NCBI RefSeq assembly: GCF_030388325.1
Contig: NZ_CP103794.1
Location: forward strand, 620,001-684,000
Source of the DNA: Flavobacterium johnsoniae
Lineage (GTDB): Bacteria; Bacteroidota; Bacteroidia; Flavobacteriales; Flavobacteriaceae
Direction of reading: 5' to 3'
DNA length: 64,000 nt
The notes beneath the pieces were generated by a model, which saw only the letters and a program-made list of their open reading frames with translations, did no database searches and had not been told where the DNA came from. Position numbers and translations under genes: made by a program. This document shows positions 1-64,000 of the stretch, piece after piece; the first letter of the stretch is position 1, and every line of letters begins with the position of its first letter.

Positions 1-122
1 CCTGTTCGAGTGGTAATCCACTCATCATTGGTTTCAACCATTGTTTCTAAAACTTTGTTTGTAAGAACAAAGTCAGGAACGTATCCTCCAACAGCGGTAA
101 TTGCGGCTGTGATTGTATTCAT
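1..122 (-). CDS. fabH: 3-oxoacyl-ACP synthase III, N-terminal part (gene runs off the window)
   Basis: Only the first 40 codons are present; the gene starts at 122 and runs leftward out of the window. The visible protein has the FabH N-terminus, with a GGYVP turn followed by [10 protein letters not shown], which is highly conserved in ketoacyl-ACP synthase III. The family condenses acetyl-CoA with malonyl-ACP to start fatty acid synthesis in the cytoplasm. It lies downstream of pdxA, yceD and rpmF in the same orientation, a common gene order, but a terminator hairpin after rpmF suggests a separate promoter in 123-245. The active-site Cys, His and Asn lie outside the window. Confidence 0.88.
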
Positions 123-246
123 TATATTCTACTATTTTCCTTCCAAATTATCATTAATTTGAAAAATTTTTAAAAGGCTTGAAAATTACAAAAAAAAACG
201 AAACGATTTTGTCTATATTTTCCTAAAAAACGAAAATTATAACCAA

Positions 247-274
247 CAAAAAAAACTCTCACTATGTGAGAGTT
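247..274 (-). terminator. Rho-independent terminator after rpmF
   Basis: A 9-bp perfect stem (254-262 with 266-274) closes a 3-nt TAT loop. On the minus strand it is followed by a run of T. It sits just downstream of the rpmF stop and would separate rpmF from fabH. Confidence 0.75.
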
Positions 275-297
275 CTAGTATAATTTACAAAAACGTA

Positions 298-492
298 TTA
301 AGCAACCGCTTCAGATTTATCGATAACAACTTGCCCTCTGTAGTACATTTTACCTTCATGCCAGTAAGCTCTGTGGTATAAATGTGCTTCTCCAGTAATT
401 GGACATGTAGCGATTTGAGCTACAGTAGCTTTGTAATGTGTTCTTCTCTTATCTCTTCTTGTTTTCGAGGTCTTTCTCTTAGGATGTGCCAT
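298..492 (-). CDS. rpmF: 50S ribosomal protein L32
   Basis: This 64-residue basic protein begins [17 protein letters not shown], the diagnostic L32 N-terminus, and continues with the [15 protein letters not shown] segment of the family. L32 is a structural component of the large ribosomal subunit. The length is normal. It starts 9 bases after the stop of the YceD/DUF177 gene, a pairing conserved across bacteria, and the two are surely cotranscribed. A terminator follows at 247-274. One Cys (in CPITGE) remains of the zinc-ribbon region found in some L32 versions. Confidence 0.97.
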
Positions 493-501
493 TTTACTAT
501 A

Positions 502-1044
502 TTATTTATCCGTTAATAGTTTCTTTAATTTTTCCCAACGCGGGTCAATATCTTCTTCTTTGTTACTCTCTTCCTTTTGTTCTTTTACACTCAACTCATT
601 CAGTTTTGTTAAAGCTTCTGTCTGCAGACTTCCGTCTTTAACTCCTGGATGAATTCTTTTTTGAGGTACAGAAAGCGCGATCATTTCATAAATATACTGC
701 GCAACATCTATTTCAAACTCACCATGTGATAAAATCAACAATTCTTCATTATCATTATTGAATTCATCTCCAAAGCGAACAATAAGCTTCATTTTCCCTT
801 TTATAGGTAAATCAAAATCTTCGCCTGTTAGATCACAAGGCACATTTACGGTTCCTTTGTGTTTGAATTCTAATTCTAACATTGTGCTTTTCTTTTCAAA
901 AAGCAATTTGACTTTTATATCCGAACTCTGAAACTCATCGTATTCAAAATCCTTAAAAAACTCATTATTTATCTGATACTCAAAATGGTGTTTTCCTAGT
1001 TTTAATCCTACGAAAGGAATTAAAAATTCTTTTGTTTTGCTCAT
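502..1044 (-). CDS. YceD/DUF177 family protein
   Basis: A 180-aa acidic protein with a CDLTGEDFDLPI segment in the middle, matching the position of the CxRC-type motif of the YceD (DUF177) family. Family members are encoded beside rpmF and have been linked to 23S rRNA or ribosome assembly in bacteria and chloroplasts. The second cysteine of the usual C-x-x-C pair is absent, which is common in Bacteroidota versions. The C-terminus (residues 145-180) is highly charged and ends in DPRWEKLKKLL, also typical. The assignment rests on this motif and on synteny with rpmF. Confidence 0.85.
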   Translation of the reverse strand: MSKTKEFLIPFVGLKLGKHHFEYQINNEFFKDFEYDEFQSSDIKVKLLFEKKSTMLELEFKHKGTVNVPCDLTGEDFDLPIKGKMKLIVRFGDEFNNDNEELLILSHGEFEIDVAQYIYEMIALSVPQKRIHPGVKDGSLQTEALTKLNELSVKEQKEESNKEEDIDPRWEKLKKLLTDK

Positions 1045-1149
1045 TTCAACATCAATTTGATCAATTCGTTTCTAAAACTAGATATCTGAATTGGGGTGCA
1101 AAGATATAAAATTATTATAAATCTAATAATCTTATTCACCTTTTTTTGT

Positions 1150-2199
1150 TTATAACTGTTTTTCTTTTATTTTAAGAGGTTTTTGGCTAATCTCCTCATA
1201 CTGATTACGCGAGCGAAAAATATCGATCGCAAGATATACTGCTTCTGTAAAAGAATTGTAATCTGCCATATCTTTTCCTGCAATATCATAAGCTGTGCCG
1301 TGATCTGGCGAAGTTCTAACTTTATTTAAACCTGCCGTATAATTGACTCCTTTTCCAAAAGATAATGTTTTGAACGGAATTAATCCTTGATCGTGATACA
1401 TAGCTACAATTGCATCGTATTTTTCATAATGACCGCTTCCGAAAAAACCATCCGCTGGAAACGGACCAAAAACCATTGTTCCTGAATCGAATATTTTCTT
1501 TAATGTTGGTTTTAAAACCAAATCATCTTCTTTTCCGATAACACCACCATCGCCAGCATGCGGATTTAATCCTAAAACTGCAATTTTCGGTTTTACAATA
1601 CTAAAATCCTGAACCAACGATTTTCTTATAGTTTCAATTTTTGTAGTAATTAATTCTTCTGTTAAATGTGAAGCAACTTGGTTTAATGGTACATGATCTG
1701 TAATTAATCCTACTCGCAAATTATCTTGAACCATCATCATAAGCGCATTGCCTTCTAATTCCTGATCTAAATAATCGGTATGTCCTGGAAATTTAAAATC
1801 ATCCGATTGGATATTATATTTATTGATAGGTGCTGTTACCAAAACATCAATTTCTCCGTCTTTGAGAGCTTTAGTTGCCGCAACAAATGATTTAATCGCA
1901 TATTCTCCAATTTTTGAATCATTTGTTCCTAAATTAATATCAACACCTTCTCTCCAAAGATTAAAAACATTTACTTTTCCCGGAATGACCTGATCTAACT
2001 TATCAACTCCATGAAACTGAACTGTCGATGTAAAACTTTTTTTAACGAATGAAAGAATCTTCGCATTTGCAAAAATAACCGGCGTACACAATTCCAACAT
2101 ACGAGAATCTTCGAATGTTTTTAGTATAACTTCGCTTCCAATACCGTTTAAATCTCCTACTGAAATTCCAACAATTATATTTTCTGCTTTTTTATTCAT
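1150..2199 (-). CDS. pdxA: 4-hydroxythreonine-4-phosphate dehydrogenase
   Basis: This 349-aa protein matches the usual PdxA length. Recognisable motifs are GDLNGIGSEV near the N-terminus, APINK, PGHTDYL, GLNPHAGDGG and MYHDQGLIPFK; the histidines in the last three segments fit the metal-binding positions. PdxA oxidises 4-phosphohydroxy-L-threonine in the DXP-independent branch of pyridoxal phosphate synthesis. It lies 105 bases upstream of the yceD homologue and diverges from ribE, from which it is separated by 57 bases. On the minus strand a TAAATTTG box (2233-2240) is a plausible -7 element, although the nearest TTG is only 14 bases away. Confidence 0.96.
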   Translation of the reverse strand: MNKKAENIIVGISVGDLNGIGSEVILKTFEDSRMLELCTPVIFANAKILSFVKKSFTSTVQFHGVDKLDQVIPGKVNVFNLWREGVDINLGTNDSKIGEYAIKSFVAATKALKDGEIDVLVTAPINKYNIQSDDFKFPGHTDYLDQELEGNALMMMVQDNLRVGLITDHVPLNQVASHLTEELITTKIETIRKSLVQDFSIVKPKIAVLGLNPHAGDGGVIGKEDDLVLKPTLKKIFDSGTMVFGPFPADGFFGSGHYEKYDAIVAMYHDQGLIPFKTLSFGKGVNYTAGLNKVRTSPDHGTAYDIAGKDMADYNSFTEAVYLAIDIFRSRNQYEEISQKPLKIKEKQL

Positions 2200-2219
2200 G
2201 AGCTCAGTTTATTTATTAC

Positions 2220-2227
2220 TAATTTTG
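2220..2227 (+). promoter_or_regulatory. Candidate -7 element for ribE
   Basis: TAATTTTG fits the Bacteroidota TANNTTTG -7 consensus and lies 29 bases upstream of the ribE start. A TTG at the expected -33 distance is not evident, so the call is tentative. Confidence 0.4.
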
Positions 2228-2256
2228 ATGTGCAAATTTAGTAAAATAAAACCACA

Positions 2257-2847
2257 ATGTTCACAGGAATTATAGAAACACTCGGCAGGGTTCACGAAAT
2301 CCAGAAAGACCAAAACAATCTACATATAACAGTTGACTCTTCCACAACACAGGAATTAAAAATAGACCAGAGCGTTTCTCATAACGGAATCTGCCTTACG
2401 GTTGTTGCAATCAAAGATTCTCTTTATACCGTAACCGCAATAGACGAAACTATTTTGAAGACAAATATTGGAGATTGGCAGGTTGGCGATATTATTAATT
2501 TAGAAAGAGGAATGAAGCTTGGAGATCGTCTAGACGGACATATTGTGCAAGGACACGTTGACCAAACTGGAACTTGCATCAAAATCGAAGAAGCTAACGG
2601 AAGCTGGAATTACACTTTTGAATACGACAAAAATCTAAATAACATTACTATCGAAAAAGGTTCGATTACTGTAAACGGAGTAAGTTTGACGGTTGTAAAT
2701 TCTAAAACAAACGAATTTAGCGTTTCGATTATTCCATATACTTTTGAGCACACAAATTTTAAAGATTTTAAAGTCGGAACAAAAATCAATTTGGAATTTG
2801 ATGTAGTTGGAAAATATATTTCCAGACTTTACTCAATAAACAAATAA
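2257..2847 (+). CDS. ribE: Riboflavin synthase, alpha subunit
   Basis: The protein has 196 residues, the standard size, and two tandem lumazine-binding domains. It starts MFTGIIETLGRV, the invariant N-terminus, and the second half begins with GHIVQGHVDQTG around residue 95. The repeated NGICLTV and NGVSLTV segments mark the equivalent positions in the two halves. It catalyses dismutation of two 6,7-dimethyl-8-ribityllumazine molecules to riboflavin in the cytosol. The gene stands alone, divergent from pdxA, and ends at a bidirectional terminator shared with the convergent small gene at 2882-3136. Confidence 0.97.
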   Translation: MFTGIIETLGRVHEIQKDQNNLHITVDSSTTQELKIDQSVSHNGICLTVVAIKDSLYTVTAIDETILKTNIGDWQVGDIINLERGMKLGDRLDGHIVQGHVDQTGTCIKIEEANGSWNYTFEYDKNLNNITIEKGSITVNGVSLTVVNSKTNEFSVSIIPYTFEHTNFKDFKVGTKINLEFDVVGKYISRLYSINK

Positions 2848-2867
2848 TCTCAATCAGATTTTCTAAT

Positions 2868-2900
2868 AAAAAAAGCTTCAGTTAAACTGAAGCTTTTTTT
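2868..2900. terminator. Bidirectional terminator between ribE and the convergent small gene
   Basis: An 8-bp GC-containing stem (2875-2882 with 2886-2893) is flanked by A and T runs on both sides. It overlaps the stop codon of the minus-strand gene, so one hairpin serves both converging transcripts. Confidence 0.8.
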
Positions 2901-3136
2901 ATTTTATTTTTATATATAACGGTCGCTCCTAGAGCCAAACCACCAATTGCTAGAAAAACAATATTTTGATCGATTGGAAAAGGCGGAACTCCATCATCAC
3001 CACCTTGACAAAATTCACAATCAGCTGTACTTGCATTTTTCGCCGTCGGTTGCGGCGGATTAGGAGCAGCAAATGCTAATGAAACATTGAATAATATTAT
3101 TGTAACTGCTAAAAAGGGGGCTTTTAGTTTTCTCAT
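2882..3136 (-). CDS. Small exported protein with a PID-type C-terminal membrane tail
   Basis: The 84-aa protein has a signal peptide (MRKLK, hydrophobic stretch, AFAA, residues 1-24). A short Pro/Asn-rich segment with a CEFC pair and GGDD follows, then FPIDQ, a hydrophobic helix of about 18 residues and a basic tail (KNKIKK). The PID, hydrophobic helix, basic end arrangement resembles the short C-terminal sorting or anchoring tails widespread in Flavobacteriia. Almost nothing besides the signal and tail is left, so its own function cannot be stated. It could also be a simple small inner-membrane protein. No sorting enzyme gene is visible nearby. Confidence 0.6.
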   Translation of the reverse strand: MRKLKAPFLAVTIILFNVSLAFAAPNPPQPTAKNASTADCEFCQGGDDGVPPFPIDQNIVFLAIGGLALGATVIYKNKIKKASV

Positions 3137-3615
3137 AAATTCAAGCTGTTTAAAATCAACAAGCTATAATTAATAAACAAATTTTTCTTCTATAGAAATT
3201 TCTCACAAATATATTTTTCCCTACAAAATCTGGGACAAAAGTATAAGTTTTTTGAATAAAAGCAACTTTTAAAGCAAAAAACATAAAAGAAATTTTAACA
3301 GTTTTTTGCTCTCTAAGCCGAATACCTTTTTAGAAAACGTTGTAGCGCATAAAATCCTCATTTTCATATTATTCACGCAACTTTTAACCTTATAAGAATT
3401 TCCTGATTTTAACAAAATTGAAAAATACAATTTTGTTAAAAATTTCTATTTTATCCCATTTACGTAAAATTACATCAATCGGTTTTTTGACTTTTTAATT
3501 ACCATTTATTCCCTCTCTAAAACAATTTTCTTTACAAAAGATTGTAATTAGAAAACAGTCTTTCTATTTTTACTATCAGGAAATTTTCAGACTCAAAACC
3601 ACTCAACTAACAAAA
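3137..3615. other. 479-bp intergenic region upstream of the cytosine methyltransferase
   Basis: Very AT-rich, with no convincing reading frame. It contains one perfect 14-bp inverted repeat with a 7-nt loop (3407-3420 with 3428-3441), which could be a weak terminator or a regulator site for the methyltransferase gene. Nothing else stands out. Confidence 0.6.
3407..3441. repeat. 14-bp perfect inverted repeat
   Basis: TTTTAACAAAATTG is followed after 7 bases by its exact complement. It lies 175 bases before the methyltransferase start. Function is not evident; a regulator site is possible because solitary methyltransferase genes are often controlled. Confidence 0.5.
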
Positions 3616-4602
3616 ATGGCAAACAAATATACCGTAGGAAGTTTATACGCAGGTGTTGGCGGTATTTGTTTGGGTTTTGAAAATGCAGGTTTTAAATTAG
3701 AGTGGGCAAATGAATTTGATAAAAAAGCCTGTATTACTTATAAAAACAACTTTGACCACACTCTCTTTGAAGGCGATGTAATGGATCTTGAAGTTAAAAA
3801 CCTCAAAAAAGTGGACATTCTTACGGCAGGATTTCCGTGTCAGCCTTTTTCGCTTGCAGGTCATAGAAAAGGTTTTGAGGATGTTCGAGGAAATCATTTT
3901 TTTAAAATATTGGATTTTGTTGACGAAATGAGACCTAAAGTTGTATTTCTGGAAAATGTCAAAAATTTAAAAAGTCATGACAAGGGAAATACGATGAAAG
4001 TTATAGAAAGCGAAATAAAAAAACGCAACTACACTTTTGATAGCGCCATTTTGAATACCAAAGATTTCGGAAACATTCCGCACAATCGTGAGCGAATTTT
4101 CATGGTTGCTTTTGATAAAGACTTTGTAAAAAGAGGTTTTAAATTTCATTTTCCCGAAAAAGAACAATTAACCAAAAAGGTTACCGATCTGATTACAAAA
4201 GAGCAAGTAGAAAAGAAATTTTATTACACCGAAGACAAATACATGTACAAAATGCTAAAAGAAGCTGTTGTACGCGAAGACAGAATTTATCAATTTAGAA
4301 GACAATATGTTCGGGAAAACAAAAGAAAAGTCTGCCCAACTTTAACAGCAAATATGGGAACTGGCGGCCATAATGTTCCAATTATTACAACCGATTTTGG
4401 TTTTAGAAAATTAACTCCTAGAGAATGTTTTCGTTTTCAAGGATTTCCAGATAGTTATAAATTGCCAAAAATTTCTAATTCTAACCTTTATAAACAAGCT
4501 GGAAATTCGGTCAGTATGCCTGTTATTCAAAGATTGGCTTCTGAGATTTACAAATGCATTGAGAAAATAGAAAACAAAAAAGCAAAAGCGCAAAAAGCTT
4601 AA
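3616..4602 (+). CDS. dcm: DNA (cytosine-5-)-methyltransferase
   Basis: A complete 328-aa C5-methyltransferase. Motif I is GSLYAGVGGICLGFENAGF, motif IV contains the catalytic Cys in GFPCQPFSLAGHRKGF, motif VI is FLENVKNL and motif VIII is PHNRERIFMV. The target-recognition segment lies between about residues 215 and 260 (CPTLTANMGTGGHN), and motifs IX-X (LTPRECFRFQGFPD and YKQAGNSVSMPVI) close the protein. It transfers a methyl group from SAM to cytosine in a short DNA site; the exact site cannot be read from sequence. No cognate endonuclease is adjacent. A Vsr-like gene converges on it and their stop codons overlap by 4 bases. It lies outside the tRNA-bounded island. Confidence 0.95.
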   Translation: MANKYTVGSLYAGVGGICLGFENAGFKLEWANEFDKKACITYKNNFDHTLFEGDVMDLEVKNLKKVDILTAGFPCQPFSLAGHRKGFEDVRGNHFFKILDFVDEMRPKVVFLENVKNLKSHDKGNTMKVIESEIKKRNYTFDSAILNTKDFGNIPHNRERIFMVAFDKDFVKRGFKFHFPEKEQLTKKVTDLITKEQVEKKFYYTEDKYMYKMLKEAVVREDRIYQFRRQYVRENKRKVCPTLTANMGTGGHNVPIITTDFGFRKLTPRECFRFQGFPDSYKLPKISNSNLYKQAGNSVSMPVIQRLASEIYKCIEKIENKKAKAQKA

Positions 4603-5018
4603 ATACTCCGAAGCATAATTGCTCCTTCAATTTTGGCGACGCAAACTTCAAGATTTTTCTCAATCTCTTTACTCCAGAATCTCAAAATCGTCCATTTTTT
4701 TGAAATAAGAAACGCATTAACTTCTTGATCTCTTTCTATATTTCTCTGAATTTTCGGAATCCAATATTCTCGATTCGATTTGATTCTTGATTGTTCTGTT
4801 TCCCAATCTTTTCCATGAAAGAATTCGCTGTCGACAAAAATCGCGATTTTATATTTGGCAAAAGTTAGGTCAGGTCTTCCAAATATCTTTTTATTATTTT
4901 TTCGATATCTGTAACCTAATTTCCATAACGCTTTAGCAAGCCTTACTTCGCCTTTTGTAGCAGTACTTTTTATCGCCTGCATAGTTTTGCTCCTCTGTTC
5001 GGGAGTCAATCTATCCAT
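4599..5018 (-). CDS. vsr: Very short patch repair (Vsr)-like endonuclease
   Basis: The protein has 139 residues, close to the family length. It shows RSKTMQAIKST, ALWKLGYRYRKN, FGRPDLTFAKYKIAIFVDSEFFHGKDW and IPKIQRNIERD in the order expected for Vsr. The Asp in GRPD and the His in FFHGKDW occupy catalytic positions. The zinc-binding cysteines of E. coli Vsr (CFWH region) are replaced here by SEFFHGKDW, as in a widespread variant subfamily. Vsr nicks beside T:G mismatches produced by deamination of 5-methylcytosine, so pairing with the Dcm gene makes sense. The 3' ends overlap tail to tail by 4 bases. Confidence 0.88.
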   Translation of the reverse strand: MDRLTPEQRSKTMQAIKSTATKGEVRLAKALWKLGYRYRKNNKKIFGRPDLTFAKYKIAIFVDSEFFHGKDWETEQSRIKSNREYWIPKIQRNIERDQEVNAFLISKKWTILRFWSKEIEKNLEVCVAKIEGAIMLRSI

Positions 5019-5117
5019 CTGAAGATTAAATTTGTTTCGGATGGATAAAGTTAAGGGATTTTATAGAATGAAAAGTTTAAATATTATTGCTTCGAAATTT
5101 CATCTTTCACAGCTAAA

Positions 5118-5151
5118 AAACAAAAAAGCCTCTACATTTCTGTAAAGGCTT
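5118..5151 (-). terminator. Original tRNA terminator, left copy of a 34-bp direct repeat
   Basis: An A-run, the imperfect hairpin GCCTCTACA...TGTAAAGGC and a T-run on the minus strand. The identical 34 bases recur at 28295-28328. This copy is the chromosomal terminator that followed the tRNA before the island inserted. Confidence 0.75.
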
Positions 5152-5166
5152 TGTGTTTCTAAAGAA

Positions 5167-5209
5167 GTGGTCCCACCTGGGCTCGAACCAGGGACCACCT
5201 GATTATGAG
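5167..5209. repeat. attL: 43-bp tRNA 3'-half duplicate at left end of island
   Basis: The 43 bases are identical to 28339-28381 and cover the anticodon loop, variable loop, T arm and acceptor 3' strand of the tRNA(CAT) gene. The 5' half of the tRNA is missing here, so this is the displaced chromosomal 3' end. The integrase gene starts 153 bases to the right, as expected for a tyrosine-recombinase element inserted in a tRNA. Confidence 0.93.
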
Positions 5210-5361
5210 ATAGACTATTAATGTTTGTATTTAATTGCATTTAGCTTCAAAGCTACTGTTTTATAGTTATTCATCATTTTTAAAAAATACTTTTGTTTCA
5301 TCCTACTTCACAATATGTATGCATTTGTTGTACGTATGTTGAACTTTTAAAAATATTAAAA

Positions 5362-6588
5362 ATGAAAGCTAGTGTAAAAATCATCCTAAAAAAAACAATG
5401 CTTAATGATGGCACTTTTCCAATTAATTTAAGAATAACGATAAACAGAAAATCGAAATTCTACAAAACCCCTTACAATGTATTACCAAAATTTTGGAACA
5501 ACAAAGCAAATGAATTTACAACTAAATTCCCAAATTATTTACAATGTAATCGAATATTAAATTCAATAAAACAAGATGCTTCCAAAATATTAAACATAAT
5601 GATCGAGGAAGGTCATAACTATTCCCTTGAATCATTTGACTCTTTATTTAGACCTGAAGAAGTTAAAAAGATAAGCTTTATCACTTATTTTGAGGAGAGA
5701 AAACTTCAATTAAAAGAATCTGGAAAAATAAGCTCAAGCTGTTCCTATCGTGATACCATTTCTGCTCTTATGAGATTTAGACCAACAATCATAACTTACG
5801 ATTTTACAAAAATTAATTACGATTTTTTAATGGCTTTTGAATCTCATTTACGAGCTCATGATTGTAACGATGGTGGTATTGGCGTATATATGCGTAACAT
5901 TAGAGCAATATACAACTCAGCAATAAAATCTAAAATTGTTTCTAGTGAATTTTATCCTTTTAAAGATTATATAATTTCAAAATTGAAATCCAGTAAAGTA
6001 AAGAAGGCTTTAAGTAAACAAGATTTACAACTATTACTGGACTATGACATATCTGAAAACAAAGAGGGTGCGAAAGCATTGTATACTTATCTATTTAGTT
6101 TTTACTGCCGAGGTATGAATTTCACAGATGTCGCTGAGTTAAAATGGGAAGATGTTGATTTAAGCAGTTTTTCGTATATTAGAAATAAAACGCAAGTAAA
6201 ATTAAATGTAAAAATTCCAAATAATCATTATACGAGAACTATTCTAAACTACTTTAAAATTTATCGACCGTTTGATACCGATTATATTTTTCCGATTTTA
6301 GACAAAGATGAAAAGTTGTATACAAAAGAAGAATTGAGAGATAGAAAAAAAAGTGTTTTAAATTATTATGGAAAACTTCTCAACATTATCGCACTCCAAT
6401 GTGGTATTAAAAACAAAGTGACTTTTTACACTGCCAGACACACCTTTGCAACAATCTCTTTAAAAAAAGGTATCAATACCGTCATGATTAAGCAAGCTTT
6501 AGGACATCAATCTATTAAAACAACTGAAACTTATTTAGAAGATTTCAATAATAAAGATTTAGATATCGCCTTTGAGAACTTAATCTAA
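5362..6588 (+). CDS. int: Tyrosine recombinase (integrase) of the island
   Basis: From the ATG at 5362 the protein has 408 aa; an upstream TTG at 5293 would add 23 Cys-rich residues and is unlikely to be the true start. The N-terminus (KASVKIILKKTMLNDGTFPI) is the Arm-type domain typical of Bacteroidota integrases, followed by a SAM-like core-binding domain (about 110-200). The catalytic domain shows Arg in YCRGMNFTDVAELKW, ARHTFAT, the GHQS box and the nucleophile Tyr in TTETYLEDF. All catalytic residues are present. It sits next to attL and should catalyse insertion into and excision from the tRNA(CAT) site. Confidence 0.95.
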   Translation: MKASVKIILKKTMLNDGTFPINLRITINRKSKFYKTPYNVLPKFWNNKANEFTTKFPNYLQCNRILNSIKQDASKILNIMIEEGHNYSLESFDSLFRPEEVKKISFITYFEERKLQLKESGKISSSCSYRDTISALMRFRPTIITYDFTKINYDFLMAFESHLRAHDCNDGGIGVYMRNIRAIYNSAIKSKIVSSEFYPFKDYIISKLKSSKVKKALSKQDLQLLLDYDISENKEGAKALYTYLFSFYCRGMNFTDVAELKWEDVDLSSFSYIRNKTQVKLNVKIPNNHYTRTILNYFKIYRPFDTDYIFPILDKDEKLYTKEELRDRKKSVLNYYGKLLNIIALQCGIKNKVTFYTARHTFATISLKKGINTVMIKQALGHQSIKTTETYLEDFNNKDLDIAFENLI

Positions 6589-7292
6589 AATTATTTTCAA
6601 AACAAAAAAAGAGAAAAAAGAAAGTCGTCGTATTAGTGGAGGTTTCAAAAAAAGTCAAGTTTTTTTGAAAAAATACTACCCCAATAGTTTTTAAGAATTG
6701 GAAATGTTTGTGTAATCGACTGTTGTTATGAAAATGTAAGGGTGGAGATTTTTTCAAAAACCCAGAGGGCTTGAACTTTACTTTTTGAAACCGGAACTTA
6801 CCTTTACTTTCTTTTTTATTTTTTTTTTCGAAGACTTGTGTTCTTGTTTTCCGATGGATTTGAGAAAGAGCAACCGCCGAAAAAACTAGGGGCGACAGAC
6901 ATAATACGGCTGGAATGCAGTGGAACGTAGCTTGCGGAGTGAAACGGAATGAAGCGGTATTGTGGATGCAATAGCCCCACCGAACGCAGGAAGAGAGCGT
7001 GTGAAGATGAGGAACAAGCAGCGCAATAAAAATAGCTGCTTATTTTCAAGCTGCTGTTTTTTTGTGCTGTGAAGTGCCTGTGAAACGGAGGGCGGTGGCT
7101 TTTTTTGCCGGCGACCGACTGGAACAGCCGAGCGGAACAAAGCGAACGACCGGAGAGAGACCACTTGATTGCGGGTGAAATTTATAACGGAAATGTTCTG
7201 CAGGAATTCTATATTCTTTTGAACTCATTGGAATCTTGGAATAAATGAAGATTTTATGCAACTGAGAAAGATAATGACTATTTCATTTATTT
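6589..7292. other. 704-bp noncoding region with a G-rich, structured-looking core
   Basis: No credible protein gene. It starts with an A/T-only hairpin (6643-6653 with 6660-6670). The stretch from about 6840 to 7180 is clearly richer in G+C than the rest of the island and purine-biased on the plus strand. It contains recurring motifs of the GGAACG, GAAGCGG and AGCGGAACAAAGCGAACG kind, and hairpin-prone pieces such as AGCAGC...GCTGCT near 7017-7040. It could be a noncoding RNA, a transfer or recombination site, or a remnant of another element. Confidence 0.55.
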
Positions 7293-10200
7293 TTAAAATA
7301 TTTTTTTTGTTTTTATCTCATTGAAAGAATATAATGGTATTTCAGTATCGGTTGTGAATTTAACGGGTAACTGGTAAGAAGATATAACCAATGTTTTTAC
7401 ATCATAATTATCAAATAAATTATTAAACTTAATATTTAGTTGTTCTTTATTTTTCTCAAGCCATTTTCCTCTACTAATATGTTTAGGCAACTGTTTATTT
7501 AAATAGTTATTTATATCTCTTTGGAAATCATATATTACCTTCGCTTGTTTTGTGTTTTTACATTCAATACAAAAAATGATTTTATTTTTATGGTCGAAAG
7601 CTAAAATATCAATATCTCCATAATCCTTATCAGCAATAAGAAAACCTTTCTTTTTGATTTTAACCTCAAATTTAATTACTTCTAAATCTGGATTTATATT
7701 AAGCCATTCAAAAACTTCATTCCTAAACTCTTTTCCTTTGTGATTATTTCTCTCTGCTAATAGATTTTGTAATTTTGTTTGCTCATTTGGAAGTTTTAAT
7801 GAACCATCATAAAACAAATCGATTAGGTTATCAGTTGCTTTAATTAAAAATCTTGGACTCCAGATATAAGTATATTCAGACTGATCATTTTTTAATTTAA
7901 TTATAGGCATTCTCAAATACGAAATCATCCTATTGTATCTCCAAGGATAGATTTCGGGATATTCTAAACCTGCTGGTGGAACATCCATTTTTCCTCTGCT
8001 TTCTAATGATAATACATCTAGGTAACTTTTTATTATTTCATCACTATAGTCAGAGTTTTCTTTTATTAATTGAAAGATACTTTCTTCGTTTAAAATACAA
8101 TATGATTTTTCATTAATAATACAATGTTCAGCCAAAAAATTTGAAATGTCATCTAATTGTGGTAATGTAATACCCCAAGTTTCGTTAAATATTTTATCTA
8201 ATTTTATACTATATTCAGTTCTCTCTTTTTCTTTAACATCAGTTATTTCTTTCTTACTTTTAAATTGTTTTTTAAAATTACTCTTATAATCTACAATTTC
8301 ATCATCTATATTTGATTTGTGATATTCTGATAAAGTATCAGTAAAAAATTCTTTGCTTACGCCGATTCTACCAGATGGCAAAAGACCAACTTCGGGATTA
8401 TTAATATCATATTTAACCAAATCTTGTAATGCCCCAAAATACAATATCTCATCCATAATGGCTAAAAGAAAATCAACATCATCTTTATTTGGCTTTTTCA
8501 TACCATTAAAAGGTTCAGCAACGATGAACTCAATTAATGACCTATAAGCTAATGAAGAATTAACTATTTTGCTTTCAGTATCTTTATAGTCATTTATGAT
8601 ATTATCGTATTTTGAAAAACATGCAATTTTTGCAGGAATATGAATTTTTCTAAACTCGCTAACCTGAATCACTGCTTCATGATGATACATTAAAAACTTA
8701 ATTAGCTCAATATAATCATATTGATTGAGTACTTCTCTTAATTTAGAAATAAGTGTTACAACACATTTGACAAACAGATCGTGTTTTTCTTTTTTATCTG
8801 TGATTTTTTCGGGGAGTTCCTTTTCTAGATCCATCCAACTAACCAATTCTTCCAAAACTATTGAAGTATCAGCCTTTGAAATATATCTAGGACGCGGTAC
8901 ATACCTATTATCCATTTTAAGATTATATGAACTGTCAGCTGTCAAAATCATTTTCGCAGAACCAAAAGGAATGTTATTGTGTATACTGGTCTGTATAACT
9001 TCGGAATGAATAGGATCTAAATTTAATTGTGCTAATAGTTGTGAAAATGCTTCAAGAATAATTGACATTAAGTATTGTTCTCCCGAATTGTCATTTCTGT
9101 GAAGTCTAATAAAGAAATTAATATCTATGTGAAAAAAAATCTTTCTTGATAATGGCGATATTTCATAAGTTACATCATGGTCTTTTTCTTCTATTTCGTT
9201 GAAATCTACACTTGAAAATGAATTGTATCTTTCATCTATTTCTATAATAAATTCTACTGGTAATTTGCCCAAAGGATTTACTCCCTTTTTAATATCATTA
9301 CTAAGTTCAAAAAACCAAAATGCTATCGCATCAATGAAATGAACACCAAAATTGTTTTTCCTTTTGGATAATGAGAACCAAAGGGGAAAATCAAAAACTT
9401 CAATTACCCTACTGTATTTCCCAAAGTTGATTGCCTCTGAAAGATAAATCGGAAGATGCTTTTCTGATTTATATACCGGAATATAACCAAGTCCTTTTTT
9501 ATTGTCAATATATCTAACTAAATGCTTATCAATATTAGAGTTTGTTTCCATTACAATATTCCCTTGAATATCGAATCCAAAACTGATACCGTTATAAAAA
9601 CTATCACTTTCAAAAAAAGAATAATGGTTTCTTACGTACCATTTATAATATGTTAGAATTGAGAAAAAAGGCATAATCTGAACTTTTTTCTCAATTGCTC
9701 TATCCATACTTTTTGAATATTTCCATAGTGATAGCTCATCAATATCCCAAAATGATATAAGTCTTTCTAGATCGATAATATTTACAGCGAACTGCTGTTT
9801 GGAATTTTTTATTTCGTCGAATGTTAAAAAAGAAAATTCTTTGATTGAAATACTTGAGAAAATAAAAAATGAAAAGAATTCAAAGTGCGGGTCTACCAAT
9901 TCTAGTAATATGCTTATTCTATCATCAATTAATTTATCGTAATATTTTGTTTCTTCACTTTTTGAATGTGGGATTATATATACATAAGCTAATTTGTTTT
10001 CATCAAACTGCCATAAGGTTTCATTTTTTGTTAAAGGATTTTTGTCTTTAAATTTTTCAGTTATATCAGTTGGCAACCAATGCATTTTTTTCAAAAGAGA
10101 CTTAGCCTTAAATATAATAACATCATCAAATAATTGTTGAGCTAACTCTGTTTGATTATTTTGTTCGAGTATATTTAACATAAATTCATTGAGGCAATAC

Positions 10201-10925
10201 ATTTGGGTAGTTGGCTCTGTTAAATAATAACTACCATTGAATTCTATAAAGGGTTTAAGTAGAATAGGATTATTATCGACATCGTCATAATCAATTAAAG
10301 TTTCTCTATCAAAAACAAAATACTTTATTATATCATTTTGAATACCTAGTTTCCTGTAAATTACCTCTACTTTGTCAAACGAAAATTTAAATAACTCTTT
10401 GCGTTTTTTAAATTCATCTTCATCTAAAAAGCATAATTCGATTTCCCCATCATTTCCAAATGACATATACCGCTCAAAATTTAGGTCTTTTGCTATTTCA
10501 TTATGTATGTAAAGCATAAAAAGTAAACCATCATGAATTAATAGTTTTAACTCATTTGGTAAATCATTATCACTTTGGAGAATTGCTTTAACAAGAGAAT
10601 CGACAGTTTCTGTGCTATTATTTGCAGTTCCTGGAAATACAATATTGTTACCATTAAAAAATTGAAAATTCTCTGTGAATGAAGTTTCGGCTGGGTCTTC
10701 TCTGTAATCCGAAGGAAATAATTCTGTAAGTATATTTATAACACCATCAACATTAATTGATTTTGTTACAGCATTTAAGTTATTAATTATAATGCTTTGA
10801 ATGATTTCAAGTCTTAAGTTTTTTCCGTGATTTACAGGCATAACTTTAGACAAAGAGATAAATTGAAGTAGCTCTAAAGTATTTCTATCTTTAATAAAAT
10901 TTTCAAACTCTTTATAATTATTCAA
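7293..10925 (-). CDS. Large unknown protein with C-terminal PD-(D/E)XK nuclease-like domain
   Basis: A 1210-aa protein of unknown family. Most of it (about 1-1050) shows no motif I recognise: no Walker A, no helicase motifs and no membrane segments. Near the C-terminus, about 1095-1125, the segment DYGDIDILAF followed by IFCIECKNTKQAKV has the D-x(n)-E-x-K layout of restriction-endonuclease-fold and NERD-like nucleases. It is followed by an R/K-rich helix (RGKWLEKNKEQ) and a strand (VKTLVISSYQLPV). It sits between the integrase and McrC, 280 bases from mcrC, so it probably has its own promoter. Its position at the end of a defence island suggests an anti-phage effector, but this is inference only. 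Confidence 0.8.
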   Translation of the reverse strand: MNNYKEFENFIKDRNTLELLQFISLSKVMPVNHGKNLRLEIIQSIIINNLNAVTKSINVDGVINILTELFPSDYREDPAETSFTENFQFFNGNNIVFPGTANNSTETVDSLVKAILQSDNDLPNELKLLIHDGLLFMLYIHNEIAKDLNFERYMSFGNDGEIELCFLDEDEFKKRKELFKFSFDKVEVIYRKLGIQNDIIKYFVFDRETLIDYDDVDNNPILLKPFIEFNGSYYLTEPTTQMYCLNEFMLNILEQNNQTELAQQLFDDVIIFKAKSLLKKMHWLPTDITEKFKDKNPLTKNETLWQFDENKLAYVYIIPHSKSEETKYYDKLIDDRISILLELVDPHFEFFSFFIFSSISIKEFSFLTFDEIKNSKQQFAVNIIDLERLISFWDIDELSLWKYSKSMDRAIEKKVQIMPFFSILTYYKWYVRNHYSFFESDSFYNGISFGFDIQGNIVMETNSNIDKHLVRYIDNKKGLGYIPVYKSEKHLPIYLSEAINFGKYSRVIEVFDFPLWFSLSKRKNNFGVHFIDAIAFWFFELSNDIKKGVNPLGKLPVEFIIEIDERYNSFSSVDFNEIEEKDHDVTYEISPLSRKIFFHIDINFFIRLHRNDNSGEQYLMSIILEAFSQLLAQLNLDPIHSEVIQTSIHNNIPFGSAKMILTADSSYNLKMDNRYVPRPRYISKADTSIVLEELVSWMDLEKELPEKITDKKEKHDLFVKCVVTLISKLREVLNQYDYIELIKFLMYHHEAVIQVSEFRKIHIPAKIACFSKYDNIINDYKDTESKIVNSSLAYRSLIEFIVAEPFNGMKKPNKDDVDFLLAIMDEILYFGALQDLVKYDINNPEVGLLPSGRIGVSKEFFTDTLSEYHKSNIDDEIVDYKSNFKKQFKSKKEITDVKEKERTEYSIKLDKIFNETWGITLPQLDDISNFLAEHCIINEKSYCILNEESIFQLIKENSDYSDEIIKSYLDVLSLESRGKMDVPPAGLEYPEIYPWRYNRMISYLRMPIIKLKNDQSEYTYIWSPRFLIKATDNLIDLFYDGSLKLPNEQTKLQNLLAERNNHKGKEFRNEVFEWLNINPDLEVIKFEVKIKKKGFLIADKDYGDIDILAFDHKNKIIFCIECKNTKQAKVIYDFQRDINNYLNKQLPKHISRGKWLEKNKEQLNIKFNNLFDNYDVKTLVISSYQLPVKFTTDTEIPLYSFNEIKTKKIF

Positions 10926-11205
10926 TTTTCAAATTTTATTCATTAACAACTCCTTTTTAGCCCTCTTCGAAGTCTCCCGATTCGATGAATACCTTTCTTG
11001 TCTTTATTTTTTTTGCAAATAGTTCTTCCACAAATATATAAAAACCAAAAACAACAATTTGCAATTTTTAGATTAGTATTGCGTAATCAACTTGTGTGAC
11101 GAAGTCAGGAGACTTCGTGGAGCGGAGTACGAAAATAAATTCCTCACACTCCACATTCTGACATACCCCGAACGGCGAATTTTACTTTGATGAATGCATA
11201 GAAAA
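10926..11205. other. 280-bp intergenic region between mcrC and the 1210-aa gene
   Basis: AT-rich DNA with a small perfect hairpin, ACGAAGTC-AGGA-GACTTCGT (11099-11118). It lies about 85 bases downstream of the mcrC stop and may act as a terminator or processing site, although no T-run follows. The start region of the 1210-aa gene must hold its promoter, but no clear TANNTTTG element was found. Confidence 0.5.
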
Positions 11206-12483
11206 TCAAATTATTATATTATGTTCTAAGTATTTATTTAAACGAATGCCCATTTTCGTATCTAAAATTGAATTAGTATCATTGAGAACTGACACTTTCA
11301 TTAACCCACATTCATGTGCTTTAGTATTTCCAGCTTTATTTGTAAAATTCCCTTTTATATATTCAGGTTCTTCTTGATATTCTAATTTAGGATATAAAAG
11401 AATTGCGTTTTTAGCATTCCAATATTCATTATAAACGAACATTTGTTTTAGATCATCATCCGATGGAATATTGTTTTCTACCAATTTCCATTTTGTATCT
11501 ATAATGGTAGTACATTTTGTTATTTTGTGTTCAATGACAATATCGGGGCGAATTGATTTGCTTCTTACCGAATTTGATAATCTCCAAAAGGTTTTAGAAT
11601 TCTGAACTTTTAAATTCCAATCTCTATGTTTTCCTTTAAATAATTGACGGTAAACATATTCTTCCCACAAACAATTCATATCAAAAAGGATTGCAAGCAC
11701 ATGATTTTTGCCATTACTAATATCTGGACGAAAGTTTAGCAATAACATAGCCGCAATTTCAATTGCTTCCCGATAATGATTGTTCTTTCTATTATAATTT
11801 AGCCTAGAAAACAATTCTTCGCTAACTTGAATGTCTTTTAAATCTGGGAAAGATAAAATAAGATTACTGACTTTATCTTTTAAAAATGGACTTGAACTTA
11901 TTTTAGGGATTAATTTTAATGCTTTAAAAAGTATTTGGTTAAATTCATTTTCTCTATCGTACTCCTGATGTTTAGTGTAAAAATTTTCCTGATGAACCAA
12001 GTTTTTTTGAATTTGAATATTAAAAAGTAATTTTCCTTTTAAAGCTTTACAATTTCCTTCTTCAAAACGGTATTTTTTAAGTAAACCCATATGAAGGATT
12101 TTTTCACATTCATTTATAAAAAGTTCTAAGTATACTTCAAGAATGCTATTTGGTTTAAAATTTAAATTTGCTTTTTCATGAGAGTAAACATTCATCCATC
12201 GACATTCTCTTAGCATGTCTATTAAGACTTTTTGCCATTTTGCTTTGTCTTTTTCTTCTGCTGCTTGGCCAATTTTCGGAAGCACTTCAATAGTCAAATC
12301 ACCGACTTGTATTACTCCAACATATTTATTAAATCTCACACCATTGGGAGTTAGTGTAAAAAAATTTCCACCGTGTTTCTCATTATACCAACCTAAAGCT
12401 TTCCAATGATTTTCTTTAAAACCATTAGAATTAATAGTGAGTGTTTTGTACTCATAAACTTGTATTGGCTTATTAATACGCAT
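11206..12483 (-). CDS. mcrC: McrC-like nuclease subunit of a type IV (McrBC) restriction system
   Basis: The 425-aa protein has the McrC plan. The N-terminal half starts with a beta-rich region (YVGVIQVGDLTIEVLPKIG, about 53-71) typical of McrC/LlaJI-type proteins. The C-terminal PD-(D/E)XK domain shows RPDIVIEHK, then TTIIDTKWK (about 308-335), giving the Asp and D-x-K catalytic residues. It starts 19 bases after the mcrB stop and is clearly cotranscribed. McrC activates the McrB GTPase and cuts DNA containing modified cytosines. The motif set is intact and the length is in range. Confidence 0.9.
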   Translation of the reverse strand: MRINKPIQVYEYKTLTINSNGFKENHWKALGWYNEKHGGNFFTLTPNGVRFNKYVGVIQVGDLTIEVLPKIGQAAEEKDKAKWQKVLIDMLRECRWMNVYSHEKANLNFKPNSILEVYLELFINECEKILHMGLLKKYRFEEGNCKALKGKLLFNIQIQKNLVHQENFYTKHQEYDRENEFNQILFKALKLIPKISSSPFLKDKVSNLILSFPDLKDIQVSEELFSRLNYNRKNNHYREAIEIAAMLLLNFRPDISNGKNHVLAILFDMNCLWEEYVYRQLFKGKHRDWNLKVQNSKTFWRLSNSVRSKSIRPDIVIEHKITKCTTIIDTKWKLVENNIPSDDDLKQMFVYNEYWNAKNAILLYPKLEYQEEPEYIKGNFTNKAGNTKAHECGLMKVSVLNDTNSILDTKMGIRLNKYLEHNIII

Positions 12484-12502
12484 TTGATGTTTTTAAATTA
12501 TA

Positions 12503-15130
12503 CTAATACAATGATTGAAAATCACTAATACTTATGGTGTTACAATCTTTTAATTTATATTGCCAAGACTGATCATACTGTCCTGCTACTCCATTTCCGC
12601 CACTGAATGTTGCAAAAATATTGCTTGATATTTGTTCTTTTACTTCAAAGAAATTATCCCCTAATACTAATCCTAATTTTTCATAATCATTATAAAAATA
12701 TTCCTGTAACAATGGAATGATTTTATCTGCAAAGGCTTTTCTTAAATCAGCCACATTATGAATGTTCCATAACCAAGCATGACCAATTGTATGATCATTA
12801 TCTTTCAACACCTTTAATCTTTCATTTATTTTGGCCAACATTGAGACTAAATTAATACCATCTGTAGTTATACTAAGTTTATCTTCTTCAGGTAGTTTTG
12901 GAACAAACGAAAACCTTCTTCTTAATGCAGTATCTAATGCTTCTACACTTTTATCAGCCGTATTCATAGTCCCAACGATGTATAAATTAGGTGGAACACA
13001 AAATGCAGTTTTTGAATATGGTAATTCTAATCTAATTTCTTCAGATTTTCCTAATCTTTTATCCTCTTCAATTAACGTAATTAATTCTCCGAATATTTGC
13101 GCCACATTGCCACGATTAATTTCATCTATAATAAAAACATATGGTTCACTATTATCATCTTCTATTAATTTATATTCTGCATTTTTCCAATAGGATTTTA
13201 CGATACTTTTTTTGTCTTCATATTTTAATTCAGTTACATCTTCGTTAATCGGCTGTTGGTTTGGTTGCAAATTATGGATTGCATTCAATACACTCCAAAA
13301 AGCAGTAGAGTTACAACCTCCAATTATATTTCTGAACTCCTCATGGATGTTATTAATAACGGTTAGGTCAGGAAATCTCTCAAACAAAGGTGCTAATCTA
13401 TTTCTTGAAACTGTATAAGTTCTTGTGCCATTTAAGTGCTTAACACTAAAATTGCCTTGGTCTGTTACTGCTACTAATACATTTCCACCATTTAATGTAC
13501 TTAATGCTATTTCACCCGCTTGTTCCACATCTTCAAATAATTGATCATACAATTGATTGAAAGTTCTGATTTGAATTTCCTGTTCGTTTTCCGGAAAATT
13601 CCTTTTGATGAAATTGTATGTTGCTTCAATACATGCTTTCATAAATACCCCATCTTGAATTTCATATTTTAGAAATTCGTCGTCATCTTCAGGTTCTATT
13701 GGTTTTATTCCTTCAATAAAATCCTCATAAGCCATGTTTTGATGAAATGTGGTGAAGTAAACTCTATTTTCACATTGAAAGTTTGCAAAAAGACTTTTTC
13801 TTCGTTCTCTTTCAAGATTCCCATCGTTAACATTTAATATTTCAAGTGCTAAATCAATTGTACTGTATGTTTTACCTGTACCCGGAGGTCCGAAAAGTAT
13901 TGTGTTTAGTGTCATCTCAAATGGATTATTATTTTGGTTTTCAATATTTAGCGGTACTTGTCGAATGGTTCCATTTCCTCCATCTATTATATTCACATTG
14001 TATTTTGATTGAAATATATTTTTATTCATGAAATCAAGTTCCCATTTGGGAACTTCATAAAAAGTTGAATTACCGCTTGGCATAAAAAATCGCTTGTCTT
14101 TTTTAAATTCACGAACAGAATTATTTATAGGGTAGAAAAAAGGTTCAATTTCACGATATATCCATTCTCCTTTTCCTTCAATTAAATCATCACTATCTGT
14201 ATCTAAAGGTTGCGAATTGGAAATTATTTTGCCAATTGTGTAGACCTCATCTCCTCCGTAGCAGATATACACATAATCTCCTATTTTAAGTTTATTTTCA
14301 AAGTTAGCACCTTGACTTTTCCCTGTTTTACTGAATAAACAAATCCAATTGTTTTGTTCTAGAACACGCGCAAATCCAGAATTATATAAACGTTTTTCTT
14401 TTTTAAAAATCCCATGAGATATTTTATAGAATTTGTTACCTTTGATATCTAGGGTAGTTAATTCATTTGAAACATTGATATATTTATCAAAATTATGGGC
14501 AAACATATCTATTAAACCCAAATCCGTTTCATCTGCCAATGCTCTTAATTCATCAAAATCTTTTATACAGCTAGGATAATTAGCAGAAATATCTATCCAT
14601 TCCCTAAATTTTAAATGCGAGTTATTGAGGATTGGAAATATTTGAGGATTAATATAATACAACCAGGGTGAATAAATTCCTGATTTTACTAATGGTATTC
14701 CTAGATTATCAAAATCAGCACAAAACTTTACAGCCTCTGCAATTGCATTAATAGTGAAGGCTTTTTTGAGAAAATTGCTGATACTTATAAGTTGTTGTGA
14801 ATCTAGACTGGTTATCGAATTTAATCCTGCACCTGTATAACCCCACAGGTCTATCTCAGAAGCTAAAACTGATAATTCTTCAAGTCGTGTTGTATCTGAA
14901 ACATTTAGTTTTAAATATTTATCAAAGGTTTTATCACTACAACCGTATTTAAACATCTGAATTAATCCTGTCAGATGCTCATTTTCTAATTGATTATTCT
15001 TTAGCGTTTCTTCAATAATTTGTTTATTTAGTGCTACAACAGCAAATTGCCTTTTACGGTCAGTATAATCATTAGAAATTTTATAAATTTGATATAACTC
15101 ATTAAATTTAGGAAATAATGCTGTTCTCAT
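12503..15130 (-). CDS. mcrB: McrB-like AAA+ GTPase with an EVE/PUA-like modified-base reader
   Basis: An 875-aa protein. The C-terminal half is an McrB AAA+ motor: Walker A FGPPGTGKTYS at about 411, Walker B VFIIDEINRGN at about 663, the McrB signature GTMNTADKSVEALDTALRRRF at about 720-745 and a C-terminal helical lid. Before it (about 240-380) comes a segment with NWICLFSKTGKSQGANFENKL-type strands and KIGDYVYICYGGDEVYTIGKI. This resembles an EVE/PUA-like domain that flips and reads modified bases. The first 200 residues form an extra helical domain I do not recognise. With McrC it would restrict modified DNA. Confidence 0.88.
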   Translation of the reverse strand: MRTALFPKFNELYQIYKISNDYTDRKRQFAVVALNKQIIEETLKNNQLENEHLTGLIQMFKYGCSDKTFDKYLKLNVSDTTRLEELSVLASEIDLWGYTGAGLNSITSLDSQQLISISNFLKKAFTINAIAEAVKFCADFDNLGIPLVKSGIYSPWLYYINPQIFPILNNSHLKFREWIDISANYPSCIKDFDELRALADETDLGLIDMFAHNFDKYINVSNELTTLDIKGNKFYKISHGIFKKEKRLYNSGFARVLEQNNWICLFSKTGKSQGANFENKLKIGDYVYICYGGDEVYTIGKIISNSQPLDTDSDDLIEGKGEWIYREIEPFFYPINNSVREFKKDKRFFMPSGNSTFYEVPKWELDFMNKNIFQSKYNVNIIDGGNGTIRQVPLNIENQNNNPFEMTLNTILFGPPGTGKTYSTIDLALEILNVNDGNLERERRKSLFANFQCENRVYFTTFHQNMAYEDFIEGIKPIEPEDDDEFLKYEIQDGVFMKACIEATYNFIKRNFPENEQEIQIRTFNQLYDQLFEDVEQAGEIALSTLNGGNVLVAVTDQGNFSVKHLNGTRTYTVSRNRLAPLFERFPDLTVINNIHEEFRNIIGGCNSTAFWSVLNAIHNLQPNQQPINEDVTELKYEDKKSIVKSYWKNAEYKLIEDDNSEPYVFIIDEINRGNVAQIFGELITLIEEDKRLGKSEEIRLELPYSKTAFCVPPNLYIVGTMNTADKSVEALDTALRRRFSFVPKLPEEDKLSITTDGINLVSMLAKINERLKVLKDNDHTIGHAWLWNIHNVADLRKAFADKIIPLLQEYFYNDYEKLGLVLGDNFFEVKEQISSNIFATFSGGNGVAGQYDQSWQYKLKDCNTISISDFQSLY

Positions 15131-15410
15131 TTTTTTATGACTATTTATTCTCTACAATCTTATTCCTTCCAACTCAAATTAAATATGGAAATAAAAACTG
15201 CTCATTTTTAACAATACTTACTCGTTTTCTATTAAAATCAGCTTCTAAACTTGGTGTAAGTAGTTGTTTTATATTTTTTTTTGCTACCAACTCTTTTCCA
15301 ATATTTTTTTAGTGCTGGAAGCCTTAATTTTATCATAGTTTTTAATTTAGTAACAAATTAAACATTTTGATGGTTTTATAATTGTTAAGATCTAAATCTT
15401 ATAATAAATT

Positions 15411-16604
15411 TTACTTTAAGACAATCACTCTATTCTCTGCATCATATTTATATTTAATTACCTCTCCACTAATAATTAAGTCAATAGCATGTTCAATAAT
15501 ATCAAGCGGAGCAATAAACCACTCTCTAGGAGTATAGCGTTTTTTATTTTCATCAAAGATGTCAATATTCATACAGGCTTTTCCGAAGAAATTATGCAGC
15601 AACTGTTCCAGTTTTTGGGGATTCATATTGTAGCATTTCCAAGCACTGACTATTTGTACCGGAGCCATTAGGTAAGTTGGTTCTTTTTCGGCATTTTTAA
15701 TTCTTTCCTGAACCTCATCTTTTGAATAACCTATTTTATATAAATTGTCTATCGTAATGATTTTTTCGTCTTTACTTTTCGATATCAATACATAGATGAA
15801 ACCTGCTTCTTTGTCTTCATCGGTAATGTCATTAAATTTTTCGATAAAAGCCTCATTTACTTCATCAACGTTTTCAGAAACGACTTTTCCATTGGCATAC
15901 AAAATTTTCTCTACCGATCTTTTCAACATATTCGATTCGGTTCCGTTTTCAAAAACGCATCTGGTTCGTCCGTCTTCGCGAACTCGGGTACCGTCTTCTT
16001 TGTAGTGCTCTTTTTTGGTTATTTGAATTTTTTCCAATAGAAACAAAACTCCATTATGAACATAATAAGTTCCTTCACGCAAATTACCTTGTTTAAAGTC
16101 GACTAATTTTCTTTTCCCATTGGACAAATCATTATGAATCCCCTTAAACAAGCGTTCGTACTCGTCAAATTTCTTTATTGATTTTCTTCTTGCTACGAAA
16201 TCTGCTGCTGCTCTATCGTCATCTTTTGGAGTGTGTTTGAAATCAAACAAATCGGTATTATCATCCAATAAATCGAAAGTATCATCGGCAAAGATATCAT
16301 CAAAGGATTCAATTGTTTTCACTTCCAATTTCAATAAACCGTGATCATCTTCCCTTAGTAAAGATTCTAATTTATTAATATCGGCTCTTATTCCTTTTAA
16401 TCGGGTATAAAGTTGGTATTCGGATATGTTAGCCGGATTGGGTTGAGGTTCCCGATTGTGCTTTTTGAAAAAAGCATTAATTTCTCCAAAAGAAGCCACC
16501 AATCTTTCATCTGCATTACGAGCATTAGAAATCTTTGGTTTGACATTTAAAATGTCAAACTCATCGTTATTAAAAATATCATCCAGAACTTTATTCTTAT
16601 CCAT
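15411..16604 (-). CDS. GIY-YIG nuclease partner of the helicase
   Basis: A 397-aa protein. The C-terminal third is a GIY-YIG domain of the T5orf172/MUG113 type: GFIYVLIS (GIY strand), NLYKIGYS (YIG strand), QERIKNAEKEPT with the conserved Arg, and KLEQLLHNFF with the metal-binding Glu. The N-terminus holds two acidic repeats (DDIFNNDEFDIL at about 7 and DDIFADDTFDLL at about 107). It also holds a segment NAFFKKHNREPQPNPANISE that resembles the C-terminal end of the neighbouring helicase. Its start overlaps the helicase stop region by 8 bases, so the two are translated together. It most likely cuts DNA as the nuclease arm of the helicase/methylase system. Confidence 0.85.
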   Translation of the reverse strand: MDKNKVLDDIFNNDEFDILNVKPKISNARNADERLVASFGEINAFFKKHNREPQPNPANISEYQLYTRLKGIRADINKLESLLREDDHGLLKLEVKTIESFDDIFADDTFDLLDDNTDLFDFKHTPKDDDRAAADFVARRKSIKKFDEYERLFKGIHNDLSNGKRKLVDFKQGNLREGTYYVHNGVLFLLEKIQITKKEHYKEDGTRVREDGRTRCVFENGTESNMLKRSVEKILYANGKVVSENVDEVNEAFIEKFNDITDEDKEAGFIYVLISKSKDEKIITIDNLYKIGYSKDEVQERIKNAEKEPTYLMAPVQIVSAWKCYNMNPQKLEQLLHNFFGKACMNIDIFDENKKRYTPREWFIAPLDIIEHAIDLIISGEVIKYKYDAENRVIVLK

Positions 16605-18531
16605 TTGACATTCGTTTTCTTTTTTCCTCCTTCAAATAAATAATACATTCGGCCATTCTTCTTTCCAATGGATTGTTTGCATTTAGGCTTGGTTCTCTAT
16701 CATACATTTTTTTGAACTCGACAATTTTGGGCCACAGAATTTTAGCTTCTTCAAAATCCATTTTAACTCTTGTGGCTTCAATGGTGTCCTGAATTACTTT
16801 CAGCACTTTTGCTGTCACCGATTTCGAAAGGATTTCGAAAGCTTTTTGAAAAGGATTAATGGTATCAATTAAATCGATATGTATGTCTTCTATGTTTATG
16901 AATTTATCGGCCATCCTGATAAACCGTTGGTCACCTACTTCTTTAATTTCTCCGTTTTTTACAACTGAATCCACCACAACATGTTGACGAATTTCTTCAA
17001 TTTCATCATCAGACAATTCAGGATATTTGACCCTAATGATTTTGGGTATCAAAACTTTGTTGATTACTTCGGGATCAATATTTCCCGGCATTGCTTTCAG
17101 CATAGTGTCATCCTGCAATATTGTAGCTTTCAGGTCATTTAAATCTGATTCAACTATGTCTTTGACCCTTTTAGAGCTTGGCTCTTTAAAACCTCTTATT
17201 CTGATTTCACCAGATTTTACATCTTCGTCCTCATTATCAATTTTGGTCTTGAACTTAAAATTTGGAGCCAATACCTGTTCCATCAACAATGAAGCAGTAA
17301 TGGCTTTCAACATATTATTAGTAGCAATTTTTACATCATCTTGGATGGCTTCAGGGCTGGCAATAAGGTTGGTAAATTGAGCGTGGGTTTTATTGTTGCT
17401 ATCCCTCGTGCAACGACCAATAATCTGGATTATCTCAGTTAATGAACCTCTGTAACCCACCGTTAAAGCGTGTTCACAAAAAGGCCAGTCGAAACCTTCC
17501 TTTGCCATTCCCAATGCAATAATCAAATCCATATCATCAACTGATTTGATGTTTCGTAAGTAGTTGACTATCTTATCTCTTTCTCTTAAACTATCCTCCA
17601 CTAAATCGGCTACTTTCAATAACTTACCGTCTCCATGGCGTTTGATATGAATCACACCAGTATCGGAGTCTTGCTTAATTACGTCTCCAATGGCATCTAA
17701 AATGAAATTGACCTCGTTGTGTTTGTCTTTGGTAGATTCTCCTGAATTTACATTTGGAATATGGAGTATTGTTTTTTTATTGGTATCCAGAATTTCAAGT
17801 ATAGCTGAAGTGTATTTTCCTGTGTAAAAGTGGTATCCAATTCCCAAAGATTTTAGAAAGTTGTAACCATTTAATTGTTCGTAATAATTGTAAGTTACTT
17901 TAGTAAACTTTGCTTCGTTCTCTGGTGTTAAAATAGGTACGCTATCCCCTCTAAAATAAGAGCCTGTCATTGCCACAATATGAGCCGTAGATTTGCTCAT
18001 TATAGATTTTAATAATTCACCCAATCTATTATTCGCATCGGCAGAAACGTGGTGGAATTCATCGATTGCAAGAAGTGTATCATTGAATTTTGTTTCGTCA
18101 AATTCTTCACAAGCAAAGCGTAAAGTGGCGTGTGTACAGATTAATATTTTCTCGTCGCTATCCATAAATTTATGGAATGCTTTTACTTTACTGCTGCTTC
18201 CTTCGTCCCCTGGTGTACAAAGATTGTACTCATCGTTTAGTTCCCAATTGGCAAAAAAACCATCTCTTTTTAAATCCATTGAAGAGAATGAACTACCAAT
18301 AGAACGCTCCGGAACTGCAACAATTACTTTTTTAATTCCTTGATTTACTAGTTTATCTAATGCCAAGAACATTAAGGCACGTGATTTCCCTGATGCCGGA
18401 GGTGCTTTTAATAATAAATACTGTGCATCACGAGATTCAAAGGCACGAGTCTGCATTTCTCTCATACCCATCGGATTTGTTTTTGTACTGTTTCCCGTTT
18501 TATGATAATTTACATTTACTATATCTGGCAT
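16597..18531 (-). CDS. DEAD/DEAH-box superfamily 2 helicase of a putative restriction system
   Basis: A 644-aa SF2 ATPase. Walker A is LKAPPASGKSRALMF (43-55), motif II is AIDEFHH (DEFH at 157-160), motif III is AMTGSYFRGD (about 188), and motif VI is QIIGRCTRDSNN (about 369). The C-terminal 50 residues carry EFKKMYDREPSLNANNPLE, a small helicase-associated-like module that also appears at the start of the GIY-YIG protein. It lacks a nuclease motif of its own. It overlaps the GIY-YIG gene by 8 bases and follows the AlbA_2 gene after 177 bases. A DNA translocase role in restriction, comparable to HsdR motors, is inferred. Confidence 0.88.
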   Translation of the reverse strand: MPDIVNVNYHKTGNSTKTNPMGMREMQTRAFESRDAQYLLLKAPPASGKSRALMFLALDKLVNQGIKKVIVAVPERSIGSSFSSMDLKRDGFFANWELNDEYNLCTPGDEGSSSKVKAFHKFMDSDEKILICTHATLRFACEEFDETKFNDTLLAIDEFHHVSADANNRLGELLKSIMSKSTAHIVAMTGSYFRGDSVPILTPENEAKFTKVTYNYYEQLNGYNFLKSLGIGYHFYTGKYTSAILEILDTNKKTILHIPNVNSGESTKDKHNEVNFILDAIGDVIKQDSDTGVIHIKRHGDGKLLKVADLVEDSLRERDKIVNYLRNIKSVDDMDLIIALGMAKEGFDWPFCEHALTVGYRGSLTEIIQIIGRCTRDSNNKTHAQFTNLIASPEAIQDDVKIATNNMLKAITASLLMEQVLAPNFKFKTKIDNEDEDVKSGEIRIRGFKEPSSKRVKDIVESDLNDLKATILQDDTMLKAMPGNIDPEVINKVLIPKIIRVKYPELSDDEIEEIRQHVVVDSVVKNGEIKEVGDQRFIRMADKFINIEDIHIDLIDTINPFQKAFEILSKSVTAKVLKVIQDTIEATRVKMDFEEAKILWPKIVEFKKMYDREPSLNANNPLERRMAECIIYLKEEKRKRMSNG

Positions 18532-18708
18532 ATATTTCGTTATTGATGGTTAATTACCTCTATTATGAGCTTGATTTTTTAATAAAACGGTAGTTTATTT
18601 AATAATTTTAAACACTTTAACTACTTAACAAAAAACAAACAAACCCTTATTTAACAGCTACTTAAGAAGTTTTACTACTGCTTTATTTAATATTTTTATT
18701 TAATATTT

Positions 18709-20379
18709 TTATTTTTTATTTAATATTTTTAACACCCACTTGGACTTTATTCTACTACCAATATTCTCAATAGTATTTCCTGCCATTTCTTGAATTAAAT
18801 TATTGATATAGATTTTTCTCTGCTTTTCATTTTTATAATCTGGCAGGTTAGCAAATAGTATAGAATCAATTTCTTCACGCGTAGCAAAACCGTGGTTCTT
18901 TATATGCTGAATAACAAAACCTTTATAGACCTCTTTGTCTAATCCTTTGTTTTTAGTGTAATTAGCCTTTTGCCCTGTAAGTTCTGCAAGTGTTGCTGAT
19001 ATATAATAGTTCGGTTTTCTACCTTCAATAAGTTCTTTTTTCTTTAATAGTTTTGCAGCATCATCATTGATTGGTAAATGTTTCTGGACTTTGTCTAAAA
19101 GAATTACTTCTGTTAAACTTAAATCGTCTTTTTTCTCAATTAGCAGTTTAGAGTAATTTTCATCTATTGTATGTCCGTAAATCTCCAAAACTACATTGTT
19201 TCTGGTTGATTTTGTATAATCTGGTAATGGAAAAAATCTTTTGCGTTGCTCTACATACATCCTGTAAATACCATAACCCATTGTATCGATCATATTCAGA
19301 TTAACCATTGCATTGACTAACCAACGATTTCGATATTTTTTGGGTGTTTTTTCTCCAGTTGTATAATCTTCGGCTGTTCCTTCAAAGAAACCTCCTTCGT
19401 TAGAAAAAATCAGTTTATTAACTTGTTCGGTCAATACTATTCGTGAATTATGGCTATAATCTTGATGTGCAATACAATTATTTAAAGCTTCTAAAATTAC
19501 TTTTGTATCGTATTTATTCACTTCGGTTGAAAGCAATTGATTGTCTGGAAAAAACTTATACTTTACATTTCGTATTCTTTTTAAAATATCGTTAATGCTA
19601 ACAAATAGAGGAATATCAAAATGCTCATAAGCTTTCTCTTCGGTATCCAATTTCCAAGTGATTTGTGCCACTGATGGCGAAATACAATGTGATGCTTCGG
19701 GTTTTCCTAAAAGTATTATTGCTGTATTGGTTATTTTTCCTCCAATTGTTATTTTGGCTTTGTCAAGAAATGTTTTTGCATCCCAATCGTCTATTTTATC
19801 ATAAATGGCTGTACCAGCATTTTTTTCTTTAAACTTGTCTTTAGCTTTTACAATAGCATCAGGATCTAAATCCTCAATAGTTGCACTATCAATACAATTT
19901 GCGGACCAATCTTCCTCTGAATTGTAAATTGCTTTTACATGCTCTGGATAATTTCTTAAATCAGTTAAGCTACTATCAAATCTAATATATGGTATTTTTT
20001 TAAAGTGTGTAGGCTCTCCTTTAGCAGCAGGAATTCTAAATATTTCGACATGAGCACTATCATACTGACAAACAAAATGATTGAAACGAACTGAAGGATG
20101 TAAATATTGACGCAAATACAATTCTAGTTCTTGGTTGCCTTCTTTCTTATTTTTAAGTTTAAAAGTTGTTCCTGTAACCTGATGTGTATTATCGTCGATA
20201 CCAAAAATAAAATAACCAAAAGATTGATTGTTAATACAAGCAGCATTTGAAATGGCAGAAATATACTGTCCAATTTTGTCGTTAGTAGTTGCAGTGCCTT
20301 TTTTAAACTCTACCCATTCATTTTCTTTGGGCAAAGCTCTCAACTCATCGATTAATTCTATTAATTCGGGATTTGTCAT
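18709..20379 (-). CDS. AlbA_2 (Schlafen-like) / HATPase_c_4 domain protein with winged-helix tail
   Basis: The 556-aa protein has the divergent AAA-4/AlbA_2 plan. Residues 18-140 show ENEWVEFKKG, GQYISAISNAACIN, FGYFIFGIDD and PAAKGEPTHFKKIPYIR, the Schlafen-like nucleic-acid-binding AlbA_2 domain. Residues about 290-390 hold EALNNCIAHQDYSH and TMGYGIYRMY, as in the HATPase_c_4 domain. The remainder, from about 400, looks like tandem winged helices. Such proteins act as regulators or as defence accessory proteins. It lies 26 bases after the 276-aa gene within the methylase operon. Whether it regulates the operon or belongs to the effector complex cannot be told from sequence. Confidence 0.85.
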   Translation of the reverse strand: MTNPELIELIDELRALPKENEWVEFKKGTATTNDKIGQYISAISNAACINNQSFGYFIFGIDDNTHQVTGTTFKLKNKKEGNQELELYLRQYLHPSVRFNHFVCQYDSAHVEIFRIPAAKGEPTHFKKIPYIRFDSSLTDLRNYPEHVKAIYNSEEDWSANCIDSATIEDLDPDAIVKAKDKFKEKNAGTAIYDKIDDWDAKTFLDKAKITIGGKITNTAIILLGKPEASHCISPSVAQITWKLDTEEKAYEHFDIPLFVSINDILKRIRNVKYKFFPDNQLLSTEVNKYDTKVILEALNNCIAHQDYSHNSRIVLTEQVNKLIFSNEGGFFEGTAEDYTTGEKTPKKYRNRWLVNAMVNLNMIDTMGYGIYRMYVEQRKRFFPLPDYTKSTRNNVVLEIYGHTIDENYSKLLIEKKDDLSLTEVILLDKVQKHLPINDDAAKLLKKKELIEGRKPNYYISATLAELTGQKANYTKNKGLDKEVYKGFVIQHIKNHGFATREEIDSILFANLPDYKNEKQRKIYINNLIQEMAGNTIENIGSRIKSKWVLKILNKK

Positions 20380-20405
20380 TTTGTATTTTTATTTTTTTTT
20401 ACCTT

Positions 20406-21236
20406 TTAAGATTTTATTTTACTTATTCTTAATACAGTATGTAATGTTGCTAAATAATAATAAAAAATCCAGCTGTACCAAATCTCTTTATTGTAATTAG
20501 TTTTTTGGTCAGCATTGTGATGTCTTATGCCAAAATTATTAGCAATATTAAAAATGTCATTTTCATCTTTCTTATCCAAATGTTTTTTTATTTCAGGTCT
20601 TAAAAATTCTAGTACATCAGCCAACTCTCTAATAGCTTCTTTTCTATCATCTAATGTAGATTTTGCTTTCCTAAACTTTAGTATTGCAGAATTCATTTTA
20701 TTAGAAATATTACCGGCATCATCTGTTGGAATATCAGCTTCAAATAAATTAGTTAGACCATTATCGGACAAAATTAAGATCTCTCCGTTTTCTGAAATTT
20801 CAAATCCATCTTTATAGTCACGCAAAATAATATTCATCGTATTTCTGAAATGTTGCTTTCCGTCGAGTTTACTATAAGATTCATAATGATATCTGCCACA
20901 TCCAAATCTAGTTTCATCACAATAAATACCAATGTGCCCTTTCGAACAATGGTCGTATAAAAATTCTAAAACATCAAAAAAATCTTCTTCACTATAATTA
21001 TTAAGCGAAGTTGGTATTGGAAATAAATTTTTTTTTCGCATTTTCAGGAAAATATAATCACTAAAATGATTACTTACTTTTCCTTGTATATGATCGTTAT
21101 TACACCAAAAACCAATATATTCTTGAAAATACCCCTCTTTATTAAGAATATTATAATTGCTCAAAAAGAGATCTTTTAACATTCCGAAATCAATTTTACC
21201 ATCCCCTGTACGAACAGAGTAATATTCTCTTTCCAT
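20406..21236 (-). CDS. Unknown 276-aa defence-operon protein, possibly HEPN-like at the C-terminus
   Basis: I do not recognise the family. The N-terminal half has aromatic and Cys/His-containing segments (FWCNNDHIQG, IGIYCDETRFGCGRYHYES). The centre is helical and charged (DDRKEAIRELADVLEFLRPEI). The end has FGIRHHNADQK followed by a hydrophobic helix (WIFYYYLATLHTVLRI). An R-x-H pair before a terminal helix is reminiscent of HEPN/Abi RNases, but the match is loose. Its start codon overlaps the methylase stop (TAATG), so it is translationally coupled to the methyltransferase, and the AlbA_2 gene follows after 26 bases. A role in the same system is therefore likely. Confidence 0.75.
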   Translation of the reverse strand: MEREYYSVRTGDGKIDFGMLKDLFLSNYNILNKEGYFQEYIGFWCNNDHIQGKVSNHFSDYIFLKMRKKNLFPIPTSLNNYSEEDFFDVLEFLYDHCSKGHIGIYCDETRFGCGRYHYESYSKLDGKQHFRNTMNIILRDYKDGFEISENGEILILSDNGLTNLFEADIPTDDAGNISNKMNSAILKFRKAKSTLDDRKEAIRELADVLEFLRPEIKKHLDKKDENDIFNIANNFGIRHHNADQKTNYNKEIWYSWIFYYYLATLHTVLRISKIKS

Positions 21237-23935
21237 TAATTTTTCACTTGTTTTACTTTCTTTCTTTTCAAAAACAACATATCTTTTTCTTTTTCCTCTG
21301 CAATCATTTTTTCATACAATTTGAAAAGGTATTCCAATCTTTCTTCATCGCTTTCAAAAGGCTTGGAACGATAACAACGTTCTACCGCCAAATCATTTAA
21401 ATGATGTGCTTCTCGCAGACCTTTGGGCATTTTTTCAGGGTCGTAGAGTTGTGCCAAGGTTTTCTCGGAGTAGTTTTCCCGTTCTTCTAAAATTCTAAAA
21501 GCAGATTGTGTTAATTCTCCTTTTTGGTATTCTGAAAGTGATGGGAATGGGAAAGTATTGTAACATAAAGAATTTGAATAAGTAATATCAGTTTTTATAC
21601 CCCCTCCAACAGATTTAGCCCAGAGGAAATGTATTCTAGATGTCAAAAAACTTAAGATAGTTATTTCTGAATCATAAATTACTTGGACTGAGTGTAATGT
21701 TTGTACATTTCCAAACTTAATATCTACTGGCAAATAATTCCTTTTACTACTAGATGTTTGAGGCATCATAATAGTGTGCTCCTTTGGTTCATGTACATAT
21801 CTAAATCTATAAGGAATATTGGCAAGTGATTTTGCAACTTGACCTCCATTAGTACGGAATGAATATACTAAATCAAACCTTCTTTTAAATTCAGGTATCT
21901 TAACGGCCTCATTAAACTCGTCTTCATTTACCCATATACACCATTGAACCTCTCCTTTCATTAAACTAGAACCGCCATATAATCGTCTAATAAATTTTTC
22001 GGAATTAGGATAAGATTCGAATATTTTATTTTTTTCGTCATCGCTTAAGGTTAAAAACCCCCCATCAATTGCCTGATTACCATAGACTACTCTTGGAACT
22101 ACTCCTAAAGGTTCTGCTCTTTTCTGTACAGAAACATTTTGTTTATTTGTTAAATAAGGTGAAATATTATTTACTATTGCTTTTGTACCACCTGTAAAAA
22201 TATATTTACTTTCGTTGTTAACATTTCTTAATCCAACAATAATTACTGCAACAACCGCAGCTTTTTTGGCATTATTAGACCATTTAAAAGCTTGATATGC
22301 AAAATGAATTTCTAAATTTTTATTAAAAATATAAGGCCATAATAAATCAACTTGTTGTCCTTGGCAAATAGAATTGGTAGAAACAAATGCAAATTTTGAG
22401 TTATTCCCTTGTATGTATTTACTTCCGAGATAAAACCAACATGCTATATAATCCAAACTATTTTTCCCTGAAATATCTTTTAAAGAAATTGAAACATCGC
22501 TTTTTTGCTCATCATTTTGGTTTCTAGCACCCAAAAAAGGTGGATTCCCCAAAATGTAAGTTTCATCATTTGGTAGTTTTGGGCAAACAACTTCCCAATC
22601 TACTCTAGTAGCGTTTCCATGAACAATAGAGCTGGTTTTTTGCAAGGGTAGTGCCGGTTTTGTTCTACCAAAAGCTTTAAAAAACTCTTGATTCATTTGG
22701 TGTTCTGCCAGCCAAAGTGAAAGTATGGCGATTTCGTGAGCAAAATCGTCAATCTCAATACCATAAAAATTATTCAAGCTTATGCCTGAGTATTGGTTCG
22801 AGTACGTTTTATTTACTTTATCAATTTCCTTGAAGATAAACATTTCCAGTTTTCTCAATTCTTTGTAGGCGATAATCAGGAAGTTTCCACTACCGCAAGC
22901 CGGGTCAAATAGTTTGATGCTCCAAATCCTTTTCAATAATGCTTCGAGCTTGTTTTTGTTGCCATTGGCATTTTCAAATTCTGCATATAAATCATTCAAA
23001 AACAAAGGCTCTATTACTTTCATAATATTAGGTACACTCGTGTAGTGCTGTCCTAAACTACCACGTTGATCTACCGAAATAACCGCCTGAAACATAGAAC
23101 CAAAAATATCTGGATTTATAGATTCCCAATTTTGGTCGCCACTATCCAAAATTGCTTGTCGACTACGGCGTGTAAAAACTGGTGCTGTATATTGGTTTTC
23201 GAACAAACCGCCATTTACATAAGGAAATTTTTGAAGATATTCAGGAAGGACAATTCTCGAATTATCTGTACTGGGAATGTTCATCACTGCAAACATTTTA
23301 TCAAGATAGTCGCTTAAATCGCTACCATCTGTTTGCGTGTGGTTTTGAATGGAATGGGTAAACAAGTTCTTTTCGAAGATCCCTGTATCTTCTGCAAAAT
23401 AGCAAAATAACAAGCGGGAAAGAAATACATTCAGTCCGTGAATAAATTCGGGAGAATTATCTGGATTATCTTTTTTGATTTCGTCAAAAAGCTTTGCCAT
23501 TTTTTCAGCCGCTTTTACATCAGCCGGATTCTCATTTTGGTGTTGTGCTTTTTCCATACCTGCCCAAGGCAAAAAGAAATCAAAATGTTTTGGCAATGCA
23601 GTAAAATCGATATCTAAACTATCGTTTGTTTTCACATCAATGGCGAGCAAAGTCTTGAAATCGGTAACGATTACAAAACGCTGCTCTTGTTTGAGTGTGT
23701 TTTTTATCTCGGAAATGGCTTGATGCAAATCTTGATTAAAGACTGGTTTGAAAAACAGTTTTTTCTTCCACGATATTTCCCCTTCTATTTTTGATAAGTT
23801 AAGATTTCCTTTTTGTAATCGTGTTATGGAAGCTTTTGGTGAACCATAGGCCAATAATAACTCAAAAATAAAAGTTTCTTTATTGAAATCCAGAATCAAG
23901 TCTTGAAGATTTTGTTCTATTTGGGCAATGTTCAT
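21236..23935 (-). CDS. MmeI-like DNA adenine methyltransferase/specificity protein
   Basis: An 899-aa protein with the domain order of MmeI-type (type IIL-like) methylases. It has an N-terminal domain (1-130), a helical spacer (130-320), a gamma-class N6-adenine methyltransferase with motif I LFDPACGSGNFL (about 342) and motif IV ILGNPPFLGARN (about 460), and a target-recognition region (about 600-820) containing RRLYGGSSLMKGEVQW. The helical C-terminus ends in a Lys-rich tail. NPPF indicates adenine methylation. True MmeI enzymes carry a D-x(n)-E-x-K nuclease site in the N-terminal domain; I see none here, the closest being D92...D100-V-K102. It heads a coupled operon whose later genes could supply translocation and cleavage. 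Confidence 0.9.
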   Translation of the reverse strand: MNIAQIEQNLQDLILDFNKETFIFELLLAYGSPKASITRLQKGNLNLSKIEGEISWKKKLFFKPVFNQDLHQAISEIKNTLKQEQRFVIVTDFKTLLAIDVKTNDSLDIDFTALPKHFDFFLPWAGMEKAQHQNENPADVKAAEKMAKLFDEIKKDNPDNSPEFIHGLNVFLSRLLFCYFAEDTGIFEKNLFTHSIQNHTQTDGSDLSDYLDKMFAVMNIPSTDNSRIVLPEYLQKFPYVNGGLFENQYTAPVFTRRSRQAILDSGDQNWESINPDIFGSMFQAVISVDQRGSLGQHYTSVPNIMKVIEPLFLNDLYAEFENANGNKNKLEALLKRIWSIKLFDPACGSGNFLIIAYKELRKLEMFIFKEIDKVNKTYSNQYSGISLNNFYGIEIDDFAHEIAILSLWLAEHQMNQEFFKAFGRTKPALPLQKTSSIVHGNATRVDWEVVCPKLPNDETYILGNPPFLGARNQNDEQKSDVSISLKDISGKNSLDYIACWFYLGSKYIQGNNSKFAFVSTNSICQGQQVDLLWPYIFNKNLEIHFAYQAFKWSNNAKKAAVVAVIIVGLRNVNNESKYIFTGGTKAIVNNISPYLTNKQNVSVQKRAEPLGVVPRVVYGNQAIDGGFLTLSDDEKNKIFESYPNSEKFIRRLYGGSSLMKGEVQWCIWVNEDEFNEAVKIPEFKRRFDLVYSFRTNGGQVAKSLANIPYRFRYVHEPKEHTIMMPQTSSSKRNYLPVDIKFGNVQTLHSVQVIYDSEITILSFLTSRIHFLWAKSVGGGIKTDITYSNSLCYNTFPFPSLSEYQKGELTQSAFRILEERENYSEKTLAQLYDPEKMPKGLREAHHLNDLAVERCYRSKPFESDEERLEYLFKLYEKMIAEEKEKDMLFLKRKKVKQVKN

Positions 23936-24043
23936 AAGTAAATTATGTTACAATTTTGTGGAATGAGGTTTTGATTAAACCTGATATTTTAATTGCTAAG
24001 ATATTAAAAAATACATCAAAAGGTTGTTGCATTTTTACACAAA

Positions 24044-25300
24044 TCATCTTCTTATTGCTCTCTTTCTTTTTCTTTTTGGAAATTCATCATCAACACCTGG
24101 AACAGTTTCAAAGAGAAGAGATGATAAAATGGATGTTAATTTTTCGGTGTTAATTTTCCAATCCTCTAATGACGGTTCGGTTTGTTGCAATTGCTTCGTT
24201 GTTTTATTATCGACCTTAAATAATTCATGGAATTTTAAGTTTTGATCAATTTCACTCTCTTTGAAATCTATTCCTGATTGTTCGTGAAAAAAGTGATTCT
24301 CTTGGATAAAATTATCTTTGTTTATTATTGGTAAAACTTGAATGGCAAATTTTATCATGCGTTGTTGATACTCTTTTAAATTGTTTGGTTTAGTCATCAA
24401 AATATTGAAATGAGCATTCTTAATTTGTTTTTTTATATAATTCCTATTAATCGATTCAATTTGTATTTTTTTGTTGATTTCATGTTTGTCTTGAGGATTT
24501 CCATTTTTTAAAATATTTTGATTCTGAAATTTTTCTAGCTCCTTTCGTTTATAATTAAAATGTTCATCAAAAGTTTTTTCGTTTGAATTGATCCATTTCA
24601 CTCTATCAAACCCCACTTGATATTCGTTATTGCCAATTTTTCTATTGGATTGTTTTTCATTACAAGTAGGGCTTAGCTTTAATAGTTGAGTTTTGTCTTT
24701 TCTAGAAACAATAACATGAATATGAGATTGCAACCCTTTTTTATACTGTCCAGAAATTTCCTTTCCGTCAATAACCTCTTTATCTGTACCCTTAAATTTC
24801 CTAAAATGTTCAATTTTCCCAAAATAAACTAAATCAGCTCCCGTTTTTATCCCTTTATCTTGACGATTAAAATTCAAAGCATAGTTGTCCATCGCTTTGC
24901 GTCCATATTCTCTAATCAGATTATTAAATTGCTCTAATTCGGATGAATTTAATTCCAAAACACTTATTACTTCTCTTTTACCAGTAGCCAGAAAGGCAAT
25001 ATGACTCAACTCATTTTCGCTGAAGCTAATTGTTGGAGCAAAATATTTAGCATCATTTGCTCCTAATTTTCTTTTATTATTATCGATACAACTAATAACA
25101 TCTATCGTCCTGATATTAATCTCTGAAGCTGTAAAGAAACCTTGTTTCCTATTTTCGAGCTGAGATATTTCATTCATTGAGGAAGATTTTTTGATGATTC
25201 TATCTAATTCTTCATTTTCCTTTTCTAAGTAAATAGCCAAGTTGGCACAACTTCCTTTATTGTCAGCTCCACGTGTACTATGTGGTTTAGATATTGGCAT
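24044..25300 (-). CDS. mobB: MobB-type relaxase (DUF5712-like)
   Basis: A 418-aa protein starting MPISKPHSTRGADNKGSCANLA, the opening typical of Bacteroidota MobB/BmgA relaxases. The H-x-H metal motif occurs in LQSHIHVIVSRKD (about 190), with an upstream YFGKIEHFRKFKG segment. The C-terminus is basic and ends KRKRKRAIRR. Relaxases nick oriT and lead the strand into the recipient. Its start codon overlaps the BtgA stop by one base (TAATG), so the two are translated together. No transfer genes are present, so mobilization needs a helper element. Confidence 0.88.
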   Translation of the reverse strand: MPISKPHSTRGADNKGSCANLAIYLEKENEELDRIIKKSSSMNEISQLENRKQGFFTASEINIRTIDVISCIDNNKRKLGANDAKYFAPTISFSENELSHIAFLATGKREVISVLELNSSELEQFNNLIREYGRKAMDNYALNFNRQDKGIKTGADLVYFGKIEHFRKFKGTDKEVIDGKEISGQYKKGLQSHIHVIVSRKDKTQLLKLSPTCNEKQSNRKIGNNEYQVGFDRVKWINSNEKTFDEHFNYKRKELEKFQNQNILKNGNPQDKHEINKKIQIESINRNYIKKQIKNAHFNILMTKPNNLKEYQQRMIKFAIQVLPIINKDNFIQENHFFHEQSGIDFKESEIDQNLKFHELFKVDNKTTKQLQQTEPSLEDWKINTEKLTSILSSLLFETVPGVDDEFPKRKRKRAIRR

Positions 25301-25818
25301 TATGAAAAAAGAGATTTAATTTTTACCAAAGTGCCCGATTTGTTTTTTTCGTCTAATAGTTGACAAATAAGTAAAATTGCTTGTCTATTTTTTTGTAATT
25401 CAGACGTTACCATTTTAGTCCTTTCTTCATCATTGCGATTTATTTTGTTCAGATTCTCAAAATGAGCTTTTTTAATTTCATTTGTTCGTTCTAAATGTTG
25501 ATCTAAGATTTTATTTATCGAAATAATTAATTTAGAAATTTCTTCCATTTGAGCATTTTGATAATTAAAAACATCTTGTCTTAATGGTTTCAAAATATCT
25601 CTTTCTTGAACTTTTAAAAAAGAGACTATCCTTTTATCTAAAGCGGCAACCATTAAAGCGGGATTTTTGTTTACAGCATCTTTGGGATCGATACCTGTTT
25701 TTTTGAAATAATAAATCATTTCTTGAATAAGAGCGCCCAAATTCATTCTTAAACTTTCCGATAATTTCCCAAGTTCTGCATGAGCTTTTTCATCTATAAT
25801 AATACTTTTTTTATTCAT
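25300..25818 (-). CDS. BfmA/BtgA family mobilization protein
   Basis: About 172 aa from the ATG at 25818, giving the usual N-terminus MNKKSIIIDEKAHAELGKLS; an ATG six codons upstream at 25836 is the alternative. The N-terminal 70 residues look like a ribbon-helix-helix/oriT-binding domain (EMIYYFKKTGIDP) and the rest is a long coiled-coil-prone helix. BtgA-type accessory proteins bind oriT and help the relaxase. It is coupled to the relaxase by a 1-base overlap, and a large palindrome lies about 100 bases upstream. Confidence 0.82.
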   Translation of the reverse strand: MNKKSIIIDEKAHAELGKLSESLRMNLGALIQEMIYYFKKTGIDPKDAVNKNPALMVAALDKRIVSFLKVQERDILKPLRQDVFNYQNAQMEEISKLIISINKILDQHLERTNEIKKAHFENLNKINRNDEERTKMVTSELQKNRQAILLICQLLDEKNKSGTLVKIKSLFS

Positions 25819-25935
25819 AATTACAATTTTCAACACTGTTAATCAATTAGTTAAGCATTTAATTATATTTAAATTATAAAATCCTATAAATTTTATTCTT
25901 AAAGAAGCCTTATTTTTAAGGCTCTAGCCTCGCAG

Positions 25936-25977
25936 AGCAAGTAGGATAGGGGCTTTTCCGCCCCTGTCCTACTTGCT
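25936..25977. other. Candidate oriT hairpin upstream of btgA-mobB
   Basis: A 17-bp stem with a single G-T wobble (25936-25952 with 25961-25977) closes an 8-nt loop CTTTTCCG. It is GC-rich compared with its surroundings and lies in the 192-bp gap just before the mobilization operon, where oriT is expected. It has no T-run, which argues against a simple terminator. Confidence 0.5.
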
Positions 25978-26028
25978 AATTACATTACTAGTTACAAACT
26001 CTTCAAACGATGATATTCACATACAAGT

Positions 26029-26949
26029 CTAATCACTTGCTTTAGTTTTTAGAATCAAGAAATCATTTATATCTTTTGAACCATGAAACAGATACCTAAT
26101 ATCTTTACATCTTGCTCCCGTTGAATTCCACTTTCGTAAACAATTTTCTGTTGCATTCGAACCCGCAAAATCATTGTCCAAAGCAAACAAAATTTCAGAA
26201 TAAATATTTAATACATGGTCTACTTTCGAAAGCATTGATAGAGAATTTAAAATCAAAAAATCTTTTGACTTTTCGTAATTTGGATACAGCGTCAATAATG
26301 AAATGAAATCCGACCATGATTCTAAAACTACTATAGATTTATTGCTATAGTTAATCCATGTAAACCATTTTATTCCTAAACACATTTTTGCATATTTATT
26401 TCGAATTTCAAATTGATTTTGGTCATTCCTAAATCCCACCCCAAAATATTTCCTATCCTTAATTTTATAATACACTTCGATTAAATATCTTTTGCATATT
26501 TCAATGTTCATTTTTCTTGTATCTAAATATTCAATTAAAATTTTATTTTGCAAAAGTTGAATTCTTTCCACATGATATTGCTTTTCTTTTTTTGTCTCGT
26601 GAAAAACATTTTGTTTAGGCGGGTCAAAAGAAAAAATAACATCCTCACTTTGTAGCCACCTAACTGCTTGCAAAAAACTAATGGAAAAATATTTCATAAT
26701 AAAGTCTACAGTATTACCCCCAAAACCTTCTCCAAAGTCATAAAAAAGATTATGCTCACATTTTACAGAAGGTGTTTGCTCTTTCCTCCAATTAGCTTTA
26801 AACCAAAATTGTTCTTTTTTCTTTTCAATGGCATCAATATTTAATCTTTTCAAAATATTAATCATTAGAATGTTTCTTAATTTCTCTATATTGTCCACTA
26901 TAATTTGACTTTTTGTCATACACAGAATCCTTGCGTTATTACACATCAT
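26029..26949 (-). CDS. Toprim-domain primase-like protein
   Basis: A 306-aa protein. Residues about 45-100 resemble a DnaG-type CHC2 domain (FWFKANWRKEQTPSVKC, LFYDFGEGFGGNTVDFI), but the zinc-binding Cys/His set is not complete. The C-terminal part has a toprim domain with a D-x-D in ILFALDNDFAGSNA (about 248). This arrangement is standard for the small replication/primase protein of Bacteroidota mobilizable elements. It probably primes the complementary strand of the excised or transferred element. The first ten residues (MMCNNARILC) look doubtful; the ATG at codon 11 (26919) is an equally good start. Confidence 0.83.
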   Translation of the reverse strand: MMCNNARILCMTKSQIIVDNIEKLRNILMINILKRLNIDAIEKKKEQFWFKANWRKEQTPSVKCEHNLFYDFGEGFGGNTVDFIMKYFSISFLQAVRWLQSEDVIFSFDPPKQNVFHETKKEKQYHVERIQLLQNKILIEYLDTRKMNIEICKRYLIEVYYKIKDRKYFGVGFRNDQNQFEIRNKYAKMCLGIKWFTWINYSNKSIVVLESWSDFISLLTLYPNYEKSKDFLILNSLSMLSKVDHVLNIYSEILFALDNDFAGSNATENCLRKWNSTGARCKDIRYLFHGSKDINDFLILKTKASD

Positions 26950-27035
26950 ATACGCTTATTTCTTCGATAAATAATTGATGAATGAGTATAATACCAATAT
27001 TTGCATATACTCTTTTCGCTTACATAAAAAAAACT

Positions 27036-27069
27036 ATAAGCGTTCAAAAATGGATTTTTGAACGCTTAT
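27036..27069 (-). terminator. Terminator after the HTH gene
   Basis: A perfect 15-bp stem (27036-27050 with 27055-27069) with a 4-nt loop, followed by a T-run on the minus strand. It overlaps the stop codon of the HTH gene and would insulate that gene from the primase gene. Confidence 0.75.
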
Positions 27070-27353
27070 TTTTTTAAGTGCTTGGAAAATTTAGACAAAA
27101 CTTCCTCATCTGAATAAACTTTGTGCTTTCTAATCCATTCAACTATCTCAACTCGATCGAAGAATAAAGCTCCGTTGGTTGGCTTATTATGAGGGATTAA
27201 TTTTTTAGCAGATAATTTGTGAATCGTACTATCCGAAAAGCCTGTATAGTTCATCAAATCTTTAATAGTAAAAATCTCTTTTTGGAACTGATTACCTTTT
27301 GTAATCATCATTTTAATTTCATTTAACTGTTCAATAATTTTTTGTGGGTTCAT
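27066..27353 (-). CDS. Excisionase-type helix-turn-helix DNA-binding protein
   Basis: A 95-aa protein with a MerR/HTH_17-like core: FTIKDLMNYTGFSDSTIHKLSAKKLIPHNKP followed by FFDRVEIVEWIRKHK. This is the excisionase/AlpA-type fold usual in Bacteroidota integrative elements, placed upstream of the primase and mobilization genes. It probably acts as a recombination directionality factor or transcription regulator of the element. The N-terminal 25 residues are a short helix (EQLNEIKMMITKG). Confidence 0.85.
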   Translation of the reverse strand: MNPQKIIEQLNEIKMMITKGNQFQKEIFTIKDLMNYTGFSDSTIHKLSAKKLIPHNKPTNGALFFDRVEIVEWIRKHKVYSDEEVLSKFSKHLKK

Positions 27354-27454
27354 AATTTATGTTTTAGAATTATGAGGCTAAACTACTGGAATGAAACTAG
27401 ATGAAACGTGGAGTTGCGACTTGGTCACATAATAATTCGGTAAAATCTACATTT

Positions 27455-28174
27455 TTAAAGACTTTCATATATTTTTCTTTGATACGGGGTAACAAATAGT
27501 CTTTCTTTATTGGATAATGATTTTTCATTTACAGGAGAATATTTTTCACCTTTTTTGTAAAGAAGTTGTGAAGCTATTATTTTTTTAGGTATTACATTAT
27601 TTGAATCTATTTTTTTTAAAAAAGGAATCATAAATTCATTGATAAAACCGTGTGTTTCATTAGCGTTAATCTCCAATTTAAAAAAACAATTGTCTTTAGA
27701 TTTTTTTAAACAATTGGTTAACAAAATTTGAAAATCAATTAATGATGTGTCGTCACTAAATAGTTCAATTTTTCTGAATTCAATATAATAACGATTTATA
27801 AATTCCTTATTTAAATCGATTAAATTATTAAGTTTTTTATCAGATATATTTTCAGAAGACCTTGATGAATTTTTAAACTGAGATAAATTACTATTTGATT
27901 TTTCTCTATTATAACGATTAAAAATATTATCACCCCTTAAGAAATATATAGATGATACAGTAAGTAAAAACGTAAAAATAGCAGCTAAGCAAAGAATTAT
28001 ATAATTAAATATAACAAAAGTATCATTACTTATCTGGACCATACATAATACTGCAACTGAAAAAGGTAATAAAGGAGCTGCAATAAAAGAAAGTTTTTTA
28101 GATCTAAATACAGAATTTAGCTTTTCAAATTGTCTATGAAGAAAGAAAAAAAATGTTTCAATTCTACCCGCCAT
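27455..28174 (-). CDS. Unknown membrane protein near the right end of the island
   Basis: The 239-aa protein has two hydrophobic helices (about 30-50 and 55-80: FIAAPLLPFSVAVLCMV and YIILCLAAIFTFLLTVSS). A soluble C-terminal part of about 150 residues follows, rich in Asn, Lys and Ser. There is no enzyme motif I recognise. It is the last gene before the tRNA and therefore the rightmost gene of the element. The two-helix hairpin plus cytosolic domain layout is compatible with a membrane effector or a surface-exclusion-type protein, but this is guesswork. Confidence 0.7.
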   Translation of the reverse strand: MAGRIETFFFFLHRQFEKLNSVFRSKKLSFIAAPLLPFSVAVLCMVQISNDTFVIFNYIILCLAAIFTFLLTVSSIYFLRGDNIFNRYNREKSNSNLSQFKNSSRSSENISDKKLNNLIDLNKEFINRYYIEFRKIELFSDDTSLIDFQILLTNCLKKSKDNCFFKLEINANETHGFINEFMIPFLKKIDSNNVIPKKIIASQLLYKKGEKYSPVNEKSLSNKERLFVTPYQRKIYESL

Positions 28175-28294
28175 AATAGTTGTGCTTTTTATTACATAGT
28201 AAAAATACTAAAAAATAAAACTAATTGAAACAGAATGATAAGTTTACTATCTTTGCGGAGTCAGCAATTTGTTATACTAATGTTGTACTGATAG

Positions 28295-28328
28295 AAACAA
28301 AAAAGCCTCTACATTTCTGTAAAGGCTT
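28295..28328 (-). terminator. Element-borne tRNA terminator, right copy of the 34-bp repeat
   Basis: Identical over 34 bases to 5118-5151 and placed just after the 3' end of the rebuilt tRNA. It lies inside the island boundary, so the element brought its own copy, which would terminate the chimeric tRNA transcript. Confidence 0.75.
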
Positions 28329-28338
28329 AGTTTTAACC

Positions 28339-28381
28339 GTGGTCCCACCTGGGCTCGAACCAGGGACCACCTGATTATGAG
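28339..28381. repeat. attR: 43-bp repeat within the intact tRNA gene
   Basis: Exact copy of 5167-5209. Here it is continuous with the tRNA 5' half to its right, giving a complete tRNA gene. Confidence 0.93.
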
Positions 28382-28413
28382 TCAGGTGCTCTAACCAGCT
28401 GAGCTATAGGACC
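28340..28413 (-). tRNA. tRNA with CAT anticodon (Met elongator or Ile2)
   Basis: A 74-nt cloverleaf on the minus strand: 7-bp acceptor stem GGTCCTA/TGGGACC (one G-T pair), D arm AGCTCAGCTGGTTAGAGCA, anticodon stem CCTGA/TCAGG with loop CTCATAA, and T arm GGTTCGAGCC. CCA is not encoded beyond a single C. A CAT anticodon can be elongator Met or the lysidine-modified Ile2, which sequence alone does not settle here. It is the integration target of the island; its 3' 42 bases come from the element side. Confidence 0.95.
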
Positions 28414-28559
28414 GGTTTAGAGGATGCAATATTACTACTATTTTTCATTCACTCCAAATATTTTAAGACATCATTTGTATTTAATTTTAAAACTTTCCTT
28501 GAATTCCAAAAACGAAATTGATTTTCAATGTCTTATTCAAAAACTAAAATGACATTTTT

Positions 28560-28964
28560 TTATTTAATTTCCTGACAAAGCTCCACCAAAACGCCATTTG
28601 TATTCTTCGGATGCAGAAAAACAACCAATTTATTGTCGGCACCTTTCTTCGGAACTTCATTTATCAGTACAAAACCTTCACTTTTTAAGCGCACAATTTC
28701 GGCTTCGATATCATCAACATCAAAAGCGATATGATGAATTCCTTCTCCTTTTTTCTCCAAAAATTTCGCAATCGGACTTTCTGGATTTGTCGCCATCAAA
28801 AGTTCAATTTTATTATTTCCTGTTTGAAAGAAAGAAGTCAGAACGCCCTCGCTTTCTACCGCTTCCATTTTATATGACGTAACACCCAGCATTTTTTCGA
28901 ACAAAATATTGGCATCGTCCATATTTTTTACTGCAATTCCGATATGTTCTATTTTGTTTACCAT
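28560..28964 (-). CDS. mce: Methylmalonyl-CoA epimerase
   Basis: A 134-aa protein of the vicinal-oxygen-chelate (glyoxalase) fold. It has KIEHIGIAVKNMDDA with the first metal His, the ESEGVLTSFF strand, GEGIHHIAFDVDDI with the second His and LVELCQ with the metal Glu at the end. The length is typical. It interconverts (2R)- and (2S)-methylmalonyl-CoA in propionate metabolism. It is chromosomal, outside the island, and follows the 785-aa gene after 10 bases in the same direction. Confidence 0.92.
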   Translation of the reverse strand: MVNKIEHIGIAVKNMDDANILFEKMLGVTSYKMEAVESEGVLTSFFQTGNNKIELLMATNPESPIAKFLEKKGEGIHHIAFDVDDIEAEIVRLKSEGFVLINEVPKKGADNKLVVFLHPKNTNGVLVELCQEIK

Positions 28965-28974
28965 TCTTTAAAAT

Positions 28975-31332
28975 TTATTGATTTACATACGTATTAAAAT
29001 AACCGCATTCCGCAATTACATCTTGATAATATTTCGTATCCGAATAGTCTTTTCTTAGAGTTTTAAACGAATTCCAAGCAATAAAATTAATTTTATCGTC
29101 TTGAATTTCCCAATAACTATTTATCGCGCTGTACTTTTTATTATAATAATCATTTCGCTCGCATTTCGAAATCAGATACAGACATTTTGCTTTTTGTTCT
29201 TTGTTGGAAGCCGCTTCAAACGCTTTTTGATAATACATTTTAGAAACCGAATTGTTCGTAATCATTTCTTTCATTGAATCTCTAAAAGAATACGGACTTG
29301 AACCGTAACCTACAATACTAATTTCATAAAAAGTTCTTCCGTTTCCAAAATGAGAAATATTGTAAAATGCATTTCCTAACAAAAGACTGTTTGTGTAAAC
29401 ATCTTCGTTCTTAACCAATTTATCCTGCATTTCTTTTATCGTAGTCAAGAAATCCATGTAAGTATATTTTCTTTTTTGATAGGCCGCGTGATCGCAATCG
29501 TGACAATCTTTTATACTTCCGTTAAACGGATTTCCAAGAAACTTATAATATTGAACCGAATCTGCTTGTTTCAAAAACTCAATTGCTTCTGGAATTTTGT
29601 TTTTGAAAGTTGCCTGAACTGCTTGAAAATTATTGATATCTTTCAATTTCAAACTATAAATTCCGGCACCAATTTTCTCAATTTCAGATTTATTCGTTTT
29701 TTCCAAAAAACTCTTAATTGCCAACAAATCTTTTTCATTGTCATAAAATGAATTTCCGTCGTTCCAATAACTGTAACGCGATTCGCCGAAAATCTCAGCC
29801 AAAACTAGATTTCCTTTTTCTTTATAAAGGTTAGACAAATAACTTCTGCTCCATGAAGAAGCATTTTGATATCGAAATTCTTGTCCTTTATATGTTTTTG
29901 GAAGTTCATAATAAAGCCAATTCAAATCTGCAAGAATTGTTTTCTCATTTTTATCTGTCAATTTATCAATCTTACTCAGATTGTTTACAAAACGCAATAA
30001 TCGAAGTTGCATTCCGGCCAATTCTGTTTTCGGAAGCGTTTTTTCTGCTTTGCTAAAATTCTTATCTGCATTGGCATAATCGCCTTTTAGCGTTTGAAGA
30101 TATCCAATTGCCATATCCCACAAATACGGTTTTTCTGTATTTCCAGCGGCGGAAATTTTAACCATTAAATCAAATTCGCCGTTATCAATTTTAGCTTTAT
30201 TTTCGGTTTTATTTTCTGCGACGGTTTGTGGTTTTGGCTTTTGATTTTCTCCCCCACTCTGCTGAAAAGAATTATTGATTTTTTGCTCTAAAGAATTTAC
30301 CAATCGGGTTGCCAGATAATTCAAATGTTCGCTTTTCGGATCTAATTCATAGATTTTTTCAATGGCTTGTTTTTCATCTTTGTAATATCCATGAATTGCC
30401 CAAAGTGCAGCTTTCTCTTTATTATTTTTTGCCATTGCTAAAGCTTTACTCCAATCTGACTCGTTTTTTGGACGAAAACTATACGCCGTTACGACTCTTA
30501 ATTCTGGACATTTATCAAAAACTTGAGCATACAAATAATTCGAAACCGCATATTTTTTTTGTTTATGATTGATTCCCGCCACATACGCCAAAGCACGATA
30601 ATACAAAGTGTTTTTGGCTACAGAACTTTCGGTTTTATTAAAAAAGTCAATGGCTTTCTGTTTGTCATTACTATAAAAACGCGCTTTCATCGTCAAAAAC
30701 CAATATCTGTTTTTCAAAAACGGATCAGATAAAGTGTTATAAACGTTTTCAATCGACTGGATCATTTTGGCGTCATTGAAAGTTTTTGCCACAACCGGAT
30801 CGTAACTCCAATAATCTTCGCCAATAGAAACCGTTTCTATCTTTTGAGCTAAATATAAAAACTCGATAAAGTTTTTTACTTTCTCATCTTTCAAATTGAG
30901 CTTTTTGCCCCATTTCTGAGAACCTTTATTTTCTTTTTTCGTTTTATAAAAAACATGAAGATCTGTTACTTCTTCTTTATTTTTGATTTTATCTTTTTCA
31001 TCAGAATAATATCTTGGCTTTTCATCTCCAATTAAAAAATAATTTACCGTTGTAGTATCAACTTTTCCTTTTAAATAATCTGCCCAATCCGATTTTATAT
31101 TTTTATTGAAGCGAGAATTATGCTGAGTATCGAATCCAATTCCGTAGAAAATACCGCCCGATAAAAACAAAGGCGAATACGATTTGTCGGCAAAAGTTTC
31201 TGGTGTAAAATTAGAATTGTAACCAAAGAAATCCCAATCGTCTCCTCCAGCGCAGGCGTATATAATTCCGTATGCAGAAAGCAAAACGGCACTAGAAACA
31301 AGAAATAACTTGCTTAAAAGTATTTTTTTCAT
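28975..31332 (-). CDS. Unknown exported protein with helical (TPR-like) repeats
   Basis: The 785-aa protein begins with a hydrophobic signal sequence (MKKILLSKLFLVSSAVLLSA) followed by YACAGGDDWDFFGYNSNF. The remainder is rich in helical Leu/Ala/Lys/Tyr segments such as DKNFSKAEKTLPKTELAGMQLRL, suggesting TPR-like repeats. A Lys/Gln-rich linker lies about at residues 350-390. I do not recognise the family. Its start overlaps the 334-aa lipoprotein gene by 41 bases in another frame, so the two are tightly linked. An envelope role is likely from the signal sequence. Confidence 0.8.
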   Translation of the reverse strand: MKKILLSKLFLVSSAVLLSAYGIIYACAGGDDWDFFGYNSNFTPETFADKSYSPLFLSGGIFYGIGFDTQHNSRFNKNIKSDWADYLKGKVDTTTVNYFLIGDEKPRYYSDEKDKIKNKEEVTDLHVFYKTKKENKGSQKWGKKLNLKDEKVKNFIEFLYLAQKIETVSIGEDYWSYDPVVAKTFNDAKMIQSIENVYNTLSDPFLKNRYWFLTMKARFYSNDKQKAIDFFNKTESSVAKNTLYYRALAYVAGINHKQKKYAVSNYLYAQVFDKCPELRVVTAYSFRPKNESDWSKALAMAKNNKEKAALWAIHGYYKDEKQAIEKIYELDPKSEHLNYLATRLVNSLEQKINNSFQQSGGENQKPKPQTVAENKTENKAKIDNGEFDLMVKISAAGNTEKPYLWDMAIGYLQTLKGDYANADKNFSKAEKTLPKTELAGMQLRLLRFVNNLSKIDKLTDKNEKTILADLNWLYYELPKTYKGQEFRYQNASSWSRSYLSNLYKEKGNLVLAEIFGESRYSYWNDGNSFYDNEKDLLAIKSFLEKTNKSEIEKIGAGIYSLKLKDINNFQAVQATFKNKIPEAIEFLKQADSVQYYKFLGNPFNGSIKDCHDCDHAAYQKRKYTYMDFLTTIKEMQDKLVKNEDVYTNSLLLGNAFYNISHFGNGRTFYEISIVGYGSSPYSFRDSMKEMITNNSVSKMYYQKAFEAASNKEQKAKCLYLISKCERNDYYNKKYSAINSYWEIQDDKINFIAWNSFKTLRKDYSDTKYYQDVIAECGYFNTYVNQ

Positions 31333-32296
31333 AATTATTTAAATTGAATTCGTCTAAATCGTAAAATATAATTTCGTTTGGCTTTTCAATAAGATTCTCT
31401 TCCAAATCTTTTGCCATTTCTTTTAAATCTTCTGTTTTAATTTCTTCTATTTTCAGCAAATCATTCTCTTCATAAAAAACTCCATTTTTATAATTCGATT
31501 GCTTTACTCTAAAGAAAATCGGACTTATTTTTTCAAAATTTGAATCTTTTTCTAAAGCCGAACTATTTATTTTAGAACGAAGTCCGACCACTTTATTGTT
31601 TCGAATATGAACTGCCCAAGAATAAATTGGAAATGCAAAATCAAGATGAAGCGGATATTTCTTTAAACTTTTAAGATATCTTGCCGCCACTTTTTGATCG
31701 TAAATCGAATTTAACGAATCGGGCGCAATCGATCCCATATTATAATACATCAAAACACCAGAATCTACATTCGGAATTTTAGTTTTTTTGAAATATTTCA
31801 CTTGGTGAAGTCGAATTGTTGCCGAAAGTTTTTTCTTCGAAAGCTGTTTAAAAACTTCAATAAATTTAAGGTAATTGTTTTTGCTTTCTAAACTCCAATC
31901 GCAATCAATTTGAATTTCTTGGCAAGTAATTTTGTTTTTAGAATTGATTTGTTCGATAAAATCAAAAGCTTTTTGAGCTAAATCTTTTACATCAAGTTTC
32001 TGCTGCAGCATAACTTTGTTCTGAATAAAAACAACGGGAACAATTTGATATTGTTTTGGATTTTCCTCAAATCGAATCGGACTAATCGGAAATGGAAGTT
32101 TAGATTTTGGATGTAATCCGATGTCAAAATATCTTAAATAAAGCTTATTAACTTTATTTTCTTCTAAAACTTCTTTTTCTTTTTCTGAAAATTTAAAAAT
32201 CGTTTTCCAATAATAAAAAGAGATTGTAGGCATATCATTTTTACTGCAAGCAAACAGCAAAAAGAGACATAAAATGGAAAAAAAACGTTTTAACAA
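31292..32296 (-). CDS. Unknown lipoprotein
   Basis: A 334-aa protein with a lipoprotein signal peptide (MLKRFFSILCLFLLFACSKND; lipobox FAC). The body contains YLRYFDIGLH, QEIQIDCDWSLESKNNYLKF, LSATIRLHQVKYF, VLMYYNMGSI and LDFAFPIYSWAV. These are strands spaced as in a TIM-barrel, with conserved-looking acidic residues (IQIDCDW) at strand ends, so a glycoside-hydrolase-like fold is possible. That is inference. It overlaps the following 785-aa gene by 41 bases and is surely coexpressed with it. Confidence 0.8.
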   Translation of the reverse strand: MLKRFFSILCLFLLFACSKNDMPTISFYYWKTIFKFSEKEKEVLEENKVNKLYLRYFDIGLHPKSKLPFPISPIRFEENPKQYQIVPVVFIQNKVMLQQKLDVKDLAQKAFDFIEQINSKNKITCQEIQIDCDWSLESKNNYLKFIEVFKQLSKKKLSATIRLHQVKYFKKTKIPNVDSGVLMYYNMGSIAPDSLNSIYDQKVAARYLKSLKKYPLHLDFAFPIYSWAVHIRNNKVVGLRSKINSSALEKDSNFEKISPIFFRVKQSNYKNGVFYEENDLLKIEEIKTEDLKEMAKDLEENLIEKPNEIIFYDLDEFNLNNYEKNTFKQVISCF

Positions 32297-32470
32297 AACT
32301 CAGAAAATTACATTTGAAACCAAAAGTAAGAAATTATAGCTGTTTAAAATATTCGAAATAGCAAAAAATAGCAACGAAATCTAAAAAACCAAAACCCTAA
32401 TAAATAGCCAAAAAATTTCAATTAAAGCAAATATAATCGTTATTTTGTGCAATCAAATTGAAAAACCCTT

Positions 32471-34159
32471 ATGTTGAAAAACACCTTAAAATATATTTCA
32501 TTTATTATAGTAATATCAATGATAAGCTGTGCAAAAAGAGGCAGTATTACTGGCGGTTTAAAAGATACTTTAGCGCCAGTTTTGATATCTAGTTTTCCTG
32601 AAAATTACAGCACAAACTTTAAAGGAAATACGATTACTTTAAATTTTGATGAATATATCAAGCTTAAAAACCTGAACAAACAGCTGATTATTTCTCCGCC
32701 GATGAAGCACGAGCCACTTTTCTCGCCAACATCGGTTAGTAAATTTATTAAAATCGACATTAAAGACACTCTACAGCCAAATACTACTTACAGTTTTAAT
32801 TTTGGACAGGCTATTACAGATAATAATGAAGGAAATGCTATAAATCAGTTTAAATATGTTTTTTCAACTGGTCCGTATATTGACTCTTTAAAATTAAGCG
32901 GACGAATTAAAGATGCAAAAGATAAATATGTAGATAATTTTGTTTCTGTAATGTTGTATGAAGTAAATGACAAGTTTAAAGATTCTACCATTTACAAAGA
33001 TTTTCCGCGTTATATTACCAACACTTTAGATAGTTTGAGAACTTTTCAGTTTGAGAATTTAAAAGAAGGAAAATATCTTTTGGTTGCTTTGAAGGATAAA
33101 GGCGGGAACAATAAATTTAATCCGAAAGACGATAAAATTGGATTTTTAAAACAATATATCACAATTCCGACTGATACGGTTTACGAACTAGAATTATTTA
33201 AAGAAGTATTGCCTTTCAAAGCTTTCAAACCAATTCAGGCTTCTGGAAACAGATTATTACTTCCGTACGAAGGAAAACAAGATCTTAAGAATGCCAAACC
33301 AAAAATCGTTCTTAAAAACGGAAATGAAGTTCTGGAAACCATCGTAACGCAATTCCCTAAAAAAGACTCGCTTCAACTTTGGTTTAAGCCTCTAAAAACA
33401 GATTCATTATCGTTGCAAGTATCAAAAGACAACTTTGACAAAAAGTTTTCTTTGAAGATTAAAAACATGAAAAAAGACACCTTAAATATTAAGGCGGTAC
33501 AAAATGGTGTCATTAATTTTAGAGAACGTTTTACGCTGGAAACCGAAACTCCTTTGGTAAAATTTGATAAATCTAAAATTTCATTGGTCAATAAAGATTC
33601 TACAGCAGTAGATTTCACTACCGAATATGACGAGTTTGAACAAAAGCTCTATGTCGATTTCAAAAAAGAACCTGTAGAAAAGTATAATTTCACATTCTTG
33701 CCAGGCGCTTTAACTGACTTTTACGAAAAGGCAAATGACACTTTATCTTTTAAATTAACTACTAAAGAATTAGAAGATTATGGTAATTTGGTATTGAATC
33801 TCAAAAATGTAAAACGTTTTCCGATTATTGTAGATATAACAAACAAAAAAGGAGACGAAGTTCTTGCGAGCGCATATTCTGAAGGCGAAACCAAAATTAC
33901 ATTCAATTTAGTTGTTCCTACAGAATTTACGATTCGTGTCATTTATGATGACAATAAAAATAAAGTTTACGACACCGGAAATTTCTTAAAGAAAACCTAT
34001 TCTGAGGAAGTGTTTTATCATCAAAAAGGCGTCGATGTCCGATCGAATTGGGATGTAGAAGAAACTATTGACCTTAGCATACCATTTAGTCCAGAAGTCG
34101 AGAAAAAGACAGACGACAAAAAGAAAAAAGAAGCCGAAAAGAAACGGAAGGCTTTCTAA
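32471..34159 (+). CDS. Ig-like domain lipoprotein
   Basis: The 562-aa protein carries a lipobox near the start (IVISMISCAKRGSITGG). The first domain (about 30-130, LAPVLISSFPENYSTNFKGNTITLNFDEYIKLKN) is an SbsA-type bacterial Ig-like domain. Then come beta-rich segments, including KLSGRIKDAKDKYVDNFVSV and GKYLLVALKDKGGNNKFNPKDDK, resembling carboxypeptidase-regulatory-like folds. The C-terminus is a charged KKTDDKKKKEAEKKRKAF tail. Such proteins are common outer-membrane lipoproteins in Flavobacteriia with no defined role. A near copy of the last 11 codons lies 610 bases downstream (34741-34769). A terminator follows at 34191-34230. Confidence 0.88.
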   Translation: MLKNTLKYISFIIVISMISCAKRGSITGGLKDTLAPVLISSFPENYSTNFKGNTITLNFDEYIKLKNLNKQLIISPPMKHEPLFSPTSVSKFIKIDIKDTLQPNTTYSFNFGQAITDNNEGNAINQFKYVFSTGPYIDSLKLSGRIKDAKDKYVDNFVSVMLYEVNDKFKDSTIYKDFPRYITNTLDSLRTFQFENLKEGKYLLVALKDKGGNNKFNPKDDKIGFLKQYITIPTDTVYELELFKEVLPFKAFKPIQASGNRLLLPYEGKQDLKNAKPKIVLKNGNEVLETIVTQFPKKDSLQLWFKPLKTDSLSLQVSKDNFDKKFSLKIKNMKKDTLNIKAVQNGVINFRERFTLETETPLVKFDKSKISLVNKDSTAVDFTTEYDEFEQKLYVDFKKEPVEKYNFTFLPGALTDFYEKANDTLSFKLTTKELEDYGNLVLNLKNVKRFPIIVDITNKKGDEVLASAYSEGETKITFNLVVPTEFTIRVIYDDNKNKVYDTGNFLKKTYSEEVFYHQKGVDVRSNWDVEETIDLSIPFSPEVEKKTDDKKKKEAEKKRKAF

Positions 34160-34190
34160 AGACTAAAAAATCACATCTAACATTTATAAA

Positions 34191-34230
34191 AAAACCTCGA
34201 GATATCTCTACATCTCGAGGTTTTTCTTTT
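34191..34230. terminator. Bidirectional terminator between the Ig-like lipoprotein gene and the peptide precursor gene
   Basis: A 9-bp perfect stem CCTCGAGAT/ATCTCGAGG (34195-34203 with 34212-34220), an 8-nt loop, an A-run before it and T-runs after it. It serves both converging genes. Confidence 0.8.
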
Positions 34231-34245
34231 TAAGAAGTTATTATC

Positions 34246-34494
34246 TTAACAAACTATGCTAAAATTTCCTTCACCGCATATAGAAGTTGCAACACCAACT
34301 GTGTAAGCAGCCATTGAGTTACCTGTTCTTCCTGCTGAAGCTCCACTTACACATGTCCATTTGCAAAATTGGGTACCATAAACATCACCGTCAGGATGTT
34401 CTAGGGGAACAGTGCCTCCAAATGTATTTTTCATTTCATTTGCGGTAAGCGAACTAATAGTGTTCGACAAAATCATTTCTTTAAGTTTTTTCAT
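34246..34494 (-). CDS. Double-glycine leader peptide precursor (bacteriocin/natural-product type)
   Basis: The 82-aa peptide has a leader MKKLKEMILSNTISSLTANEMKNTFGG that fits the Bacteroidota GG-precursor type (LT/S-x-x-EM-x-x-x-GG). Cleavage after GG would release a core of about 55 residues with four Cys (FCKWTC, ICGEG, IVC end) and several Ser/Thr. Four Cys could form two disulfides or be modified. No peptidase-containing ABC transporter, radical-SAM or lanthionine-forming enzyme lies nearby, so it is an orphan precursor. The family assignment rests on the leader only. Confidence 0.72.
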   Translation of the reverse strand: MKKLKEMILSNTISSLTANEMKNTFGGTVPLEHPDGDVYGTQFCKWTCVSGASAGRTGNSMAAYTVGVATSICGEGNFSIVC

Positions 34495-34717
34495 GCTTTT
34501 GATTAAAAGTTAATAATGACTAAAACATTTCTCCGTAATATTTTTCTAATAGACCACGTGCACTTGGTATATTTTAGAAAAAATTACAGAAATAACTTTC
34601 ATAAAAATAATGATTTTATATTTAAGACAGTGCTAAAAACAAAAAAATTAAGAAAAAACATACGTAAAATATTGCGTTATCATTACATTTTGCACATCCA
34701 TTCTCCATTCTAATTGA

Positions 34718-34769
34718 AATAGAAATGAAGAGATTGATTGAAGCCGAAAAGAAACTAAAGGCATTTTAA
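34718..34769 (+). pseudogene. Duplicated 3'-end fragment of the Ig-like lipoprotein gene
   Basis: The 30 bases at 34741-34770 match 34131-34160, the end of the lipoprotein gene, with the same reading frame and stop (EAEKKLKAF versus EAEKKRKAF). The bases upstream (MKRLI frame) no longer match. It looks like the scar of a duplication or replacement that also placed the peptide precursor gene between the two copies. Confidence 0.5.
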
Positions 34770-35533
34770 AACTTAAGTTCAAACTGATCACGATCTCCTA
34801 GAAAATTAAGTTTTCTACGAGTTTCCAACATCATATTTTTATCCAATTCAGCCACAAAAACACCTTCTGTTTCTTGTGGCTTTATTATATAATTTCCCCA
34901 AAAATCAATAAGTTGCGTATGTCCATTGTGTTCAAAATTATTGTCATCAAAACCAATTCTGTTTACGCCCGCAACATAACTTAGATTTTCTATTGCACGT
35001 GCATTTAGTAAAGTATCCCAAGCCCCGGTTCGAACTTTGGGCCAGTTGGCAACATATAAAAGCAGATCGTAATTTTCGACATTTCGAGCAAAAACAGGAA
35101 ATCTCAAATCATAACAAATCTGCAGACAGATTTTCCAATCTAAATAATCAACAATTACTTTATCAGTTCCTGGAGTGTAAAACTCATTTTCTCCCGCAAG
35201 AGAAAACAAATGTCTTTTGTCGTAATATTGAAAATCCCCAGAAGGAAAAACAAAAAACATTCGGTTATAAAAATTTCCATTTTCGGTAATAACGACACTT
35301 CCGGTTATTGCCGCATTTTTTTGTTTTGCTTTCAATTTCATCCATTCAACAGTTTCTCCTTGCATGGTTTCCGCAATATCCGAAGCATTCATTGTAAATC
35401 CCGTCGAAAACATTTCTGGAAGTACAATTAAATTTATTTCAGAATCGATTTCATTAATTTTTGAATCGAAATTTTCTCTGTTTTTTGAAGCATCTTCCCA
35501 AAAAAGGTCTGTTTGAATTAAAGCAATTTTCAT
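34766..35533 (-). CDS. Omega-amidase / nitrilase-family hydrolase (YafV type)
   Basis: The 255-aa protein has the complete nitrilase triad: Glu in VLPEMFSTGF (about 40), Lys in YYDKRHLFSLAGE (about 105-110) and Cys in LQICYDLRFPVFAR (about 140). Segments such as VANWPKVRTGAWDTLLNARAIEN match the YafV/NIT2 omega-amidase branch. It deaminates 2-oxoglutaramate or 2-oxosuccinamate, repairing the dead-end products of glutamine transaminases. It is a monocistronic minus-strand gene, divergent from the GntP-type permease. Confidence 0.88.
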   Translation of the reverse strand: MKIALIQTDLFWEDASKNRENFDSKINEIDSEINLIVLPEMFSTGFTMNASDIAETMQGETVEWMKLKAKQKNAAITGSVVITENGNFYNRMFFVFPSGDFQYYDKRHLFSLAGENEFYTPGTDKVIVDYLDWKICLQICYDLRFPVFARNVENYDLLLYVANWPKVRTGAWDTLLNARAIENLSYVAGVNRIGFDDNNFEHNGHTQLIDFWGNYIIKPQETEGVFVAELDKNMMLETRRKLNFLGDRDQFELKF

Positions 35534-35609
35534 TTCAGTATATTTTTATATAAAGGTAGAAAACATCGGCGTAATCTTGATTTATCACCACACATTTTTA
35601 ACATTATGA

Positions 35610-35645
35610 TTGCAAAAAAAATGCAGTTTTTGCAAAAAAAAATGC
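35610..35645 (+). promoter_or_regulatory. Tandem direct repeat, candidate operator of the permease operon
   Basis: Two copies of TTGC-A(8 or 9)-TGC start exactly 20 bases apart (35610 and 35630), about two helical turns. Each copy is itself a GCA/TGC palindrome. They lie 20 bases upstream of a TANNTTTG box, a good layout for binding by a dimeric regulator such as the nearby DeoR-type protein. Confidence 0.4.
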
Positions 35646-35664
35646 GATGTGTGAAATTATTTTA

Positions 35665-35672
35665 TATATTTG
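35665..35672 (+). promoter_or_regulatory. Candidate -7 element of the permease operon
   Basis: TATATTTG fits the TANNTTTG consensus and lies 45 bases before the permease start. No TTG is present at the usual -33 spacing, which may indicate activator dependence. Confidence 0.4.
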
Positions 35673-35717
35673 AAAATCTTACCACAATTATAACTAACTA
35701 AAAACCAACTACAAATC

Positions 35718-37037
35718 ATGAGCATTTTGATACTCACAGCTTGCATTATTTTCTTGATTTTACAGATTGCTTGGTTTAAAATTAATCCGTTTATAGCGTT
35801 TATCATTACGTCACTTTTGGCTGCGCTTTTTTTAGGATTGCCAGTAGAAACGATTTCTCCAGTTTTGCAAAAAGGTCTTGGCGAAATGCTCGGCTCAATA
35901 ACTTTAATTATTGTTTTCGGAACTTGTATTGGTAAATTGGCAGTTTCTTCTGGAGCCGCAAAAGTGATTGCCAAAACAGTTATGAATTGGACTGGCAGAA
36001 AATATGTTCGTTTGGGTTTAATGATTACTGGATTTATAATCGGAATTCCTCTTTTTTATAGCGTTGGATTTGTACTTTTAGTTCCGCTGATTTTTTCTGT
36101 TGCGCATCAATTTAAATTATCAAAAGTTTATTTGGGAATTCCTATGCTGGCTTCGCTTTCTGTTGCACACGGATTTCTTCCGCCGCATCCTTCGCCAATG
36201 GCGTTAAGCAGTATCTTAAAAGCGGATATTGGTTTGGTTTTAATTTACGGAATTATAATCGCCATTCCGACCATTTTAATTGCCGGACTTTGGTTTTCGA
36301 CTCGTTTTAAAAACATCAAAACAGAATCGGAACATGAAATTTTAAATGTCGAAGAAATTACAAACGAAGGCAAACTGCCAAGTTTTGGATTGAGTTTATT
36401 CTCCGCCTTATTTCCCGTTTTCGGATTGACGATTACTTCTCTACTTCCATTAATTTCAGACAATGAAAAACTGATTGCTATTTGCAAAATTATCGGCGAT
36501 CCAAGTATCATTATGTTATTATCGCTTCTGCTTTGCACTTATACTTTAGGAATTAAAATGAACAGAAGCATGTCTTCTGTTATGGACGATTATACACAAG
36601 CTATAAAAGATGTTGCTTTAATTGTTTTAATTGTTGGCGGTGCGGGTTGCCTAAAAGAAGTCATGATTGTAAGCGGTGTAAACGAAACTATTGTTGCGAC
36701 TTTAAATCAAGTTAATATTCATCCGTTTTTATTGGCCTGGATTATGGCGGCGATAATTCGTATTTGCGTGGGTTCTGCAACCGCGGCAGGATTAATGACA
36801 GCCAGCGTTTTATTACCTTTACTACAATCAAACGATCTTGATCCCAATCTCTTTGTACTTTCTGTTGGAGCTGGAAGTTTAATGTGTTCGCACGTTAATG
36901 ATCCAAGTTTCTGGATGTTCAAAGAGTATTTTAATATTAGTCTAAAAGACACTTTTAAATCCTGGACAGTTATGGAATCATTGGTTTCTGTTCTGGGAAT
37001 TGTATTTATATTTATTTTAAACGCTTTAATACATTAA
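35718..37037 (+). CDS. GntP-family permease (gluconate:H+ / D-serine type symporter)
   Basis: A 439-aa integral membrane protein with about 12 hydrophobic helices. GntP-family hallmarks include GLGEMLGSITLIIVFGTCIG, GFIIGIPLFYSVGFVLLVPL, HGFLPPHPSPMA and the C-terminal SATAAGLMTASVLLPLL and CSHVNDPSFWMFKEYF segments. Family members import gluconate, related acids or D-serine (DsdX). It is followed after 4 bases by a RidA-like gene, then a D-threonine aldolase/D-serine dehydratase-like gene and a dipeptidase. The context favours D-serine or a related D-amino acid over gluconate as substrate, since no gluconate kinase is nearby. Confidence 0.9.
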   Translation: MSILILTACIIFLILQIAWFKINPFIAFIITSLLAALFLGLPVETISPVLQKGLGEMLGSITLIIVFGTCIGKLAVSSGAAKVIAKTVMNWTGRKYVRLGLMITGFIIGIPLFYSVGFVLLVPLIFSVAHQFKLSKVYLGIPMLASLSVAHGFLPPHPSPMALSSILKADIGLVLIYGIIIAIPTILIAGLWFSTRFKNIKTESEHEILNVEEITNEGKLPSFGLSLFSALFPVFGLTITSLLPLISDNEKLIAICKIIGDPSIIMLLSLLLCTYTLGIKMNRSMSSVMDDYTQAIKDVALIVLIVGGAGCLKEVMIVSGVNETIVATLNQVNIHPFLLAWIMAAIIRICVGSATAAGLMTASVLLPLLQSNDLDPNLFVLSVGAGSLMCSHVNDPSFWMFKEYFNISLKDTFKSWTVMESLVSVLGIVFIFILNALIH

Positions 37038-37041
37038 AATC

Positions 37042-37509
37042 ATGAGTTTAAATCCACAAGAAAAATTCGAAAGTCTTGGTTTATCGCTTCCTCCTGCTCC
37101 ACAGCCGTTAGGAATTTATAAACCGTATTTAGTAGACGGGAAATATCTATATCTATCTGGTCACGGGCCAGTTCAAGACGATAAATCTTTAATCATCGGA
37201 CGCATTGGAGAAGATATGGATATCGAAGCTGGAAAATTAGCCGCAAGACAAGTTGGTTTAACAATGCTTTCTACAATTGTAACCAATTTTGGAAGCTTAA
37301 GCAAAGTAAAAAGAGTGATCAAAGTTCTCGGAATGGTAAATTGCACTTCAGATTTCCTAAAACATCCTTATGTAATTAACGGTTGCAGCGAATTATTTGC
37401 AGAAGTTTGGGGACAAGAAAACGGAATCGGCGTAAGAAGCGCAGTCGGATTTGGATCGCTTCCTGATAATATTCCTGTTGAAGTTGAAGCGTTTTTTGAA
37501 TTATACTAA
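37042..37509 (+). CDS. RidA-family protein (enamine/imine deaminase-like)
   Basis: The 155-aa protein has the RidA/YjgF fold signature LYLSGHGPV, then the C-terminal IGVRSAVGFGSLPDNIPVEVEAFFEL. The conserved Arg (GVRSAVG) and the Glu in VEVEA match active-site positions of RidA. RidA hydrolyses reactive enamines such as 2-aminoacrylate, released by PLP-dependent serine and threonine dehydratases. Its place directly after the permease and before a fold-type III PLP enzyme fits that job. It is a longer branch of the family (155 instead of about 130 aa). Confidence 0.88.
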   Translation: MSLNPQEKFESLGLSLPPAPQPLGIYKPYLVDGKYLYLSGHGPVQDDKSLIIGRIGEDMDIEAGKLAARQVGLTMLSTIVTNFGSLSKVKRVIKVLGMVNCTSDFLKHPYVINGCSELFAEVWGQENGIGVRSAVGFGSLPDNIPVEVEAFFELY

Positions 37510-37513
37510 TTCT

Positions 37514-37665
37514 TTTTTAAACACATAGAAACATAGATTTTTGATGCTAGTTAAAGGCGTTTCACTTATTTTAACAAACATAAACTATGTGTAAATGATT
37601 TGTCATTTATTTCAATCTTTCTAAATCAAGAAAAATAAAAAACTATGTTTCTATGTGTTTAAAAA
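37514..37665. repeat. Intergenic element with 23-bp perfect inverted repeats
   Basis: The left arm (37514-37536) and right arm (37643-37665) are exact reverse complements, separated by 106 bases without coding capacity. Together they make a 152-bp palindromic unit between the RidA and PLP-enzyme genes. It resembles a miniature element or a large RNA hairpin in the operon leader. Confidence 0.75.
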
Positions 37666-37709
37666 TTATGTTCAATCTGATTACAATTAATTGCTAAAAA
37701 CTAAGAATC

Positions 37710-38813
37710 ATGCAAAAGAACTGGTGGGAAATAAATTCTGAAACACTTATCGATACTCCGTTTTTAGCAGTTTACGAAGATCGTGTTCGGCAAAATATTG
37801 AGAAGTTGATTTCTTATGTGAAAGGCGACACTCAGAGATTACGTCCCCATATTAAAACACATAAAAATGCCGAGATTTTAGAGCTTTTTAAAATTTATAA
37901 TATCAAGAAAATAAAATGCGCTACAATTGCTGAAGCTGAACTGGCCGCCAATCAGCAAATTGAAGATATTCTTTTAGCGTATCAACCTGTTGGTTTAAAA
38001 GCAGAAAGATGGATTGCATTACTTAAAAAATTTCCAGAAATTCATTTTTCAGCTATTGTAGACAATCTGAAAACGGCTTCAGATTTAAATGAAATTGCTA
38101 AAAGAAATAACCTTAAACTTTCTGTTTATTTGGATTTAAATACAGGAATGAACCGAACAGGATTTTCGATTTCTGAAGATTGGACAGCATTAATTGAAGA
38201 AATTTTAAAATTTAAAAATCTTCATTTGAAGGGAATCCATATTTATGACGGACATATAAAAGGAAGTTTAGAAGAAAGAAATTTAGAAGTTTCAAAAGCA
38301 TTCGATAAAATTATCAATCAAGTTGAAAGAATTAACTATGATTTAAAAATCGTTGCTGGCGGTTCTAATACTTTTCCATTTTATGCCAAACAAGAAAATG
38401 TAGAATGCAATCCAGGAACTTTTGTTTTTTGGGATTCTAATTATCGAACGAATCTTCCTGAACAGGATTTTAAACCTGCATTAGTAATCGTTGGAACCAT
38501 TATTTCTAAACCAACAAAAAACACTTTTTGTGTCGATATTGGTTATAAAGCGGTTTCATCTGAAAATCCGATTGATAAAAGATTGGTTGTTTTGAATGAT
38601 GAGAATTTGATTCCAACCGCACATTCTGAAGAACATTTGATTGTAGAAAACCGAGGTGAAAACGAATATGAAATCGGCGACATTATTTACGCAGAACCGT
38701 ATCATGTTTGCCCGACTGTTGCATTATATGATAATCTTCAAATCGTAAACAAAAAGCATCAAATTTATACGCAATGGCCAGTTGGCGCGCGAGGACGAAA
38801 AAATACTATTTAA
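37710..38813 (+). CDS. D-threonine aldolase / D-serine dehydratase-like PLP enzyme
   Basis: A 367-aa fold-type III PLP enzyme (alanine racemase-type barrel). The cofactor Lys is in LRPHIKTHKNAEI (about 49). The phosphate-binding GGSNTFP segment and the C-terminal YHVCPTVALYD follow; its H-x-C pair is the zinc site of the eukaryotic-type D-serine dehydratase/D-threonine aldolase family. The length is normal. It would cleave D-threonine-like substrates or dehydrate D-serine. The neighbouring RidA-like gene suggests dehydration with an enamine intermediate. The dipeptidase gene follows after 15 bases. Confidence 0.88.
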   Translation: MQKNWWEINSETLIDTPFLAVYEDRVRQNIEKLISYVKGDTQRLRPHIKTHKNAEILELFKIYNIKKIKCATIAEAELAANQQIEDILLAYQPVGLKAERWIALLKKFPEIHFSAIVDNLKTASDLNEIAKRNNLKLSVYLDLNTGMNRTGFSISEDWTALIEEILKFKNLHLKGIHIYDGHIKGSLEERNLEVSKAFDKIINQVERINYDLKIVAGGSNTFPFYAKQENVECNPGTFVFWDSNYRTNLPEQDFKPALVIVGTIISKPTKNTFCVDIGYKAVSSENPIDKRLVVLNDENLIPTAHSEEHLIVENRGENEYEIGDIIYAEPYHVCPTVALYDNLQIVNKKHQIYTQWPVGARGRKNTI

Positions 38814-38828
38814 ATTTTAATCTGAATT

Positions 38829-39899
38829 ATGTTTATACTAGACGCTCATTTGGATCTCAGCATGAATGCAATGGAATGGAATCGAGACATAAGAAATGAT
38901 GTTCCGACTTTACGCCATTTAGAAAAAGGAATGACGGACAAGCCCGATCGCGAACGCGCAACGGTTTCTTTTCCTGATCTCAGACGTGGCAATATCGGAA
39001 TTGTTGTTGCGACTCAAATTGCAAGATTTGTAAAACCCGACAGTTTAATTCCAGGTTGGAATTCTCCAGAACAGGCTTGGGCACAAACGCAAGGACAAAT
39101 TTCATGGTACAAAAGCATGGAAGAAGCTGGCGAAATGACTCAGATTACGGATAAAAAATCGCTCCTAAAACATTTTGATTTATGGAATGATGGAACTCCA
39201 AACGACAAAAAACCAATTGGCTATATTTTGAGTTTAGAAGGCGCAGATTCAATCGTTGATATTTCTTATTTGGAAAAAGCCTACAATTACGGATTACGTG
39301 CTGTCGGCCCCGCGCATTATGGACCGGGAAGATATGCCAACGGAACCGATGCAACTGGAAAAATGAATCAAAACGGAATTGATTTATTGAAAGAAATGGA
39401 ACGTTTGAATATTATTCTCGATGCAACACATTTATGTGATGATGCTTTTTGGCAGGCTTTAGATCATTTTAACGGTGCTGTTTGGGCAAGTCATAACAAT
39501 TGCAGAGCGTTAGTTGATCATAATCGGCAATACAGTGATGAAATGATTAAAGCTTTAATTTCGAGAGAAGCTGTTATTGGCGGTGCTTTAGATGCTTGGA
39601 TGATGGTTCCGAATTGGCAGAGAGGTATTTCTCAGCCAAAAGAAATGAATTGTAGTTTAGAAACCGCATTCAAACACATGGATCATATTTGTCAGCTGGC
39701 AGGAAATGCAAATCATATCGGAATTGGTTCAGATTTAGATGGCGCTTTTGGAACAGAACAATGTCCGTACGATTTAGACACCATTGCCGATTTACAAAAG
39801 TTAGTTTTAATATTTAAAAATCATGGTTATGCTGATGAAGATTTAAAAAAGATTTTTCATCAAAATTGGATTGATTTTCTAGTAAAACATTGGGATTAA
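38829..39899 (+). CDS. Membrane dipeptidase-type peptidase (M19)
   Basis: The 356-aa protein has the M19 metal ligands: His-x-Asp in DAHLDLS at the N-terminus, Glu in LSLEGADSI (about 137), His in DATHLCDD (about 198) and ASHNNCRAL (about 221), and Asp in GIGSDLDGAFG near the C-terminus. There is no signal peptide, so it is cytoplasmic. M19 enzymes hydrolyse dipeptides, including those with a C-terminal D-amino acid, which fits the D-amino-acid context. Its stop overlaps that of the convergent regulator gene by 4 bases. Confidence 0.9.
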   Translation: MFILDAHLDLSMNAMEWNRDIRNDVPTLRHLEKGMTDKPDRERATVSFPDLRRGNIGIVVATQIARFVKPDSLIPGWNSPEQAWAQTQGQISWYKSMEEAGEMTQITDKKSLLKHFDLWNDGTPNDKKPIGYILSLEGADSIVDISYLEKAYNYGLRAVGPAHYGPGRYANGTDATGKMNQNGIDLLKEMERLNIILDATHLCDDAFWQALDHFNGAVWASHNNCRALVDHNRQYSDEMIKALISREAVIGGALDAWMMVPNWQRGISQPKEMNCSLETAFKHMDHICQLAGNANHIGIGSDLDGAFGTEQCPYDLDTIADLQKLVLIFKNHGYADEDLKKIFHQNWIDFLVKHWD

Positions 39900-40672
39900 A
39901 TCACAGTCAAACTCGGAAAGTTTTCTTTGTATGATTTTAGTTTTTTATCATTTGGTTCTTCTTCGGTAATCACATAATTTATCTCAGACAAACTGGCGAT
40001 TTTCATTTTAAGAACTGTATTTAATTTTTCAGTAATAGTTAAAACCGCTGTTTTTTTAGAAGCCTGAATCATTGCTTTTTTAACCTGAACGGTTTCCCAG
40101 TCAGAATCAGAATAACCGCCATCGATGTCAAGGGCATTTGTTCCAAGAACTAAAAGATCGGCTTTAATATTCGCCAATTGATGAAAAGCTTCTCCGCTAA
40201 CACACATCTGACTGTAAGAAGAAATGCTTCCGCCAATCATGATGGTTTTGATATTTGGTTTATCCAAAAGCTGAACCGCAGTTAAAGCCGTAATCGTAAA
40301 AACGGTCAAATTAAGATCGTTTGGAATTAATCGGATGAACTCGCGAATCGTAGTTCCTCCGTCAACAATTAAAACCATTCCGTCATGAAGAAGTCCGACC
40401 GCTTTTTGAGCAATAACTTGTTTGGCTTCGACAGCATAAGTCTGATTAGAAGAAGAATAGTGATATCCTTTGGTCATAGCGCCGCCTTTTACTTTAATCA
40501 AAAGTGCGTCTGCGTCAAGCTCATTAATATCACGGCGAACAGTATCTTCGGAAACGCCAAGTTTAGCCGAAAGAGTTTCAAAACTTACACGCGTGTGCAA
40601 ATTGATCTCTTTTAGAATATGATTTTTACGTTCTTCTTTACTGTAATTTAAAACTTCATTTTCAGTGCTCAT
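39896..40672 (-). CDS. DeoR/GlpR-family transcriptional regulator
   Basis: A 258-aa regulator. The N-terminal DeoR-type HTH is NHILKEINLHTRVSFETLSAKLGVSEDTVRRDINEL (about 17-50). The C-terminal effector domain (DeoRC) has LIVDGGTTIREF (about 102) and LLVLGTNALDIDGGYSD. The family normally senses phosphorylated sugars. It lies between the D-amino-acid cluster and the GH20 gene, and probably controls one or both; the tandem repeat at 35610-35645 is a candidate site. The promoter is at 40695-40724. Confidence 0.92.
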   Translation of the reverse strand: MSTENEVLNYSKEERKNHILKEINLHTRVSFETLSAKLGVSEDTVRRDINELDADALLIKVKGGAMTKGYHYSSSNQTYAVEAKQVIAQKAVGLLHDGMVLIVDGGTTIREFIRLIPNDLNLTVFTITALTAVQLLDKPNIKTIMIGGSISSYSQMCVSGEAFHQLANIKADLLVLGTNALDIDGGYSDSDWETVQVKKAMIQASKKTAVLTITEKLNTVLKMKIASLSEINYVITEEEPNDKKLKSYKENFPSLTVI

Positions 40673-40694
40673 GCCGATTGTTTTTTTCTAATTA

Positions 40695-40724
40695 CAAAAA
40701 TAAACATTTCAGCAAATAATTCAA
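40695..40724 (-). promoter_or_regulatory. Promoter of the DeoR-type regulator
   Basis: On the minus strand, TTG (40722-40724), a 19-base spacer and TATTTTTG (40695-40702) match the Bacteroidota TTG-N17-23-TANNTTTG promoter consensus. It lies 23 bases upstream of the start codon. Confidence 0.65.
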
Positions 40725-40829
40725 CGAAACTAAAAGTCGTATTGACAATAAATATTTTCAAAATCCAGTTTTAAAAGCTTTTACATATCTTTAAAACTCC
40801 GTTTTAATAAAATCTAACGTTTTTCAATT

Positions 40830-43121
40830 ATGAAAAAATTCCTTTTTCTATTTTTCTTTCTTTCTTTTTTAAATGGAAATGCTCAAAATTCCCAACAAAA
40901 CAATTCTATAATTCCAACTCCAAATTTGTATAAATTAACAGGAGATAATATTCGCATAAATGGAAAAGTTCAAGTCAGTTTTGCGAATAAAAATCATAGT
41001 GAAAAGGAATTAAAATCGGCAAAAATTTTAGAATCAGCTTTCAATTCTTCAAACAATTCTAAGAAATCAAATATTAAAATTGAGTTTAATTCAGATGTAA
41101 ATTTCAAATCCAAAGAAGGCTATAAAATCGAAATTACTTCGAACAAAATTTCAGTTTCGGGGAAAGAAGAAGGACTTTTTTATGCTGTTCAAACTTTATT
41201 ACAGCTTCTTCCAAACAAAATTTCGAGCGAAATAAAATTACCGTGCGTAATTATAGAAGACCAACCGCGATATTCTTACCGAGGCTTGCATTTAGACGTT
41301 TGCCGTCATTTTTTCTCTGTTGCTGTTATAAAAGATTTTATTGCACAAATGGCTAGTTATAAATTAAATAATTTTCATTGGCATTTAACCGACGATCAAG
41401 GTTGGCGAATTGAGATTAAAAAATATCCAAAACTGACTGAAGTGGGCTCCAAAAGAGCGCAGACTTTAGTGGGGAATAAATTCGAAAGATCTCCATTTTT
41501 TTTCGACGGAAATCCATATGGAGGATTTTATACTCAGGAGGAAATCAAAGAAGTGGTAAAATTTGCCGAGGCTAATTATGTGAATGTTATTCCAGAAATA
41601 GAAATGCCAGGTCATGCTTCTGCGGCAGTTACAGCTTATCCAAATTTGGCTTGTTTTCCAGATCGAAATTATAAAGTTGTAGAATCGTGGGGCGTTTTTG
41701 AAGATGTTTTTTGTGCAGGAAAAGACGAAACTTTTACTTTTTTAGAAGATGTTTTGACAGAAGTTATGGCATTATTTCCGAGTAAAAATATTCATGTTGG
41801 CGGAGACGAATGTCCGAAAACGAGATGGAAAGTTTGTCCGAATTGTCAAAAAAGAATCAAAGATTTAGGCTTGAAAGATGAGCATGAACTTCAAAGTTAT
41901 TTCATTAAAAGAATCGAAAAATTCCTGAACGCAAATGGAAGACAGGTTTTTGGTTGGGATGAAATTCTAGAAGGCGGACTCGCACCAAATGCAGCCGTTA
42001 TGTCTTGGCGTGGAGAATCGGGCGGAATTCACGCTGCAAAACTGAAACATCCTGTTGTAATGACTCCAGAACAAACAGTTTATTTTGATTATAATCAAGG
42101 TTATTCGCCAAATGAACCGCTTACAGTTGGAAGATTAAGTACTTTAGAGAAAGTTTACAATTACAATCCAACTCTGGTTGACAGCTTATCTGTCGAAGAA
42201 CAAAAATATATTATTGGAGTCCAAGCCAATCTTTGGTCGGAATATTTGACAAGTCCAGCAAAATTAAATTATATGCTTTATCCGAGAATTTTCGCTTTAG
42301 CAGAAATTGCCTGGACAGAAACTCCGAATAAAAATTACAATCATTTTATTCAAAATCAACTTCCGTATCATTTAGAAAAATTAGAATTACAAGATCGATT
42401 GTATAAAGTTCCGACACCTTTTGGTTCTGATGAAACAGCTTTAATCACATCAAAATATATTTTAGATTTAAAACCAACCATTAAAAATGGAAAAATCTTT
42501 TATACGATTGATGGATACAATCCTGATGAAACAGCAAATTTGTTCCAAAACCCTGTAACAATAAATATTCCAAAAGGAGAATATCGAATTATCAAAACAA
42601 TTCAAATCAGCGAAAGCGGCAAAAAAAGTTCCATCAATAAAATCATTGTTCGAAATCCAGATTTAAAATCTGCTTTGGCAATTCAGCCGAAAAAAAATGG
42701 TTTGAAATACGAATATTTTATAGGAACATTTAAGCAGGTTCAGGATTTAGAACTTGCAAAACCTGTGAATTCAGGAATTTTAGAAGGTAAAATCAGCGCT
42801 GAAAAATGGAAAACGAAATTAGAGCCATACATCGGCTTAAAATTTAACGGATACATCTTTATTCCAGAAACAGAAAATTATATTTTTTCAACCCTTTCAG
42901 ATGATGGATCAAAGCTTTTTATCGACGATGAATTAATTGTAGATAATGATGGTATTCATTGGATGAACGAAGCTTATGGCGCTGTTAAATTGGAAAAAGG
43001 ATTTCACAAACTCAACATCAGTTATTTTGACTCAACTGGCGGTACAGTTTTAAATTGTTTTATTCAGAAAGAAGGAAAAGAAAAACAAGAAATTAGCGCG
43101 TCGCAACTGTATTACGAATAG
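40830..43121 (+). CDS. Exported beta-N-acetylhexosaminidase (GH20) with PA14 domain
   Basis: The 763-aa protein has a signal peptide (MKKFLFLFFFLSFLNGNAQ), a GH20b N-terminal domain (about 30-145) and the GH20 barrel. The barrel shows YRGLHLDVCRHFF, NFHWHLTDDQGWRIEIKKYP and the catalytic Asp-Glu pair in HVGGDECPKTRW (about 326). Later come WGWDE-type and NLWSEYL segments. After a chitobiase-like segment (about 545-610) comes a PA14 domain (about 665-750: GYIFIPETENYIFSTLSDDG, LFIDDELIVDNDG) that may bind glycans. It releases terminal GlcNAc or GalNAc from chitin, peptidoglycan or glycan fragments in the periplasm or at the surface. Confidence 0.94.
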   Translation: MKKFLFLFFFLSFLNGNAQNSQQNNSIIPTPNLYKLTGDNIRINGKVQVSFANKNHSEKELKSAKILESAFNSSNNSKKSNIKIEFNSDVNFKSKEGYKIEITSNKISVSGKEEGLFYAVQTLLQLLPNKISSEIKLPCVIIEDQPRYSYRGLHLDVCRHFFSVAVIKDFIAQMASYKLNNFHWHLTDDQGWRIEIKKYPKLTEVGSKRAQTLVGNKFERSPFFFDGNPYGGFYTQEEIKEVVKFAEANYVNVIPEIEMPGHASAAVTAYPNLACFPDRNYKVVESWGVFEDVFCAGKDETFTFLEDVLTEVMALFPSKNIHVGGDECPKTRWKVCPNCQKRIKDLGLKDEHELQSYFIKRIEKFLNANGRQVFGWDEILEGGLAPNAAVMSWRGESGGIHAAKLKHPVVMTPEQTVYFDYNQGYSPNEPLTVGRLSTLEKVYNYNPTLVDSLSVEEQKYIIGVQANLWSEYLTSPAKLNYMLYPRIFALAEIAWTETPNKNYNHFIQNQLPYHLEKLELQDRLYKVPTPFGSDETALITSKYILDLKPTIKNGKIFYTIDGYNPDETANLFQNPVTINIPKGEYRIIKTIQISESGKKSSINKIIVRNPDLKSALAIQPKKNGLKYEYFIGTFKQVQDLELAKPVNSGILEGKISAEKWKTKLEPYIGLKFNGYIFIPETENYIFSTLSDDGSKLFIDDELIVDNDGIHWMNEAYGAVKLEKGFHKLNISYFDSTGGTVLNCFIQKEGKEKQEISASQLYYE

Positions 43122-43202
43122 AAAACAAAAAAGGAATTGTAAAAGGATAGTTCTTTTAATTGAATAGAACATTATCCCATTCACAAGACCCTAGAAAGAT
43201 GT

Positions 43203-43348
43203 AAAATATTTATAGAATTTTAATAGAGAATATAAAAAAGCTCCAGGGGTGCGACATGTTTTTTACAATTTCAATATATGTCGCTCCGCTGGAGCTTTAA
43301 GTTGTAAACGTTTATTCTTTGCTATAAATATTGAGCTTCTCCGAAGCT
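43203..43348. repeat. Palindromic intergenic element, copy 1
   Basis: Nested inverted repeats. The outer arms are AATATTTATAGAA-like on the left and CTATAAATATT plus AGCTTCTCCGAAGCT on the right. The inner palindrome (43236-43299) pairs AAAGCTCCAGGGGTGCGACAT with ATGTCGCTCCGCTGGAGCTTT, with mismatches. The same architecture occurs at 56278-56438, so this is a dispersed REP/MITE-like family. Confidence 0.75.
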
Positions 43349-43349
43349 T

Positions 43350-43392
43350 ATAAAAAAAAGAGCTGTCTTTTTGAGACAACTCTTTTTTAATT
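43350..43392 (-). terminator. Terminator of the sdhCAB operon
   Basis: An imperfect hairpin AGAGCTGTCT/AGACAACTCT flanked by A and T runs, just downstream of the sdhB stop on the minus strand. Confidence 0.75.
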
Positions 43393-43408
43393 TTATATAA
43401 AAGATAAA

Positions 43409-44155
43409 TTAACCTTTTAAACTTGCCGCTAAATATTCGCGGTTCATACGTGCGATATTTTCAAGTGAAATTCCTTTTGGACATTCGATTTCACAAGCTC
43501 CTGTATTTGTACAGTTTCCGAAACCTTCTAAATCCATTTGGTGAACCATGTTTAATACACGATCAACAGCCTCAACTTTACCTTGTGGCAATAATGCATA
43601 TTGAGAAACTTTTGCAGAAACAAATAACATTGCTGAAGAGTTTTTACAAGTTGCAACACAAGCTCCACAACCAATACAAGCAGCTGCATCGAATGATTTA
43701 TCTGCATCGTCTTTGTTGATTGGAATAGTATTCGCATCGATTGTATTTCCTGAAGTATTTACAGAGATAAATCCTCCTGCATGTTGAATTCTGTCAAAAG
43801 AACTTCTATCAACAACTAAATCTTTAATTACTGGGAAAGCTTTTGCTCTAAATGGCTCGATAAAAATTGTATCACCATCTTTAAACATACGCATGTGTAA
43901 CTGACAAGTTGTAACACCTCTGTCTGGTCCGTGCGCTTCACCGTTGATGAATAAAGAACACATTCCGCAGATTCCTTCACGACAATCGTGATCGAATGCT
44001 ACTGGCTCTTCTCCTTTGTTGATTAGTCCTTCGTTAAGAACATCTAACATTTCAAGGAAAGACATATCTGGTTCGATTCCATCGATAGGATATTCTACAA
44101 TCCCTCCTTTATCTTGAGCGTTTTTTTGACGCCATATTTTTAATGTAAGTTTCAT
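43409..44155 (-). CDS. sdhB: Succinate dehydrogenase/fumarate reductase iron-sulfur subunit
   Basis: A 248-aa protein with three Fe-S cluster motifs. The [2Fe-2S] motif is [20 protein letters not shown]; the [4Fe-4S] and [3Fe-4S] motifs are [15 protein letters not shown] and [15 protein letters not shown]. This long-spaced form is typical of B-type (Bacteroidota, epsilonproteobacterial) enzymes. It carries electrons from the flavoprotein to the quinone site at the inner membrane. It starts 51 bases after sdhA and ends before a terminator. Confidence 0.96.
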
Positions 44156-44206
44156 TTTGTATAAGTATTAAGTATTAAGAAAAAAGTATCAAGACTTTTC
44201 TAAATA

Positions 44207-46207
44207 CTATTTATAGCTTCTTTGAACTAATTTAATGTTTTCGTAATTAAGAGGTTCTTTGTGTAATACTGCATCACTTGGTTTTCCTTTGTATTCCCAA
44301 GCTGCAACGTATGCAAAGTTATCATCATCACGAAGTGCTTCTCCTTCTTCTGTTTGGTATTCCTCACGGAAGTGACCTCCACAAGATTCATTACGGTGTA
44401 AAGCATCTTTAGCGAACAATTCTCCTAATTCTAAGAAATCGGCAACACGAGTCGCTTTTTCTAATTCCTGATTAAATTCGTAAGCGCTTCCAGGAACTTT
44501 CACATCTTTATAAAACTCTTCACGTAAAGCAGCAATTTCTTCGATAGCCTCAGTTAAACCTTTAGCGTTACGAGCCATTCCAACTTTATTCCACATGATT
44601 TTTCCAAGTTTTTTGTGGAAATAATCTACAGAATGTTTACCGTTGTTATTGATAAATTTATTGATTTGATCTACAACCGCTTTTTCAGCTTCAACGAATT
44701 CTGGCAAGTCTGTAGAAATTGTTCCCATTTTAATATCTGGAGCTAAATAATCTCCGATAGTATATGGCAATACGAAATATCCGTCAGCTAAACCTTGCAT
44801 CAAAGCAGAAGCTCCAAGTCTGTTTGCTCCGTGATCAGAGAAGTTAGATTCTCCAATTGAGAAACATCCAGGAATTGTAGTCATTAAGTTATAATCAACC
44901 CAAGTTCCTCCCATTGTGTAGTGAACCGCTGGGTAAATCATCATTGGCGTTACATAAGGATCTTCGTCAACAATCTTCAAGTACATTTGGAATAAGTTTC
45001 CGTATTTACTTTTCACGATATCAGTTCCTAATTTAGTAACTAAAGCTTTATCATTTTCATTCAATCCTTTTACGTGAGCAGCTTCTTTTCCGTAACGTTC
45101 GATAGCCGCTGCAAAATCAAGATAAACTGCTTCTCCAGTTTTGTTAACACCAAAACCAGCATCACATCTTTCTTTTGCCGCACGAGACGCAACGTCACGA
45201 GGAACTAAGTTACCAAAAGCAGGATATCTTCTTTCTAAGAAATAATCTCTTTCTTCTTCAGATAAATCAATTGCTTTTTTTCTTCCTTCACGAATTGCTT
45301 GAGCATCTTCTAATTTTGCAGGAACCCAAATACGACCATCATTACGTAAAGATTCAGACATCAAAGTCAATTTAGACTGGTGATCTCCTGAAACCGGAAT
45401 ACATGTTGGGTGAATTTGCGTATAACAAGGATTTGCGAAAAACGCTCCTTTTTTATGAATTTTCCAAGCTGCTGTTGCGTTACTTCCCATAGCATTTGTT
45501 GAAAGGAAAAATACGTTTCCGTATCCTCCAGAACCAATTACTACTGCGTGAGCAGAATGTCTTTCTATTTTTCCTGTGATTAAGTCACGAGCGATAATAC
45601 CTCTCGCTTTTCCGTTCACGATTACAATGTCAAGCATTTCGTGACGGTTGTACATTTTGATTTTTCCACGACCAATCTGACGGTTCATTGCAGAATAAGC
45701 TCCTAACAATAATTGCTGTCCAGTTTGTCCTTGTGCGTAAAATGTACGAGAAACCAAAGTTCCTCCAAAAGAACGGTTATCCAAAAGTCCTCCATATTCA
45801 CGAGCCAATGGCACCCCTTGAGCCACACATTGGTCAATAATATTTGCAGAAACCTCAGCCAAACGGTGAACGTTTGCCTCACGTGCACGATAGTCACCTC
45901 CTTTTACAGTATCGTAGAACAATCTGTAAACTGAGTCACCATCACCTTTATAATTTTTTGCTGCGTTGATACCCCCTTGTGCTGCAATAGAGTGCGCACG
46001 ACGTGGAGAATCTTGAAAGCAGAATGCTTTTACGTTATATCCTAATTCAGCCAAAGTAGCTGCTGCTGAACCTCCAGCCAAACCTGTACCAACAACTATA
46101 ATATCTAAATTACGTTTGTTAGCAGGGTTTACTAAATTAATATGATCTTTATAATTTGTCCATTTGTCCGCTATAGGACCATTTGGAATTTTTGAATCTA
46201 ATGCCAT
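44207..46207 (-). CDS. sdhA: Succinate dehydrogenase/fumarate reductase flavoprotein subunit
   Basis: The 666-aa length is typical of the B-type branch. The FAD-binding motif is [21 protein letters not shown], and the covalent FAD His lies in [16 protein letters not shown]. Active-site segments include [39 protein letters not shown] and [19 protein letters not shown]. It oxidises succinate to fumarate in the TCA cycle, facing the cytoplasm. It lies 11 bases after sdhC and 51 before sdhB. Confidence 0.97.
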
Positions 46208-46218
46208 TATAATTTATA

Positions 46219-46884
46219 TTAATTATTGAAATGATGAAATAAAGCGATTATTACGAAAAGAGCTGGAACTACAACTGCAAATCCGTAACCTACTTTTGCT
46301 AAAAATCTAGAGTATTTGTTGTGCATCCCTACAGATTGAAGAGAAGATGCGAACCCGTGCCATAAGTGAAACCCTAAAAGAATGAAAGACACACAGTATA
46401 AAGCTGTACGGATTGGGTCGTGAAATTTGTGAACTAACTCACCATAATATCTTGTAGCATCTGGCGCTGTACCAGCTATATATTTGTAGCTAACTTCAGG
46501 AAACCAGAAATCATAAAAGTGCAATCCTAAGAAAGCTAAAATAACCAATCCAGAAATAATCATATTTCTAGAACTCCAAGAAGCGTTTGCAGCTCCGTTG
46601 TATTTAGCGTAAGCAATTGGTCTTGCCGCGCTGTTTTGTGCTGTAAGTACAAATCCCATTACGAAATGGAAAATTACTCCAAATGCCAAAACTGGCTGCA
46701 TTACATACTGAATCAGCGGATTGTATCCCATAAAGTGAGAAGCTTCATTGAAAACGTCTTCACTAAGAATAGAAATAAAATTTAAGGAAACATGCAGCGC
46801 TAAAAACGTGATTAAGAATATTCCCGAAAGAGCCATAGCCACTTTCTTTAAGATGGAAGCATTCAACTGTGCAGATTGTGCCAT
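46219..46884 (-). CDS. sdhC: Succinate dehydrogenase cytochrome b subunit
   Basis: A 221-aa protein with five hydrophobic helices and several His residues placed within or next to them (LALHVSLNFIS, GVIFHFVMGFVL, GLHFYDFWFPE, LLGFHLWHGFASSLQ), fitting a single-subunit di-heme cytochrome b of the B-type enzyme. It anchors SdhAB and passes electrons to menaquinone. It is the first gene of sdhCAB; a good promoter precedes it (46917-46947). Confidence 0.95.
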   Translation of the reverse strand: MAQSAQLNASILKKVAMALSGIFLITFLALHVSLNFISILSEDVFNEASHFMGYNPLIQYVMQPVLAFGVIFHFVMGFVLTAQNSAARPIAYAKYNGAANASWSSRNMIISGLVILAFLGLHFYDFWFPEVSYKYIAGTAPDATRYYGELVHKFHDPIRTALYCVSFILLGFHLWHGFASSLQSVGMHNKYSRFLAKVGYGFAVVVPALFVIIALFHHFNN

Positions 46885-47239
46885 AAGTGTTAAGTAGTTT
46901 GTTTTAAAAAATTAGACAAAAATAACTCAATTACAAAAGAACTACAACCATTTCGCTGTTATTTATAATGATTTTAAAATAGCGCATTACTAAGTATTTT
47001 TACGTACAAAAATTAAATTCATTAAAAATAATTTAGTATAAAATTTTTAAGAACCTGCTTCTTAAGCCTTAAAATCAAAATGGCACTCTAAGTAGATTAG
47101 GAAATTTTTATCATATTGTTATTTTATTCAAAGTTTTGATTTGTTTTCTTTAAAAGTTTCATCGCACATAAATTTTGTCTGAGTAAAAAATTGTCATTCC
47201 ACAACATAGTTTTACCTTTAGCCGCTCAAAAAAATAAGA
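46885..47239. other. 355-bp divergent intergenic region between sdhC and the HMG-CoA synthase gene
   Basis: AT-rich, with no gene. It holds the sdh promoter (46917-46947). Toward the HMG-CoA synthase gene, TAGTTTTA (47207-47214) is a weak -7-like box 25 bases before the start codon. No repeats or RNA genes are seen. Confidence 0.6.
46917..46947 (-). promoter_or_regulatory. Promoter of sdhCAB
   Basis: On the minus strand: TTG (46945-46947), 20-base spacer, TATTTTTG (46917-46924), a match to TTG-N17-23-TANNTTTG. It ends 33 bases before the sdhC start codon. Confidence 0.6.
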
Positions 47240-48601
47240 ATGAAAACAGGAATTGATGCTATTTCTTTTGACGTAGCAAACATACATTTACCCATAAAAA
47301 CTTTGGCGGTTGCCAGAAATATTGAACCAGAAAAATTAGAAAAAGGTCTTGGCTTACTAAAAATGACTTTTCCAGACGTTCATCAAGACGCTGTTGTTTT
47401 TGGAGCAAATGCTTTAACCAAACTTATTACTGACAATAAAATTGACTTAAAAGAAATCAGCAGAATCTATGTTGGTACTGAAAGTGGAATTGACAGTTCT
47501 AAACCAATTGCTTCTTATTTAATTAGTTTAATGGAGCAAAAATTTGGCGAAGATTCTTTAGCAGAATGCGATGTTGTAGATTTTACTTTTGCTTGTATTG
47601 GCGGCGTTGACGCGATGCAAAATTGTCTTGATTTCGTTAAACTAAATCCAAACAAAAAAGCAATTGTAGTTACTTCTGATTTTGCAAAATATGATTTAAA
47701 CTCAGGCGGAGAATACACACAAGGTGCTGGAGCTGTTGCCATGTTAATTACTGCAAACCCAAAAATTATTGCTTTTGATGATAATTGGGCAACAAGCACA
47801 AAAGGTGTTTTTGACTTTTTCAAACCATACAGAACGATTTCTAAAGAAGAAATTACTCAAAATTCTAACAACGATTCTTGGTTTGACAATTTAGAAGCCG
47901 AAATTGAAATCCATAAAGATCAGCCGGTTTTTGACGGACAATATTCAAACCAATGTTATATGGATCGTACGCGAAATGCGTATTTTTCATTCAAAAAATT
48001 AAAAAATACAACCGAAACTTTATATAACACTTGGCATAGCATCGTGATGCACTTGCCATATTCTTTTCAGGGAAGAAGAATGTTATCTGAAATCTATGCT
48101 TTAGATAGTGCCGAAAAAATTATTGCGGATGATATTGCACCTGCAGATTATCAAACAAAAATTAAAGAAGTGGCAAAATCTGAAGATTACAGAAGTTTTG
48201 TAACCGAGAAATTACAGCCTGCAGAATTGGCTTCTTCATTAATTGGAAACCTTTATACAGGTTCCATTTTCATGGGATTATTATCGACTCTTGCTCATTT
48301 TTATGACACAAATAAAGAAGTTGCTGGAACTAAATTTGGTTTCTTAGCTTACGGAAGCGGATCGAAATCGAAAGTTTTTGAAGGAATGATTCAGCCAGAA
48401 TGGAAATCGGCATTAGAAAATGTAAAACTTTTCGAAAACTTAGCCGAAAGCGTAGAAATTGATTTCAACACTTACGAAAGTCTTCACAAAAAAGAACAAA
48501 AACAAAGCGTCAGAACTCCGAAAAACGAATGGGTATTAGATAGAATTGAAAAAGAAATTCCAGTTTTGATTGGGGCTAGATATTATAAATGGGTGGAATA
48601 A
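47240..48601 (+). CDS. Hydroxymethylglutaryl-CoA synthase family protein
   Basis: A 453-aa thiolase-fold protein. The nucleophile Cys is C119 in DFTFACIGGVDAMQ, the general-base Glu is probably in VGTESGID (81), and a catalytic His lies in IVMHLPYSFQGRRM. It condenses acetyl-CoA with acetoacetyl-CoA to HMG-CoA, the first committed precursor of the mevalonate route that Flavobacteriia use for isoprenoids. It is longer than the Gram-positive MvaS (about 390 aa) and closer in size to eukaryotic enzymes. It is monocistronic with a terminator at 48642-48672. Confidence 0.93.
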   Translation: MKTGIDAISFDVANIHLPIKTLAVARNIEPEKLEKGLGLLKMTFPDVHQDAVVFGANALTKLITDNKIDLKEISRIYVGTESGIDSSKPIASYLISLMEQKFGEDSLAECDVVDFTFACIGGVDAMQNCLDFVKLNPNKKAIVVTSDFAKYDLNSGGEYTQGAGAVAMLITANPKIIAFDDNWATSTKGVFDFFKPYRTISKEEITQNSNNDSWFDNLEAEIEIHKDQPVFDGQYSNQCYMDRTRNAYFSFKKLKNTTETLYNTWHSIVMHLPYSFQGRRMLSEIYALDSAEKIIADDIAPADYQTKIKEVAKSEDYRSFVTEKLQPAELASSLIGNLYTGSIFMGLLSTLAHFYDTNKEVAGTKFGFLAYGSGSKSKVFEGMIQPEWKSALENVKLFENLAESVEIDFNTYESLHKKEQKQSVRTPKNEWVLDRIEKEIPVLIGARYYKWVE

Positions 48602-48641
48602 AAAATTAAACCCAATTTTTGAAAACCCAAATTCCAAATAT

Positions 48642-48672
48642 AAACCGAAGTTTAAATAGCTTCGGTTTTTTT
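48642..48672. terminator. Terminator between the HMG-CoA synthase gene and the converging membrane-protein gene
   Basis: A 9-bp stem AAACCGAAG/CTTCGGTTT followed by a long T-run. It probably works for both convergent genes. Confidence 0.8.
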
Positions 48673-48675
48673 TAT

Positions 48676-50031
48676 TTAATCATTTTCTTTTACGTCGTAA
48701 TGCTCTTTTATTTCAAGCAAGATTTTGTGCACAGCTCTTATATTCCTCTCCTTCTCTCTTCTTGCCCAAAAACCATAAATCCATACTGTTGTTAATTGAG
48801 TACTATATAAGTTCTCTCCATTTCTATCAGCATTTTTCTTAATTAGCTGTAAAACTGCTGGTGAAACATAAGGCTGAATCTTTCTATAGTAAAGCATAGG
48901 ATGTTTTCCAGAAGGAATCATACTATCGTAAATATTTTCCAGAACCTTCATATTTGGATCTAACGCATCAATATCGTCATAACTTTTAATAAGAGCATCT
49001 ACTAATAAATTCAAATTGGAGTCGTAATAAACTTTATTGGATATAAAAGCATAAATTAAAGGACGGTAATTCTGAAATGTATCTTCAAGATTTCTTGAAT
49101 TATATCGAACCATTTTAATTTTATCAAGAATTCCATAAAAATTATTTGAATGAAGTCCCATTTGAATTGATCTTCTAATTTCCATAAAAGACTGGGCTTT
49201 TTTCAGCTTCAAAAAATCTGATAAGAAAACCCTAAGAAAACCTTGTGTTTCATGCCAATTATCATCATTAAATATTCCTTTAGAATCAATTTCTTTTTCT
49301 ATTTCAGGATAACTAAAATCTTTAATGCCATAATAATCATCTTCATAATCTCTAACTTTATCAAGTTCTTGACGAATAGTCAAACTATCTATTGCAAAAC
49401 TATCTACAACAGCATAGGCAGTATCAGTCCTCATTACAGTTGCTTCTTCTACTTCAGGAATTGTATTTAAAGAGTCTACTACTTCGGCAGAATACTGCAA
49501 CTTTAACAGATTGTTTAATCCGATAAATAAAGAGACTCCAAAAATAAGCAGTGAAAGAAAAATCATTAAACCTCCAAGCAATGGACTCACTTCATTAACA
49601 GATTTTTTTATCTTCAAAAGAAGACCAACAATAAAACTTGCAGTAAATGCAATTCCTAAAAAAACAGAAAAACGTATTCCGAAACCGTCAAAACCCTTTA
49701 TACCGATTTTTAAATTCAGAATTACACAAACAAGAGAAAAAATAAATACAATGGCACTGAAAATTACATTTGCAAAAAAACAATTGCTCCAAAATTTATC
49801 TTCGCCATTTTTTAAATTTTCGCTAGAATCAGAATTAATAATAACTATTATCAATCGCTGAATTAGTATTGAAATTCCTAATATAAGAAAAAGAGAAAAA
49901 CCAATTAAAAGTAAAGGAATTTTTGAAATTACAACAAAGTCAATACCGTATTGTAAATTATAAAATAAAAACACAACAACGATTAGCACGAAAAACTGAA
50001 CTATTAAAATTGTCTTATAAGATTTTATCAT
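48676..50031 (-). CDS. Unknown polytopic membrane protein, paralogue of the broken gene upstream
   Basis: A 451-aa protein with about five hydrophobic helices in the first 180 residues. A soluble domain of about 270 residues, acidic at first (DKVRDYEDDYYG), ends in a conserved-looking segment TTVWIYGFWARREKERNIRAVHKILLEIKEHYDV. The same C-terminal block (FYGFWARRHNEGNIKKVRMILKEIKQHYD) is encoded just upstream, at the end of the interrupted paralogue. The start codon overlaps the TGA of that gene (ATGA), so the pair was a translationally coupled operon. I do not recognise the family. Confidence 0.82.
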   Translation of the reverse strand: MIKSYKTILIVQFFVLIVVVFLFYNLQYGIDFVVISKIPLLLIGFSLFLILGISILIQRLIIVIINSDSSENLKNGEDKFWSNCFFANVIFSAIVFIFSLVCVILNLKIGIKGFDGFGIRFSVFLGIAFTASFIVGLLLKIKKSVNEVSPLLGGLMIFLSLLIFGVSLFIGLNNLLKLQYSAEVVDSLNTIPEVEEATVMRTDTAYAVVDSFAIDSLTIRQELDKVRDYEDDYYGIKDFSYPEIEKEIDSKGIFNDDNWHETQGFLRVFLSDFLKLKKAQSFMEIRRSIQMGLHSNNFYGILDKIKMVRYNSRNLEDTFQNYRPLIYAFISNKVYYDSNLNLLVDALIKSYDDIDALDPNMKVLENIYDSMIPSGKHPMLYYRKIQPYVSPAVLQLIKKNADRNGENLYSTQLTTVWIYGFWARREKERNIRAVHKILLEIKEHYDVKEND

Positions 50032-51359
50032 TCTTCAGAATTTTGATCGTAATGCTGTTTTATCTCCTTTAAAATCATACGAACTTTTTTTATATTTCCT
50101 TCATTATGCCTTCTGGCCCAAAAACCATAGAACCACATCAAATCTGATTCTATATAATAAGTATAGCTGGCTGAAGTTTCCAAGTCTCTAATTTTTTGAA
50201 TTGTCACTGGAGAAAAATAATTTTGAAATTCATAAAAGTATTAGTCCTGAGATGATCTATACTCATGATCAGCTCCCATTACCCGATAAATTTCAATTAA
50301 TTTGTCGTCTTGATTTCCTATATCATCATAAGCCAATAATAATCCATTCACGATTTTATCAAACTTAGCTGCGAGATAGGTTTCTTTAGATACTGCGCTA
50401 TAGAGCACTGGTCTATACATTTCAAATTCTGAATAAAGCTGATCTGGATTATTTCTTAAACCATCAATGAATTGCAAAAGGTAATGGTCATTTTCTCTAT
50501 CATAACCTTTCTGGCTGTATTCTATCGATTTTCTAACAGTAAAAAGATCTTGCTCGCCTTCGGTTCCTCCCCATTCTTTAATTAAAGAAATCCAAGAGTT
50601 ATACAACAAAGTTGCATCATCACTTTCTTCATCGTTTTCTTCATTTTCAACATAATTTTCTGGGCTTTCCTCTAGATTTGTTGAAATTATTTTTTCGTTC
50701 TTAGTCAATTTATAACTTTCAGATGCTTCATGAAATTTTCCCATAAAAAGAACATCGCCAAAAACTGAAGCGCCAATAATAAAAAAGCTAAAAATTAGAC
50801 AAATTACAGCAAGTGGTTTAGTGATTTTCCAATTGATTCCAGCTGCTAAAAAAAACGAAGCCGTTACCAGACTGATCACAACAACAAGCAGAGCTCTTAA
50901 AACTATTGAGCCGTAAAAGAGTATTGGCTGATCTATAACGATAGGCTCTTCACGAGAAATTACTGCAGAAAAAACAGCAATTGCAACAATGAAGAATACA
51001 TTACAGTAAAATGCAAATTTCCAAAAATTCTGTTGGCGTTTTATTTTTAAAATCTGTGTTTCATCTTCTTGCGTAATATTTTCTTGTTTTGAAAACAAAC
51101 CAAAAACTGCGAGAACCAAACCGATTCCAAAAATTAGCAGCGGAACTGCATATCCATAATTAAATTCAAACGGATGAAGCTGTCTGATTCTAAGTGTTTT
51201 TTGTTCTCTGAAATTTGACACGATTAAAATACCTAATAAAAGAATAGGAACAAATTGAAGCAGTAAAACGTTTTTAAAAAACCTGGAGTTTTTATTCATA
51301 TTAAGATGTAATAACGCATGTAAGAATTTGCTCAAAACTATTAAAAAAAGTTTTAACAT
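50028..51359 (-). pseudogene. Membrane-protein paralogue interrupted by an in-frame TAA
   Basis: From 51359 the frame runs 372 codons to a TAA at 50241-50243 (after YRSSQD). It then continues in the same frame, without another stop, for 68 codons to a TGA at 50028-50030. The continuation (YFYEFQNYFSPVTIQKIRDL ... FYGFWARRHNEGNIKKV) aligns with the C-terminus of the intact 48676-50031 paralogue. A single substitution (CAA, GAA or AAA to TAA) explains it. The N-terminal part has a signal/TM start and about five TM helices. The truncated protein may still be made. Some of the first 20 residues may be upstream of the real start, since a Met at codon 21 (MNKNSRFF) looks more natural. Confidence 0.75.
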
Positions 51360-51360
51360 T

Positions 51361-51400
51361 TACTGTCTGTTTTTTATTTTTTGATTAAAAACAGACAGTA
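51361..51400. terminator. Hairpin upstream of the membrane-protein pair
   Basis: ACTGTCTGTTTTT pairs with AAAAACAGACAGT over 13 bp, with a loop of about 13 nt. It lies between the small gene at 51428-51610 and the start of the interrupted gene, and is followed by T-rich sequence on the minus strand. It probably terminates the upstream small-gene transcript. Confidence 0.6.
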
Positions 51401-51427
51401 TTTTCATTTGAAACAAAAAATTAAAAA

Positions 51428-51610
51428 TCAATCCTTTTTATGCTGTTCTGTATAATTTTGATTGCCTTTAATTCTTGTATCTTCCGTATGCATTCCGTTT
51501 GCCATTCCTAACATAAAGGCTGTAATTATAATGATAAATTTTCTTTTTATCCAATGAAAAAGTGGTCGTTTAGATTGCTCCAAACGAGAATTATTATTTT
51601 GTTTATACAT
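51428..51610 (-). CDS. Small single-pass membrane protein (hypothetical)
   Basis: A 60-residue ORF with a basic N-terminus (RLEQSKRPLFHWIKRKF), one hydrophobic helix (IIIITAFMLGMANGM) and a polar tail. The charge pattern fits an N-in membrane protein. It sits in the same direction as the flanking genes, with a terminator-like hairpin just after it. No family recognised; the small size leaves some doubt. Confidence 0.5.
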   Translation of the reverse strand: MYKQNNNSRLEQSKRPLFHWIKRKFIIIITAFMLGMANGMHTEDTRIKGNQNYTEQHKKD

Positions 51611-51669
51611 TTTGAAAATGATAAATGATTAGACATTATTATTTCATCTATGCTTAGAAATAAATTTTC

Positions 51670-52041
51670 TTAAGCGCTGTATAAACTTTTATTGAAGTGT
51701 TTTGAAGTGATTATTTCATTTATAAAAATAGATTGATTTATAAACGAAGTAAGTTTTTGATAAAGTAAATTTTGAAGTTTCAGCAATTTTTTAATTTGAA
51801 AAGTAAAGACATTTTCGGTTTTAAGAAAATTCAAAACAATCGAAAATCTTATTTCATTCCAGGAAACAGCTTGTCCGAATTTATATAAACGAGAATTTTC
51901 AAGATTTAATTCCCTTCTTAAAATTACAAATGAAGATTGATAATATTCTGCTGATTTAGATTGAGAATATAAAGTACCGTCAGCCACAATCAAGACAAAA
52001 GTCAGAAAGAGTGCAATTAAGTATTTTATATGTTTTTTCAA
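51670..52041 (-). CDS. Small exported protein (hypothetical)
   Basis: The 123-aa ORF has a clear signal peptide (MKKHIKYLIALFLTFVLIVADGTLYSQ, residues 1-27). A short helical domain follows (YYQSSFVILRRELNLEN, FQIKKLLKLQNLLYQKL). No family recognised. It lies 59 bases upstream of the 60-aa membrane-protein gene and may be cotranscribed with it. Confidence 0.55.
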   Translation of the reverse strand: MKKHIKYLIALFLTFVLIVADGTLYSQSKSAEYYQSSFVILRRELNLENSRLYKFGQAVSWNEIRFSIVLNFLKTENVFTFQIKKLLKLQNLLYQKLTSFINQSIFINEIITSKHFNKSLYSA

Positions 52042-52119
52042 TCTTTTAAGTTTAGATTATGGAACGAAAATACAACTTTCAAATAAAAACAAAAAAATCG
52101 CTTCGATTTCCACATAGTT

Positions 52120-52221
52120 TGTCATTTCGAGGAACGAGAAATCTCCGCGAGTAACTCTACAAAGATTGGCAACGTTCTGTACGGAGCTTCTTGCGGAGAT
52201 TTCTCGTTCCTCGAAATGACA
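52120..52221. repeat. Long perfect palindrome, 29-bp arms
   Basis: The arms 52120-52148 and 52193-52221 are exact reverse complements (TGTCATTTCGAGGAACGAGA... and its mirror), separated by 44 bases. A similar half-site, GAAGATTTCTCTC...CGAAATGACAAGATT, occurs at about 54713-54755. It looks like a dispersed palindromic repeat. Confidence 0.8.
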
Positions 52222-52243
52222 AGATTGGAGAAAATCACGATTT

Positions 52244-52840
52244 TTAAAAATTCGCCTTACTCAATTGCGTTCCCTCTTCCTTTTTAAAAAGCAACAATCC
52301 CAACCCTAAAACAAAAATGAAACAGCTTAAAAACATCCAAATTCCGTTCTTCAAAATAAAAAAAGAAAATCCCACAGCGATCGAACCAATAATCACCATT
52401 AAAGATTTTACCATTTCTTTCTTTATAAAAGAAAAAGCATGAATTGCTAAACCAACAAAAAGTAGAGACGGACTGACAGCCACAAATGGATAAAAAATTA
52501 ATGGTGAAATTGTAATTTGATGGCTTAATGCTTCTTTTGCAATTTCGTTATTTCCGTAACTCGACATTATAAAATCGATTGTGCAAAGTCCGATATGCGC
52601 AACAACACCAAAAGTTGTCAAAACCGAAGCCACTTTATTAATCCTGGTTTTTGGAAATGCATCATTAAAAGACACTAATAAACAAGCTCCGATTAAATTA
52701 AACCAATGCGCAAAATCTATCGATTCGCTAAGACTTGGTAAAAGGTTTGAAAAGAATAAATAACTGATCAGAAAAAATAGTAATCCGATAAGGCAAAAAT
52801 GTTTTGTTTTCATAATTTGTTTTAAAGATTGATGAAACAA
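52244..52840 (-). CDS. Unknown polytopic inner-membrane protein
   Basis: A 198-aa protein with about six hydrophobic helices (for example HFCLIGLLFFLISYLFFSNLL and MVIIGSIAVGFSFFILKNGIW). There is no active-site motif that I can identify. It is followed by the long palindrome at 52120-52221 and preceded by a LytTR regulator in the same direction (75-base gap), which may regulate it. Confidence 0.75.
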   Translation of the reverse strand: MFHQSLKQIMKTKHFCLIGLLFFLISYLFFSNLLPSLSESIDFAHWFNLIGACLLVSFNDAFPKTRINKVASVLTTFGVVAHIGLCTIDFIMSSYGNNEIAKEALSHQITISPLIFYPFVAVSPSLLFVGLAIHAFSFIKKEMVKSLMVIIGSIAVGFSFFILKNGIWMFLSCFIFVLGLGLLLFKKEEGTQLSKANF

Positions 52841-52915
52841 AACTAAAATGAAAATTTACCTTAAAGCCTTATTTTATTGACTTAGGTACGAAATGTATTG
52901 TTTTAGGTATAAAAT

Positions 52916-53656
52916 TTACAAAGCCAATAAATCTTCTTTGTAATTTCTAGACACGGGAAGTTCAATTTGAGTCAAAATGATTGTATTGGAGTTTCTCCAA
53001 GATTTAAAATGCATTGGGTTTATTAAATGGGAACGATGAATCTGCATTAAAAAATCAAAATCATCCTGAACTTTTTTAAGCGAAGAACGAATTAGTTTAG
53101 AATGAAGTTTTCCGTTTTCGATATAAAAAATCTCCACATAATTTTGTGCATTCGAAATACAGACTAAATCGGCTTTGTTGATTTTTAAGACATCTAATCT
53201 GTTTTCTCCTTTAAATAATAAAACATCATCTTTTACGGGAATTAATTTGATCAAATATCTTCTTGCCAGAATAATTACCGGAGTTAAAATCAAAGCAACT
53301 TTTATAAATATCGCCGAAAAGAATTCTAAAAAACTATATCCGCCATTTAAAATTGGACTTTTGTAAAAGACAAAAACTCCAATTAAATAAAGTATATAAA
53401 AAAGAAAAATGGCAATTATTTCTAAAGTTACATTCCATTTTCCTATTCTTTTGTAAAAGTTTTTTTGAATAAAAGCTAAAAGACCATAACAGAAAAATGC
53501 CATTACACTAAATCCAAAACTGATTAAAAACCAAGCTCTGAAATTTATAGTTCCGTCATCAAAGGGTTTTACAATGAAAGCAAAAACAAAAAGCCATAAA
53601 CCAATCAGTAAACCGACTAGAAGATTATGTTTTATGGAAATGTTTAGTTGTTTCAT
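52916..53656 (-). CDS. Membrane-bound LytTR-type transcription regulator
   Basis: A 246-aa protein. Four hydrophobic helices fill residues about 12-130 (GLLIGLWLFVFAFIVKPF and others). The C-terminal LytTR DNA-binding domain (about 145-246) shows DVLLFKGENRLDVLKINKADLVCISNAQNYVEIFY and FLMQIHRSHLINPMHFKSW. The protein lacks a receiver domain, so it should sense a membrane signal directly. The GNAT gene precedes it with a 1-base TAATG overlap. Probable targets are its neighbours. Confidence 0.88.
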   Translation of the reverse strand: MKQLNISIKHNLLVGLLIGLWLFVFAFIVKPFDDGTINFRAWFLISFGFSVMAFFCYGLLAFIQKNFYKRIGKWNVTLEIIAIFLFYILYLIGVFVFYKSPILNGGYSFLEFFSAIFIKVALILTPVIILARRYLIKLIPVKDDVLLFKGENRLDVLKINKADLVCISNAQNYVEIFYIENGKLHSKLIRSSLKKVQDDFDFLMQIHRSHLINPMHFKSWRNSNTIILTQIELPVSRNYKEDLLAL

Positions 53657-54093
53657 TACTTATAAATCGTAAACTTATTATGACTCAAAGTAAAACCAAG
53701 ATTTTCATAAATCGCTACATTTTCTACTCTTTTTTTATTTGTCGTTACTTCGATACTTTTTAAATTATTCTCTTCTGCAAAATTCAAAATTTCATTTATT
53801 AATAATCTTCCAACGCCTTGACCACGATATTTTTGTTGAATAAAAAACTCTTGGATTTCTCCAACTAATCCGCAATGATGGAGAAGGTTTTGTGTATGAA
53901 AACTAATAAATCCTAAACCTTCATTTTCGTTTTCGGCGATGAGATAAAGATTTTTTGGGTTTGAAATATTTTCATTGAAGATTGTTTTGAAAACTTCAAA
54001 ATCTAAAACTTCGTTTTCGAGTTCGCATATTGATTTGTAGACGAAGTTTAGGTCTTGGTTTTCAATCTTTCTTATTTTGAATTTTGAGTTCAT
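53656..54093 (-). CDS. GNAT-family N-acetyltransferase
   Basis: A 145-aa protein with the acetyl-CoA-binding motif A: EIQEFFIQQKYRGQGVGRLLINEIL (about 80-105), with QKYRGQGVG as the pyrophosphate loop. It is followed by IEVTTNKKRVENVAIYENLGFT, the C-terminal part of the fold. The substrate is unknown. The stop codon overlaps the LytTR start (TAATG), so the two are coupled. Confidence 0.88.
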   Translation of the reverse strand: MNSKFKIRKIENQDLNFVYKSICELENEVLDFEVFKTIFNENISNPKNLYLIAENENEGLGFISFHTQNLLHHCGLVGEIQEFFIQQKYRGQGVGRLLINEILNFAEENNLKSIEVTTNKKRVENVAIYENLGFTLSHNKFTIYK

Positions 54094-54149
54094 AAAACAT
54101 ATTGTTGCGAAAAAGGATTAAAAACCTACCTCTATAATTAGGTTAAATT

Positions 54150-54449
54150 TTATTTGTACTTTAAGAATAAAACCAATACTGCAATTAGTATGTGAATAAT
54201 CGTAATTACTGATAAAGTTTTTATCTTATCAAATGCTTTATCATACAAAAGTCCATAAACAGGAAATTGTATTAAAGCGAAAAAGTAAAAAAGAAATTCG
54301 ACTTCAACTGATAGAAAAACAGATGCCCAAGGAAATAAAACAATAAGTTGTTCTGTAAATCCGTGACCACCTCCAGAAATAATTATTGATGCAATTAAAA
54401 TCATTGGTGTAGCTACACTCAAATTAATTGTCCATTTATATTTTGACAT
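54150..54449 (-). CDS. Small membrane protein (hypothetical)
   Basis: The 99-aa ORF has three hydrophobic helices (LSVATPMILIASIIISGGGH, FLFYFFALIQFPVYGLLYD, SVITIIHILIAVLVLFLKYK). No family recognised. It lies 56 bases upstream of the GNAT gene in the same direction. Confidence 0.65.
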   Translation of the reverse strand: MSKYKWTINLSVATPMILIASIIISGGGHGFTEQLIVLFPWASVFLSVEVEFLFYFFALIQFPVYGLLYDKAFDKIKTLSVITIIHILIAVLVLFLKYK

Positions 54450-54921
54450 TCTCTTAATTTCATTAGTTTTTCTAAACCGAAAATAAGAATTAAAACGATA
54501 CTATTCTGAATAATCAAAACATCTTTGAACCTTTCCTTTCTTTTGAAACCGTCTGCGTGAGGGATAGAGGCGGCATCCTTTTATGCAGCGGAGCGGAATA
54601 AAAGATATAGCCGAAAGCCCGATTCGCCACGGCGAACACGCCCAAATTAAGATTCTGAGATTCTAAGGTGCTAAGTTGCTAAGATTTTTCCAATCTTTGT
54701 CGAGTTACTTCCGAAGATTTCTCTCCCGAAGCCTCGGGATCGAAATGACAAGATTATATAGAAGCTTTGCGAACCTTACGTAAACCATAGCGCTCTTTGC
54801 GGTTAAATCAACACCAAAAAACTAGAACCAAAACAAATAAGAAAACTTTAATAAAATCAATTATACGTCATTACTTCAAATTCACTAATTTTGAAATTCG
54901 AAGTTCAAAAACGAAATAATT
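54450..54921. other. 472-bp intergenic region made of repeat fragments
   Basis: No gene. From about 54535 it holds GC-richer pieces of dispersed repeats: a GCGTGAGGGATAGAGGCGG stretch, a GCGGAGCGGAATAAAAGATA stretch, CGCCACGGCGAACACGCC, a TTCTAAGGTGCTAAG segment, and a half-copy of the 52120 palindrome (54713-54755). It closes with CGAACCTTACGTAAACCATAG. A TAATTTTG box (54886-54893) is a plausible -7 element for the aminopeptidase gene. Confidence 0.6.
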
Positions 54922-56214
54922 ATGAAATATCATCAAATAAACAGCGCTCTTTTTGTAAAAAACCGCAGAAAGTTCATGGCTGAAATGAAACCTAACTCTG
55001 TTGCAATATTCAATTCAAACGACATTTATCCAATTAGTGCCGACAGTACTTTGCCATTTGCACAACATAGAGATATTTTTTATCTGAGCGGTGTAGATCA
55101 GGAAGAAAGCGTTTTGCTTTTGTTTCCAGATGCGCCTTACGAAAGTCAAAGAGAAATTCTTTTTTTAAGAGAAACCAACGATCATATTGCAGTTTGGGAA
55201 GGTGAAAAACTTACTAAAGAACGTGCTTTTCAGGTTTCTGGAATTAGAACGGTTTATTGGTTACAAGATTTTCATAAAGTTTTGAACGAAATGATGACGT
55301 ATGCCGATACAATGTACATCAATACAAATGAACATTACCGTGCAACTGTTGAAACTGAAACTCGCGAAGCACGTTTTGTAAAATGGTGGAAAGAGCGTTA
55401 TCCAGCACACAACGTAGCAAAAAGCAACCCAATTTTACAAAGACTTCGTTCTGTAAAAGAAAGCGAAGAAATCGATATGATTCAACACGCTTGTGATATT
55501 ACAGAAAAAGGTTTCCGCAGATTATTGGGATTCGTAAAACCAAATGTTACAGAATACGAAATCGAAGCTGAATTGGCTCACGAATTCATCCGTAACCGTT
55601 CTAAAGGCTTTGCTTACACACCAATTATCGCTTCTGGAAACAATGCAAATGTTTTACATTATATCGAAAACAATCAGCAATGTAAAGCTGGAGATTTGAT
55701 TTTGTTAGACGTTGCGGCTGAATACGCTAATTATTCTAGTGACATGACAAGAACAATTCCAGTTTCTGGTCGTTTTTCAGATCGTCAAAAAGCGGTTTAT
55801 AATGCTGTTTTAAGAGTTAAAAATGAAGCTACAAAAATGTTGACTCCAGGAACACTTTGGAAACAATATCACGTTGAAGTGGGTAAAATCATGACTTCAG
55901 AATTGCTTGGTTTAGGTTTATTAGACAAAGCCGATGTTCAGAACGAAAATCCAGAATGGCCAGCTTACAAAAAATATTTCATGCACGGAACTTCTCACCA
56001 CATGGGACTTGATACGCACGATTACGGATTACTCCACGAACCAATGAAACCAAATATGGTTTTCACGGTTGAGCCAGGAATTTATATTCCGGCAGAAAAA
56101 TTCGGAATTCGTTTAGAAGATAATGTTGTGGTTCAGGAAAAAGGAGAACCTTTCAACTTAATGAGAAATATTCCTGTTGAAGTTGATGAGATTGAAACTT
56201 TGATGAATGAATAA
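54922..56214 (+). CDS. pepP: Aminopeptidase P (Xaa-Pro aminopeptidase)
   Basis: A 430-aa M24 metallopeptidase with the five metal ligands: Asp in LLDVAAEYANY, Asp in SSDMTRTIPVSG, His in HGTSHHMGLDTHD, Glu in FTVEPGIYIP and Glu in GIRLEDNVVV. The N-terminal aminopeptidase-P domain (about 1-170) begins KYHQINSALFVKNRRKFM. It removes N-terminal residues before proline. It is monocistronic, ended by the terminator at 56221-56251. Confidence 0.95.
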   Translation: MKYHQINSALFVKNRRKFMAEMKPNSVAIFNSNDIYPISADSTLPFAQHRDIFYLSGVDQEESVLLLFPDAPYESQREILFLRETNDHIAVWEGEKLTKERAFQVSGIRTVYWLQDFHKVLNEMMTYADTMYINTNEHYRATVETETREARFVKWWKERYPAHNVAKSNPILQRLRSVKESEEIDMIQHACDITEKGFRRLLGFVKPNVTEYEIEAELAHEFIRNRSKGFAYTPIIASGNNANVLHYIENNQQCKAGDLILLDVAAEYANYSSDMTRTIPVSGRFSDRQKAVYNAVLRVKNEATKMLTPGTLWKQYHVEVGKIMTSELLGLGLLDKADVQNENPEWPAYKKYFMHGTSHHMGLDTHDYGLLHEPMKPNMVFTVEPGIYIPAEKFGIRLEDNVVVQEKGEPFNLMRNIPVEVDEIETLMNE

Positions 56215-56220
56215 ATAAAA

Positions 56221-56251
56221 AGAGGCTGTCCAATATTTTTGGACAGCCTCT
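56221..56251 (+). terminator. Terminator of the aminopeptidase P gene
   Basis: A 13-bp perfect stem AGAGGCTGTCCAA/TTGGACAGCCTCT with a 5-nt loop, starting 6 bases after the stop. Confidence 0.85.
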
Positions 56252-56277
56252 TTGGCTTTTATAGCTCTGTTTATTAA

Positions 56278-56438
56278 GCCCCTGCGGGGCAAAATATTTA
56301 TAGAATTTAATTCCGTAAATAAAAAAAGCTCCAGAGGAGCGACATATAATATTGTAAAAAAAAACATATGTCGCTCCGCCGGAGCTTTGATAAAAATAAC
56401 ATATAAAATTTCTATAAATATTTCGCTTCTCCGAAGCT
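56278..56438. repeat. Palindromic intergenic element, copy 2
   Basis: Same plan as 43203-43348. Outer arms AAATATTTATAGAATTT and AAATTTCTATAAATATTT are exact complements of each other, with GCCCCTGCGGGGC at the left tip and GCTTCTCCGAAGC at the right. The inner palindrome (56327-56387) pairs AGCTCCAGAGGAGCGACATAT with ACATATGTCGCTCCGCCGGAGCT. Confidence 0.78.
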
Positions 56439-56506
56439 GATTTATAAACCAAAAAAGGTTCCAAAAAACTTATCCTTTTAAAACCATTTACCAATATGTA
56501 AACAAT

Positions 56507-56541
56507 AAAAAAGCCCTTAATAAATTATTAAGGGCTTTTTT
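56507..56541 (-). terminator. Terminator of the ferritin gene
   Basis: AAAAAAGCCCTTAAT pairs with ATTAAGGGCTTTTTT around a 4-6-nt loop, 20 bases after the ferritin stop on the minus strand. Confidence 0.85.
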
Positions 56542-56561
56542 AAAATTTATAAATCGGTTAA

Positions 56562-57080
56562 TTATCCGATTTTTGCTATTTGCACATCCAACTGGAATTT
56601 TCCGTCAGGTGCGTTTTCGTTGATCAATTCAAAAAGCTCTAAAGCTCTTCTTGCATTTTTCTCTTCTTCTCTTTGCTCAGCAACGTACCACATCATAAAA
56701 TCTTCTGTAGCATAATCGTTTTCAGCTCTACATTTAGCGATTACTTTATTAATAGCTTGAGTAACTGCAATTTCGTTTTGCAAAGCAATTTCAAATACTT
56801 CTCTTAAAGAAGCAAATTCTTGCTGCACTTCTGGAACAGATGGCGTAACTGCAATCCCTCCCATATCTGTAATATATTTGAAAACTTTTAGGAAATGCTC
56901 TCTTTCTTCTTCGGCTTGCTTGTACAAATAAGATGCTGTATTTGCATAACCGTTTCTATCTAACCATGCAGCCATAGCTAAATATTTGTTAGAAGCGTCA
57001 CTTTCTAATTTTGCCTGTAAGTTCAATATATTTTCTACACCTTCAACTAATGAAGTACGTGTTCTAAGTAAATCTTTCAT
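56562..57080 (-). CDS. ftnA: Ferritin
   Basis: A 172-aa four-helix bundle protein with ferroxidase ligands: LQAKLESDASNKYLAMAAW, SYLYKQAEEEREHFLKVF (E-x-x-H pair) and ALQNEIAVTQAINKV, then the long helix YVAEQREEEKNARRALELFE. It oxidises and stores iron in the cytoplasm. Length and motifs are those of bacterial non-heme ferritin. It is transcribed alone, with a terminator. Confidence 0.95.
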   Translation of the reverse strand: MKDLLRTRTSLVEGVENILNLQAKLESDASNKYLAMAAWLDRNGYANTASYLYKQAEEEREHFLKVFKYITDMGGIAVTPSVPEVQQEFASLREVFEIALQNEIAVTQAINKVIAKCRAENDYATEDFMMWYVAEQREEEKNARRALELFELINENAPDGKFQLDVQIAKIG

Positions 57081-57169
57081 AACCTTTAATTTTTATACGT
57101 GTAAAATTACTAAAATTAAAGGAGACTGCTCTAACTGCCTGAAAATTTGGATTTAATCTAAGTAAGAAT

Positions 57170-57526
57170 CTAAATAAGCTCTACGTTTGCAATATTGCAA
57201 AGCATAGAATGTAAGTTGAGTGTAAATTTTGTTCCGTTTAATAAATCTCTAAGTTGCACTATTTCGCAAATGGTAAGATTTCTGGAAAAATTTCTTTTAG
57301 TAGTTTCAATCAATTGCGCATCAGATTGATCAGATAAGTCATAAAGCATATTGAGAATGTCAACGCTATTAACCTTTCTTTGAAAAATCAAAAAATCCTG
57401 AATCTTATAACTTGACACTGTATCAACAAAATTGATGATTATACTATTGGTCAAATCACATTGATAACTGTATCCTTTTTCGGTTTCAAATAATACTTTG
57501 GTGGTCAAATCACTAATTAATGCCAT
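57170..57526 (-). CDS. Hypothetical cytoplasmic protein
   Basis: A 118-aa protein without signal or membrane segments. It has alternating strands (LFETEKGYSYQCDLTNSIIINF) and helices (SVDILNMLYDLSDQSDAQLI), and a C-terminal CNIANVELI. I do not recognise the family. It stands alone between ferritin and the AIM24-family gene. Confidence 0.65.
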   Translation of the reverse strand: MALISDLTTKVLFETEKGYSYQCDLTNSIIINFVDTVSSYKIQDFLIFQRKVNSVDILNMLYDLSDQSDAQLIETTKRNFSRNLTICEIVQLRDLLNGTKFTLNLHSMLCNIANVELI

Positions 57527-57704
57527 TCTGATAAAATATATAACGGTGCAAAAATATATAATTTAAAGTAATTAAACACATAATTAAGACTAATTTAAAA
57601 TAACAAAATTTGTTTATGTTATTAAAAACATGTTAAGTACAATAAAAACTGTAACATTCTAAGGCATCATTAGTCTAATTTCGAAAACAAATAACTAAGA
57701 AATT

Positions 57705-58508
57705 ATGCAAGCACACGAAATAGATTATCAGATTTTTGGAGAAGAAATGCAATATGTGGAAATAGAATTGGATCCACAGGAAATTGTAATTGCCGAAGCA
57801 GGGAGTTTTATGATGATGGAAAACAATATCCAAATGGAAACTATATTTGGAGACGGTTCTCAACAACAAGGTTCCGGTTTATTTGGAAAACTTTTAAGTG
57901 CAGGAAAAAGAGTTCTTACTGGAGAAAGCTTGTTTATGACAGCATTCTTAAACCAAGGCAACAGTAAAAGCAAAGTTTCGTTTGCATCGCCTTATCCTGG
58001 AAAAATTCTTCCGATAGACTTAACAGAATTTCAAGGTAAATTTATCTGTCAAAAAAGTTCTTTCTTATGCGCTGCCAAAGGTGTTTCTGTTGGAATAGAA
58101 TTTTCTCAGAAACTAGGACGAGGCTTATTTGGCGGTGAAGGTTTTATAATGCAGAAAATTGAAGGAGACGGAATGGCATTTGTACATTCTGGCGGAACAA
58201 TGGCTAAAAAAGTATTGGGTCACGGCGAAGTCCTAAAAGTAGATACTGGCTGTATCATTGGTTTTACCAAAGATGTAGATTATGATATTGAATTTATTGG
58301 CGGAATCAAGAATTCAATTTTTGGCGGCGAAGGATTATTTTATGCTACTTTAAAAGGTCCAGGAACAGTTTACATACAATCATTACCTTTTTCACGATTA
58401 GCAGATCGAATTATTGCTTCGGCACCAAGATCGGGCGGAAACAGCCGTGAAGAAGGAAGCCTTCTTGGCGGATTAGGAAATCTTTTGGATGGTGATAATC
58501 GATTTTAA
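57705..58508 (+). CDS. TIGR00266/AIM24-family protein
   Basis: A 267-aa protein with an all-beta, glycine-rich pattern typical of the AIM24 family (also TIGR00266): MQYVEIELDPQEIVIAEAGSFMMM, SLFMTAFLNQG, KIGRGLFGGEG-like repeats, FVHSGGTMAKKVLGHGEVLKVDTGCIIGF and FGGEGLFYATLKGPGTVYIQSLPFSRLADRI. The biochemical role is not established. The C-terminal 25 residues are a Gly-rich low-complexity tail. It ends at a small terminator (58515-58541). Confidence 0.9.
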   Translation: MQAHEIDYQIFGEEMQYVEIELDPQEIVIAEAGSFMMMENNIQMETIFGDGSQQQGSGLFGKLLSAGKRVLTGESLFMTAFLNQGNSKSKVSFASPYPGKILPIDLTEFQGKFICQKSSFLCAAKGVSVGIEFSQKLGRGLFGGEGFIMQKIEGDGMAFVHSGGTMAKKVLGHGEVLKVDTGCIIGFTKDVDYDIEFIGGIKNSIFGGEGLFYATLKGPGTVYIQSLPFSRLADRIIASAPRSGGNSREEGSLLGGLGNLLDGDNRF

Positions 58509-58514
58509 TTTATA

Positions 58515-58541
58515 GAATGGCTTTCAGAAACGTGAGCCATT
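58515..58541 (+). terminator. Terminator of the AIM24-family gene
   Basis: AATGGCTTTC hairpin with GTGAGCCATT followed by a T-run, 7 bases after the stop. Confidence 0.7.
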
Positions 58542-58556
58542 TTTTTATAAAAAAGA

Positions 58557-58580
58557 AGGGCAGATCTTTCGACCTGCCCT
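58557..58580 (-). terminator. Terminator of the susCD operon
   Basis: A 7-bp GC stem AGGGCAG/CTGCCCT with a 10-nt loop, followed on the minus strand by a T-run. It lies 23 bases after the susD stop. Confidence 0.75.
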
Positions 58581-58602
58581 AAAACACCTAACCAAAAGTG
58601 TT

Positions 58603-60462
58603 CTAATATCCGTTATTACCAAATTCTTTGGAGTTTGAAATTGCATCCAAAAATGATCTCGGAATTGGTCTAACTATATGTTTACCATCAACAAAGTTTG
58701 CTCCCGCGATTGGAGTTGTCTGATCTAAGTATGTCTTAGTTAATTTTCCTGTACGCTTTAAGTCAATCCATCTTGTGTGTTCTCCAGACAATTCTCTTGC
58801 TCTTTCTTTTAAAATAAAATCAATATTCATCTGCCCGCTTGATACTAGCATTTCACTTTCTCTAGACGTTATCGCCGCCCTTTTTCTTAAAGTATTTACA
58901 TAACCTAAAGCTTTCGTTTGATTATTATCGTTTAAAATAGCAGCTTCTGCAGCAATCAAATAGACTTCACCCAAACGAATAATAGGAATATCACCTAACC
59001 AATATTGATTGCTCTGACAATATAATGCGGCAGAAAATTTTCGCATAGCAGGAAACATATTAATAAGATTGGGATCGTTTGGATACATCGCTGGATCTTT
59101 ATATTTATTTGTTCCAGGTTCGAAAATATCGCTTGGATCTGCCACAAGTACCGGCATTTTACTTTTCACAACTGGATCAATATTCCAGTTTGGAGTAAAT
59201 ACAGCCAAACCTTCATCATTATTCATATTAATTTGCTCTTCGATTCTTTGCGAATAAAAATTAATCGTTGGAAGTGCCTGAGCTAAAGTAGTTTTAATTG
59301 TATACCCTACAACAGAAGCATCTTTTTTATAAGCAGTAGCCATTTGTTGCGTAATTGTTTTATTTGCTGCTGCATAAAACTTAAACGTAAAAGTTTCTGC
59401 AAAACGAGTATCTGCTGGCGATGGCACTGGCGAAAAGATTTCGGTCAACAAATATTTACTTGGCTTTAGCATTCTGCTGTTGGCTCTTCCATAAAGAATA
59501 CTAGTTGCTCCAGCTCCCCATTCTGCTCCTCTAGTTGCTAGATCTGGCAAATAATATTGTCTTGTTCTTCCTCGGTTGAAACCTTCCGGATTAAGTCCTC
59601 CAGGATCAATTCCTTGTGTAAACAAAAACTCTGTGTTTTTCTTGTTGTTGTTTCCATCCCAAAGTTTCTTGAATCCTGAACTTGTGTTATCGCTTAGATA
59701 CAAAGCTGTATTGTATTTTCCAGCATTATTAATTAGTTCTTCAGCAGTTTCTAATGCCAATTTAGCGTATTCTGAAACCTCTCCTAATCTTGTTCTTTGC
59801 AAATAAACTTTAGCCAATAATCCATAAGCCGCTTTTTTGGCAACTCGTCCTTGTAAAGTCTGCTGAACTGGAAGATGCAGACAGGCAAATTTTAAATCTT
59901 CGATAATTAAATCGTAAAATTCTTTTTCAGAACTGCGAACTGGCGCGTTGTCTGCTCCTTCAATAATAGACGATTTTGTTCTTAAAACAACTCCTCCAAA
60001 TTGCTCCACTAAAATGAAATTACTAAAAGCTCTTAAAAAATAAGCTTCGGCCAATTTGGCATTCAATTCTTCTGGAGAAGCATAACCTTTAACATCTTTT
60101 GAATAATAAATTGCCGTATTGCATAGATTTATTGTAGTATATGCCGTTCCCCAAATCACTTTAATATTTCCATCATCTGGATTTAACTGACTGGCGTATT
60201 GTGCATAACCAATTCCGCTAGTGCTTACATTTTCCCAAGAATCTGTTCCTGCTTCTGTTGGCGCTATATAATCTACTTTTCCGTGAAGGAAATAAAGATT
60301 CTCGTAACAACTATTAATTAATCCTTCAAATCCTGGCCTTTCACTATAAGACTTATCTAAAGAAACAGTGGTCAGGTTTTTTTCGTCTAAGCTGCATGAT
60401 TGTAATCCAACCATAAAAGACATTAAGACAATTGCTGATTTTAAATTTATATACTTTTTCAT
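58603..60462 (-). CDS. SusD/RagB-family nutrient-binding lipoprotein
   Basis: From the ATG at 60462 the protein has 619 aa, with a lipobox (VGLQSCSLDEKN). An upstream ATG at 60531 would add 23 residues before the signal peptide and overlap susC, so it is rejected. SusD features include TTVSLDKSY, INLCNTAIYYS, KAAYGLLAKVYLQRT and the C-terminal EVYLIAAEAAILN and ERARELSGEHTRWIDLKRTG. SusD caps the SusC transporter and binds the substrate on the surface. It starts 4 bases after the susC stop. No glycosidase is in view to reveal the substrate. Confidence 0.95.
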   Translation of the reverse strand: MKKYINLKSAIVLMSFMVGLQSCSLDEKNLTTVSLDKSYSERPGFEGLINSCYENLYFLHGKVDYIAPTEAGTDSWENVSTSGIGYAQYASQLNPDDGNIKVIWGTAYTTINLCNTAIYYSKDVKGYASPEELNAKLAEAYFLRAFSNFILVEQFGGVVLRTKSSIIEGADNAPVRSSEKEFYDLIIEDLKFACLHLPVQQTLQGRVAKKAAYGLLAKVYLQRTRLGEVSEYAKLALETAEELINNAGKYNTALYLSDNTSSGFKKLWDGNNNKKNTEFLFTQGIDPGGLNPEGFNRGRTRQYYLPDLATRGAEWGAGATSILYGRANSRMLKPSKYLLTEIFSPVPSPADTRFAETFTFKFYAAANKTITQQMATAYKKDASVVGYTIKTTLAQALPTINFYSQRIEEQINMNNDEGLAVFTPNWNIDPVVKSKMPVLVADPSDIFEPGTNKYKDPAMYPNDPNLINMFPAMRKFSAALYCQSNQYWLGDIPIIRLGEVYLIAAEAAILNDNNQTKALGYVNTLRKRAAITSRESEMLVSSGQMNIDFILKERARELSGEHTRWIDLKRTGKLTKTYLDQTTPIAGANFVDGKHIVRPIPRSFLDAISNSKEFGNNGY

Positions 60463-60466
60463 GATA

Positions 60467-63400
60467 TTATAATGATAAATTAATACCGAAAACAACTTGT
60501 TTAAATAACGGGAATGAATCCGATCCTCCACTTTCTGGATCTACATTTTTCAATAAATGGCTTCGGCTAAAAACAAAAGGATTATAAGATGTAACGTAAA
60601 GTCTCATAGTATTTAAACCTGTTTTTTTAAGAAAATCTTCTGGCATAGTATATCCCAAAGTAATATTCTTGATTTTGATGTAAGATGCATCTACAAGCTC
60701 CAATCCCGATTGAAATTGTGTATTAAAACTACCTCCAGGTCTAGGAAAATCGTTTGTTGGATTGTCTTGTGTCCAATAACTATAAGTTTCTGGCTGCGCT
60801 TCTTTGTTCCAATAACCAAGAACCTGTGCACGCATCATACCGCCGTATCTTCCGTTTACAAAAACTGTACAGTCAAAATTTTTGTATTTGAATGTGTTTT
60901 GGAAACCAAAGAAAAAATCAGGAACATTGTTTCCTACGATCATTCTGTCTTTTGTAGAATAAACATGCACTCCATTATCAGATACACCGTTGGCATCAAA
61001 TTGCGGAACTGTTTGCAGTTTTATATCTCCAGGTTTTGCTCCATACAAAGCTGCTTCGGTTTCTTGACCTAATTGCCAGATTCCTATTTTTTTATAATCA
61101 TAAAAAACACCGCCAGAAGCTGGAGTTTGCCCGATGAAAAGTCCTTCTGAAATTAATTCATTCACCGTTAAATTTCCTAAATCAATATTCGTCAACTTTT
61201 CTGTAGCGTGAGTGTAGGTAAAAGAAGTATTCCATTTGAAATTTTCAGTATCAATATTTTTAGTATTTATAGAAAGTTCAAAACCTCTATTTTGAGAAGT
61301 GGCAATATTAGAAGTCTTTTTATAAGGGGTTTTAGCATCATAACCTCCTGAACTAGTAGGCAGACGACGATCCCATAAAATTCCATCAGTATTTGTCCAA
61401 TAATATTCGGCTACAAGATCGATTCTGTTTTTCAAAACAGAAACATCTAAACCTAAATTCGTATTTGTAGAACGCTCCCAAGTTAAATCTGGATTTGAAA
61501 TATGCTCCGTTGGCACATACATTGGCAAAGCTGTTCCGCCGCCAAGAGAAAGACTGCTTGCTTTGGTTGATGTACGAGTCAAACTAGAATACGGATCGAT
61601 ATTTGCCGATCCAGAAACACCATAACCTAATCTAAGTTTTAAATTATTCAACCATGAGCTTGTTCCTTGCATAAAACTTTCATCGCTTATGCGCCAAGCT
61701 AAAGATGCCGATGGGAAAGATGACCATTTATTTCCTTCTGCTAGAGGAGAAACTCCATCCCAACGATTGGTTAATTGAAATAAATACTTTCCTTTAAAAC
61801 TATAATTAAAACGCCCTGCAAATGACATTCTGTTAAACTGGCTGTAAGCATTCATTCTAGTTGTTAGATTTTTTACCGCTCCCATGTTATAAAACTGAAA
61901 GTCATCATAATCTATGCCGTTACCACCCAAATAAGCTCCTTCAGATCTGCTGTCTGCCCATGAAGTAATTCCTGTCAAACCAAAATCATGATCTTTGCCC
62001 AGCTTAAAATTATAGTTCAAAATATTTTCCCAAATGTAACTATAAGCCAACTCGTTATTGTAAGTAGCTTCGCTTGCCGTTCTTCCTTCTGTCAGCAGAT
62101 TGTATGAATTTTTGTTTTGAAAAGTTCCTGCTCTACTTCCTGAAAATCGAGTTCCTAAATTAGATCTTAATTTCAGATTTTTGGCAAACTCAAATTCCAT
62201 ATAAGGATTGAATTGTACATTATAACTTAAAGATTCATTAGCAAAAGCGCCTGGATAATTGTTTGCCAAAATACTAATGTTGTTTGGATCTCCTTCTATT
62301 GGATAAAGATTTACAACACCATTTTCATCAAACGGAACTCCTAGAGGATAAACACTGTACGCTTTATTAATTCTACTATTTGTTGTGCTATTTTTACGAT
62401 AGTTTAAAATCAATTGGAAACCCGTTTTAAATTTATCGCTAAATTTAATATCAACTCCACCTCTCGAATTGAAGCTGTTTACTTTATCATTTTGATAAAT
62501 TCCTTCTTCACCTACATATCCTAAAGAAAAATAACCTTGCACTTTTTCAGATCCACCTCTCATAAAAAGATTATGGTTTTGCTGCGTTCCTACTTGCAAA
62601 GTTTCATCAATCCAATTTATATATTGTCCTTTTTCTATCGCAGCAACAGCCGAAGCATTTAACCCTAAATCGGTTAAGTTTGTAGCTTCATATCCATTGT
62701 CTAGAAAAAATCGGTCGCGTTTATAATTCAACCATTTTTCTCCTGTAAGTGGAGCAGGAAAAGAAGAGAAACCATTTAATCCGAAATAGGTGTTAAAATC
62801 AATTTGTGTTTTTCCTGCTTTTGCTTTTTTAGTGGTCACAATAATAACTCCGTTGGCTCCCGAAGAACCATAAATTGCAGTAGACGATGCATCTTTCAAA
62901 ACATCAATACTTTCAATATCATTCGGATTCAAATTATCAATACTCGAAGGAATTCCATCAATAATATATAATGGATCTTGACTTGCTGTTAAAGATCTAT
63001 TTCCTCTTAATAAAACTTTTGGAGAAGTTCCTGCTTGTCCAGATCCGCGTTGAATATCTAAACCAGAAACTCGTCCTTGAAGCGCTTCCATCGGACTTAA
63101 AACAGGACTCAAAACAATATCAGTTGATTTTACTGTTGCAACAGCTCCTGTTAAATCTTTTTTCTTTACTGCGCCATAACCCACAATTACGACTTCATTT
63201 AAAGCTGAATTTTGTTCTTGCAAGATTACGCTCAAAGATTTGCTTTGACCTACTTTTACTTCAGAATTCTCAAATCCAATAAAAGAAAAAACTAAGACAC
63301 TATTTGTTCCGTTTACACGAATTGTAAACTTTCCGTCCAAATCGGTTTGTACTCCATTTTTAGTTCCTTTTTCTATAACATTTGCTCCCGGTATCGGCAT

Positions 63401-63853
63401 ATTTCTGGAGTCTGTTACCACTCCTGTAATTTCAATACCTTGCTCAACAATTATTTTCTGAACTGTGTTTTTTTCCTGAATATTTACTTGCTGTTTTTTC
63501 TTTACCAAAATAATCTGACGATCATTTACAGTATAAGAAATATCAGTTCCTTTAAATACTTCTTCCAGTATTTCGTTTATTCCTTTTTTCTTTACATTAA
63601 TTGTCACCTTTCTGTTTAGGTCGATTATACTGCTTTCGAAAAGAAATCTGTATTCTGAAACAGACTCAACTTTGTTAAACAATTTCTCTACTGGCGCATT
63701 CTTTATGTTTAATGTCAACTTTGTATTTTGCGAATAGACACTTGCTTGAATTTTGATCAAAGAAAGCATCAGTAATAATGTGGTTAGTTTCATTCTTAGA
63801 CTAATTTTAGGCAAATAAGGACTAAGCCAATTCCTCTTAATTATTTTTTTCAT
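60467..63853 (-). CDS. SusC/RagA-family TonB-dependent outer-membrane transporter with STN domain
   Basis: A 1128-aa protein with an N-terminal signal (MKLTTLLLMLSLIKIQAS after a basic start) and an STN domain (about 50-115, LTLNIKNAPVEKLFNKVE). It continues with a carboxypeptidase-regulatory-like domain (about 143-215, GVVTDSRNMPIPGANVIEKG), a TonB plug (about 220-340, NEVVIVGYGAVKKKDLTGAV and IDVLKDASSTAIYG) and a 22-strand barrel. The STN domain is normally the site of contact with a FecR-type anti-sigma factor, so the operon is probably controlled by an ECF sigma/FecR pair upstream, beyond 64000. SusD follows. Confidence 0.96.
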   Translation of the reverse strand: MKKIIKRNWLSPYLPKISLRMKLTTLLLMLSLIKIQASVYSQNTKLTLNIKNAPVEKLFNKVESVSEYRFLFESSIIDLNRKVTINVKKKGINEILEEVFKGTDISYTVNDRQIILVKKKQQVNIQEKNTVQKIIVEQGIEITGVVTDSRNMPIPGANVIEKGTKNGVQTDLDGKFTIRVNGTNSVLVFSFIGFENSEVKVGQSKSLSVILQEQNSALNEVVIVGYGAVKKKDLTGAVATVKSTDIVLSPVLSPMEALQGRVSGLDIQRGSGQAGTSPKVLLRGNRSLTASQDPLYIIDGIPSSIDNLNPNDIESIDVLKDASSTAIYGSSGANGVIIVTTKKAKAGKTQIDFNTYFGLNGFSSFPAPLTGEKWLNYKRDRFFLDNGYEATNLTDLGLNASAVAAIEKGQYINWIDETLQVGTQQNHNLFMRGGSEKVQGYFSLGYVGEEGIYQNDKVNSFNSRGGVDIKFSDKFKTGFQLILNYRKNSTTNSRINKAYSVYPLGVPFDENGVVNLYPIEGDPNNISILANNYPGAFANESLSYNVQFNPYMEFEFAKNLKLRSNLGTRFSGSRAGTFQNKNSYNLLTEGRTASEATYNNELAYSYIWENILNYNFKLGKDHDFGLTGITSWADSRSEGAYLGGNGIDYDDFQFYNMGAVKNLTTRMNAYSQFNRMSFAGRFNYSFKGKYLFQLTNRWDGVSPLAEGNKWSSFPSASLAWRISDESFMQGTSSWLNNLKLRLGYGVSGSANIDPYSSLTRTSTKASSLSLGGGTALPMYVPTEHISNPDLTWERSTNTNLGLDVSVLKNRIDLVAEYYWTNTDGILWDRRLPTSSGGYDAKTPYKKTSNIATSQNRGFELSINTKNIDTENFKWNTSFTYTHATEKLTNIDLGNLTVNELISEGLFIGQTPASGGVFYDYKKIGIWQLGQETEAALYGAKPGDIKLQTVPQFDANGVSDNGVHVYSTKDRMIVGNNVPDFFFGFQNTFKYKNFDCTVFVNGRYGGMMRAQVLGYWNKEAQPETYSYWTQDNPTNDFPRPGGSFNTQFQSGLELVDASYIKIKNITLGYTMPEDFLKKTGLNTMRLYVTSYNPFVFSRSHLLKNVDPESGGSDSFPLFKQVVFGINLSL

Positions 63854-64000
63854 AATTTTGGATTGATTTTAAATGATTTAATTCGATACGTCGTTTAAAA
63901 ACACATTACTGAATCGGGAAATATTGGTAGTATTTTCCGATTTTTTTCTTCTTGTGTTTTTCAAAAAAATAAGACTCTCACTTCATAAATTTGGTTTTGT
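63854..64000. other. Upstream region of the susC gene
   Basis: 147 bases without a gene. It contains an imperfect palindrome GGGAAATATTGGTAGTATTTTCC (63919-63941) about 65 bases before the start, a possible regulatory site. No TANNTTTG box is clear. Confidence 0.45.

Follow-up and report, generated by a model that had tools for sequence, protein, structure and literature searches.

Five neighbouring genes in the 64,000-nucleotide stretch of the Flavobacterium johnsoniae genome analyzed here (the window) encode a methylase, a 276-residue protein, an AlbA_2 protein, a helicase and a GIY-YIG protein. Their arrangement raises the question of whether the five products constitute one restriction enzyme or a smaller machine that harbours additional genes. 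The coordinates of the five same-strand reading frames and their four junctions, as given in a first-pass annotation, were all reproduced (Table 1). In block order, the junctions are a 1-base overlap (TAATG), a 26-base gap, a 177-base gap and an 8-base overlap. A 23-kb island, located at a tRNA-Met gene and bounded by 43-bp repeats, carries the block.

Table 1. Features of the five-gene block and of the island that carries it (window coordinates)
Feature	Position	Strand	Remarks
Left 43-bp direct repeat of the tRNA-Met 3' half, island end	5167-5209	.	
Tyrosine integrase of the island	5293-6588	+	
Core gene 3: T5orf172/GIY-YIG protein (YeeC-like)	15411-16604	-	397 aa
Core gene 2: SF2 helicase (YeeB-like)	16597-18531	-	644 aa; PPASGKS, DEFHH and QIIGRxTR motifs
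Variable methylase-helicase slot, as present in the window	18532-21235	-	
Cargo gene 2: Schlafen-type SLFN_AlbA_2 + HATPase_c_4 protein	18709-20379	-	556 aa
Cargo gene 1: 276-aa protein	20406-21236	-	no Pfam family above cut-off
Core gene 1: MmeI-family (DnmA-type) adenine methylase with target-recognition domain	21236-23935	-	899 aa; MmeI nuclease residues missing
MobB-family relaxase of the island	24044-25300	-	
Right 43-bp repeat, inside tRNA-Met gene 28339-28413, island end	28339-28381	.	

A methylase-helicase-nuclease core of a known type

The methylase contains all five MmeI domains as Pfam matches, and PDB entry 5HR4 (MmeI) is its sole strong match. Because a single-sequence alignment to MmeI started only at residue 84, a profile of 11 methylases was aligned to 5HR4. 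Of the catalytic MmeI residues D70, E80 and K82, D70 falls in a seven-residue stretch that is missing from the methylase family, and the position opposing E80 is a lysine or arginine in 62 of 68 family rows. The earlier description of the methylase as having no clear nuclease site thus holds, and a cryptic MmeI-type nuclease was rejected on the basis of the alignment. The window's methylase resembles the type IIL enzyme MmeI in its domains but lacks the nuclease site that characterizes type IIL enzymes on the methylase chain, and it is adjoined by helicase and GIY-YIG genes.

The helicase gene matches the DEAD, ResIII and Helicase_C families, and the GIY-YIG gene matches T5orf172 and MUG113; no Hsd family (HsdM, HsdS or HsdR) is found among the Pfam matches of the block. 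The active sites of both proteins are present in at least 97% of the aligned rows, including G268, Y271, K290-I-G292, R301 and E333 of the GIY-YIG protein (79 rows). The dN/dS values between congeners are 0.03–0.06 for the helicase, the nuclease and the AlbA_2 gene. The helicase and GIY-YIG protein are likely to supply the cutting activity for the nuclease-less methylase.

In protein families and gene order, as taken from published descriptions, the trio of MmeI-family methylase, SF2 helicase and T5orf172/GIY-YIG protein matches a known type, DnmA-YeeB-YeeC of Bacillus subtilis, which has already been termed Type I-like. PMC7261158 and PMC9973331 describe the B. subtilis trio and its Vibrio crassostreae homologues as a nuclease-less MmeI-like methylase, an SF2 helicase and a T5orf172 protein in the same order, from which the window's block differs by two extra genes between methylase and helicase. 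PMC7261158 attributes to an earlier paper both the observation that MmeI homologues lacking a nuclease have yeeB/yeeC-like neighbours and the suggestion of a Type I-like system, and PMC9973331 reports that the gene order is conserved and that an uncharacterized protein family around dnmA could be a further member of the locus. The novelty that the first-pass annotation had seen in the combination is thus not borne out. The helicase and then the T5orf172 gene also lie downstream of the methylase in all four plasmid loci inspected. B. subtilis has an MmeI_TRD protein, which is a match at the family level only, and no protein named YeeB occurs among the 120 matches listed in a search from a Ureibacillus helicase. 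The trio is widespread: at least 583 stretches encoding relatives of the helicase were confirmed, and 263 plasmid records contain helicase matches, 153 of which cover at least 80% of the query. The tests found in the accessible literature come from B. subtilis, where the trio looked dead, and V. crassostreae.

A variable slot between the methylase and helicase genes

Conservation of the block was assessed in relatives, for which 80 loci were selected for highest identity to the window's helicase rather than at random. From 95 loci, 10 short or duplicate ones were removed, and in 13 of the remaining 85 no usable methylase match lay upstream in the DNA covered. Junction lengths were taken from tblastn ends. 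In 82 of 83 loci, no more than 150 bp separate the helicase and nuclease genes. The methylase-helicase gap exceeds 150 bp in 34 of 72 loci, and the other 38 have no cargo, indicating that the trio does not need it. Among the five families treated earlier as one system, the three of the trio are constant, whereas those of the 276-aa and AlbA_2 proteins are variable.

Slot contents change over short distances. Seven relatives with 85–92% identical helicases have seven different slot contents; in six of the seven, homologous DNA begins again at the start codon of the helicase gene. On a quick helicase tree, from which one locus (L042) was left out as its helicase is cut by a contig end, cargo presence or absence requires at least 20 changes, 10 of them forced by well-supported branches, and cargo presence is weakly clustered (25 of 500 shuffles as low). 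One slot (L013) contains an AlbA_2 gene without a 276-aa gene, and another (L043) contains a complete-looking OLD + UvrD (Gabija-like) pair. For cargo identification, 30 ORFs were Pfam-scanned; for some ORFs, the family was taken from a phmmer cluster or a tblastn match (L018).

These comparisons show a cargo slot with turnover at the methylase-helicase junction, and the 276-aa and AlbA_2 genes are two swappable cargo modules predicted to encode back-up effectors. The trio core is known; no description of a cargo slot in DnmA-YeeB-YeeC loci was found in the open-access literature. Recognition of the slot explains the differing gene number among loci and yields a set of effector families linked to it.

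Cargo proteins and their homologues in type I loci

The first-pass annotation had placed the 276-aa and AlbA_2 proteins as accessory factors of the enzyme. This role is not supported: no 276-aa relative and only 10 AlbA_2 genes occur in the 72 slots examined, and homologues of both proteins adjoin other restriction systems. Relatives of both are also found away from restriction genes, and four of seven AlbA_2 relatives inspected in the same bacterial family have no recognizable restriction genes alongside. The SLFN_AlbA_2 domain of the second cargo gene scores 60.4 bits against a curated cut-off of 25.3, and the protein retains the acidic residues E19 and E24, which are presumably catalytic.

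The 276-aa family is matched by PADLOC PDC-S32 in 42 of 52 members. A weak match to AbiJ_NTD4 occurs in 15 of 52 (best E-value 5.5e-5), with the three matches shown all below the curated cut-off, and AbiJ_NTD4 is not listed for the window's own protein. The unrelated TF_AP-2 family likewise matches 15 of 52 members, although the AbiJ_NTD4 matches are stronger. The C-terminal region of the 276-aa protein is predicted to form a helical bundle with an invariant R238-H-H-N241 motif, for which neither a confident fold match nor a clear PDB match was obtained. The protein may be tied, loosely, to AbiJ.

Cargo families also occur in type I loci from the same bacterial family. From the first 44 HSDR_N places listed, 40 were used, with four skipped near contig ends or for short frames; one of the 40 had no hsdM, leaving 39 loci. 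In 15 of the 39, the region from hsdM to hsdR contains cargo homologues (RhuM/BRO-N, AlbA_2 Schlafen, Fic, AAA_13 and others). They account for 15 of the 70 ORFs in this interval and for 2 of the 175 in the flanks (Fisher test, p = 1.7e-7, with ORFs not independent of one another). The hsd names in three loci (L116, L119 and L121) were read from ORFs that, as phmmer queries, matched ORFs in HSDR_N loci. By family assignment, trio slots and type I loci have cargo families in common.

Precedents exist for such embedding. PrrC sits inside EcoprrI (PMC3874165), a proposal has been made for HEPN, RhuM and DOC genes in R-M operons (PMC3710099), and the TgvAB gene pair, embedded in a type I operon, provides defence independently of the type I nuclease (PMC11411939). 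The window's block resembles EcoprrI-PrrC and TgvAB in that additional genes separate the modification gene from the motor gene, but its methylase architecture is unrelated and its nuclease is a separate GIY-YIG protein. BREX and Hma loci (the latter as cited in PMC11411939) likewise have additional genes that vary within a defence operon of several genes, but the core systems differ. BREX loci described in PMC12839542 contain back-up effectors of the HEPN, PIN and Schlafen types, the last with a minimal histidine kinase that resembles the window's AlbA_2 + HATPase_c_4 gene.

Proposed guarded restriction and alternative readings

We infer a PrrC-like coupling of the cargo to the trio from cargo position and type. 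The methylase is likely to modify a single strand of an asymmetric site and to determine the specificity of the complex. Translocation along unmarked DNA would fall to the helicase and its cleavage to the GIY-YIG protein; the scheme would be close to that of a type I enzyme, except that motor and nuclease reside on different polypeptides. The Schlafen-type AlbA_2 and 276-aa proteins would be kept silent as long as restriction is effective and, once a phage inhibits it, would attack RNA as PrrC does in EcoprrI. To a trio of known type with a cargo slot, in which the two swappable genes are predicted back-up abortive-infection effectors, we assign an even chance. The back-up-effector reading is supported by the constant trio and variable slot, short-range swapping, sharing with type I loci, conserved active sites, low dN/dS and the precedents. 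The silent B. subtilis trio, the 38 cargo-free loci, the weak clustering on the tree, the AlbA_2 relatives away from restriction genes (4/7), TgvAB, the weak AbiJ tie and the missing fold match count against it. The broader proposal that DnmA-YeeB-YeeC, type I and, by one example, type III systems share an exchangeable pool of suicide effectors between modification and motor genes is tentative, and we lean somewhat against it. If true, a phage that silences restriction would trip a toxin, and the slot would be a general guard position of restriction operons. One operon and its cargo-free relatives make it testable whether restriction operons police their own failure.

Alternatively, the cargo may comprise independent defence modules that ride in an expressed, tolerated operon spot, uncoupled from the trio. 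The great diversity of the cargo, including the Gabija-like pair, the relatives located elsewhere and the TgvAB precedent (PMC11411939) all fit such hitch-hiking. However, hitch-hiking alone need not concentrate cargo at the methylase-helicase rather than the helicase-nuclease junction, nor does it require the same families to recur between hsdM and hsdR; we regard this alternative as possible but doubtful.

A dead trio in which the methylase survives as an orphan is improbable here. Such a relic has been proposed for B. subtilis, whose trio restricted neither plasmid uptake nor three phages (PMC7261158 and PMC9973331). The open frames, the nearly invariant helicase and GIY-YIG motifs, the low dN/dS and the carriage on a mobile island argue against decay, as do V. 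crassostreae deletions that increased sensitivity to some phages (as cited in PMC9973331).

The earlier idea of a split restriction system survives for the nuclease-less methylase and its likely helicase and GIY-YIG cutters but not as a five-part machine: although the genes share one strand and the first three are tightly spaced, working-subunit roles for the 276-aa and AlbA_2 proteins are very improbable and were rejected because close relatives replace or omit the cargo, more than half of the trios examined carry none and L013 has only one of the two genes.

The conserved trio

Re-reading of the ORFs bore out the first-pass description of the five minus-strand genes and their junctions. The methylase, helicase and GIY-YIG genes form a core trio that is already known, of the DnmA-YeeB-YeeC kind, to which it is likened by family and gene order. 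The combination had been put forward as novel, but the published Bacillus subtilis trio contains the same families in the same order. DnmA is described as one of the MmeI homologues that lack the nuclease motif and have yeeB- and yeeC-like genes alongside, and a Type I-like system was suggested earlier for DnmA-type loci (PMC7261158). The trio order is reported to be conserved (PMC9973331), and an MmeI_TRD protein is present in B. subtilis. In that species, dnmA deletion left plasmid transformation nearly unaltered (PMC7261158), and three phages are described as unaffected by trio gene deletions (PMC9973331). Deletions in V. crassostreae increased phage sensitivity, as cited in PMC9973331.

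Features of the window, with positions, strands and contents
Feature	Position	Strand	Size	Content
Methylase	21236–23935	−	899 aa	Full MmeI architecture (Pfam)
276-aa protein	20406–21236	−	276 aa	No Pfam family in a Pfam scan
AlbA_2 protein	18709–20379	−	556 aa	SLFN_AlbA_2 and HATPase_c_4 (Pfam)
Helicase	16597–18531	−	644 aa	DEAD/ResIII/Helicase_C (Pfam)
GIY-YIG protein	15411–16604	−	397 aa	T5orf172 (Pfam)
McrBC-like pair	11206–12483, 12503–15130	−		
Distant Upx relative	7293–10925	−		Score 152 bits (cut-off 1900)
Island	5167–28381		23.2 kb	Tyrosine integrase, MobB relaxase, primase-like gene
Island-end repeats	5167–5209, 28339–28381		43 bp	Exact repeat, tRNA-Met 3′ half
C-5 cytosine methylase gene	3616–4602			

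On sequence grounds, the trio looks alive in the window. The SAM and NPP motifs of 68 methylases, the helicase motifs of 85 helicases and the GIY-YIG positions (G268, Y271, K290-I-G292, R301 and E333) of 79 GIY-YIG proteins, window included, are each conserved in ≥97% of rows. MmeI nuclease residues are missing from the methylase in the alignments, in agreement with the earlier view that the methylase has no clear nuclease site. Among the five methylase domains, conservation is lowest in the target-recognition domain, with a mean identity to the window of 0.355 compared with 0.58–0.68 for the other four. Against four congeners, with high or saturated dS, dN/dS is 0.03–0.06 for the helicase and nuclease (the nuclease value is missing for one pair) and 0.15–0.25 for the methylase.

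Cargo turnover in the methylase–helicase slot

The slot survey comprised 85 loci, of which 79 came from the top 80 of one genome scan, after removal of one duplicate, and six were other loci of the same genus. The methylase–helicase distance is ≤150 bp in 38, 150–700 bp in 4 and >700 bp in 30 of the 72 loci having both genes. The helicase–nuclease junction is ≤150 bp in 82 of 83 loci, the sole wide one (L058) measuring 436 bp. Four plasmid trios, hand-picked from 263 matching records, all have tight junctions and no cargo. On a helicase tree of 72 rows (window in, locus L042 out), cargo presence requires at least 20 changes, and well-supported branches force 10. Shuffled labels gave a mean of 24.3 changes; because 25 of 500 shuffles reached a value as low as that observed, cargo presence is weakly clustered. 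The window's genome has a second, cargo-free trio (L090, G000:C1:443000-462000; gap 99 bp) with a 67–68% identical helicase, whose nearest helicase on the tree (L085) accompanies AAA_13 and RhuM cargo. Another cargo-free trio (L015; helicase 82% identical) lies on a contig assigned by binning to a Methanosarcinaceae archaeon, through either cross-domain transfer or a binning error.

Among seven close relatives (helicases 85–92% identical to the window's), the slot contains a 310-aa gene and BRO-N (L010), a 225-aa gene and DUF1016/YhcG (L042), a 156-aa gene (L011), a KAP NTPase, a 349-aa gene and Fic (L012), a 372-aa gene and a Fic-cluster gene (L014), AlbA_2 only (L013) or nothing (L091). Homologous DNA stops near the methylase 3′ end (21233–21288) and restarts at the helicase start (18531–18544) in six of the seven. 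Homology is also lost around the target-recognition domain in six, the exception being L042. In L013, homology restarts 4 bases beyond the 276-aa gene end and continues through AlbA_2 (dN/dS = 0.04), which indicates that the two window cargo genes are separate modules. Of the five families, the trio is constant in relatives, and the 276-aa and AlbA_2 genes are variable.

Cargo families and the guard-slot reading

RhuM/BRO-N-cluster genes occur in 11, AlbA_2 in 10 (L018 by tblastn) and Fic in 4 of 34 occupied slots, in non-overlapping sets except for a further AlbA_2 fragment in L033. Other slot families are AAA_13, DUF1016/YhcG, OLD with UvrD, KAP, PIN, M78-HTH, DUF3800, 23S-IVP and DUF1828. 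The L011, L050 and L092 slots contain unrecognised genes only, and L019 has a lone 89-aa ORF outside the domain scan. Of 39 Flavobacteriaceae type I loci, 15 have homologues of slot proteins between hsdM and hsdR; such homologues account for 15/70 ORFs inside versus 2/175 flanking ORFs (Fisher p = 1.7e-7). The window's AlbA_2 gene has relatives in 15 of the family's 299 genomes, counting the window's own; among seven further loci that were fetched, the relative sits between hsdS and hsdR in three (L116, L119 and L121) but not in the other four.

The locus is best read as a Type I-like restriction enzyme that is split over separate proteins and carries a guard slot. Trio constancy, cargo position and turnover, shared cargo families and conserved active-site positions are directly observed. 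The trio would perform ATP-driven, methylation-guided DNA cutting and, one step further, restriction failure might release an attack on RNA by the AlbA_2 and 276-aa proteins. Described precedents for a guard slot are PrrC within EcoprrI (PMC3874165), the HEPN, RhuM and DOC genes of R-M operons, as a proposal (PMC3710099), and BREX effectors of Schlafen, HEPN and PIN types (PMC12839542). The main rival is that cargo hitch-hikes in the slot without coupling to restriction, for which TgvAB is a precedent (PMC11411939).

The Schlafen and HATPase_c_4 pairing of the AlbA_2 protein is the one reported for back-up RNases in BREX loci (PMC12839542). The C-terminal helices and invariant R-H-H-N of the 276-aa protein bring HEPN RNases to mind; fold comparison gave no match backing this idea. 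Its family (2134 matches in a protein search) has members in 3 of the 299 genomes from the taxonomic family and in 7 of 395 across the phylum, the window's genome counted each time. PADLOC candidate PDC-S32 is matched by 42 of 52 members, and AbiJ_NTD4 weakly by 15, with every score shown falling below the curated cut-off; an unrelated family likewise matches 15 with worse E-values. Five genomic contexts were read. The relative in L201 (8985–9827) has an HTH-like gene and a type III res-mod pair directly downstream, a hint that the family may accompany restriction systems of different classes. In L202 the neighbours are two helicases and an AAA_13 gene, in L203 a gene matching MmeI_Mtase below threshold and in L205 an HNH gene; none was recognised in L204.

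The island

The block sits on an integrative element at tRNA-Met. A 17-base core of its repeat occurs only twice in the genome, at the island ends. The relative G015 (L228), whose flanking genes are 95% identical, has a single repeat and no island; in G006 (L229), two repeats enclose another element. The L229 element (G006:C10:18800-37700) has a similar-looking backbone at the same tRNA-Met repeat and two ~790-aa genes with N-termini sulfatase-like in appearance. Next to the block, on the same strand and island, lie the McrBC-like pair and the gene distantly related to Upx, an anti-phage protein. At the island's flank lies the C-5 cytosine methylase gene; its homologues in G006 and G008 have beside them, by eye, a Vsr-endonuclease-looking gene.
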